Shown here one piece after another: positions 1 through 34,084 of a stretch of DNA of 34,084 nucleotides (its first letter is position 1; every line of letters starts with the position of its first letter). A program made the position numbers and the translations under genes. The DNA is from Candidatus Nanopelagicales bacterium (GTDB lineage: Bacteria > Actinomycetota > Actinomycetes > S36-B12). The notes below the pieces were generated by a model. It saw only the letters and a program-made list of their open reading frames with translations. It was not told where the DNA came from and did not search any database. The stretch lies in NCBI GenBank assembly GCA_017857705.1, contig JAFMCP010000012.1:1-34084 (forward strand), in the 5' to 3' direction.

Positions 1-127
1 ATTGCTCAACAATGTAGCGGACAGTATTAGGGTCAATGACAAAGTTCTGTCCGAGCTTCTTTGTGGGAATTATGCCGACGCGAGCAGCTAATTCACGGAT
101 TGCTCCTGCACCAAGGGATGCACTCAC
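1..127 (-). CDS. rsmA: 16S rRNA dimethyladenosine transferase RsmA (KsgA), N-terminal part
   Basis: This is the first 42 codons of the enzyme that dimethylates two adjacent adenines near the 3' end of 16S rRNA using S-adenosylmethionine. The gene runs off the window at base 1. The reading carries the family's N-terminal signature: IRELAARVGI, then PTKKLGQNFVIDPNTVRYIV, in which the Gln-Asn-Phe segment is part of the SAM-binding start of the fold. The GTG start lies two bases after the tatD stop codon, so it is the last visible gene of the rsmI-metG-tatD-rsmA operon. The metG-tatD-rsmA order is common in actinobacteria. The motif makes the call firm despite the truncation. Confidence 0.93.
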   Translation of the reverse strand, partial: MSASLGAGAIRELAARVGIIPTKKLGQNFVIDPNTVRYIVEQ

Positions 128-129
128 AA

Positions 130-978
130 TCACCAACTCCCAAATGCACGGATCGTGTTCTGAGTCAGGAGTTGCGTTGCTTCACGTTCTGAAAGGTCTC
201 GCAATTCTGCAATTTTTCGCACCGTGTAGGGCATGAGATAACTCGCATTTACTTTGCCACGGTTGGGTACTGGGGTTAAATATGGTGCATCAGTTTCCAC
301 CAAGATTAAATCCTGTGGGGCGACCATCAAAGCTTCACGCAAGGCAATCGAGTTCTTAAAAGTAATTACTCCGGCAAAAGACATGTACCATCCATGTTGT
401 GCACAGATTTTTGCCATGTCTGCATCACCGCTAAAACAATGAAAGACCACTCTCTGTGGTGCACCTTGGTCCAGAAGAACTGCAATAACGTCCTCGTGCG
501 AGTCACGGTCATGGATCACCAATGTTTTGTCGACCTGCTTGGCAAGATCAATGTGAAAGCGAAATGACTCATGTTGTGCTGGGCGACCACTTTCACCTGT
601 TCGGTAGTAGTCCAAACCGCTTTCACCGATCCCGCGTACCTGAGGCGATTGCGCTAATTCCGCAATCTCTTCAAGTGCCTGCGCGAGCTGACCTTTTTCT
701 GCAAGTCGCGGTGCCTCATTGGGGTGCAGAGCAACAGTTGCAATTACCGAAGGGAAACGGGTCGCAGCTTCAACCGCCCAACGGGACGAGGCAACGTCAC
801 ACCCCACCTGAACAACACGATCAACTCCCACCTCGCGGGCCCGATCGAGTAATTCCTGCGGGTCCGGAGCATTGACACCGTGCAACGAATTGTCGTGAAC
901 GTCCAAATGGGTGTGTGAATCAATCACTGTTCCCAGGAGTGGCTCTGGGGCGGTTGGCCAATTCGTTGCCTCACCCAT
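130..978 (-). CDS. tatD: TatD family metal-dependent deoxyribonuclease/hydrolase
   Basis: A 282-residue TIM-barrel hydrolase of the TatD family, whose members are metal-dependent 3'-5' exonucleases linked to DNA repair and RNA quality control. Metal ligands are visible: the DSHTHLD motif (His22, His24), a GESGLDYY segment supplying the bridging Glu, HCFSG, and VETDAPYLTP with the late Asp. About 17 residues precede the usual family start, so a GTG at Val18 is possible, but the ATG overlaps the metG stop by one base (TAATG). That overlap supports translational coupling and the longer form. Its own TGA lies two bases before the rsmA start. Confidence 0.93.
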   Translation of the reverse strand: MGEATNWPTAPEPLLGTVIDSHTHLDVHDNSLHGVNAPDPQELLDRAREVGVDRVVQVGCDVASSRWAVEAATRFPSVIATVALHPNEAPRLAEKGQLAQALEEIAELAQSPQVRGIGESGLDYYRTGESGRPAQHESFRFHIDLAKQVDKTLVIHDRDSHEDVIAVLLDQGAPQRVVFHCFSGDADMAKICAQHGWYMSFAGVITFKNSIALREALMVAPQDLILVETDAPYLTPVPNRGKVNASYLMPYTVRKIAELRDLSEREATQLLTQNTIRAFGSW

Positions 979-2582
979 TAGATGCTTTCAGGGTCCTCGA
1001 GACGCGGGAAGAGCGATTCACCTTTGTGAACGCGAACTCCAGCAGGCAACTGTCCCCAGGTGCCGGCGCTTTCCACCCTTTGATTTGCAAGTTCACCCAA
1101 GGCTTCGTGCGCCCCAATATTTGACCACATGGCTTCCATGGCCTTCGGCATTACCGGGTTGTAGAGGACCGCGATCGCCCGCAAAGATTCACAGACCGTG
1201 TAGAGCACAGTTGCAAGGGCTCCATAAGTCTCTTCACTTTTTGCGAGCACCCACGGCTCCTGTTCGGTTACATAACCATTGATGTGCTCGATAAAAGTTC
1301 GCACCTGACCTATCGCTCCGGCGAAATCCAGTTCATCAATGCACGTATCGGCATCAATTACGGTCTTGGTGAGCAACGCATGAATCGTCTTTTCAACATC
1401 ACTGATGGGCCCGGCCGCTGGCAGTTCACCCTCGAAGTACTTACCCACCATCGCGGTTGCCCGTGAGAGGAGATTGCCCAAACCGTTGGCTAATTCGGAT
1501 GTGTACCGGGCACTCATGTCCTCCCACGAAAAGGAACCGTCTTGACCAAATGCAATTGCCCGCATGAAGTAGTAGCGGAATGCATCAGAACCAAAATGGT
1601 CGATGATCAACTCAGGGGCGATTCCGGTGAGCTTGGTCTTCGACATTTTCTCCCCACCGACAAGTAACCAGCCGTGGGCAAAAACTTGCTTGGGCGGCTC
1701 TAAGCCTGCTGCCATCAACATCGCAGGCCAGTAGACCGCATGGAAACGTAGAATGTCTTTACCAACTAATTGGACGTCGGCTGGCCATACTCGCTCAAAA
1801 AGTTCTGCCTCGGTGGTTGCCGGTTCTGCTCCGTAACCGATCGCTGTTATGTAGTTCAACAAAGCGTCAAACCACACGTAGACGACTTGGGATTCATCCC
1901 AGGAAAGTGGGATTCCCCATTTCACGCTTGATCGTGACATCGAAATATCAACCAAACCACCACGAAGGAAACTCATGACCTCGTTGTAGGCGCTGGCAGG
2001 CCGAACCGCATTGGGGTTGGCCTCATAGCGGTCAATCAAGGGTTGTGCGAAGTCTGAGAGTTTGAAGAACCAATTGTCTTCGCTTAACTCTTCGGGGGGT
2101 CGGCCATGAACCGCACACACCTGCAATCCTTCGAACTCATCCGTTCCCGGCACTAGATCCGCGGGAAATTTGAATTCCTCGCAACCAACGCAGTACGGGC
2201 CTTCATAGGAATCCGAATAAACGTATCCGTTTTCTTTTACTTTTTCCCAAAACTTCTGTACCCGCTCGACATGGCGCGCTTCGGTGGTGCGAATGAAATC
2301 GTCATTTTTCGCGTCGATTGTTTCAAGCACCGGCTTCCACGAGTCCTTGACCAAAGCGTCAACCCATTCCTGTGGGGTGACACCACCCTGCTCGGCTGCG
2401 CGCGCAACTTTGGTCCCATGTTCGTCTACACCGGTCAAAAACCAAACTTTTTCGCCACGTTGCCGGTGCCAACGAGTAAGCACGTCACCAGCGGTGCTCG
2501 TGTAGGCGTGACCGATGTGGGGTGCATCATTCACGTAGTAAATGGGCGTGGTCACGTAAAAGGATTTGGCCACTGAATTCAT
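978..2582 (-). CDS. metG: Methionyl-tRNA synthetase
   Basis: This cytoplasmic enzyme charges tRNA(Met) with methionine. It is a class I synthetase of 534 residues. The HIGH motif is at residues 22-25 within the TPIYYVND context, and the KMSKS loop appears as KMSKT at 312-316. The connective-peptide zinc knuckle survives as Cys131-x2-Cys134 and Cys156, then His159; I do not see a full four-cysteine set. There is no C-terminal tRNA-binding (EMAP-like) domain, so it is the short form typical of actinobacteria. The start lies nine bases after the rsmI stop. A TAGGAT hexamer six bases before the ATG, overlapping that stop codon, suggests the gene can also be transcribed from its own leaderless promoter. 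Confidence 0.96.
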   Translation of the reverse strand: MNSVAKSFYVTTPIYYVNDAPHIGHAYTSTAGDVLTRWHRQRGEKVWFLTGVDEHGTKVARAAEQGGVTPQEWVDALVKDSWKPVLETIDAKNDDFIRTTEARHVERVQKFWEKVKENGYVYSDSYEGPYCVGCEEFKFPADLVPGTDEFEGLQVCAVHGRPPEELSEDNWFFKLSDFAQPLIDRYEANPNAVRPASAYNEVMSFLRGGLVDISMSRSSVKWGIPLSWDESQVVYVWFDALLNYITAIGYGAEPATTEAELFERVWPADVQLVGKDILRFHAVYWPAMLMAAGLEPPKQVFAHGWLLVGGEKMSKTKLTGIAPELIIDHFGSDAFRYYFMRAIAFGQDGSFSWEDMSARYTSELANGLGNLLSRATAMVGKYFEGELPAAGPISDVEKTIHALLTKTVIDADTCIDELDFAGAIGQVRTFIEHINGYVTEQEPWVLAKSEETYGALATVLYTVCESLRAIAVLYNPVMPKAMEAMWSNIGAHEALGELANQRVESAGTWGQLPAGVRVHKGESLFPRLEDPESI

Positions 2583-2588
2583 ACCCGA

Positions 2589-2594
2589 ATCCTA
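2589..2594 (-). promoter_or_regulatory. Putative -10 box for leaderless metG transcript
   Basis: TAGGAT, followed by six bases (TCGGGT) and the metG ATG. The first three bases of the box are the rsmI stop codon. It fits the TANNNT spacing seen at many starts in this window. No -35 was identified. Confidence 0.5.
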
Positions 2595-3473
2595 GTCTTT
2601 GCGAGTGCTACCAGATTTTGCGGCGATTACCGCTTCGTAGACCTCTCGCTTGGTGCGTCCAAACTTGTGAGCAATCTCAGCAGCCGCATCTTTTGTCGAT
2701 TGACCTTCCGCAACACGTTCCTGGGCTAATTCAACTAATTCTTGGACGGACACGCCACTGCCCACAGGCGTGTCACTTCCCGCGACGACAAGGGTGATCT
2801 CACCTTTGATCTCACCTGTTGCCCAGTCCTTGAGTTCTTGCATTGAACCCCTGATTATTTCCTCATAGGTCTTTGTCATTTCCCTAGCAACGGCGGCTCG
2901 CCGTTGCGAACCAAAAATTTCCGCCATGTCATTGAGAGTTTTCCCAAGGCGATGGGGTGCCTCAAAAAAAATCATGGTTCGCGGTTCATGTATTAATTGG
3001 GTGAGAGCCCGCACTCGGTCCCCGCTCTTGCGTGGGAGAAAACCTTCAAAACAAAACCGGTCAGCCGGTAGACCCGACAGCAAAAGGGCAGTGAGCACAG
3101 CAGAAGGTCCCGGCAATACTTGGTAGTTGATTCCCGCTTCAATTGCAGCGACCGCGAGCCGGTAACCGGGGTCACTCACTGACGGCATTCCGGCATCACT
3201 GACTACAAGTACAAAGCTCCCAGAAGTGATCGCGGCGAGCAACTGCTCCACGCGAGCGGTTTCATTGGCCTCGAAATTGGAAACCAGCTTCGCGTTGTAG
3301 CGAATGCCTAGCCGTGAACAGAGGTTCATGAATTTGCGGGTGTCCTCCGCTGCAATTACATCTGCTCGCTCAATCGCTGCAATCAGTCGAGCTGAGGCGT
3401 CGCCGACATTTCCCATGGGCGTAGCGGCAAATACCAATTGACCGCCGGTTTGGTCCAAATTATCCGCGTGCAT
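2592..3473 (-). CDS. rsmI: 16S rRNA (cytidine-1402-2'-O)-methyltransferase RsmI
   Basis: A tetrapyrrole-methylase-fold, SAM-dependent enzyme that 2'-O-methylates C1402 in the decoding centre of 16S rRNA. Family motifs are present in order: LVFAATPMGNVGD near the N-terminus, IAAEDTRKF, VSDAGMPSVSDPGYRL (the family usually has SDAGTP), and the GPSA segment. The C-terminus has a helical region ending in the KFGRTKREVYE motif typical of RsmI. I start it at the ATG at 3473 (293 residues) because a CACTAT hexamer sits six bases upstream and because RsmI proteins begin shortly before this LVFAATP motif. An upstream ATG at 3491 would add six residues. It heads the operon continuing into metG and is divergent from pmt. 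Confidence 0.93.
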   Translation of the reverse strand: MHADNLDQTGGQLVFAATPMGNVGDASARLIAAIERADVIAAEDTRKFMNLCSRLGIRYNAKLVSNFEANETARVEQLLAAITSGSFVLVVSDAGMPSVSDPGYRLAVAAIEAGINYQVLPGPSAVLTALLLSGLPADRFCFEGFLPRKSGDRVRALTQLIHEPRTMIFFEAPHRLGKTLNDMAEIFGSQRRAAVAREMTKTYEEIIRGSMQELKDWATGEIKGEITLVVAGSDTPVGSGVSVQELVELAQERVAEGQSTKDAAAEIAHKFGRTKREVYEAVIAAKSGSTRKD

Positions 3474-3479
3474 CCCGCA

Positions 3480-3501
3480 ATAGTGCATCACGACTTAATA
3501 T
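3480..3501. promoter_or_regulatory. Compact bidirectional promoter, rsmI/pmt
   Basis: Two -10-like hexamers face away from each other: CACTAT on the minus strand (3485-3480), six bases before the rsmI ATG at 3473, and TAATAT on the plus strand (3496-3501), six bases before the pmt GTG at 3508. Only 34 bases separate the two start codons, so both transcripts must be leaderless or nearly so if these starts are right. Any -35 element would lie inside the opposite gene. Confidence 0.5.
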
Positions 3502-3507
3502 GTGGTC

Positions 3508-5103
3508 GTGTCCCCCACACTTCGCGAGCGATTCGCCGGCTCTTCAGCTCCGGATCGAAGTATCGCGACTATTGCCGAGCGGCTCTATCCGACTTTCCCT
3601 TTGGTGGGCATAAAAACATGGATCGCCCCAATTGTCATCGCGTTCGTCGCTGGAATTCTTCGTTTCGTCAATTTGGGAACACCCAATGCGGTCGTATTCG
3701 ACGAGACGTATTACGCGAAAGATGCTTGGGCGCTGCTTCGATTTGGCGTGGAGCACAAGGCGGTTGAGGATCACGACTCAATCATGCTCACTGCCGGTGA
3801 CAACTGGAGAACCGTCGAGGGGTTCACCGATCAAGGCTCGTTCGTTGTTCACCCGCCAACTGGTAAATGGGTAATTGCATCGGGTGAATACCTCTTTGGG
3901 GTCTCACCATTTGGTTGGCGATTCGCTGTAGCCGTATTAGGGACCCTTTCGGTACTCATGATCGCGCGCATTGTTCGCCGAATGACGAGATCAGATCTGA
4001 TCGGCGCAATTGCTGGTTTGCTCCTCGCACTCGACGGAATCCACATTGTTATGAGCCGCACCGCACTCCTGGACATGGTGCTCAGCACATTCGTTCTCGC
4101 CGGTTTTGGCGCACTGGTTCTAGACCGAGACCACACTCGGCGGCGGCTGTCTCTCATTGGTGGCAATTCACAATCAGAATGGGAACGCATTGCCCAAGGA
4201 TTTGGTCCCGGACTTGGGATTCGCCCATGGCGATTCACTGCAATACTCTTTCTCGCATTAGCTGTCAGTGTTAAATGGTCAGCGCTGTGGTTTATCGCAA
4301 TCTTCATGTTGATGTCATTGCTCTGGGATGTTTCAACTCGACGCACGATTGGCGTTAATCGACCATGGTTAGCGACACTCGCCAAAAGCGCACCCATTGT
4401 TGTCCTGACTTCATTAGCTACGCTGGTCTTTGTCTATTTATTCTCGTGGAGTGGCTGGTTTGTTAGCACAACCGGTTGGGGTAGAAATTGGGCCGATGAC
4501 CAAGACCCTTCAATAGTTCCCAATGCACTGAGGTCACTGCTGGACTACCACCGTCAAGCTTGGAATTTTCACGTGAACCTTGACAGCGAACATAGCTATC
4601 AAAGTAACCCGATTTCATGGCCGTTCATGACCCGCCCAACCAGCTTTCACTACGAAAGTATTAAAGATGGCAGTTTGGGTTGTCCCACCGATCACTGCGC
4701 CCAAGAGGTACTCGCGCTGGGTAACCCGATCATTTGGTGGGCGGCATTACTTGCCATCCCATATCAATTGTGGCATTGGGTTACTACTCGTGATTGGCGT
4801 TCGGGGGCGCTGCTTGCCGGAATCGCTGCCGGCTGGTTGCCATGGATGCTGTATCTCAACCGAACAATTTTCACTTTTTACACGGTGATCTACGTTCCAT
4901 TTGTCGTTATGGCAGTTGCATTGACCATTATGCGACTTCTCCAAAGGAAGACCCCACGCCAACGACAATGGGTAATCGCACTCATCGCGCTCTACTTGTT
5001 CGCTGTTATTGCGGCCGCTTGGTGGTTCTATCCAATTTGGACCGGAGAGGTCATTCCTTATGACCAATGGCGTCTTCGCATGTGGATGCCCACTTGGATT
5101 TAG
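3508..5103 (+). CDS. pmt: Protein O-mannosyltransferase (PMT family, GT39)
   Basis: A polytopic membrane enzyme that transfers mannose from polyprenyl-phosphate-mannose to Ser/Thr of exported proteins; in actinobacteria this acts with Sec secretion. The predicted catalytic Asp-Glu is visible in the first extracytoplasmic loop (VVFDETYYAKDAW). It is followed by a GSFVVHPPTGKWVI segment and a series of about ten hydrophobic helices. The C-terminal PMT_4TMC-like part contains YLNRTIFTFYTVIYVPF. I start it at GTG 3508 (531 residues) because TAATAT lies exactly six bases before it; GTG 3502 would add two residues. It is divergent from rsmI, the arrangement commonly seen in actinobacteria. Confidence 0.93.
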   Translation: MSPTLRERFAGSSAPDRSIATIAERLYPTFPLVGIKTWIAPIVIAFVAGILRFVNLGTPNAVVFDETYYAKDAWALLRFGVEHKAVEDHDSIMLTAGDNWRTVEGFTDQGSFVVHPPTGKWVIASGEYLFGVSPFGWRFAVAVLGTLSVLMIARIVRRMTRSDLIGAIAGLLLALDGIHIVMSRTALLDMVLSTFVLAGFGALVLDRDHTRRRLSLIGGNSQSEWERIAQGFGPGLGIRPWRFTAILFLALAVSVKWSALWFIAIFMLMSLLWDVSTRRTIGVNRPWLATLAKSAPIVVLTSLATLVFVYLFSWSGWFVSTTGWGRNWADDQDPSIVPNALRSLLDYHRQAWNFHVNLDSEHSYQSNPISWPFMTRPTSFHYESIKDGSLGCPTDHCAQEVLALGNPIIWWAALLAIPYQLWHWVTTRDWRSGALLAGIAAGWLPWMLYLNRTIFTFYTVIYVPFVVMAVALTIMRLLQRKTPRQRQWVIALIALYLFAVIAAAWWFYPIWTGEVIPYDQWRLRMWMPTWI

Positions 5104-5170
5104 TTTCCCTTCGACATACTGATCCAGTGAATGGGTTAGTAATGGGATCAATGAACGGGATCTCGCGAAC

Positions 5171-5800
5171 ATGCTGACCGCACTATTTACCGGGCTGAGC
5201 ATTGGACTGGGCTCAGGGGTGGCACCCGGTCCACTCACCGGGCTGGCAATCTCAACCACACTTCGAAGCGGACTTGGGCCAGGGTTGCGAATTGCAGTAG
5301 CTCCCCTGATCTCTGATTCGGTAATTATTGTTCTGTCGCTGACTCTTGTATCCCAATTGCCAGATGTCGCAATAACGATTCTGGGGATTGTCGGGGCAAT
5401 TGTCGTTGCCGCATTTGGAATCGAAATTCTTTGGTCGGCGCATAAAATGCGCAACTCCGAACTCGATATGGGAAACCAGAGACCGACAAAGCTTCAGAAA
5501 CTTCCGGTATTAGTTCAAGGTGTATTGATCAACTTCCTCAATCCCGCACCGTGGATTTTTTGGATTACCGCTGGATCAACAATCTTGATTGCATTTTGGC
5601 GTGAAAGTCCAACTCAAGCCTTTCTCTTTATTTTCACGTTTTATTTTGCTCTAGTTGGTGCCAAAGTTCTTATCGTGTTCACACTTGCAGCAAGTGCTCA
5701 CCGGATGAGCGCCCGGACCTACCGTCTGATTCTCACGGCTTCGGGAATTTTGCTGCTCGTAACGGCAGTAATCCTGCTTCTGACCCATGTGGTGAGCTAG
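5171..5800 (+). CDS. LysE/RhtB family amino-acid exporter
   Basis: A 209-residue inner-membrane protein of the LysE superfamily, whose members export amino acids (lysine, arginine, homoserine or threonine) or related metabolites. The N-terminus has the family signature GLSIGLGSGVAPGPLTGLAI (G-x3-G-x-x-PGP). Six hydrophobic segments follow, with a polar loop at about residues 93-112 (HKMRNSELDMG onward) and a helix beginning LINFLNPAPWIFW, where the NP motif is conserved. Substrate cannot be assigned. It lies 67 bases after pmt on the same strand with no obvious promoter or terminator between, and converges on the M23 peptidase gene with only 17 bases between the stops. Confidence 0.85.
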   Translation: MLTALFTGLSIGLGSGVAPGPLTGLAISTTLRSGLGPGLRIAVAPLISDSVIIVLSLTLVSQLPDVAITILGIVGAIVVAAFGIEILWSAHKMRNSELDMGNQRPTKLQKLPVLVQGVLINFLNPAPWIFWITAGSTILIAFWRESPTQAFLFIFTFYFALVGAKVLIVFTLAASAHRMSARTYRLILTASGILLLVTAVILLLTHVVS

Positions 5801-5817
5801 TCGTACAGCATCAAAAA

Positions 5818-6351
5818 CTAAATGCTTTTGCACACTCGTTTGAGAAATTTAATGGGATTTATGGCTGCGGACTCTCTACCGCTTTTCCAATATTCAAAGT
5901 GCAGATGCACCTGGCCTGGGGATCCCGAGTCTCCCATCTTTCCAATGACTTGACCCTTTTTCACTTTTTGTCCGCCTTTGATCACAACCTTGTCCATGTG
6001 TCCGTAGTAGTACATCGATCCACTTTTACCGCGCAACACAATCTGTAACGCACCATTTGATTGACGCTTTGTTCGGTTGATCCGACCGGCCTCAACGGCA
6101 AATATTGGGGTTCCGCGTTTAGCCGCCATATCCATGCCCATGTGCGAACGCCTCCCCCGGTCCGCACCCCAACCAGCGCCCAACCAAAAATTTCGAGTGG
6201 GGCACACTTTTCCCTTTTTGTGCTTCTTAACTTGTTGTGTACGGACTTCACTGGGCGAATGACTTTCCACGGGGATATGAACTGCTCCAGCCGAACTAGG
6301 GAACATTGCCAGAATCATGACAGCAAATACCGCTGCTACGAGTCGTCGCAT
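5818..6351 (-). CDS. Secreted M23 (LytM-type) metallo-endopeptidase
   Basis: A 177-residue exported peptidoglycan hydrolase. The N-terminus (MRRLVAAVFAVMILAMFPSSAGA) is a clear Sec signal peptide. The rest is one LytM/M23 domain: first zinc ligands in HMGMD (HxxxD), then YYYGHMD and the catalytic HLHFE (HxH) motif, so the zinc site is complete and the enzyme is probably active rather than a degenerate EnvC-type activator. There is no LysM or SH3 anchor, only a basic linker (QQVKKHKKGK) after the signal peptide. Start ATG 6351 is preferred over GTG 6357 because TAGAGT lies six bases upstream of it. Cross-bridge specificity is unknown. Confidence 0.9.
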   Translation of the reverse strand: MRRLVAAVFAVMILAMFPSSAGAVHIPVESHSPSEVRTQQVKKHKKGKVCPTRNFWLGAGWGADRGRRSHMGMDMAAKRGTPIFAVEAGRINRTKRQSNGALQIVLRGKSGSMYYYGHMDKVVIKGGQKVKKGQVIGKMGDSGSPGQVHLHFEYWKSGRESAAINPIKFLKRVCKSI

Positions 6352-6357
6352 TGGCAC

Positions 6358-6363
6358 ACTCTA
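6358..6363 (-). promoter_or_regulatory. Putative -10 box for leaderless M23 peptidase transcript
   Basis: TAGAGT, six bases (GTGCCA), then the ATG at 6351. It decides the start between ATG 6351 and GTG 6357. Confidence 0.45.
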
Positions 6364-6425
6364 AGCACAGTTGGGAATTTAGACAAGTTCCTTGTGGGAC
6401 AGGCGTGTAATGAGGATTGGGGCAC

Positions 6426-6431
6426 TACCCT
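6426..6431 (+). promoter_or_regulatory. Putative -10 box for the AI-2E transporter-heliorhodopsin transcript
   Basis: TACCCT followed by six bases (GTCCTT) and the ATG at 6438. Because the heliorhodopsin start overlaps the end of the transporter gene, this is the likely promoter for both. Confidence 0.45.
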
Positions 6432-6437
6432 GTCCTT

Positions 6438-7574
6438 ATGAACGACCAGAGAACGATTGTTTTCGATTCAAGGAATGTTTGGCGAACCAGCTTTATTGTT
6501 CTTGCAGTCGTCGCAATCGCACTACTCCTCCAGTTCCTTCTGGAGGATGGTGGCGGAGTGATCTTCATTGTCCTGATGGCTTGGTTTGCCTCAATCGCAA
6601 TGGAGCCTGCAGTCGGGCGTCTCGCGCGATACATGAAGCGTGGCCTAGCTACAGCAACAGTGATGATTTCCGTCATTATTTTCTTTGCAGTTTTTAGTGC
6701 CATTTTTGGAAATCTGCTGATCAATCAAATAGCCGAGCTCATCCAAAGCTTGCCCGCCGTTCTTGATAGCGCCCTAGCGTGGTTCAACCAGCGCACGAAT
6801 TCCAGTTACGAGGTGGTGGATCTTTGGGAGCAATTGAATCTCACTCCAGAAAAGTCAGCCGAGTACGCATCGACAGTGCTGCAAGGAGCCCTTGGATTGC
6901 TGGGTTCACTCACCCTCGGTTTTTTTAGCCTTTTCATTATCGGCCTGATTACTTTTTACCTTTCAGCAGACGCACCTCGATTCCGCCGCTATATCCGATC
7001 ACTGTTTGCTCCACGATTTCAGCCGATCGCAGATCAAGTGTGGAGTGTGACGGCAGAGAAGACCGGAAATTACGTAGCTGCGAGAGTCGTTCTTGCCGCG
7101 ATAAATGGCAGCACAACGGCAATTGTGTTTTTGGCCATTGGCATGCCTTCGTGGTTGGCACTAGGGATCTGGACCGGACTCGTATCTCAATTTGTGCCAA
7201 CAATTGGCACTTACATTGCGATCGCACTTCCCGTTCTCATTGGCCTACTCAGCGGAAACGTTTGGGTCGGAATAATCGCTCTGGTATGGGGAATCCTTTA
7301 CCAACAGGTTGAGAATCTAACGATTGAACCACGGATTAGTGCGCGCGCGGTCGACGTACACCCAGCCGTTGCCTTTGCCTCAGTACTTCTGGGTGCAGCA
7401 CTGTTTGGCGTAGCAGGTGCGCTGCTGGCAATACCAATCGTTGCTATGGCAAGCAGTATTGTCGAGTTGAGACAATTACGCTACGAAGTGCCACTTGATG
7501 CACCCCTTGAAGGAAACACTGAATCGACTAAACCTACAAAAAAATGGTCACGACCATGGAAGAGGGAATCATGA
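6438..7574 (+). CDS. AI-2E family transporter (PF01594-type membrane protein)
   Basis: A 378-residue polytopic membrane protein of the TqsA/YdiK/PerM family; members export autoinducer-2 or act as ion antiporters, and most are uncharacterised. Two hydrophobic hairpins are near the N-terminus. A soluble amphipathic central region follows (NQRTNSSYEVVDLWEQLNLTPEKSAEY). The C-terminal helices hold the family's most conserved stretch: QFVPTIGTYIAIALPVLIGLLSG, YQQVENLTIEPRI and VHPAVAFASVLLGAALFGVAGALLAIPI. I start it at ATG 6438. Its TGA overlaps the heliorhodopsin ATG (ATGA), so the two are translationally coupled and probably stoichiometrically linked. Substrate unknown. Confidence 0.9.
   Translation: MNDQRTIVFDSRNVWRTSFIVLAVVAIALLLQFLLEDGGGVIFIVLMAWFASIAMEPAVGRLARYMKRGLATATVMISVIIFFAVFSAIFGNLLINQIAELIQSLPAVLDSALAWFNQRTNSSYEVVDLWEQLNLTPEKSAEYASTVLQGALGLLGSLTLGFFSLFIIGLITFYLSADAPRFRRYIRSLFAPRFQPIADQVWSVTAEKTGNYVAARVVLAAINGSTTAIVFLAIGMPSWLALGIWTGLVSQFVPTIGTYIAIALPVLIGLLSGNVWVGIIALVWGILYQQVENLTIEPRISARAVDVHPAVAFASVLLGAALFGVAGALLAIPIVAMASSIVELRQLRYEVPLDAPLEGNTESTKPTKKWSRPWKRES
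7561..7566 (+). promoter_or_regulatory. Ribosome-binding site of the heliorhodopsin gene
   Basis: AGAGGG inside the last codons of the transporter gene, four bases before the ATG at 7571. It decides the start in favour of ATG 7571 over the in-frame ATGs at 7544 and 7556, which have no such site. Confidence 0.6.
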
Positions 7575-8326
7575 ACATTACTGATCAAAGTTTGCGTCGA
7601 TGGAATGTAATTGCAGGTTTCGCACATCTCATTCAACTCATAATTATTTTGATCCTGGCGAATGACTTCACCCTGCCTGTTACGGCCACGTACATGGAAG
7701 GTCCACCCGGAACAATTCCCAGTGACACGATCACATTATTTGACTCCCCGATTGCTTGGGGTGTCGCTTTGTTTTTCGCCCTCTCTGCTTTCTTCCACTT
7801 CTTGGTCGCCAGTCCCCTCTATTTCAAAAAATACATTGAAGGGCTGAACCTGCAACACAATTATTTCAGGTGGGTTGAGTACTCGATCAGCTCCTCCGTG
7901 ATGATTGTTTTGATCGCGCAGATCACGGGAATTGCCGATATCGCGGCATTAATTGCCATTTTCGGTGTCAATGCGTCAATGATTCTTTTTGGCTGGCTTC
8001 AGGAGAAATACGAACAGCCGGGAAGTGGCGGAATGCTTCCGTTTGTTTTCGGTTGTGCTGCGGGAATCGTCCCTTGGATTGTGGTGACAATTTACGTTGT
8101 TGCGCCTGGATCAACTTCCGGAAACGAGACTCCAGCCTTCGTTTACGGCATTATCGCTTCACTGTTCTTGTTCTTCAACTCATTCGCTCTCGTCCAATAT
8201 TTGCAGTACAAACAGGTCGGTAAATGGGCCAATTACCGTTACGGTGAACGCGCCTACATTTTCCTGAGCTTGGGTGCAAAGAGTCTTCTGGCTTGGCAGA
8301 TTTTTGCTGGGACTTTGGCTTCCTAG
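7571..8326 (+). CDS. Heliorhodopsin (retinal-binding photoreceptor)
   Basis: A 251-residue seven-helix protein of the heliorhodopsin family: retinal-binding light sensors with inverted topology (N-terminus inside), slow photocycles and no proven ion pumping in most members. The retinal Schiff-base lysine is Lys237 in the helix 7 motif SLGAKSLLAWQ, and the counterion is Glu103 in RWVEYSISSS of helix 3. Helix 1 and 2 histidines (His19, His76) and Ser233 match residues I recall as functionally important in 48C12 (His23, His80, Ser237, Glu107, Lys241, a constant offset of four). The GPPGT loop between helices 1 and 2 is also conserved. It is coupled by ATGA to the upstream AI-2E-type transporter and its stop interlocks with that of sbtB on the other strand. 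No partner function can be read from sequence alone. Confidence 0.96.
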   Translation: MNITDQSLRRWNVIAGFAHLIQLIIILILANDFTLPVTATYMEGPPGTIPSDTITLFDSPIAWGVALFFALSAFFHFLVASPLYFKKYIEGLNLQHNYFRWVEYSISSSVMIVLIAQITGIADIAALIAIFGVNASMILFGWLQEKYEQPGSGGMLPFVFGCAAGIVPWIVVTIYVVAPGSTSGNETPAFVYGIIASLFLFFNSFALVQYLQYKQVGKWANYRYGERAYIFLSLGAKSLLAWQIFAGTLAS

Positions 8327-8637
8327 TGGTTCAGGTACCTGTCTAAGCGAGAAACAAGTACCGAACTTTGCCAGGCGGTTACCGCGTAGTTGGGAAAATA
8401 TCTGTTACTTAATAGGTCCCAAACTTTTTGGATGACTTCTTCCGATCCCAATACCTCAATTTTGACGTTGCCACCCTCGACTTCGCTCAATCGTCGATTG
8501 TCAGGTCCCGCTCCTCGCGCCGGTGTCAGGGTCCATCCGATGACCCCGCAGGAAACGAGATCTTCAAGTAGTCGGCTCTCGATCAGTGACTCGGCAACAA
8601 TTGTTAACAGGGTTACGGCCTGAAGATTCTCACTCAC
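8323..8637 (-). CDS. sbtB: SbtB-like PII-family regulator of the bicarbonate permease
   Basis: A 104-residue PII-like trimeric signalling protein. In cyanobacteria SbtB binds adenine nucleotides (cAMP, AMP, ADP, ATP) and docks on SbtA. It begins LQAVTLLTIVAESLIESRLLEDL and carries the ARGAGPDNRR stretch equivalent to the start of the SbtB T-loop, then GGNVKIEVLGS and NRYFPNYAVTAW. The T-loop is shorter than in cyanobacterial proteins, and the protein stops at DRYLNH without the C-terminal CGPxGC redox loop found in many SbtB proteins. The GTG start overlaps the sbtA stop (GTGA), which decides against a 161-residue form read through sbtA. The TAG stop interlocks with the heliorhodopsin stop. 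Confidence 0.85.
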   Translation of the reverse strand: MSENLQAVTLLTIVAESLIESRLLEDLVSCGVIGWTLTPARGAGPDNRRLSEVEGGNVKIEVLGSEEVIQKVWDLLSNRYFPNYAVTAWQSSVLVSRLDRYLNH

Positions 8638-9626
8638 ACAAACCACCCCTCCAGGGATTGGGCAATGAATAGGTAGATCGGTATTCCGAGAATCAAATTG
8701 AATGGGAATGTGATTCCCAAACTTGCCGTCAATGTAATACCCGGATTTGCTGTTGGCAATGCTAATCGCACGGCGGCCGGAGCAGCAATATAAGACGCAC
8801 TCGCGCACAAAACTCCAAGAATCATGGCCCCGCCAACCGATAGACCTGCGATATAACCACCTATGATTCCCAGGGTCCCTGCGAATAATGGGAATATGAT
8901 GGCAAAAGCAATCAGCCCGATGCCTGCCTCTCGCACTGAACCAATTCGGCGGCCAGCGAGTACGCCTAGTTCTAAAAGGAATAAAGCAAGAACGCCGGTG
9001 AACAAGGAACCGAAGAATGGCTCAACCCTTTCGTAACCCTGCGTTCCTGTGAGAAATCCAATAATGAGTCCTCCTCCGAGCAAAAGAATCGATTTACCAA
9101 AGACAATCTCCCGAATCCATCCCTCCTGCTGTGAACTCTGATCACTTCGACTGAGATAACGGCCGGCAAGGAGAAGTCCGACAATGATTCCTGGGATTTC
9201 CAAAACCGTAAGTAGGGTCGGCATGAACCCTTCGAATGCAATGTCGAGGCTTTCAAGAAACACAATTGCTGCAGTGAATGTCACGAGTGATGTTGATCCG
9301 TAGTGGGCCGCCATTGCGCCTCGATCCACTGGATTGAGTTTCGTTACATATTTCAGTACTGCAAAGACGATTAGAGGTATGAGTACACCCAGGATTAGGG
9401 CCACTCCAATTGGGGCAAGTACTTCTGCTGGGTCAGCTGCGCGAAGGGCAACACCACCTTTGAGCCCAATTGCGAAAAGCAGGTAAACGGAAGTGGCTTG
9501 ATAAACGGAGTCGGGTAAGCGGAGGTCCGCTTTAAAGGCAACAGAAACTAGGCCCAGAAAAAATGCTAGTACTGGGACTGAAACAAAATTAGTTCCTGCC
9601 TGCGCCAAGGAGGAGGTGAAGTCCAT
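8634..9626 (-). CDS. sbtA: SbtA-type sodium-dependent bicarbonate permease
   Basis: A 330-residue membrane transporter of the SbtA family (PF05982), which in cyanobacteria takes up bicarbonate with sodium. Ten hydrophobic helices form two related halves. The first half carries LLFAIGLKGG and AAHYGSTSLVTF, the second LELGVLAG and SASYIAAPAAVRLALPTANPG; these two broken-helix segments are the substrate and sodium site in the family. The central cytoplasmic loop (RYLSRSDQSSQQEGW) is short, so the protein is smaller than the cyanobacterial ones (about 370). ATG 9626 is chosen over TTG 9632 because TAGTCT lies six bases before it. In a heterotroph this would feed anaplerotic carboxylation rather than a carbon-concentrating mechanism (inference). 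Confidence 0.9.
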   Translation of the reverse strand: MDFTSSLAQAGTNFVSVPVLAFFLGLVSVAFKADLRLPDSVYQATSVYLLFAIGLKGGVALRAADPAEVLAPIGVALILGVLIPLIVFAVLKYVTKLNPVDRGAMAAHYGSTSLVTFTAAIVFLESLDIAFEGFMPTLLTVLEIPGIIVGLLLAGRYLSRSDQSSQQEGWIREIVFGKSILLLGGGLIIGFLTGTQGYERVEPFFGSLFTGVLALFLLELGVLAGRRIGSVREAGIGLIAFAIIFPLFAGTLGIIGGYIAGLSVGGAMILGVLCASASYIAAPAAVRLALPTANPGITLTASLGITFPFNLILGIPIYLFIAQSLEGWFV

Positions 9627-9632
9627 GGCCAA

Positions 9633-9638
9633 AGACTA
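9633..9638 (-). promoter_or_regulatory. Putative -10 box for leaderless sbtA-sbtB transcript
   Basis: TAGTCT, six bases (TTGGCC), then the sbtA ATG at 9626. It fixes the sbtA start. Confidence 0.5.
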
Positions 9639-9655
9639 AATGCAGGATGTTTTTT

Positions 9656-10738
9656 TCATGTAATAGGGTTCGTTAGTTTCATTTGCGCGCGTGTGATAAG
9701 TATGTTGACGACTTGGCCGAAACCAGCGAACCGTGGATTTGTTGTTGCACCGGATTGATACCTCGCCCAAATTTGTTGAATGATCACTGCAAGTCGAAAT
9801 AATCCATAAATTTCATAGAAATCCCAGTGCACTCTTAATGATTCCGCAACTTCGCCACCCATAAATGCCCCGTACCGTTCAACAACCTCTAACCTGGTCA
9901 ACATCCCAGGGGCATCTGAAGGTTGCATGCGAAAACTCGAAAATGCCGGGTCGTCATCAACTTGAACCCAATAAGCCATCGCTGCACCCAAATCCATGCA
10001 TGGATCACCTACCGTCGACATCTCCCAATCAAGTATCCCAATCAATTCACCACGTGAATCAAGTACCAGATTGTCAAAGCGCCAATCCCCGTGAATGAGT
10101 GAGTGCTCAACGTCGGGTGGTTGATTGCTGGCGAGCCATGCCATGAGGCTCTCCGCATCGGGGACATCTGATGTCCGTGAATCGCGATAGCGCTTGGACC
10201 AACCAGAAATCTGACGAGCAACGTATCCTTCACCCCGATCAAGCTCAGCGAGTCCTACTTCAGAAACATCTATTTGGTGAAGTTGGGCTAAAGCATCAAC
10301 CATGGATTCGCACAAAAGTCGCACGGCACCCTCGCTTGTATTTAGCTCAGCGGGAATAGAGGTACTTAATATGTGGCCCTCGATGTATTCCATAAGGTAA
10401 AAAGGCGTTCCCAGTACTTCGCTGTCCTCGCAATAAGCAATCACATTGGGTGCACTCGCCAAAACTGGACTAAGTGCGCTTAACACCCGAGCTTCACGCC
10501 CCATGTCATGTGCACTCGCCGCCTTAACGCCGTGTGGTGGTTTACGCAGGACATAGGCCGTGCCAGCCGAATCAGTTACCAAATACGTCAAGTTGCTTGC
10601 GCCACCTTGAAACTGCAATAGTTCTAGCGGCCCATGTAGACCTAAGCCAATTTCATTGGCCCATTCCAATAGTGCCTCGAGATTGAGTGCGTCTTCACCG
10701 CGTACCGCAGAGGTTCGCGAGGGAACAACGCTATTCAC
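9656..10738 (-). CDS. Phosphotransferase family (APH/ACAD10-like kinase-fold) protein
   Basis: A 360-residue protein of the APH/choline-kinase fold, closest in pattern to actinobacterial ACAD10-type phosphotransferases that work in fatty-acid or hydroxyacyl-CoA metabolism. Visible motifs: a nucleotide loop FQGGASNLTYLV, the VLRKPP lysine, the catalytic loop SLIHGDWRFDNLVLD (HGD-x4-N) and the metal-binding ILDWEMSTVGDPCMDLG. All kinase-fold catalytic residues are present. The GTG start overlaps the stop of the upstream small membrane gene (GTGA); a longer reading from 10855 would overlap that gene almost fully and is not supported. Although the fold includes aminoglycoside kinases, the IEGH and DWEMSTVGDP features favour the acyl-metabolism branch. 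Confidence 0.85.
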   Translation of the reverse strand: MNSVVPSRTSAVRGEDALNLEALLEWANEIGLGLHGPLELLQFQGGASNLTYLVTDSAGTAYVLRKPPHGVKAASAHDMGREARVLSALSPVLASAPNVIAYCEDSEVLGTPFYLMEYIEGHILSTSIPAELNTSEGAVRLLCESMVDALAQLHQIDVSEVGLAELDRGEGYVARQISGWSKRYRDSRTSDVPDAESLMAWLASNQPPDVEHSLIHGDWRFDNLVLDSRGELIGILDWEMSTVGDPCMDLGAAMAYWVQVDDDPAFSSFRMQPSDAPGMLTRLEVVERYGAFMGGEVAESLRVHWDFYEIYGLFRLAVIIQQIWARYQSGATTNPRFAGFGQVVNILITRAQMKLTNPIT

Positions 10739-11001
10739 GAGGTGTCCGTGACCACGATAACGACTCGATCTTGTGAACGTAGCGCCATTACCAATGCAAT
10801 AACCCAACCAATAATGGTCCAACCCAGGAGCAGGTTCACCCAGAACACTCCCCAATGCTTCACGTCACGCAATGTGGCAATAGCCCACGGCAACATATAA
10901 AGCCCAGTGACAATTGCGGCGATGATTGCCACAATCTTCGTGGCGGTCCACGACCGATTCGCCGGGGTTACCGAGTATGCAATCGAAGGTTCGTTCTCCA
11001 T
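10735..11001 (-). CDS. Small membrane protein, superinfection-immunity family (PF14373-like)
   Basis: An 88-residue membrane protein with two hydrophobic helices (about residues 22-45 and 53-75). Its YMLPWAIATLRD and FWVNLLLGWTIIGWVIALVMAL segments match the pattern of the T4 Imm-like superinfection immunity family: LP-x-IA-x-x-R, then N-x3-GWT-x-IGW. Many bacterial members have no known phage role, so the family name does not prove defence. ATG 11001 is preferred; a TAGATT lies seven bases upstream. Its TGA overlaps the GTG of the phosphotransferase gene, making a two-gene operon. It is divergent from the crotonase gene, with 36 bases between the starts. Confidence 0.75.
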   Translation of the reverse strand: MENEPSIAYSVTPANRSWTATKIVAIIAAIVTGLYMLPWAIATLRDVKHWGVFWVNLLLGWTIIGWVIALVMALRSQDRVVIVVTDTS

Positions 11002-11025
11002 GCGGGGAAATCTAACACCACCGGC

Positions 11026-11031
11026 TAGCAT
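11026..11031 (+). promoter_or_regulatory. Putative -10 box for leaderless crotonase transcript
   Basis: TAGCAT, six bases (TGCGAC), then the ATG at 11038. The divergent small membrane gene has TAGATT at 11014-11009 on the other strand, so both promoters fit in a 36-base gap. Confidence 0.5.
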
Positions 11032-11037
11032 TGCGAC

Positions 11038-11835
11038 ATGTCCACACCAGTTGAAAGTGTCATTACTGTCCAAGAGCAGGGCCACATTCTCCTGATCGGA
11101 CTCAATCGCCCCGAAAAATACAATGCGATGAATCTTGAGGCAATTGACCGGTTAGCCAAGGCCTATCAACTCCTTGAGGACTCCCCCAACTTGCGAGTCG
11201 GGGTCGTTTTCTCCCACGGCGACCACTTCTGTGCAGGACTTGACCTCGCCGAAGTGAGTGCTGAAGTTGCAAAGCGCGGCCCAATTGCTCTTTCCGGCAA
11301 CTCACACATTGACCCTTATGGAATTTGGGGTGCAAAGGTGAGTAAGCCAATCGTGATGGCCTTGCACGGAATTTCCTTCACCATCAGCATCGAATTGGCG
11401 TTAGCCAGTGACATTGTGATCGCCGCAGAAAATACACGTTTTCGCCAACTAGAGGTCGGTCGCGGAATTATTCCTTTTGGTGGTGCCACTATCCGGGCAA
11501 CCGAGCAACTTGGTTGGAGTAACGCGATGCGGTTCCTCCTCACCGGTGAAGAATTTGGCGCCGAAGAGGCATTGCGGATCGGACTCATTTCGGAAATCAC
11601 ACCAGTAGGACAGGACACCCAACGGGCAATTGAAATCGCTGAATTGATTGCTAAACAAGCTCCCATGGGCGTTTACGGGACGATTGCCAACGCACGTGTC
11701 TCGCGTGAATTAGGTGAAGAAGCGGCCGTAGAGCATATGCGCCAAATACTCCCTGGGATTTTGACAAGCCAAGACGCCGCAGAAGGAATAAACAGTTTCC
11801 TCGAAAGGCGTGACGGTAACTTCACCGGGACGTGA
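11038..11835 (+). CDS. Enoyl-CoA hydratase/isomerase (crotonase) family protein
   Basis: A 265-residue crotonase-fold protein acting on an acyl-CoA thioester. The first oxyanion-hole segment is FCAGLDL (residues 64-70). Both glutamates at the canonical hydratase positions are kept (Glu119 in SIELALASD, Glu139 in RQLEVGRGIIP). However, the usual GGG before the first glutamate, which gives the second oxyanion-hole amide, reads Thr115-Ile116-Ser117. That is unusual and may shift substrate or reaction. It is monocistronic by appearance and converges on modC with 15 bases between stops. The phosphotransferase across the divergent promoter may belong to the same acyl-CoA route (inference). Confidence 0.88.
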   Translation: MSTPVESVITVQEQGHILLIGLNRPEKYNAMNLEAIDRLAKAYQLLEDSPNLRVGVVFSHGDHFCAGLDLAEVSAEVAKRGPIALSGNSHIDPYGIWGAKVSKPIVMALHGISFTISIELALASDIVIAAENTRFRQLEVGRGIIPFGGATIRATEQLGWSNAMRFLLTGEEFGAEEALRIGLISEITPVGQDTQRAIEIAELIAKQAPMGVYGTIANARVSRELGEEAAVEHMRQILPGILTSQDAAEGINSFLERRDGNFTGT

Positions 11836-11850
11836 AGTGAATTAACACAC

Positions 11851-12903
11851 TCACTTGGGAAATGCCTCAATGTTCAGGGTTTTAGCACTCACCCAGATTG
11901 AAGTACCTACCGCCAGATTTAAATCCGTTAGGGCCGCGTGGGTAATTGTGGCAACTACCGATGGTGACGCTTGCACACTTACCCGAATTCGATCATGCAT
12001 TGGTGCTAGCCCGGTAACTGTTCCTTCCCAGACGTTACGGGCACTGCCTTCAGGCTTGTTCAGGTGAAGTGTGATCGCCTCGGGTCTGAGTACGGCCAAG
12101 ACTTCACCCTCGAGTGAGCGCTCCGGTATTTGCAGGACGCCACCACCGTCGACGTGTAGGACGCCCTCTTGCGCCCGTCCACGAAGAAGATTGACGCCCA
12201 TCAAAGTTGCGACATATTCGGTCGCAGGTCTGGCTGCTAGTTCACCCGGTGTTCCCTCTTGAGTGATCACACCATTTTCGAGAACAATGACGCGATCGGC
12301 AAGCAGCATTGCATCAAATGGATCATGGGTTACAAAAATTACACAGCCGGCGAATGCTTTGATCTGCCCGTCCAGTTCGGTTCGCACGCTCTCTCGCGTT
12401 TGGGCATCGAGGGCTGCAAGCGGTTCGTCAAGTAATAAAATTTCGGGTCGGGTCGCCAATGCGCGAGCGAGTGCCACCCGCTGCGCTTGTCCCCCTGAAA
12501 TTTGACTCGGCTTTCGATCTGCCAATTCAGTAATCCCCAGTGAATTCATTTGTGCTTCGGACTCAATTTGAGCATTCTTTTTTGACGCCCCGAGAGATCG
12601 CGGTCCGAATGCAATGTTTTCGAGAACGCTTAGGTGTGGGAAGAGGGAATAGTCTTGAAAAACAACACCAACCGATCGATCTTGCGGAGAAACGTGGACC
12701 GACGGTGCCGCATCAACCACCCGCTCACCGAAAACGATTTCACCCGAATCAAGAGTTTGTAGACCGGCAAGTGCCCTTAGCAGTGTGGATTTTCCGGAGC
12801 CATTGGGACCAAGTACCGCGGTGACCGTTCCCGCGGAAAATGTCGTGTCAATATCCAGATTAAAAATACCTCGAGAGGCAGTGAAGTTCGCAACAATTTT
12901 CAT
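11851..12903 (-). CDS. modC: Molybdate ABC transporter ATP-binding protein ModC
   Basis: A 350-residue ABC ATPase that powers molybdate uptake. Walker A is GPNGSGKST (about residues 33-41), followed by the Q-loop FQDYSLFPHL, signature SGGQAQRVALARAL, Walker B ILLLDEPLAALD and the switch histidine in VTHDPFDAM. The C-terminal third (from about residue 230) has the TOBE/Mop-like beta pattern (VTGLAPMHDRIRVSVQ and a final IWVSAK) that binds oxyanion in ModC proteins. ATG 12903 overlaps the modB stop (ATGA). Its neighbours modB and modA confirm molybdate or tungstate specificity. Confidence 0.93.
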   Translation of the reverse strand: MKIVANFTASRGIFNLDIDTTFSAGTVTAVLGPNGSGKSTLLRALAGLQTLDSGEIVFGERVVDAAPSVHVSPQDRSVGVVFQDYSLFPHLSVLENIAFGPRSLGASKKNAQIESEAQMNSLGITELADRKPSQISGGQAQRVALARALATRPEILLLDEPLAALDAQTRESVRTELDGQIKAFAGCVIFVTHDPFDAMLLADRVIVLENGVITQEGTPGELAARPATEYVATLMGVNLLRGRAQEGVLHVDGGGVLQIPERSLEGEVLAVLRPEAITLHLNKPEGSARNVWEGTVTGLAPMHDRIRVSVQASPSVVATITHAALTDLNLAVGTSIWVSAKTLNIEAFPK

Positions 12904-13691
12904 GATGCCCTCGTTTGCAAATACCGACCACGCAAGGCAACGAGCACCCCAACACTGACAACGAGTAACACCAGCGAGAGGGCGATCGCTACAGATCGAT
13001 CCGATTCGAGGGCGGTGTAAACCGCTAGTGGCATTGTTTGAGTAACTCCAGGAAAGTTACCGGCAAATGTAATTGTTGCCCCGAATTCACCGAGTGCCCT
13101 AGCCCAACACAGCACGAGCCCTGCGATTGCGGCGGGAGCCACCATTGGCATGGTTACTCGGAAGAAGATTCTTTTCGGACTCGCGCCCAGGGTTGCTGCC
13201 GCATCCTCGTAACGCTGGTGGAGAGAACGGAAGCCGCCTTCAAGTGTGATGATCAGGAATGGCATCGCGACAAAAGTTGTTGCAATCACTACACCAACCG
13301 TGGTGAATGGGAACGTAATGTCAAAATTGTCATACAAGAATCCACCGATGAGTCCGCGCCGGCCCAGGGCTTCAAGTAAAGCGACACCAGAAACCACTGG
13401 GGGTAGCAGCAAGGGAACGATTACCAAGGCACGTAGTAGTCCCGTGAAGGGAAGCACCTCACGCGCGAGCAGCCATGCCATGGGGATCCCAAAAATTGCC
13501 GCAAGCGCCGTGGCAGCAAGTGATGTTAATAATGAGAGCCGCAAGGCCTCTAATGCTTCGGGTGACGAAATAATTTTCGGGAACGATTCCCACGGAGTTT
13601 GAGCAATCAGGGCAATCAGAGGTACCAGCAGGAAAATTAACGCTACAAGCCCCGGAATCAAAAGAAATAGCGGCGAGCGTTGACCCCTCAA
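12900..13691 (-). CDS. modB: Molybdate ABC transporter permease ModB
   Basis: A 263-residue inner-membrane permease with about six helices. The EAA loop that docks to ModC is visible as DAAATLGASPKRIFFRVTMP (about residues 161-180). The adjacent MVAPAAIAGLVLCWARALGEFGATITFAGN is the signature region of molybdate/sulfate-type permeases. The start lies five bases after the modA stop, and the C-terminus overlaps modC. The family pairs with ModA outside and ModC inside. Confidence 0.93.
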   Translation of the reverse strand: MRGQRSPLFLLIPGLVALIFLLVPLIALIAQTPWESFPKIISSPEALEALRLSLLTSLAATALAAIFGIPMAWLLAREVLPFTGLLRALVIVPLLLPPVVSGVALLEALGRRGLIGGFLYDNFDITFPFTTVGVVIATTFVAMPFLIITLEGGFRSLHQRYEDAAATLGASPKRIFFRVTMPMVAPAAIAGLVLCWARALGEFGATITFAGNFPGVTQTMPLAVYTALESDRSVAIALSLVLLVVSVGVLVALRGRYLQTRAS

Positions 13692-13696
13692 TTTAT

Positions 13697-14476
13697 TTAC
13701 CAGGGCTTCGCAAAACCAAATGCGCGCAAGATTCCTTGCGAGGTATTGCTAAAACGAACAAAATTTACGAACCGATTGGACAATACGGCGCTTTGGCTCT
13801 GTGCAACCATGGCAATCGGATAGACCGTCGTGACATTTTCTTTGATCGGGATCTCCACAAATTCCACTTTGCTACCAGCTGCCTTTACATCTGTGGCATA
13901 AACAACCCCAGCATCAAGATCACCGGAAATTACTTTGCCAAGCAGTGAACGAACGTCGAGTTCGCGCGTAACCGGAGTGACGTTGAGTTTATTCTTGGTA
14001 AAAAGTTGAGCCGCGGCGGATCCGCAAGGGACCGCCGTGTCGCACACGCCTAGAAGCGTTCCCGTGCGTTGGAGGTCGGCCAAGTTCTTAATGTTCGCCG
14101 GATTTCCTGCCGGTACCGCAATTGCCAAGGAGTTCCTTGCAAAAAACAATGGGCGCAGAACCTGCTTTGAGTCAACCCCGATCTGCATTGTTGGCTCTGA
14201 GGCCGTTGCAATTATGTCAGCTGGGGCACCTGCAATTACTTGATTCATAACGGTCGAACTTCCGGCAAAATTGAATTTGATCACCGTGTTCGGAAACCTC
14301 TTTGTAAACGCGTCGGCAATGACTGGAAATACGTCGGTCAAAGACGCTGCCGCCGAGACCGTCAGCACAGTCGGCTGTGCATTTGGCTTGGTCGTGGCCC
14401 CAGATGCACTAGGGAAGAGTGCACCTAACCCAACTGTCACAACAATGGCCAGAAGTGCAGGAATAATTTTGTTCAT
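13697..14476 (-). CDS. modA: Molybdate-binding protein ModA
   Basis: A 259-residue extracytoplasmic solute-binding protein. The N-terminus (MNKIIPALLAIVVTVGLGALFPSASGA) is a signal peptide with no lipobox cysteine at the cleavage point, so it may be held by an uncleaved helix or be secreted. The ModA core begins LTVSAAASLTDVFPVI, with the oxyanion-binding Ser residues, followed by FNFAGSSTVMNQVIAGAPADI, and a late DAGVVYATDV segment conserved in the family. The start overlaps the regulator stop (ATGA). A diderm ModA would be periplasmic; an actinobacterium needs an anchor, and none is obvious here. Confidence 0.92.
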   Translation of the reverse strand: MNKIIPALLAIVVTVGLGALFPSASGATTKPNAQPTVLTVSAAASLTDVFPVIADAFTKRFPNTVIKFNFAGSSTVMNQVIAGAPADIIATASEPTMQIGVDSKQVLRPLFFARNSLAIAVPAGNPANIKNLADLQRTGTLLGVCDTAVPCGSAAAQLFTKNKLNVTPVTRELDVRSLLGKVISGDLDAGVVYATDVKAAGSKVEFVEIPIKENVTTVYPIAMVAQSQSAVLSNRFVNFVRFSNTSQGILRAFGFAKPW

Positions 14477-14868
14477 GAATTCGGCTCCAACTCAATCACC
14501 ACATTTGTTGATTTAACAACCCCCGTGGCTCGCACCCCTGGTGCCAATCCAAGTTCTTCGGCCGACTCGCGACTGAGCAGTGAAGTCACCCGATGCGGTC
14601 CAGCCTGAATTTCGACCAAAGCCATAACGCCGTCTTTTTCAACCCGCGTCACAATTCCCGCAAACCGATTTCGCGCTGAGGCATTTACGGCGGTGCTCTC
14701 TAACTTGGATGCAGCCGACATATAGAGGGCAAGGCTTTCCGAACTCACCGTCCGTGGACCGTTGCCGGGAGCGCCCGCACTGAGTTTGCCGATTTCAATC
14801 CAACGGCGAACCGTGTCATCGGAGACGCCGAGCATCGAAGCGGCATCAGAAATCCGTATTTCAGTCAC
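14473..14868 (-). CDS. Helix-turn-helix/TOBE molybdate-responsive regulator
   Basis: A 131-residue two-domain protein. Residues 1-55 form an excisionase/MerR-like helix-turn-helix (ISDAASMLGVSDDTVRRWIEIGKLSA). Residues about 66-131 form a TOBE/Mop domain (NRFAGIVTRVEKDGVMALVEI then HRVTSLLSRESAEELGL), the fold that binds molybdate or tungstate. It is therefore a one-component molybdate sensor that differs from classical ModE (which has a winged helix). It is the first gene of the mod operon, its stop overlaps modA, and an inverted repeat immediately upstream is a good candidate for its own operator. The start is GTG. Confidence 0.88.
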   Translation of the reverse strand: MTEIRISDAASMLGVSDDTVRRWIEIGKLSAGAPGNGPRTVSSESLALYMSAASKLESTAVNASARNRFAGIVTRVEKDGVMALVEIQAGPHRVTSLLSRESAEELGLAPGVRATGVVKSTNVVIELEPNS

Positions 14869-14869
14869 A

Positions 14870-14890
14870 ATGCTGGTAATTTAACAGCAT
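14870..14890 (-). promoter_or_regulatory. Inverted repeat and -10 region of the mod operon (candidate operator)
   Basis: ATGCTG, a nine-base spacer and CAGCAT form a perfect 6+6 inverted repeat starting one base upstream of the regulator GTG. On the minus strand the spacer carries an AT-rich TTAAATTA stretch that could be the -10 box. A regulator bound here would cover the -10 region and transcription start, consistent with repression of the operon by the HTH/TOBE protein when molybdate is sufficient (inference). Confidence 0.5.
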
Positions 14891-14963
14891 TTGCGTAAAA
14901 ATTCCCGTGATTTCCTTTAATATTCAAGAATCAACGTCACATGCGCTCAAAAGGGGATAAGAA

Positions 14964-14990
14964 TGGCCCCCGGCGTAATGCCGAGGGCCA
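14964..14990 (-). terminator. Hairpin downstream of the cold-shock gene
   Basis: An 11-base stem (TGGCCCCCGGC with GCCGAGGGCCA, one mismatch) with a five-base loop GTAAT, located 27 bases after the cspA stop. On the cspA strand it is followed by a moderately T-rich stretch (TTCTTATCCCCTTTT) rather than a pure U-run. It is probably an intrinsic terminator and also separates cspA from the mod operon on the same strand. Confidence 0.7.
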
Positions 14991-15016
14991 CCTTGAGAAG
15001 CTTAAAAAGTCTGTAA

Positions 15017-15220
15017 TTAGACGATACGAACCTTGTCAGCCTGAGGTCCCTTTGGGCCCTGGGTGATGTCGAATTCGACAGCTTGATTTTCATCGAGTGA
15101 ACGGTATCCACTTGAATCAATTGCTGAGTAGTGAACGAAAACGTCTGGTCCGCCATCAGCCTGCTCGATAAAGCCGAAGCCTTTTTCCGAGTTAAACCAT
15201 TTTACTGTTCCTGTTGCCAT
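15017..15220 (-). CDS. cspA: Cold-shock protein (CspA family)
   Basis: A 67-residue single-domain OB-fold protein that binds single-stranded nucleic acids and melts RNA structure. Both RNA-binding motifs are present: RNP1 GFGFI in EKGFGFIEQ, and RNP2 as VFVHYSAI. The start [12 protein letters not shown] is the standard CspA beginning. ATG 15220 is preceded by a strong AGGGAG ribosome-binding site about eight bases upstream. Longer in-frame readings would run through the leader and add a Cys/Arg-rich tail not seen in the family. It has a 5' leader of unknown length with a hairpin, and a terminator after the gene. Confidence 0.95.
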
Positions 15221-15248
15221 GTTGCTTAATCTCCCTAACATAAAACAC

Positions 15249-15267
15249 GAGGGGCAACGTGCCCTTC
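15249..15267 (-). other. Hairpin in the cspA 5' leader
   Basis: GAAGGGCA and TGCCCCTC (read on the cspA strand) pair over eight bases with one G-T wobble and a three-base CGT loop, 29 bases upstream of the cspA ATG. Cold-shock leaders often fold differently with temperature; this could be part of such a switch, or chance. The rest of 15221-15441 has no gene I can support; ATTTATACC at 15312-15320 could be a -10 region. Confidence 0.35.
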
Positions 15268-15441
15268 GTACAGCACGCACATTCGATTCGAGAACCGGGC
15301 TGTGCCCACTGGTATAAATGTCCTCTTGCCCCTCGCGCGCTTGTGCACCGCCCCCCTACAAGGGCATTTTCAGGCACAATTTCCCTTAAGCAATCCGCGG
15401 TTAAATGTCTCGGGGGCCTCGGGTGAGAATTCCCAAGGGCT

Positions 15442-15792
15442 TCACCTCAGGACAGCTGCCAGCTCACCTAATCGGTCCATCTGAAGTGTGTACCAGGTCC
15501 AATATCCATCTTTCTCTTTACTCAAAATTCCTGCCTCGACCAGCACCCGCAGATGATGACTCACCGTCGGCTGACTTAACCCCACAGCCTCGGTGAGGTC
15601 TCCAACACATGCCGTGCATTGATCACTGTCTCTGATTAGCGAGATGAGTTGAAGCCTGGTCGGATCAGCGACCGCCCTTAGGAGTTCGGCGAGAGCTTCG
15701 GCGGACTTGCGATCTATCGGCTTGCCAATTCCGCTCGGGCAGCATGCTGGGCCCCGCTGTCGGACTTGTTTTCCACTAATACTTTGCGCCAT
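15442..15792 (-). CDS. arsR: ArsR-family arsenite-responsive repressor
   Basis: A 116-residue winged-helix repressor that releases DNA when As(III) binds. The recognition helix lies in VGLSQPTVSHHLRVLVEAGIL. The sensor resembles the Corynebacterium ArsR type: a vicinal Cys17-Cys18 pair in the N-terminal extension (GPACCPSG) plus Cys59 and Cys62 (CTACVGDL) in the dimer region. This differs from the E. coli alpha-3 CxC site; here the sensor sits between N-terminal and central cysteines. It is divergent from acr3, with an 80-base control region between them holding an inverted repeat over the acr3 promoter. Confidence 0.92.
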   Translation of the reverse strand: MAQSISGKQVRQRGPACCPSGIGKPIDRKSAEALAELLRAVADPTRLQLISLIRDSDQCTACVGDLTEAVGLSQPTVSHHLRVLVEAGILSKEKDGYWTWYTLQMDRLGELAAVLR

Positions 15793-15834
15793 GAATTGTT
15801 CACCATTTGTTTCACTAAGTTGGCTTTAACTATA

Positions 15835-15866
15835 TTGACGACCATCTATGTACTCTGACATAGTAC
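15835..15866 (+). promoter_or_regulatory. acr3-arsC promoter with overlapping inverted repeat (ArsR operator)
   Basis: A -35 TTGACG at 15835-15840 is followed, 18 bases later, by CATAGT at 15859-15864 (or TAGTAC at 15861-15866, six bases before the acr3 ATG). CTATGT (15846-15851) and ACATAG (15858-15863) make a perfect 6+6 inverted repeat with a six-base spacer across the -10 region. Binding of the divergent ArsR there would block RNA polymerase. Confidence 0.6.
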
Positions 15867-15872
15867 ACCTCG

Positions 15873-16955
15873 ATGAACACCAATCAGCAAGCAACAAAAA
15901 GCGAACAACAGGTAATTTCCAATCTTTCAACATTAGATCGCTTTCTACCCCTGTGGATTGTCTTGGCTATGGCCTTGGGGCTATTGCTCGGGCGCGGCAT
16001 CCCTGGACTTCAAAGCGCACTGGATTCCTTCACCATCGATAACACCAGCATCCTGATTGCAATCGGCCTATTTGCCATGATGTATCCGGTACTGGCGCGG
16101 GTGAAATACGAAGAGATGGGCAATCTCGCAGGTGATCGCAAATTGCTGTGGCTCTCACTTGTAATGAATTGGCTGGTCGGCCCACTACTCATGTTTGCAC
16201 TTGCCTGGATTTTCCTTGCAGACTACCCGGAGTTTCGGACTGGCTTGATAGTCATTGGACTTGCTCGGTGTATTGCCATGGTGCTTATTTGGAATGATCT
16301 GGCTTGCGGTGACCGCGAGGCTGGCGCATTACTTGTTGCCATTAATTCAATTTTTCAAATTCTTGCTTATGCACTGCTCGGGACCTTCTATCTCGCGATC
16401 CTTCCCGGCTGGCTTGGTCTTGACACCCAAGACGTAGCCTTCTCCACTTGGGGGATCACCAAAGCGGTTCTCATCTTCTTAGGCATTCCACTGGCCCTGG
16501 GCTACCTCACCCGTCAAATCGGTGTGGCTAAGAAGGGTCGCGAATGGTACGACACCAAATTCGCACCGAGAATTGCACCGATCGCGCTTTGGGGACTTCT
16601 CTTCACCATCGTTGTTCTCTTTGCATTACAAGGAGAAGCGATCACTTCTGATCCCATAAGTGTCCTACTTATCGCTGTGCCACTCATGATCTATTTCATC
16701 ATTATGTGGTTTACCGCGATGGGGGCTGCGCATGCAATCGGACTGAGTTACGCGCGTTCAACAACGGTAGCTTTCACCTCCGCTGGAAACAACTTCGAAT
16801 TGGCAATTGCTGTGAGCATTGGAGTTTGGGGGGTCACCTCCGGTCAGGCTTTGGCCGGAGTAATTGGCCCACTGATTGAAGTACCAGCACTGGTAGCACT
16901 CGTGTACGTCTCACTTTGGCTACGACGCAAATGGACCTGGAAGGAACAACTATGA
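15873..16955 (+). CDS. acr3: Arsenite efflux transporter Acr3
   Basis: A 360-residue, ten-helix arsenite exporter of the ACR3 (BART) family, unrelated to ArsB. Typical segments: MMYPVLARVKYEEMG near helix 2-3, LARCIAMVLIWNDLACGDRE in helix 4 with the conserved Cys needed for arsenite transport, and STTVAFTSAGNNFELAIAVSIGVWG with the Glu of helix 9. It is proton-motive-force driven and extrudes As(OH)3. The ATG is three to six bases after the proposed -10 box, so the transcript is probably leaderless. The stop overlaps arsC (ATGA). Confidence 0.95.
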   Translation: MNTNQQATKSEQQVISNLSTLDRFLPLWIVLAMALGLLLGRGIPGLQSALDSFTIDNTSILIAIGLFAMMYPVLARVKYEEMGNLAGDRKLLWLSLVMNWLVGPLLMFALAWIFLADYPEFRTGLIVIGLARCIAMVLIWNDLACGDREAGALLVAINSIFQILAYALLGTFYLAILPGWLGLDTQDVAFSTWGITKAVLIFLGIPLALGYLTRQIGVAKKGREWYDTKFAPRIAPIALWGLLFTIVVLFALQGEAITSDPISVLLIAVPLMIYFIIMWFTAMGAAHAIGLSYARSTTVAFTSAGNNFELAIAVSIGVWGVTSGQALAGVIGPLIEVPALVALVYVSLWLRRKWTWKEQL

Positions 16956-17359
16956 AAAGGCAACCAACCGTGTTGTTTGTATGTGTTCACAATGCCGGAC
17001 GTTCACAGATGGCGGCTGGCTACCTGAGGCACCTTGCCGGAGATCGGGTTCAGATCTTGTCTGCTGGTTCAATTCCCGCTGAATCAATTAACCCCAATGC
17101 AATTGCCGCAATGCTCGAGGAGGGAATCGACATAAGTGACGCGCAACCCAAACTCCTGACTGATGAAACGGTGGAGTTGTCTGACGTAGTGATCACCATG
17201 GGCTGCGGTGATGCTTGCAAGTTCTACCCCGGGAAAAGATACGAAGATTGGAAACTTGAAGATCCAGCAGGTCAAGGGATTGAGTCAGTAAGAGCGATTC
17301 GAGACGAAATTCGCAGCCAAGTTGTTGAATTGGTTGCCGAACTCGAACTGGACCACTAA
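16952..17359 (+). CDS. arsC: Arsenate reductase, low-molecular-weight phosphatase fold, mycothiol type
   Basis: A 135-residue enzyme that reduces arsenate to arsenite for export by Acr3. The active-site P-loop is CVHNAGRS (Cys11 to Ser18). The late segment MGCGDACKFYPGKRYEDWKLEDPAG resembles the mycothiol/mycoredoxin-dependent actinobacterial enzymes more than thioredoxin-dependent S. aureus ArsC, where three cysteines relay. The Cys pair in GCGDAC could still form a disulfide, so the electron donor is inferred. ATG 16952 overlaps the acr3 stop. The TAA stop interlocks with the TAG of the nitroreductase gene. Confidence 0.92.
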   Translation: MKRQPTVLFVCVHNAGRSQMAAGYLRHLAGDRVQILSAGSIPAESINPNAIAAMLEEGIDISDAQPKLLTDETVELSDVVITMGCGDACKFYPGKRYEDWKLEDPAGQGIESVRAIRDEIRSQVVELVAELELDH

Positions 17360-17931
17360 CTCCAACCAAGCGCACGTTCCGCGCTCAAGCGAGGGTTGCG
17401 GGGCCGCTGGCCCTGTGGATCAGAATGCCCGATATTGACAAGGTACAGCGAGCGCCAGCTACTGCCTGAAAGGAATTCGGCGTCAACTCCAGCGCGATTA
17501 AATCCAGCCATGGGTCCAGCGTCGAGCCCAACCGTTCGCACCGCCAGAATGAAGAATCCAGCTTGCAGAGTTGCAATCTCACGCGCACTTGCAATTCTTT
17601 TCTCCGAATCCTGATAGATATCGCGAGCGTTGGGAACTTGTGGGAAATGATCGGGCAAAAACTCATTGAACTCGGTATCAAAGGCGAGTATCGCAACCGC
17701 GGCAGCGCTCGCGCTCTTCACGCGGTTTCCTTCATCGAGTAATGGCAGCAGCCGCTCTTTACCCTCTAGTGTGCGAACAAAGTGAACCCGCAGCGCCTGT
17801 GAGTTCATAGGTGTCGGTGCAAATTTGACCAAGTCGTAAATGCTGGTCAACTCGGCATCTGTGACTGATTCACTCGTGAAGGAATAGGTCGTGTGGGCGT
17901 CCGTGAACAGTTCATTGATGGCGGGATTCAT
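17356..17931 (-). CDS. Nitroreductase-family oxidoreductase (RutE/malonic semialdehyde reductase-like)
   Basis: A 191-residue FMN enzyme of the nitroreductase fold. The N-terminus (INELFTDAHTTYSFTSESVTD then LVKFAPTPMNSQALRVHFV) matches the RutE/YdfN-like group, which uses NADPH to reduce malonic semialdehyde to 3-hydroxypropionate. The C-terminus has the group's GPMAGFNRAGVDAEFL and SLYLVNIGHSDPQGQRPRNPRLS. No rut genes are adjacent, so the substrate stays open. It is convergent with arsC with interlocked stops, and lies 55 bases before the end of the Lrp gene on the same strand. Confidence 0.85.
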   Translation of the reverse strand: MNPAINELFTDAHTTYSFTSESVTDAELTSIYDLVKFAPTPMNSQALRVHFVRTLEGKERLLPLLDEGNRVKSASAAAVAILAFDTEFNEFLPDHFPQVPNARDIYQDSEKRIASAREIATLQAGFFILAVRTVGLDAGPMAGFNRAGVDAEFLSGSSWRSLYLVNIGHSDPQGQRPRNPRLSAERALGWS

Positions 17932-17986
17932 CCCCTAATCAAACAGGAGTCCAAGCCCGTTGCAACTTCGGGTAAGTAAATGCTCG

Positions 17987-18436
17987 CTAAATGACTTCCC
18001 GTGGAGCTAGGACCTCGCAACTCTGGCTGGACAGAATGAGTTCACTCGAAGGCGTGCCGTACTTACTGAGTTCGTCAATGACAGATTCAAATTCGTCCAT
18101 GGTTCCGGCCACCACTCGCAAAATCGAGCAGTAAGGACCCGTGACTCGGAGTATCTCCAGAATATGTTTGTTCTCAATAGCCTTTGAGTCCTTCAAAATA
18201 CAGGTCGTCCCGTGGCAATCCAAGCGCACGATTGCGTCGACCGTCCAACCCATGGAACGTGGATTGACATGGGCTCGGTAACCCGTGATTACCCCAGCCT
18301 CTTCCAGTTTTCGGGTGCGATTGGCCACCGAAGGGGTAGATAAATGCACGATACGAGAGAGAGCGCTGTAGGAATGTCTAGCGTCTTTTTGCAGTGCCTC
18401 AAGGATTCGAGCATCCATGTCGTCTAGTTCATGCAT
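17987..18436 (-). CDS. Lrp/AsnC-family transcriptional regulator (KynR-like candidate)
   Basis: A 149-residue one-component regulator. The N-terminal helix-turn-helix is MDARILEALQKDARHSYSALSRIVHLSTPSVANRTRKLEEAGVI (split here: MDARILEALQKD, then ALSRIVHLSTPSVANRTRKL). The C-terminal half is a RAM ligand-binding domain (VTGPYCSILRVVAGTMDEFESVIDEL). ATG 18436 overlaps the last codons and stop of the tryptophan dioxygenase gene by eight bases, so the two are cotranslated. In Pseudomonas an Lrp-type KynR responds to kynurenine and controls kynA; the arrangement here suggests a similar job (inference). Confidence 0.88.
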   Translation of the reverse strand: MHELDDMDARILEALQKDARHSYSALSRIVHLSTPSVANRTRKLEEAGVITGYRAHVNPRSMGWTVDAIVRLDCHGTTCILKDSKAIENKHILEILRVTGPYCSILRVVAGTMDEFESVIDELSKYGTPSSELILSSQSCEVLAPREVI

Positions 18437-19142
18437 TACTGGTGAGTTCCCGATCGGCACGATCTGTTAGGTCAGCGCGAACTTCCCATAGCTCTTCCAT
18501 GATTGAACGATCCCGCAGATTCCGAACAATTTCAACCGGTGTTCCCTGGGTCCCGCTCACGGTGCCGCCAATGGTTCGTTCAATTACTTTGACATGAACA
18601 CTTCGCCAGATCATCAAAGCTTCATCGATGTCAACCAGTAATTCAACCAACGAGTACAAGGCCTCATTGTCTTCAACATTTAGATACAGCTTTTCCAATG
18701 AGAGATCTGACCGCCCCAACGCGGCTTGAACACTGTCAACCAATACTTTGAGGCTATCCCGCAGATTTCGAAAACCTGGTGAATCGAAACCTGAACCGTG
18801 ACCTAGTGCTGTACGCACGTGCTGGTAGTCCCACGGTGTCATCTTTTCGAGCATTGGTAACTGAGCGGTCGTGTAATTAATACAGTCACGCGCTCTGACG
18901 AGATATCGAGACGCTGCCGCAATCGCATCTTGTGAAATATGAAGAACCGCGTAGTCGATCTCGGCAATCGCCAGTTTGAGCCACAATTCAGATGATTGGT
19001 GAACCACCGTGAAGAGCAATTCATCACGGTGCTTCCATGTTTCAGGTTCGGGTTGTAGCGTGAGAAGTTCGTCGGTCCGGATATAAACCTCGTAGTCACT
19101 ACTACCTTCGCCGGCAAATTTTGGTTCACGCAATTCATTCAT
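18429..19142 (-). CDS. kynA: Tryptophan 2,3-dioxygenase family protein
   Basis: A roughly 237-residue heme dioxygenase that opens the indole ring of tryptophan to N-formylkynurenine. Family signatures: HRDELLFTVVHQSSELWLKL with the distal His, RTALGHGSGFDSPGFRNLRD (the family normally has SGFQSxQFR), and WRSVHVKVIERTIGG with the proximal heme His. The GTQGTPVEIVRN tail fits the substrate-binding GT segment. The start is uncertain: ATG 19142 is spaced properly from AAGGAA/GAGAAG, ATG 19154 would add four residues. A sigma70-like promoter lies upstream. No kynurenine formamidase or kynureninase is in the window. Confidence 0.85.
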   Translation of the reverse strand: MNELREPKFAGEGSSDYEVYIRTDELLTLQPEPETWKHRDELLFTVVHQSSELWLKLAIAEIDYAVLHISQDAIAAASRYLVRARDCINYTTAQLPMLEKMTPWDYQHVRTALGHGSGFDSPGFRNLRDSLKVLVDSVQAALGRSDLSLEKLYLNVEDNEALYSLVELLVDIDEALMIWRSVHVKVIERTIGGTVSGTQGTPVEIVRNLRDRSIMEELWEVRADLTDRADRELTSNA

Positions 19143-19183
19143 GAGACTTCTCATTTCCTTAACGGATCGGCCCAAGCCTTCTG

Positions 19184-19212
19184 ATGCTATGGGCCGCCAC
19201 CGCAAATATCAA
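19184..19212 (-). promoter_or_regulatory. Promoter of the kynA-Lrp operon
   Basis: On the minus strand TTGATA (19212-19207) and TAGCAT (19189-19184) are separated by 17 bases, a standard sigma70 layout. The predicted start near 19177 leaves a leader of about 35 bases with a ribosome-binding site. Confidence 0.5.
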
Positions 19213-19232
19213 CCTGAATGACCGGCAAATCA

Positions 19233-19245
19233 ACGTTCGGAACGT
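19233..19245. repeat. 13-base palindrome upstream of the kynA promoter
   Basis: ACGTTC-G-GAACGT is a perfect 6+1+6 inverted repeat about 21 bases upstream of the -35 box. A related ACGTT at 19259-19263 pairs with the AACGT half. This position suits an activator such as the Lrp-type protein of the operon. The rest of 19143-19382 contains no gene that I can support. Confidence 0.45.
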
Positions 19246-19338
19246 AAAGTGCCCTCTGACGTTACGAAATGGTCATGGCAACACAATTCGTTGCAGTTAT
19301 TCACATCTTTTGAGATTTCAAGTCGAATGATCCTTCTC

Positions 19339-19356
19339 CAAGGCAAGGGGGCCTTG
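19339..19356. terminator. Weak hairpin after the amine oxidase gene
   Basis: CAAGGC and GCCTTG pair with a six-base loop, 27 bases downstream of the amine oxidase stop. No U-run follows on the amine oxidase strand, so it is only a weak terminator candidate. Confidence 0.3.
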
Positions 19357-19382
19357 TTTCATTTCGAATGTGTGAAAGCTGG

Positions 19383-20429
19383 CTAGTTATTCTGTGCAAT
19401 TATCAAGTGTGCTGTTCGGTGAGCAGCCGAGAAGGCACCTTGAATGTGACCCGGTGAATCAACAGCTGTTTCGGTTGATGCAAAAAATAGCCGTCCATCA
19501 AAGTGTGGTTGGCGTAGTGCGTGAGATCCAAAGAGTTGATAATCATTTAATTGATCCACTCCAGGTGGCGAAGTGAACTGCGAACTACTCCAGTCTTTGA
19601 TCAAGACGGATCGTGGGGTCTTCGCTTCCGGACCAAAAAGCTCTGCGAGTTGCGTTGTGACCGCTTCCTCGGTTATTCGTTCTCTGCTAAATCCAAAGAG
19701 GGCACCAAAACATTCCTCCACATCACTTACGTCATGGATTTCTCGAAGCGGTCCAACATGACTCATTGCACTCCCTGCTAATCCATGTTTGCGCCAAAAC
19801 GGTGAGTCATAGACTGCGACTACTTTTGTCACGGCACCCATCCAGACTGGCGTATTCATGGCGATACTCATTACGTCTTCGGGTAGTTGCGGGCTAAAGG
19901 AAATATTGGCAAGAGCAGTCGCTGGTGGTAAAGCCAGCACAACGTGTTTCGCTGTATAAACACCGCGATCGGTTATCACCGTTACGCCCTTGTCGTTGCC
20001 CTGATCAAACTTCAATTCGGTCACCTTCGTTGAAAGTTGCACAGTGCCAGGGGGCAGGGATTCGGCTAATGCGACTGCAAGTTTTTGGGTTCCACCACTA
20101 ATTCGCCAGGCCTGTTGATCAAGTGGGTTGCCATCTAGTTCCTGCACACTCCCTGGGATTTGATACATCATGTTGCCACTCGCGTATTGCGGAAACGTCT
20201 CTATTCCGAATTCATGAATGACTTCACGTACGTCATTTTCGTTTTGCCAGAACCACGTTGCACCAAGGTCAACACCTGGATCTGCAGAAAGCAGGCGCCC
20301 GCCCACTCGATCTCGGCCTTCACAAACGGCAACTGACACTCCAGCTTGACCCAATATTCTTGCAAGTCGAAGGCCACTTGCTCCGGCGCCTACAACAAAT
20401 ACGTCAAGTGCATCAACGGTTTGCATCAC
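19383..20429 (-). CDS. Flavin-containing amine oxidase (monoamine oxidase family)
   Basis: A 348-residue FAD enzyme that oxidises an amine to an imine. The dinucleotide-binding motif is VVGAGASGLRLARILGQAG (GxGxxG) followed by EGRDRVGGRLLS, the classical MAO arginine loop. The centre has ISGGTQKLAVALAES, and the C-terminal FAD-binding part has GRLFFASTETAVDSPGHIQGAFSAAHRTA, equivalent to the MAO GE-x6-G-x2-EGA motif but with Ser-Thr-Glu-Thr. It is shorter than most MAOs (about 450), so the substrate domain is reduced. The start is GTG 20429 because TAGTGT lies exactly six bases before it; ATG 20426 is the alternative. Tryptamine or other aromatic amines are possible given kynA nearby, but that is a guess. 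Confidence 0.87.
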   Translation of the reverse strand: MMQTVDALDVFVVGAGASGLRLARILGQAGVSVAVCEGRDRVGGRLLSADPGVDLGATWFWQNENDVREVIHEFGIETFPQYASGNMMYQIPGSVQELDGNPLDQQAWRISGGTQKLAVALAESLPPGTVQLSTKVTELKFDQGNDKGVTVITDRGVYTAKHVVLALPPATALANISFSPQLPEDVMSIAMNTPVWMGAVTKVVAVYDSPFWRKHGLAGSAMSHVGPLREIHDVSDVEECFGALFGFSRERITEEAVTTQLAELFGPEAKTPRSVLIKDWSSSQFTSPPGVDQLNDYQLFGSHALRQPHFDGRLFFASTETAVDSPGHIQGAFSAAHRTAHLIIAQNN

Positions 20430-20435
20430 TTGGGC

Positions 20436-20441
20436 ACACTA
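20436..20441 (-). promoter_or_regulatory. Putative -10 box for leaderless amine oxidase transcript
   Basis: TAGTGT, six bases (GCCCAA), then GTG 20429. It favours GTG over the ATG one codon later. Confidence 0.5.
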
Positions 20442-20455
20442 ATGGTCTTTCACAA

Positions 20456-20596
20456 TCATTGGCGTTTGCATTTCTCCGAGCAGTACTTGACCTGGTCCCA
20501 ATCTCGAGCCCATTTCTTGCGCCACTCGAACGGTCGACCACATGCAGCACAGACTTTTGGCGGAAATCCATTTTTTGGTTGAGCCACGCGGGTCAT
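20456..20596 (-). CDS. DUF2256 small zinc-ribbon-like protein
   Basis: A 46-residue protein, easy to miss because of its length. It reads [20 protein letters not shown], then [19 protein letters not shown], which is the DUF2256 pattern. Cys16, Cys19, Cys39 and Cys43 form a CxxC...CxxxC zinc-binding set. The function of the family is unknown; from memory it is often found beside cryptochrome/photolyase or other flavoprotein genes. The ATG at 20596 has TATCGT six bases upstream. It lies 26 bases before the flavin amine oxidase start and is divergent from the iron transporter operon. Confidence 0.88.
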
Positions 20597-20602
20597 AGAA
20601 AA

Positions 20603-20608
20603 ACGATA
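20603..20608 (-). promoter_or_regulatory. Putative -10 box for leaderless DUF2256 transcript
   Basis: TATCGT, six bases (TTTTCT), then ATG 20596. It supports this short gene being real. Confidence 0.45.
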
Positions 20609-20651
20609 CCCACCCCGAATTCCCCTTAAACAGATCGACCGTCTACATTAG

Positions 20652-20670
20652 TAAGGTAATCCTTACCTAA
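20652..20670. promoter_or_regulatory. Iron box (DtxR/IdeR-type operator) before the iron ABC operon
   Basis: The 19-base site beginning TAAGGTAAT and ending ACCTAA matches the DtxR/IdeR consensus at 15 of 19 positions by my alignment. Its core AGGTAA-TCC-TTACCT is a perfect palindrome, and a nested GTAAGG-TAAT-CCTTAC repeat (20651-20666) overlaps it. TAACCT at 20668-20673 could be the -10 box, so iron-loaded repressor would block initiation. This implies the operon is on under iron shortage. Confidence 0.75.
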
Positions 20671-20702
20671 CCTATGGATTTACCCAACAATGAAAGGTCG
20701 TC

Positions 20703-21779
20703 GTGTCACATATCCGCCGAATATCCCGGTCTTCCCTCTCCTTGCGGCCCACCCGCGCGAAAGTGAGCGCAATCGCCGCAATGGCGCTGCTGCTCCCGGT
20801 CTTAGCCGCCTGCTCGAGTGACTCCGGCTCAGAATCGACAGAGTCTTCAGAACCAAGTGAGCTCGTGGTGTACTCCGGCCGTAGCGAAGAACTTGTTGGG
20901 CCACTTTTTGCCGAATTTGCCAAAGCAACCGGGATCAACATTTCTGCCCGTTTTGGTGACAGCGCCGAATTAGCAGCCCAAATGCTTGAGGAAGGAGACC
21001 GTTCGCCCGCTCAGGTGTATTTCTCGCAAGACGCAGGTGCATTGGGCTCGGTTAATTCACTCCTGAGCACACTGCCCGAAAACATAACCAGCCTTGTCTC
21101 GCCGGAGTATCGTGCGGTTGACAACACCTGGACAGGTGTAACGGGGCGAGCGCGAGTGATTGCCTACGACCCCGAAAATGTTCCAGCAGATCAAGTACCC
21201 CAATCGGTATTCGAACTCACCGATGAAAAATGGCGCGGTCAAGTTGCAATCGCCCCGACCAATGCCTCCTTCCAGTCATTTGTGACAGCTATGCGCCTGA
21301 CACAAGGCGAAGAGGTGACACAAGAATGGCTGACCGGTTTGGTCAATAACGATGTCCAATCGTATGAAAAAAACGGCTTGATTCTCGATGCAGTGGACAG
21401 TGGACAAGTTCAATTGGGATTGGTCAATCACTACTACTGGTATGAAAAAGCCGCCGAGGTCGGCGATACGAATATGCGTGCGCAGATTTCCTTCATGGCA
21501 CCACAGGACCCCGGATCACTGGTCAATGTTGCCGGTGTCGGGATCCTTAAAGGTGCGGCGGAGAACACAGCAGCTGTCGAGTTTGTTCAATGGTTGCTTT
21601 CACCCAGCACCCAAGAGTGGTTTGTTACCAACACATTTGAATACCCGCTGGTTACAGGAGTTGAATCTGCACCCGGCCTGCCTGCGATTGACACTCTCGC
21701 AGGGCCCGACATTGAACTCGCTCAACTTGCTGACCTGCCAGCAACCCTGGCAATGCTGCAAGACGTTGGCCTACTCTAG
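20703..21779 (+). CDS. fbpA: Iron(III) ABC transporter substrate-binding lipoprotein
   Basis: A 358-residue extracytoplasmic ferric-ion-binding protein of the FbpA/FutA/SfuA family. The signal peptide has an arginine-rich n-region and a lipobox LAAC with Cys37, so it is a membrane-anchored lipoprotein, followed by a Ser/Glu linker. LVVYSGRSEELVGPLFAEF is the family N-terminus, and the adjacent Tyr244-Tyr245 in NHYYWYEK are the iron-ligand tyrosines. The start is GTG with an AAAGG ribosome-binding site six bases upstream. It is the first gene of a three-gene operon behind an iron box, eight bases before the permease. Confidence 0.93.
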   Translation: MSHIRRISRSSLSLRPTRAKVSAIAAMALLLPVLAACSSDSGSESTESSEPSELVVYSGRSEELVGPLFAEFAKATGINISARFGDSAELAAQMLEEGDRSPAQVYFSQDAGALGSVNSLLSTLPENITSLVSPEYRAVDNTWTGVTGRARVIAYDPENVPADQVPQSVFELTDEKWRGQVAIAPTNASFQSFVTAMRLTQGEEVTQEWLTGLVNNDVQSYEKNGLILDAVDSGQVQLGLVNHYYWYEKAAEVGDTNMRAQISFMAPQDPGSLVNVAGVGILKGAAENTAAVEFVQWLLSPSTQEWFVTNTFEYPLVTGVESAPGLPAIDTLAGPDIELAQLADLPATLAMLQDVGLL

Positions 21780-21787
21780 ACACGACC

Positions 21788-23341
21788 ATGCACAATAAAG
21801 ACAACGCGAAGGCGCCGTTTCTCCTTTTCTGGGGAGCGGCGCTTTGCGCGTGCATCGCTGCGATTCCGCTGGTGTATCTGGCGATTCGAATTGGCGGTGC
21901 GGGAGTGCGTGAGATTGTCTCGATTCTTACTCGCTTGCGAACTTGGGAGACCGTAGGTATCAGTGTTAGTTTGGCGATCGTTGTTGTCACAGCTTCGCTG
22001 CTCATTAGTTACCCGACCGCACTTTTACTCACGCGAACAAAACTTCCACTTCGCAGATTCTGGTTCACGACCGCGGCGCTCCCACTTGCAATCCCTTCCT
22101 ACGTCGCTGCCTATGCATGGATTGCACTGATTCCCGGAATGAACGGGTTCTGGGCTGCAGCGCTGGTCTTGACCGCCGTGAGTTTCCCCTATGTTCTGCT
22201 ACCACTACTAGTGTCACTTCGATCCGCTGATATCGGGCTTGAGCAGGTTGCAAGGTCGCTCGGAGGAAAACCCACGGCTGCTTTTTTTGCAACCACATTT
22301 CGACAAAGCATTCCGGCGGCGGCAGCAGGCTCACTACTCGTAGCCCTCTACGTTCTCTCAGACTTCGGTGCGGTAGCACTGCTTCGCGTTGATGCATTCA
22401 CCCGAGTGATCTACACCTCCTACCGGGCAAGTTTTGATCGAAGCAATGCCGCGGTCCTTGCCGGCATGCTGGTGATTCTCGCCGTGATTCTGATTTCACT
22501 TGAGCGCAAAGCCCGCGGACGCACTCTCCGGTTTCGAGCCGACAAGGGCGTCGCCTCAATAACGGTGCCAAAGGCTCTCACGCCCATTTCCTCTGCACTA
22601 AGTTCACTTTGGTTCATCGCCATAGCGGTGATTAGCCTCGGAATCCCGATCATTTCTTTGTTGATCAGGCTCGCTCAAGGAGCACGCCGACCACTTGACT
22701 GGGCTGAATTGATGTCCGCCGTTGTAAATACAGCTTGGATTTCCGCCTTAGGGGCCGTGATCGCAGTCCTGCTAGCACTCCCCATTGCAGCGCTGGCGTC
22801 GAAGTTCCGCCGAAAAAGCACCAGCACCGTCGAGTCCATCTCTTATTCCGGTTTAGCGCTGCCCGGAATCGTGATCGGACTTTCCCTTGTTTACCTCTCA
22901 CTAAATACAGTGCCCTTTCTTTACCAGAGTTTTGTACTCCTCGCTTTCGCCTACGCGGTCCTCTTCCTGCCAAAATCACTTGGCGCATCACGGAGTTCAC
23001 TTGAAGCAATCCCGCCAGCATTAGCTCAAGTAGCCCAAACATTGGGTTACAGCCCGCTACGCGCTTGGCTGTACACGAGTGGCCGTATTTCTTTGCCAGG
23101 AATCGCCGCTGGCGGATTACTCGTCATGTTGACAGCGATGAAGGAACTCCCGGCAACCCTGATGCTTCGTCCAACAGGATTCGACACCTTGGCAACAGAA
23201 CTGTGGAGCCGCACCGAACTTGCGGCATTCGGAGCTGCCGCACCATACGCCCTCGCGCTAATTCTGCTTGCCGCAATTCCCTCCTTTGCCCTTTCACGCA
23301 GTTTCCTTACGAGTGAAAAAGAAACTATGGTGGTCGCGTGA
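21788..23341 (+). CDS. fbpB: Iron(III) ABC transporter permease (two-domain)
   Basis: A 517-residue membrane protein made of two fused permease domains with about twelve helices, as usual for FbpB/SfuB. Each half carries an EAA docking loop: EQVARSLGGKPTAAFFATTF (about residues 151-170) and AQVAQTLGYSPLRAWLYTSG (about 413-432), each followed by a proline/glycine-rich segment. The central polar linker with ERKARGRTLRFRADKG joins the halves. It forms the membrane channel for Fe(III) from FbpA, driven by FbpC, whose GTG overlaps its stop (GTGA). Confidence 0.92.
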   Translation: MHNKDNAKAPFLLFWGAALCACIAAIPLVYLAIRIGGAGVREIVSILTRLRTWETVGISVSLAIVVVTASLLISYPTALLLTRTKLPLRRFWFTTAALPLAIPSYVAAYAWIALIPGMNGFWAAALVLTAVSFPYVLLPLLVSLRSADIGLEQVARSLGGKPTAAFFATTFRQSIPAAAAGSLLVALYVLSDFGAVALLRVDAFTRVIYTSYRASFDRSNAAVLAGMLVILAVILISLERKARGRTLRFRADKGVASITVPKALTPISSALSSLWFIAIAVISLGIPIISLLIRLAQGARRPLDWAELMSAVVNTAWISALGAVIAVLLALPIAALASKFRRKSTSTVESISYSGLALPGIVIGLSLVYLSLNTVPFLYQSFVLLAFAYAVLFLPKSLGASRSSLEAIPPALAQVAQTLGYSPLRAWLYTSGRISLPGIAAGGLLVMLTAMKELPATLMLRPTGFDTLATELWSRTELAAFGAAAPYALALILLAAIPSFALSRSFLTSEKETMVVA

Positions 23342-24369
23342 GCGCGATAACAGTCCAAGACCTGAGCGCCGGATACGGTGGCGAGGCCGTAATAAGCGAC
23401 ATCAGTTTTGAACTGGCGGAACAACAGCTTCTGGCTATTTTGGGACCTAGTGGTTCAGGAAAATCCACTCTGCTGAAAGCAATAGCAGGGTTTATCACAC
23501 CCATGAAGGGATCAATCACCCTTGAGGGTGTACTCGTCTCAGGTGTTACCACTTTTGTCCCACCCGAAAAACGAAATATTGGCCTGGTCCCACAAGAAGG
23601 TTGCCTTTTCCCTCATCTTGACGTTAGTGGAAATATTGGTTTTGGAATTAAACGCAATCCGAACCTAAGGCAACGAGTCGAAGAGCTACTCGAGATCATC
23701 GGCATGAAGGAATTTGCACATACCCGACCCCAGGAGCTCAGTGGCGGTCAACAGCAAAGGGTTGCTCTCGCTAGAGCTTTGGCCCCCCAACCAAAATTGA
23801 TTTTGCTTGACGAGCCGTTTACAGCATTGGACACTTCACTGCGAGCACAAATGCGTGACGACATTCGAAGTATTCTCACCTTGACCTCCACAACCGCAAT
23901 CATGGTCACCCATGATCAAGAGGAGGCGCTGGCAACTGCAGATCAACTGGCGATCATGCAAGGCGGCAAACTCATTGCTTTTGGTACCCCACACTCGTTG
24001 TACAACACCCCTAAATCCATAGCGGTCGCCCAACTCCTCGGGGAGATCAACGTGATTCCAGCAGTTGTTGAGGCCGATCGCAATGTGCGCACCGATTTTG
24101 GTGTCAGCACCACACAAGATTCCCGTGAACTCAATGCTGGAGAGTTGGGAGCATTGATCGTGAGACCTGAAGCGATTGTGATAGACGAGCATTCAACCCC
24201 GAATGCAACAATCGTTGATTCACTTTTTCACGGTCACGACTCACTAATTAGCGTGCGAATGGATAGTGGATTAGTTGTTAAGTTGCGTGAACCAACACAG
24301 ATAAATCGAGCACCCGGTGACCGCTGCTCGGTGAGCGTGACGCGCCCAGGAACTTTCCTGCGCTCTTAG
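23338..24369 (+). CDS. fbpC: Iron(III) ABC transporter ATP-binding protein
   Basis: A 343-residue ABC ATPase. Walker A is GPSGSGKST, followed by a Q-loop in GLVPQEGCLFPHL, the signature LSGGQQQRVALARAL, Walker B LILLDEPFTALD and the switch His in VTHDQEEAL. The C-terminal extension (from about residue 230) has the TOBE-like pattern LIVRPEAIVIDEH and LISVRMDSGLVVKLREP, typical for FbpC. The start GTG overlaps the permease stop. The next gene, blh, begins 72 bases downstream in the same direction without an obvious terminator. Confidence 0.93.
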   Translation: MSAITVQDLSAGYGGEAVISDISFELAEQQLLAILGPSGSGKSTLLKAIAGFITPMKGSITLEGVLVSGVTTFVPPEKRNIGLVPQEGCLFPHLDVSGNIGFGIKRNPNLRQRVEELLEIIGMKEFAHTRPQELSGGQQQRVALARALAPQPKLILLDEPFTALDTSLRAQMRDDIRSILTLTSTTAIMVTHDQEEALATADQLAIMQGGKLIAFGTPHSLYNTPKSIAVAQLLGEINVIPAVVEADRNVRTDFGVSTTQDSRELNAGELGALIVRPEAIVIDEHSTPNATIVDSLFHGHDSLISVRMDSGLVVKLREPTQINRAPGDRCSVSVTRPGTFLRS

Positions 24370-24429
24370 CCCCGCTGGATCGATTCCCTAAAGATAGGCA
24401 TTGCGGTGGTAAGTCGAACACCCACAGGC

Positions 24430-24435
24430 CAGAAT
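24430..24435 (+). promoter_or_regulatory. Candidate -10 box for the blh transcript
   Basis: CAGAAT (4 of 6 to TATAAT) six bases before ATG 24442. It favours this ATG over GTG 24406 and suggests blh can be transcribed apart from the iron operon; readthrough from fbpC is also possible. Confidence 0.4.
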
Positions 24436-24441
24436 TCACCC

Positions 24442-25434
24442 ATGAGCATTGCGAGCACCCAAGTTCCGAGGCAGTCTGCTCCCAGCCGAAACCTCGCGCT
24501 GGTTGTCCTCAATCTTGGTCCAATCTTTGCTTGGATCGCAATTATTGCCAGTTTGCTGACTCAGGTAACTTCCTCATCTGTTGACATAGGCCCTATTCCC
24601 GCAGCACTGGCACTCATCGCCTTGGCCCTTGGCATCCCGCATGGAGCCGCTGACAATTTAACTTTCGTTCACGTACTCTCTTGGCGTGGCTGGATTCGCC
24701 TTGTCATTGTCTACGTGACTATTGCCGCAGTCGCCGCACTCCTCATTATTGCTTTTCCTTCGATTGGATTTGTTCTCGTACTCGCAATGACCGTGTGGCA
24801 TTTCGGTACAGGTGATGTGCAAGCTACCGCCGAGCTTGAGGGGGAAACCCCTGCCAGCGGAAAATTCCGAATTCTTTATGCACTGGCACTGGGTAGCGCA
24901 CCGGTGTTACTACCGCTTACTTCTCCCGCGGCCTTGAGCACGGTTGTTTCCCTTGAGCCTGAACTTGCCTCGATCTATTCCAATCCTGTGACTGCAATCA
25001 TTCGAGGTGTAGTACTTGCCTTGATTGTTATCTCCATCGTGGCACTTATTGCTCGAGGCGCCCTTCGTGGTGCTTTCGAATTGTTCACGCTGGCAGTTCT
25101 CGGCCTGATCGCGTCACCATTTATCGCTTTCGCTGTCTATTTTGGTTTTTGGCATGCATCCCGACATACTGCACGCTTAGCCCTAGTAACAACAGGTGCG
25201 ATCAACGTGCGTTCACTCGCTGCCGTGACAAAAATCGGCATTCCATCTCTTCTGGGATTCATCGCGATTCTCGCCGGACTCACGATTTTCCTTGGCAATA
25301 ATTCGATGACCGGTACGGTTCTCTGGATTGGCCTTGCAATCGTCTGGGGTTTGACCGTTCCCCACATGTGGTTCGTGTCACGTTTTGATCAACGGCTGCG
25401 GGCCAAGGGAAATCCCCAAGAGCCGCCTTCCTAG
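24442..25434 (+). CDS. blh: Brp/Blh family beta-carotene 15,15'-dioxygenase (retinal synthase)
   Basis: A 330-residue membrane enzyme that cleaves beta-carotene into two retinals, the chromophore for rhodopsins. Family motifs with probable Fe(II)-ligand histidines: GIPHGAADNL (His67), TVWHFGTGDVQ (His120) and FGFWHASRHTARL (His238, His242), giving the four-histidine set expected for this non-heme iron family. At least eight hydrophobic helices are visible. The usual PHGALDH motif is varied to PHGAADN. It lies directly after the iron ABC operon and about 16 kb from the heliorhodopsin gene. No carotenoid synthesis genes are in the window. Confidence 0.9.
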   Translation: MSIASTQVPRQSAPSRNLALVVLNLGPIFAWIAIIASLLTQVTSSSVDIGPIPAALALIALALGIPHGAADNLTFVHVLSWRGWIRLVIVYVTIAAVAALLIIAFPSIGFVLVLAMTVWHFGTGDVQATAELEGETPASGKFRILYALALGSAPVLLPLTSPAALSTVVSLEPELASIYSNPVTAIIRGVVLALIVISIVALIARGALRGAFELFTLAVLGLIASPFIAFAVYFGFWHASRHTARLALVTTGAINVRSLAAVTKIGIPSLLGFIAILAGLTIFLGNNSMTGTVLWIGLAIVWGLTVPHMWFVSRFDQRLRAKGNPQEPPS

Positions 25435-25474
25435 CCACAGAGCCTTTCTTGGCGCACAAATTCGAAAAACGCGC

Positions 25475-25480
25475 GACAAT
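25475..25480 (+). promoter_or_regulatory. Candidate -10 box for the SDR-DUF2867 gene
   Basis: GACAAT, six bases (AGGGGC), then ATG 25487. AGGGG could instead serve as a close ribosome-binding site, but the spacing is too short. Confidence 0.35.
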
Positions 25481-25486
25481 AGGGGC

Positions 25487-27007
25487 ATGAGTAACGAGAC
25501 TGTGGAGAATGATCCTCGACCAATTTACCTAGTGACCGGCGCCACCGGTTATGTCGGTGGACGCCTGATCCGGGAACTCGTTCAACGCGGCCTCCGAGTT
25601 CGCGCACTTGCTCGACACCCCGATCGGCTCAGGGACTTCCCGTGGGTTGATCAAATCGAAATTGCTGCAGGGGATGCCGGTGATCCAGAGTCACTTAGCG
25701 CGGCAATGCAAGGGGTGAGCGTTGCCTACTATCTCCTTCACTCACTTCAAGAAGGTAAAGAACTCGAATTCGAAGAGAGTCGGATTGCTGAAAATTTTGC
25801 CCAGTGCGCAAAAGAGGCCAAAATAAAACGAATTGTTTATCTCGGTGGGCTCGCACCAGACTTGCCGATCACGGAAATGTCACCGCACATGCGATCTCGG
25901 GTGGCGGTCGGTCGGATCTTGCATGACTCAGGTATTCCCACAATTGAATTACGGGCCGCTGTAATCATCGGGTCAGGTTCAGCATCTTTTGAAATGCTCC
26001 GCTACCTCACCGAGCGGCTTCCCGCGATGATCACTCCTCGCTGGGTCAGGACACAAACGCAGCCGATTGCGGTGCGAGATGTACTGCGCTATCTGGTTTT
26101 ATCTGCGGAATTACCCGCGGAGGTAAGCAGGTCCTTCGACATCGGTGGGCCCGACGTCCTGGCTTACCAAGACATGATGCAGCGTTACGCCAAGGTTGCC
26201 GGGCTGCCCCGACGTTTGATTTTGCCGATCAATATTTTGACCCCAAAACTCTCCAGTCATTGGGTGGGGCTGGTAACTCCGGTTCCGCGCGCAATCGCAC
26301 GACCACTCGTTCTCTCACTACGATACCCAGCCGTGTGTTTAGACAGCGATATTAAAAACTTTATTCCCGATCCACCTGAGGGTCTTCTCCCATTTGATCA
26401 ATCAGTTGCATTGGCCCTCACTCGAATTCAAGATGCCCAAGTGACAACCCGATGGTCAAGTGCCAGTACACCCGGTGTTCCTAGCCAGCCGCTACCCAGT
26501 GATCCTGACTGGGCCGGCGGCACTCTCTACGAAGACATTCAAGTTCTTAATTCACAAGCCACACCCCAAGAATTATGGGCCGCAGTTGATTGCATCGGTG
26601 GTGACAATGGCTGGTATTCGGCGAAATTACTTTGGGAGGTTCGCGGCTTCATCGACCGATTAGTAGGTGGGGTGGGTCTTCGGCGTGGCCGTCGCGACCC
26701 AAATGTTCTACATGTCGGAGAAACCGTTGATTTTTGGCGGGTTGAGGAGAGACAAGCACCCGAACTACTTCGACTACGGGCAGAAATGAAGATGCCCGGA
26801 CGAGCATGGCTCGAATTTTCGGTGACCGAAGGGAAAAATGGCGGCTCTACTCTCACCCAGCGGGCTGTTTACTGGCCAAAGTCCCTCACCGGACACGTGT
26901 ACTGGTGGTCAGTAGCGCCATTCCATGCCTTCGTGTTCCCACCGATGGCCAAACACATCGTCGAACGGGCAGAATCAAAACCTGCCCTCACGAAATCGGG
27001 GAGTTAA
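25487..27007 (+). CDS. NAD(P)-binding SDR/NmrA-like protein with C-terminal DUF2867 domain
   Basis: A 506-residue two-domain protein. Residues 10-310 form an atypical short-chain-dehydrogenase/NmrA fold with the dinucleotide motif LVTGATGYVGGRLIREL (GxxGxxG) and IVYLGGLAP. Residues about 330-500 form DUF2867: WWSVAPFHAFVFPPMAKHI is near its end and GGDNGWYSAKLLWEVRGFIDRLVGG is central. This fusion is widespread in actinobacteria and its reaction is unknown; DUF2867 resembles a START/polyketide-cyclase-like fold. A longer reading from 25385 overlaps the end of blh and is not supported. Stops interlock with the YqhA-like gene (TTAA). Confidence 0.85.
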   Translation: MSNETVENDPRPIYLVTGATGYVGGRLIRELVQRGLRVRALARHPDRLRDFPWVDQIEIAAGDAGDPESLSAAMQGVSVAYYLLHSLQEGKELEFEESRIAENFAQCAKEAKIKRIVYLGGLAPDLPITEMSPHMRSRVAVGRILHDSGIPTIELRAAVIIGSGSASFEMLRYLTERLPAMITPRWVRTQTQPIAVRDVLRYLVLSAELPAEVSRSFDIGGPDVLAYQDMMQRYAKVAGLPRRLILPINILTPKLSSHWVGLVTPVPRAIARPLVLSLRYPAVCLDSDIKNFIPDPPEGLLPFDQSVALALTRIQDAQVTTRWSSASTPGVPSQPLPSDPDWAGGTLYEDIQVLNSQATPQELWAAVDCIGGDNGWYSAKLLWEVRGFIDRLVGGVGLRRGRRDPNVLHVGETVDFWRVEERQAPELLRLRAEMKMPGRAWLEFSVTEGKNGGSTLTQRAVYWPKSLTGHVYWWSVAPFHAFVFPPMAKHIVERAESKPALTKSGS

Positions 27008-27459
27008 TTCTTTTTCGTTGCAAATGTGAAGGCCGCTAAGCCGATCACGAGCGCGCCCGAGCCAGCACCGGCCAGGAAAACATCATTACTCGAGTTGTTG
27101 TCGACCAGTTGACCAAGAAATACAACGGCAATGATTGCAACAACCACACCAATGAGTTTGTTCTTCAGATCATCAAGATCCTTGATCTCCAGCCATGCCG
27201 GAAGTTTGACCTCAGTATCGACAAACAATTCATAAAGTCCGTAACCAATGACAAGGAGAACGGTCGCCAACAGCAGGGTGTCCACCGCTGTCAGAATTCC
27301 AACAACGGTGTCCTTTAGCGGCGAGGAAGAATTGAAAATCCCGATAATGGACCTGAAAACTTCCCACGTTCCGATCAGCATCAGTGTTAACGCACCAAGG
27401 AGTGAACCAAGGACGGGCAGAATAACCACGAAGCGTGAGAGTTCAACGAATCTGCGCAT
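27004..27459 (-). CDS. YqhA/UPF0114 family membrane protein
   Basis: A 151-residue membrane protein with four hydrophobic helices. The pattern FVVILPVLGSLLGALTLMLIGTWEV, then the polar VDTLLLATVLLVIGYGLYELFVD and WLEIKDLDDLKNKLIGVVVAIIAVVFLGQLV matches UPF0114 (PF03350), a widespread family of unknown role. ATG 27459 is preferred over GTG 27465 because TACTTT lies six bases before it. The stop interlocks with the SDR-DUF2867 gene on the other strand. Confidence 0.85.
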   Translation of the reverse strand: MRRFVELSRFVVILPVLGSLLGALTLMLIGTWEVFRSIIGIFNSSSPLKDTVVGILTAVDTLLLATVLLVIGYGLYELFVDTEVKLPAWLEIKDLDDLKNKLIGVVVAIIAVVFLGQLVDNNSSNDVFLAGAGSGALVIGLAAFTFATKKN

Positions 27460-27465
27460 GAGCAC

Positions 27466-27471
27466 AAAGTA
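27466..27471 (-). promoter_or_regulatory. Putative -10 box for leaderless YqhA-like transcript
   Basis: TACTTT, six bases (GTGCTC), then ATG 27459. Confidence 0.45.
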
Positions 27472-27501
27472 GTGCCAAAGCCTTAGCCCCGCGGGTTGGA
27501 C

Positions 27502-27837
27502 CTACGGATTTAGGGTTCTGCGCGAAAGCATCACGGCAATAAATAGGACGACCGTGAATCCTGTGAGGAGAAATGCCATTGGGTTAACAAAAATGCCCAG
27601 CAGTGAATCTGAGATAAAGACGAAGACCGTCAACCAAATAGCGGCCGCTGACCTTCTAGTTGTAGATATCGAGATGAGCGCGTGTGCACCACCAAGAACC
27701 AGAGCCAAGAGCCCCACTTGAACGACAGACGCATCGATTTGCCCCAGCGCGGTTCTACCGAATGTCACAACCCAGAAAATCACACCAATTGTTGCAAGGA
27801 CATGGACAGAAATTGCACCAAAGCGGCTCGTAGTCAT
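27502..27837 (-). CDS. Small four-helix membrane protein, family not recognised
   Basis: A 111-residue, strongly hydrophobic protein. Four membrane segments are visible: VHVLATIGVIFWVVTFG, VVQVGLLALVLGGAHALI, AAAIWLTVFVFISDSLLGIFV and FLLTGFTVVLFIAVML. A short arginine-rich tail (SRRTLNP) is probably cytoplasmic. I find no catalytic motif. ATG 27837 has CATGAT six bases upstream; ATG 27858 is an alternative adding seven residues. It is divergent from the UbiA prenyltransferase (80 bases between starts), so a link to that cluster is possible but not shown. Confidence 0.65.
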   Translation of the reverse strand: MTTSRFGAISVHVLATIGVIFWVVTFGRTALGQIDASVVQVGLLALVLGGAHALISISTTRRSAAAIWLTVFVFISDSLLGIFVNPMAFLLTGFTVVLFIAVMLSRRTLNP

Positions 27838-27905
27838 TCCGCAATCATGCCAAGGCATGAAACCAATGAGTGCATCGCAGGGACGGACGCCCACCGGGCA
27901 TCCCC

Positions 27906-27911
27906 TACGGT
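27906..27911 (+). promoter_or_regulatory. Putative -10 box for leaderless ubiA-like transcript
   Basis: TACGGT, six bases (CAGTCC), then ATG 27918. It decides against a longer reading from 27870 that would add a charged, non-family tail. Confidence 0.5.
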
Positions 27912-27917
27912 CAGTCC

Positions 27918-28730
27918 ATGCGAGTAGTGCTCGGGTTCATAAAGGCAAGCCATCCGCTGCCCACAATTGCCGTCTCATTGGTCATCAGCGCGTTCGGTTG
28001 GAGTTTAGGTTGGACCGGACTCTCTCTGCTCGCCGTCTTCACAACCATCTTCGTTGGTCAACTGTCGGTGGGTTGGAGCAATGACGCATTTGATTCTTCC
28101 TTGGATACAAGGATCGGACGAACAACTAAACCGACAGTGGCGCAAGATGTATCCGCGCGAGCACTCTGGGTTGCAGCGCTCGCCGCGCTACTCATTGCCA
28201 TTGCATCCAGTTGGGTAATTGCCGGTTGGCTGGGTGGATCCTTCCACATTTTCGCAATCCTGATGGCCTGGCTTTACAACATTCGACTTTCGCGCACGGC
28301 GTGGTCCTGGCTCCCTTACGCCCTCGCTTTCGGTGCGATGCCTGCCTTCCTATCCTTCGGATTAAACGATGAACCCCCGACCCTTTGGTCGGTCGCTGTA
28401 TTCGCGATCATCGGGGTGAGCGCCCACCTAGCAAACGCTTTACCTGATGCGGAGTTTGATACCGCTGCTGGTGTTGGTGGGGTCGTGGTTGCTTTAGGAA
28501 ATCGCCGGTCCGTTATTTTGTGTTGGCTACTTCTAGCCCTTGGTAGTGGAATCTTGGTTCTCGTGAGCTATGCAACAAGCGCTTGGCTAGCACTGATCAT
28601 TTTCGTTGCATTCGTCCTCACGGTGATTGTTGGTTCGCGTTCCCACTATCGCACCGCCATGTTTTATTCCCTCATTGCAATGGTTGCAATTGACGTTGCC
28701 GCACTGGTGATTGTGACAGCAATCAACTAG
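27918..28730 (+). CDS. UbiA-family prenyltransferase
   Basis: A 270-residue membrane prenyltransferase that attaches an isoprenoid chain to an aromatic or quinone-like acceptor. Both Asp-rich motifs for Mg-diphosphate are present: NDAFDSSLD (Asn55, Asp56, Asp59, Asp63) and NALPDAEFD in the second half. Seven to nine hydrophobic helices are visible, with LYNIRLSRTAWSWLPYALAFG in the middle, the conserved segment after helix 4. It sits tail-to-tail with the FAD hydroxylase of the PKS operon with interlocked stops (CTAG), which suggests a role in the same pathway. Donor chain and acceptor are unknown. Confidence 0.9.
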   Translation: MRVVLGFIKASHPLPTIAVSLVISAFGWSLGWTGLSLLAVFTTIFVGQLSVGWSNDAFDSSLDTRIGRTTKPTVAQDVSARALWVAALAALLIAIASSWVIAGWLGGSFHIFAILMAWLYNIRLSRTAWSWLPYALAFGAMPAFLSFGLNDEPPTLWSVAVFAIIGVSAHLANALPDAEFDTAAGVGGVVVALGNRRSVILCWLLLALGSGILVLVSYATSAWLALIIFVAFVLTVIVGSRSHYRTAMFYSLIAMVAIDVAALVIVTAIN

Positions 28731-29746
28731 GCCGCTAAGGAATCGACAATTCGGTTGAAAACCCTTGGCAATGCACGCGCAGCCGGCACAATCATTGGTC
28801 GCAGTCCACGACGAGAGGACGCCCACAGCAGGCCCCCTGTCATCAACCGGTACGACCTCGTGACCTTTTGCCAATCGCGTTCATAGTGCTCAACGTGATC
28901 CGTGGAGATTGCGTTGACCGCTGCTTGCGCTTCCGCGAAACCTAAACGCAGACCCTCACCGGTTAATGCGTCGATGTAACCGGAAGCATCTCCGACTAAC
29001 AGCACCCGGTCATTGGATCGGCTACTGACTCGTTGCATGAGTGGACCGGCACCCCTCAACTCACTCACTCGGGGAACGCAATCAAGTCGCGCAGATAGTT
29101 CGGGCACTCGAGCAATTGCCTCATCTAGGTTCAACACGGACCGGCCAAGGACAGCAACACCGATGGTGTCCGGACCCACCGGTGTTACATAGATCTCTGA
29201 GTCGTCAAGCCAGTACACCTCGACCAAATCACTCCACGGTGCGATTCCAAAGTGTTGGCGGATCCCAAAACGCTGCACACCTGATGCAACTTCGCCCAAG
29301 CCGAGTATTCGACGAACATTGGAATGCAGTCCGTCCGCGCCAACGAGGTAACGAGAGCGCATCTCACCCGCTTGGATCCAGCCCTCTCCTTGGGTGATCT
29401 TGTCAACTCGTCCAGTGACCATCACCACACCAAGTTCCTGCGCCCGTTCATACATTGCTGCATGCAAAACTAATCGTCGCACTCCCCTGCCGGGTCCTGA
29501 TCGGAATCGAGCTTGGGCCACATTTCGCTTGGAGATGTACCGAATTCCATAAAAGTCATGTCCAACCGGGTCAACCCCGACGGACTGTAATCGCAGCAGT
29601 GCATCGGGCATTAAACCTTCACCGCATGCTTTGTCGATCGGTCCAGATCGTTGTTCAACAACAGTTACGTCGAGTCCACTCAATCGCGCCTGAATCGCGG
29701 TCATCAGTCCGACCGGTCCACCGCCAACGACAATGAGGTCGTTCAT
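28727..29746 (-). CDS. FAD-dependent hydroxylase/oxidoreductase (SrsC-like)
   Basis: A 339-residue class A flavoprotein. The FAD motif is VVGGGPVGLMTAIQARLSG, followed by VVEQRSGPIDKACGEGLMPDAL, the variant typical of enzymes beside type III PKS genes and geranylgeranyl-reductase relatives. The second flavin motif is RVLLVGDASGYIDALTGEGLRLGFAEA. In Streptomyces SrsC hydroxylates an alkylresorcinol, leading to a quinone. It is the last gene of the PKS-ICMT-FAD operon; its ATG overlaps the methyltransferase stop (ATGA). Confidence 0.88.
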   Translation of the reverse strand: MNDLIVVGGGPVGLMTAIQARLSGLDVTVVEQRSGPIDKACGEGLMPDALLRLQSVGVDPVGHDFYGIRYISKRNVAQARFRSGPGRGVRRLVLHAAMYERAQELGVVMVTGRVDKITQGEGWIQAGEMRSRYLVGADGLHSNVRRILGLGEVASGVQRFGIRQHFGIAPWSDLVEVYWLDDSEIYVTPVGPDTIGVAVLGRSVLNLDEAIARVPELSARLDCVPRVSELRGAGPLMQRVSSRSNDRVLLVGDASGYIDALTGEGLRLGFAEAQAAVNAISTDHVEHYERDWQKVTRSYRLMTGGLLWASSRRGLRPMIVPAARALPRVFNRIVDSLAA

Positions 29747-30264
29747 TTGGGGAGCGTCCCGAGCGCCTCGTTTTCAACTCGAAGTCGCGTCGCCAGCAGC
29801 GGAATGTTTAATACTGTGAAAATAATCGCGGTTACCCAAGCGAAACCGACCATTGGTAGCGCTATTCCTTCAATAACAACGGCGACATAGTTGGGGTGGC
29901 TTAACCAGCGGTAAGGGCCACCTGTAACTCTCGGCATCCCTGGAACAATTACGACGAGCGTGTTCCAGCGCTTACCAAGTGTTGTGATACACCACCAGCG
30001 CAATGCTTGTGAAGCAAGAACAAGTGCGAACATGGTCCACGCGAAAGCCGGGTTGATCGGTTTCTGCCACACCCACACTTCAACAAGTGAACCGACCAAC
30101 AGAAACACATGCAGAGCAACCATGTATGGGTAATGGGATCTGCCGAATTCGACTCCCCCGTGTTCCGCGCTCCAGCGAAGGTTCCGCTTTGAAACCGCAA
30201 GTTCCACGATTCTTTCACCAGCAACGATCACGATCAGGATGGTGAACAAGACGAAGGCTGTCAT
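29743..30264 (-). CDS. ICMT-like membrane methyltransferase (SrsB-like)
   Basis: A 173-residue integral-membrane methyltransferase of the isoprenylcysteine carboxyl methyltransferase type. The SAM/substrate signature is GPYRWLSHPNYVAVVIEGIALP near the C-terminus, with NLRWSAEHGGVEFGRSHYPYMV in the first half and five hydrophobic segments. In bacteria, members next to type III PKS genes (SrsB) O-methylate phenolic lipids. I start it at ATG 30264, four bases after the PKS stop; a reading from 30297 would overlap the PKS gene. Confidence 0.88.
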   Translation of the reverse strand: MTAFVLFTILIVIVAGERIVELAVSKRNLRWSAEHGGVEFGRSHYPYMVALHVFLLVGSLVEVWVWQKPINPAFAWTMFALVLASQALRWWCITTLGKRWNTLVVIVPGMPRVTGGPYRWLSHPNYVAVVIEGIALPMVGFAWVTAIIFTVLNIPLLATRLRVENEALGTLPK

Positions 30265-30268
30265 CGGA

Positions 30269-31342
30269 TCACCATTCCAGTAGGACCAATTCGGCACAAA
30301 ACCCCGGACCCATCGCCGTCAACATTGCAGGCGTCCCCGGTTCGGGGGCTGACCCACCTGTGCCATAGAGAGTGTCACATAAAACGTGTAAAACCGACGA
30401 GGAAGAAAGGTTTCCGATCGCCGCGAGTGATCGCCACGTTACGTCGAGTTGACCCTCGTGTAGGTCAAGGGCTGACTCCATGGCCTCCAGAACCCTTGGC
30501 CCGCCAGGGTGACACACCCAGTTGTTAATGTCGGGGATTTTGAGATCGTGATCACCGAGAAAGTCGCTGACGTCCTCTCCAAGGTATTGGTTGACTATGT
30601 CAGCGACACCGGCTGACAGGACAATTCGGAAACCGCTTCCACCAATGTCCCAACCCATTGTCCGCTCTGTGTCGGGGTAGAGCCGACTCCGAGATGCAAT
30701 AACTTTGGGCCCGGTGATCCCCATGCGGGCCGCGCGCCTCTCCCCAACCATTACAACTGCTGCAGCACCGTCACCGAATAGGCCACTTGCCACAATATTG
30801 GGCATCGAAACATCATCGTGTTGCAAAGTCAACGAGCACAATTCCACAGATAACAAAACTGCAACTTCATCAGGATGACCCAAGAGGTAGTCATGAAGCC
30901 GCGCAATCCCCGCCGCACCGGCAACACAGCCAAGTCCAAATATCGGTACCCGCTTAACGTCTTGCCGCAATCCCAGCCGCGACACGAGCCTGGCATCAAG
31001 GGAAGGTGCGGCAATTCCCGTAACCGATGTTGTCATGATCATGTCAACGTCAGCAGCCTCTAGGTTTGCCGTAGCGAGCGCTCCCGAAATAGCCGTCGTC
31101 CCGAGATCTAAACCAACCCGAATGAACGCGTCATTTGCTTCGCCGAAGCCGGCAAGTGTGGCGTAGTCCTCCAAGGGAATTGCCAAGTTGCGGTGCTTGA
31201 CCCCCGTAGCGACGTGGATCCGTTCGATCACTTTTTGATGAGCCCCCTGGGGAGAAACGACGGCTGCGAACGCCTCGGTGAGTTGCTCTTGGGGGTACCC
31301 GTACGGGCCGACCACTGCGTGCGCAGCGGCAATAAAGGTCAC
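30269..31342 (-). CDS. Type III polyketide synthase (alkylresorcinol/alkylpyrone type)
   Basis: A 357-residue thiolase-fold chalcone/stilbene synthase relative that extends an acyl starter with malonyl-CoA and cyclises it. The catalytic triad is complete: Cys139 in FGLGCVAGAAG, His278 in WVCHPGGPRVL and Asn311 in IGNLSSSSVL. The C-terminal GPGFCAELVLL is the family's loop. The short N-terminus IAAAHAVVGPYGYPQEQL is standard. GTG 31342 is chosen over TTG 31369 because TACTAT lies exactly six bases before it. With the ICMT and FAD genes it matches srsABC, so the likely product is a phenolic lipid or alkylquinone precursor. Confidence 0.93.
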   Translation of the reverse strand: MTFIAAAHAVVGPYGYPQEQLTEAFAAVVSPQGAHQKVIERIHVATGVKHRNLAIPLEDYATLAGFGEANDAFIRVGLDLGTTAISGALATANLEAADVDMIMTTSVTGIAAPSLDARLVSRLGLRQDVKRVPIFGLGCVAGAAGIARLHDYLLGHPDEVAVLLSVELCSLTLQHDDVSMPNIVASGLFGDGAAAVVMVGERRAARMGITGPKVIASRSRLYPDTERTMGWDIGGSGFRIVLSAGVADIVNQYLGEDVSDFLGDHDLKIPDINNWVCHPGGPRVLEAMESALDLHEGQLDVTWRSLAAIGNLSSSSVLHVLCDTLYGTGGSAPEPGTPAMLTAMGPGFCAELVLLEW

Positions 31343-31348
31343 CAGCCC

Positions 31349-31354
31349 ATAGTA
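31349..31354 (-). promoter_or_regulatory. Putative -10 box for leaderless type III PKS operon
   Basis: TACTAT, six bases (GGGCTG), then GTG 31342. It fixes the PKS start. Confidence 0.5.
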
Positions 31355-31411
31355 GGTGCCAAAGGGCAACAGCGATAGTCGCGGCGCAGCAATCCCCTTT
31401 GGGCGCTCACT

Positions 31412-32230
31412 CTAGCTACCGGTTTGCGTCCACTGCGCAACAATTCCGGAATAAGAAAACGGGCTGCCGGACACAATCATGGCGGAGGTCAAGAAGGCAT
31501 TGCCCTTTGCTCCTGAAGGCATCGGCAGTGTCATGGTAAGTGTCCCAGAGGAAAAAGTTAAAGCTGCTCCGCAGAGTAGATCAGTGGGCAATTGGGACAT
31601 CGGTGCTTGCTGAACGAGAGTCGCTTCGTAGCAATTTGTACCAGTATTGCTGAACATAAGTGAGGCCTCGTAGGCAAAATTATTTGTCGTTTGTATTGCT
31701 GCCGTTGCGGTCAGAGAGAAACTTTGACTGTAGGGAAAACTTCGAATTTGAGGCGATGCTCCCCTAGTGATATTGACACTAACCTTTTCCAAACGCACAG
31801 GCAACTCATTAGCTGACAACTCGCTGTCGGGTTCAATGACAAATCTCAAGTGTCCACGTGCCGTCAAACTGGGATCACCCAGTTTCACAAGCTGGAAATT
31901 ATTCGTCGAATTCCATGTCAGTGTTGATTCGACTCCCTCACCAGAAGTGTGGCCGAGGGCATCCCATGCTTTCACCAGATTACGGTCATCGATATCGCGC
32001 ACCACAGGCTCTAACGAAGAACCGATCTCACCCATCCATTGCCCACTAGCTTCTTGATCCAGGGTAATAACCAGCTCGCCATTTGACAATGTTTTGACGG
32101 TGGCCCAATCGGCATCTATTCGGATCAATCCTGTTCCCAAGGATGGGGCCCCGTGAGCTGGTGCAATTCCTATTCCCAAAAGTCCGATCAAGCCAAAAAA
32201 CGGAAACAAGGAAGCGACAACGCAATGCAC
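31412..32230 (-). CDS. Exported protein of unknown function, possible start-region frameshift
   Basis: A 272-residue reading from GTG 32230. It begins with a hydrophobic signal-like stretch ending in PAHGA, but without the basic n-region normally seen. The mature part is rich in Ser/Thr with beta-strand-like alternation (LTWNSTNNFQLVKLG, FSLTATAAIQTTNNFAYEASLMFS). A cysteine pair in NCYEATL and DLLCGAAL could form a disulfide. I do not recognise the family. A leaderless-type TAATCT lies six bases before ATG 32234, one frame away; removing one base from the T6 run (A6 at 32195-32200 on the plus strand) would join that start, with its MSALRCR n-region, to this frame. So the true start may be 32234. 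Confidence 0.65.
   Translation of the reverse strand: MHCVVASLFPFFGLIGLLGIGIAPAHGAPSLGTGLIRIDADWATVKTLSNGELVITLDQEASGQWMGEIGSSLEPVVRDIDDRNLVKAWDALGHTSGEGVESTLTWNSTNNFQLVKLGDPSLTARGHLRFVIEPDSELSANELPVRLEKVSVNITRGASPQIRSFPYSQSFSLTATAAIQTTNNFAYEASLMFSNTGTNCYEATLVQQAPMSQLPTDLLCGAALTFSSGTLTMTLPMPSGAKGNAFLTSAMIVSGSPFSYSGIVAQWTQTGS
32195..32200 (-). other. Homopolymer T6 (A6 on plus strand), suspected indel site
   Basis: Six T on the gene strand, in the signal-peptide region of the exported protein. With five T the reading from ATG 32234 would continue into the 272-residue frame and give a classical signal peptide. This could be a sequencing or assembly error, or a slippage site. Confidence 0.45.
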
Positions 32231-32240
32231 TCATCTCGAC

Positions 32241-32246
32241 AGATTA
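32241..32246 (-). promoter_or_regulatory. Putative -10 box upstream of the exported protein
   Basis: TAATCT, six bases (GTCGAG), then ATG 32234, whose frame differs from the main reading of the gene. Confidence 0.4.
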
Positions 32247-32261
32247 ACTCTGCCAAATAAA

Positions 32262-33155
32262 TCACCGTGCACTGAGTACACCAGAGTCAAAAGTGGGATC
32301 ATTTTCTGTTCGCGCAATGTGAGCAACTAATTCATTAAAGACAAGTTCCGGGTTGTCACCATGTGGATCATGTCCACTGTTATTAACAATCACCATTCGA
32401 CTTCCTGGAAGTAGCTCATGCAGCGCATACCCATGGGCTGACGGCAACATCGGGTCACTGTCTCCCCAGATAATCAGTGTGCGTTCAGGCTCAACCAGAG
32501 TCAGGCGATCCAAAGCGGAAACACGTTGCCCAGCAATTCCAATCACACTACGTAACGTGTTAACAAAACCACTGAGTCTTGCTTCGTCATTGAGATCCCG
32601 CAGAGTTTGAACTAACCGGTCATCAAATCCATGGCGACGAATACCGAAGACTCCCAAAACACCGACCACATGTTTGAGAGTTGATGTGACCTCAGGTCGA
32701 GAAATAACGCGGATCACTAATTCAGACCCTGGCAAAGTGGCCGCGCGCAACGACACACCGACTTCTGTGCCGAGGCCGCCACTAGCAATTAAAGTGAGTG
32801 AGGTGATGCGGTTGGAGTATTGGTAATACATTTGCATGCTCACACCACCACCGAGGGAATGCCCAACGAGGTGAACTCGTTCAATCTCAAGAAAATCGAG
32901 AACATCTCTGAGCATGGTCGCATTCGCTCCAAGGCTGTAATCACCGTTTCCAACTCCGGATCTCCCATGACCGAACAGGTCAACGAGGACCACCGCTCGG
33001 CCACTCTCACTTAACTGTGAATACAGGTCCGACCACGTGTCCATAGAAGAACCCACGCCGTGCACGAGTAGGACAGGGATCCCGTGACCTGAGAAGTACC
33101 TGTAGGAAATTTCAGTGCCGTTAAGACTCACAATTTGTTCATTGTCAGTATTCAT
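32262..33155 (-). CDS. Alpha/beta-fold hydrolase
   Basis: A 297-residue hydrolase of the alpha/beta superfamily. The oxyanion-side motif is LLVHGVGSSMDTW, the nucleophile elbow is GHSLGGG (Ser100), the acid is in WGDSDPMLP, and the base is in NNSGHDPHGDNPE. VDLFGHGRSG is the usual pre-nucleophile strand. There is no signal peptide. The reaction (esterase, epoxide hydrolase, C-C hydrolase) cannot be told. ATG 33155 has a good GAGGTGA site; GTG 33164 is less likely. It precedes the exported protein by 31 bases on the same strand and could share its transcript. Confidence 0.88.
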   Translation of the reverse strand: MNTDNEQIVSLNGTEISYRYFSGHGIPVLLVHGVGSSMDTWSDLYSQLSESGRAVVLVDLFGHGRSGVGNGDYSLGANATMLRDVLDFLEIERVHLVGHSLGGGVSMQMYYQYSNRITSLTLIASGGLGTEVGVSLRAATLPGSELVIRVISRPEVTSTLKHVVGVLGVFGIRRHGFDDRLVQTLRDLNDEARLSGFVNTLRSVIGIAGQRVSALDRLTLVEPERTLIIWGDSDPMLPSAHGYALHELLPGSRMVIVNNSGHDPHGDNPELVFNELVAHIARTENDPTFDSGVLSAR

Positions 33156-33189
33156 GACATTCACCTCTTATGGTTTTCGACCTGATCCC

Positions 33190-33195
33190 ATTGTA
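33190..33195 (-). promoter_or_regulatory. -10 box of the alpha/beta hydrolase
   Basis: TACAAT (5 of 6 to consensus), about 35 bases before ATG 33155, leaving room for a leader with the GAGGTGA ribosome-binding site. An ATAAC-T-GTTAT palindrome at 33224-33234 lies in the same divergent region. Confidence 0.45.
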
Positions 33196-33279
33196 ACTGA
33201 TCAACTAGACCACTACCTTTTTCATAACTGTTATTGTTCGCTTGCATCAACAACGAACCGGAAAGTGAAGTGATTAACA

Positions 33280-33534
33280 ATGGCTCTGAATGACCCCGCA
33301 AGCGTGTCTCAGGGTTCAAGGAAGTCGAATCGACCAAGTTGGAGTGCAGGAAAACTTGCCCTTTGCGTAATTTTCATCGCCCTAGCGGTGGGGCTGGTTT
33401 ACCAAGGAGTCCAGTACATAAGTGAAGGTGTCGGCGCGCTAGTCCCCTACCTCATGATTTTGGTTGGACCATCGATAGCCGTTTACTACATTTGGTTTTT
33501 GCTGTTTCGTGAACCGGATCAGGACACCGAATAA
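33280..33534 (+). CDS. Small two-helix membrane protein, unknown
   Basis: An 84-residue protein with a polar, Ser-rich N-terminus (about residues 1-24), two membrane helices (LALCVIFIALAVGLVYQGV and LVPYLMILVGPSIAVYYIWFLLF) and a short acidic tail (EPDQDTE). The ATG is preceded by a purine-rich GGAAAGTGAAGTGA stretch. I do not recognise a family. It is divergent from the hydrolase and 32 bases before the PPOX-like gene. Confidence 0.7.
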   Translation: MALNDPASVSQGSRKSNRPSWSAGKLALCVIFIALAVGLVYQGVQYISEGVGALVPYLMILVGPSIAVYYIWFLLFREPDQDTE

Positions 33535-33554
33535 GCAGTTTTGGCGAAACACTC

Positions 33555-33560
33555 TAGGCT
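33555..33560 (+). promoter_or_regulatory. Putative -10 box for leaderless PPOX-like transcript
   Basis: TAGGCT, six bases (CCTCTC), then GTG 33567. It supports the GTG start. Confidence 0.5.
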
Positions 33561-33566
33561 CCTCTC

Positions 33567-34013
33567 GTGGACAATGCGCTCGACGTAACTGGACCTTGGG
33601 ACTTCCCCAAAATATCAACTTTTCTTGCACAGGCCGTGATCCCGATTCGCGTGGCTTCCTCAGGTTCACGTGGGCCCATCGTGCAATCACTGTGGTTTGA
33701 CTTTCACGACGGTGCTTTGTGGTGCGCCACCCAAGCGAGTTCACTTCTCGTAAAACGACTCACCGCTAATAACGAAATTGGGTTTGAAGTTTCAGGTGAT
33801 AACGCCCCATATCGGGGAGTACGCGGAACAGGTGTGGCCAGCATCCACCCTGAGTTGGCTGGCGATGCACTCCACCGGCTGATCAAAAAATACCAAGGCG
33901 ACGACGAAACAGATCTCAGTCGTTGGTTGCTCAGCCGGTTAGACAAGGAAGTTGCAATCAAAATTACTGCGCTGACTCTGGCTACCTGGGATTTCTCTGG
34001 ACGCATGGGTTAG
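33567..34013 (+). CDS. Pyridoxamine 5'-phosphate oxidase-fold (flavin/F420-type) protein
   Basis: A 148-residue split-barrel protein. The strand pattern IPIRVASSGSRGPIVQSLWFDFHDGALWCATQASSLLVKRLTANNEIGFEV is typical of the PPOX-like superfamily, in which members bind FMN, F420 or heme and reduce diverse substrates. The C-terminus has LIKKYQG and a final strand VAIKITALTLATWDFSGRM, as in that group. Cofactor and substrate cannot be read from the sequence. The start is GTG, with a TAGGCT box six bases before. Confidence 0.8.
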   Translation: MDNALDVTGPWDFPKISTFLAQAVIPIRVASSGSRGPIVQSLWFDFHDGALWCATQASSLLVKRLTANNEIGFEVSGDNAPYRGVRGTGVASIHPELAGDALHRLIKKYQGDDETDLSRWLLSRLDKEVAIKITALTLATWDFSGRMG

Positions 34014-34034
34014 TCGTTTTTATTGAGATTAGTC

Positions 34035-34063
34035 CCTTTACAAATTTTATAAAATAGTAAAGG
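34035..34063. repeat. AT-rich near-palindrome at the window end
   Basis: CCTTTAC and GTAAAGG flank a 15-base AT-only stretch that itself contains the perfect palindrome ATTTTATAAAAT (34044-34055). The two repeats have almost the same centre. It could be a hairpin terminator for the PPOX-like gene or an operator for a gene beyond the window. 34014-34084 holds no gene I can support. Confidence 0.45.
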
Positions 34064-34084
34064 CCCCTCGAAGTATGAGTTAGA

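Follow-up and report, generated by a model that had tools for sequence, protein, structure and literature searches.

Here, we analyze a window of 34,084 nucleotides, i.e., the whole stretch of DNA under study, from the 2.0-Mb MAG (G000) of a freshwater actinobacterium of Candidatus Nanopelagicales. Three consecutive, tightly packed genes on the minus strand, in the order known from srsABC, face a gene for a membrane prenyltransferase on the plus strand. The operon starts with a type III PKS of the SrsA/PkqA/PKS11 type (30269 to 31342; PF00195/PF02797; possible upstream start at 31369), continues with an ICMT-type O-methyltransferase of the SrsB/PkqB type (29743 to 30264; PF04140, 4e-24; alternative GTG start at 30297), the translation of which contains an HPNY...E motif, and ends with an FAD-dependent hydroxylase of the SrsC/PkqC type (28727 to 29746; PF01494). 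The facing gene encodes a UbiA-family protein related to the agq-locus UbiA (27918 to 28730; PF01040). The FAD gene begins within the ICMT gene, its ATG and the ICMT stop overlapping by 4 nt, and the stops of UbiA and the FAD gene overlap tail to tail, also by 4 nt. All four open reading frames are intact where a sequence-only reading of the window had placed them; the reading frames, Pfam matches and orthology agree with its description of a tightly coupled operon in srsABC order, and the 4-nt overlap bears out its remark that UbiA interlocks with the last gene. In related genomes, the PKS-ICMT-FAD order is kept wherever the contig continues and, thus, the arrangement is not a matter of chance. 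The GC content of the four genes (0.52-0.57) equals or slightly exceeds the window mean of 0.52, so that a strong sign of recent foreign origin is absent.

Upstream of the PKS, an alpha/beta hydrolase gene (32262 to 33164, minus strand; PF00561) encodes a possible accessory protein; in the sister genome (L036), a homologue (9193-10083) is the next gene upstream of the PKS, and at another locus (L148) a homologue immediately precedes a PKS-less UbiA. The interval between hydrolase and PKS holds a gene for a 272-aa protein (31412 to 32230, minus strand) with a hydrophobic start, for which Pfam and NCBIfam searches gave no match and which is missing from the sister genome; this protein is probably not a member of the pathway. 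Farther away, positions 24406-25434 encode a Brp/Blh-family beta-carotene 15,15'-dioxygenase (TIGR03753, above cut-off), which suggests that this genome supports the production of retinal and perhaps encodes a rhodopsin.

The nearest PDB chain to the window PKS is PKS11 of M. tuberculosis (5e-113), and the catalytic Cys, His and Asn residues are invariant in an alignment of 17 homologues (A1). W230 of MMAR_2474 is reported to be essential for resorcinol formation, and FtpA, SrsA, PKS10 and PKS11 share this Trp residue (PMC5916927). The window PKS also has it (W230 in PKS11 numbering), encoded by a TGG codon at 30650 to 30652 on the minus strand that aligns with W230 of PKS11 and of MMAR_2474. 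Tyr or Phe takes its place in a number of other type III PKSs (L066, L080, L081 and L091); because some PKSs that are not of the srs type likewise have Trp, this residue supports a resorcinol product without proving it.

The window UbiA contains the motifs NDAFDSSLD and DAEFD and is one of three UbiA-family proteins encoded in the source genome, the others being a heme-O synthase (L001) and MenA (L002), both assigned by equivalog models. In the family tree, the window protein falls with cluster-linked UbiA proteins from Streptomyces and other genera and with the agq-locus UbiA, to which it is 39% identical over 199 aa, and it lies apart from CtaB and DPPR transferase. MenA is on a long branch, and the tree does not fix where it stands with respect to the cluster-linked set. 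Tree and equivalog models together rule out that the window UbiA is itself MenA, heme-O synthase or DPPR transferase. The sequence-only reading had allowed for a UbiA that groups with respiratory quinone or heme enzymes; the protein proved distinct from the genome's own versions of both. A side observation concerns two loci (L064 and L094) at which UbiA is divergent and upstream of a distant type III PKS, i.e., the layout of the agq locus; the former comes from the window's own order, and agq-like clusters may thus exist there too.

At 45 of the 62 sampled loci with PKS, ICMT and FAD genes, UbiA is located no more than 5 kb away, while the chance expectation for such proximity is about 0.6-2% per locus. 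The gene is upstream and divergent at 24 of these 45 loci, downstream and facing at seven, which form the window's clade, downstream on the same strand at seven, and upstream on the same strand at the remaining seven. Although the 62 loci are not phylogenetically independent, the existence of four arrangements argues for repeated retention of UbiA. A UbiA profile scan of named genomes found the divergent block at 46 loci, including those of Streptomyces griseus NRRL WC-3645, Herbidospora, Nonomuraea, Cellulomonas and Oerskovia, and the facing form at four; because the scan was seeded with cluster UbiA proteins, these counts do not represent a rate. By contrast, no nearby UbiA was found in the 62-locus sample at several loci, including three three-gene loci that are probably mycobacterial (L075, L115 and L116; family f10). 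The homology to srsABC, the expected class of product and the link to UbiA, as described in the sequence-only reading, are all supported, but the combination extends beyond small aquatic actinobacteria: pairing with UbiA is the usual state among the sampled Streptomyces loci and is common elsewhere, and the locus represents a widespread form of the srs/pkq operon.

The association extends to whole genomes. Among 146 relatives, a PKS search found an srs-type PKS in 28 and a distant PKS in four more, and UbiA is present in 70. UbiA occurs in 27 of the 28 genomes with the PKS versus 43 of the 118 without it (p 2e-9, kinship ignored) and, when only good-quality genomes are counted, in 15 of 16 versus 22 of 63 (p 3e-5, kinship ignored). 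The co-occurrence also holds where the two genes are on different contigs; in nine PKS-containing relatives, UbiA is on another contig or far from the PKS. The same numbers qualify the conservation of the four-gene block: linkage is widespread, but many relatives keep the same UbiA without a PKS. Gene content, homology, linkage and co-occurrence are direct observations.

One PKS-less genome (G003; loci L171/L283) belongs to a near relative. Its flanking synteny is intact and so is UbiA, but the block of PKS, ICMT, FAD and hydrolase genes is missing; the alignment with the window continues for ~13 bases beyond the UbiA stop, into the 3' end of the window FAD gene, and resumes past the block. 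Its UbiA is 81% identical to the window UbiA and nests within the operon-linked clade (99/91). Relative to the window copy, it has a dN of 0.13 and a dS of 0.78, although most of this divergence may predate the loss of the operon. The simplest reading is that the operon was lost and UbiA retained, in a genome that is 84% complete and in which an operon copy elsewhere is possible. Loss of the operon with retention of UbiA points to a second use of UbiA; in some lineages, the protein probably serves another function. Beyond clade-level synteny, no constant neighbor of UbiA was found in PKS-less genomes, which suggests that the protein can stand alone. Two further observations concern these relatives. 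Seven GenBank MAG records with freshwater Nanopelagicales-type UbiA loci are titled Bifidobacterium breve (L148, L150, L151, L153, L157, L166 and L171), names that look wrong; the last of these is about 80% identical to the window at the DNA level over positions 19876-28743. In four genomes (G047, G134, G141 and G105), the UbiA matches have in-frame stops within them or at their end and are possibly decaying or frame-broken copies.

Altogether, we favor a model, to which we assign a probability of roughly 0.6, whereby the locus is an srs/pkq-type polyketide-quinone operon with an agq-like UbiA partner that adds an isoprenoid chain. The PKS would extend a fatty acyl starter and close the ring to give an alkylresorcinol, the ICMT-type enzyme would methylate one of its hydroxyls, and the FAD enzyme would hydroxylate the ring, yielding a methoxy-alkylhydroquinone that can be oxidized to the quinone. 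We base these three steps on the chemistry demonstrated for orthologues in Streptomyces and mycobacteria. By analogy to agq, UbiA would most likely add an isoprenoid chain to part of the hydroquinone pool, a suggestion that rests on linkage and family; prenylation of the quinone by UbiA is likely but unproven. The product may serve as a membrane redox lipid or as a protectant under low oxygen or stress, by analogy to the published role of the mycobacterial and Streptomyces polyketide quinones. For the window's lineage, we infer all of this chemistry, in particular the prenylation, as well as the physiological role. The observation made from the sequence alone was right, and the prediction that came with it is plausible.

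Two readings differ from this model in the chemistry of the operon itself. The PKS could make alkylpyrones, possibly methylated, with the FAD and UbiA genes acting elsewhere; the entry for PKS11, the closest solved structure, was deposited under the name alpha-pyrone synthase. We regard this as improbable because the window PKS has the resorcinol-type Trp, a residue also at odds with the exclusively alkylpyrone-forming PKS that the sequence-only reading had held up against its own prediction, and because of the close co-conservation with the FAD gene, whose role on a pyrone is not evident. It is very improbable that the FAD protein is a prenyl reductase working with UbiA, in which case the product would be the methyl ether of an alkylresorcinol and would bear a reduced prenyl chain. 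This reading draws on the dihydrogeranyl chain of the agq product (PMC3569393) and on the best NCBIfam model for the FAD protein, TIGR02032 of the geranylgeranyl-reductase superfamily. However, the score of 99.9 bits is far under the family cut-off of 158.8 and equals that of the orthologue in a Streptomyces griseus srs locus (99.5); thus, the match does not make the FAD protein a reductase, and a geranylgeranyl reductase is unlikely. Moreover, the hydroxylation step has been attributed to SrsC (PMC6669644), and three loci (L074, L100 and L101) hold a separate reductase-like FAD protein, adjoining UbiA, in addition to their counterpart of the window FAD protein. These three srs-type clusters belong to another class of the phylum and have their second FAD protein upstream of the PKS; the one in L101 scores 152.8 bits, near the geranylgeranyl-reductase family, and is a candidate prenyl-chain reductase.

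The remaining alternative accepts the operon but separates it from its neighbor, i.e., the three genes alone make a polyketide quinone, and UbiA is functionally separate and adjacent by happenstance. Mycobacterial polyketide quinones are attributed to three genes, UbiA not among them (PMC9927152), and the behavior of UbiA in relatives fits such independence: 43 PKS-less genomes keep it, it survived the apparent local loss of the operon in G003, it is distant from the PKS in nine genomes that have both, and its lack of a constant neighbor in PKS-less genomes is what a gene able to stand alone would show. What makes this explanation rather unlikely is linkage at 45 of 62 loci in four arrangements together with co-occurrence in 27 of 28 genomes, as well as the presence of a relative of this UbiA at the chemically similar agq locus. 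The model with a UbiA partner can be extended, and we do so tentatively and at less than even odds: in many non-mycobacterial actinobacteria, an overlooked UbiA would prenylate the polyketide quinone, which would then not be the sole end product. The resulting prenylated polyketide (hydro)quinone would constitute a class of membrane redox lipids of its own, and the UbiA of freshwater Nanopelagicales would additionally act on a second substrate that is independent of the PKS.

In actinobacteria that are hypoxic or dormant, polyketide quinones have been proposed to act as alternative carriers in respiration. The pathway as drawn omits the UbiA gene that is found with about three quarters of the sampled operons; if UbiA prenylates the quinone, the true end product, and perhaps its behavior in the membrane, have been missed so far. 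Searches of open-access literature found no direct report of the pairing in freshwater actinobacteria or Nanopelagicales, or of srsABC with a prenyl product, and an earlier description in a subscription journal is possible. Three points seem to be new: the consistency with which an agq-like UbiA accompanies the srs/pkq operon, the similar chemistry at which agq arrives via unrelated tailoring enzymes, and the outliving of the operon by UbiA in Nanopelagicales.

The window PKS, ICMT and FAD proteins are orthologous to those of srsABC of Streptomyces griseus and pkqABC of Mycobacterium smegmatis, with the same order and strand; identities to the srs proteins of S. griseus NRRL WC-3645 are 57, 58 and 48%, respectively, the last over the full length of the FAD protein. 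The srs and pkq operons yield methoxy-alkylhydroquinones and quinones (PMC9927152). In the same study, spores of Streptomyces sp. MNU77 contained polyketide quinones with C14-C19 chains, and the PKS of this strain rescued an M. smegmatis pkqA mutant; the quinones were found unprenylated, and a prenyl product is not mentioned (PMC9927152). UbiA faces the last gene in the window, whereas it is usually divergent and upstream of srsA in Streptomyces loci; the probable mycobacterial loci sampled have no UbiA nearby, and the published srs/pkq pathway does not include it. The same four gene types are adjacent, in the order UbiA-T3PKS-ICMT-FAD, in Gephyromycinifex aptenodytis (ctg1_2034 to 2037). The published account describes this block as an alkylresorcinol cluster, includes it in its drawing of an angucycline pathway, and shows no phenolic lipid that carries a prenyl group (PMC8779670).

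The sequence-only reading knew of no characterized example of the combination in small-genome aquatic actinobacteria. Prenylated methoxyhydroquinones from a type III PKS cluster are already known, namely the alkyl-O-dihydrogeranyl-methoxyhydroquinones of the agq cluster of Actinoplanes missouriensis. At the A. missouriensis locus, which we equate with the published cluster because it holds the sole PKS match in the genome and has the corresponding gene content, the PKS is accompanied by a class I methyltransferase and an acyl-CoA-dehydrogenase-type flavoprotein, and UbiA is divergent. Thus, agq also combines a type III PKS, a methyltransferase, a flavoprotein and UbiA, the predicted chemistry is similar, and homologous UbiA proteins lie beside the PKS in both. 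The parts differ, however: the agq PKS is only 32% identical to that of the window, the agq methyltransferase belongs to the class I SAM enzymes (PF08241) rather than to PF04140, and the agq flavoprotein has acyl-CoA-dehydrogenase domains rather than PF01494. Judged by these domain assignments, the two loci appear to follow the same logic with different parts, the tailoring enzymes being from unrelated families, and so the window locus may function in the manner of agq without being an agq cluster. This comparison suggests that srs and agq, as unrelated sets of enzymes, arrive at prenylated methoxyhydroquinones of a similar kind.
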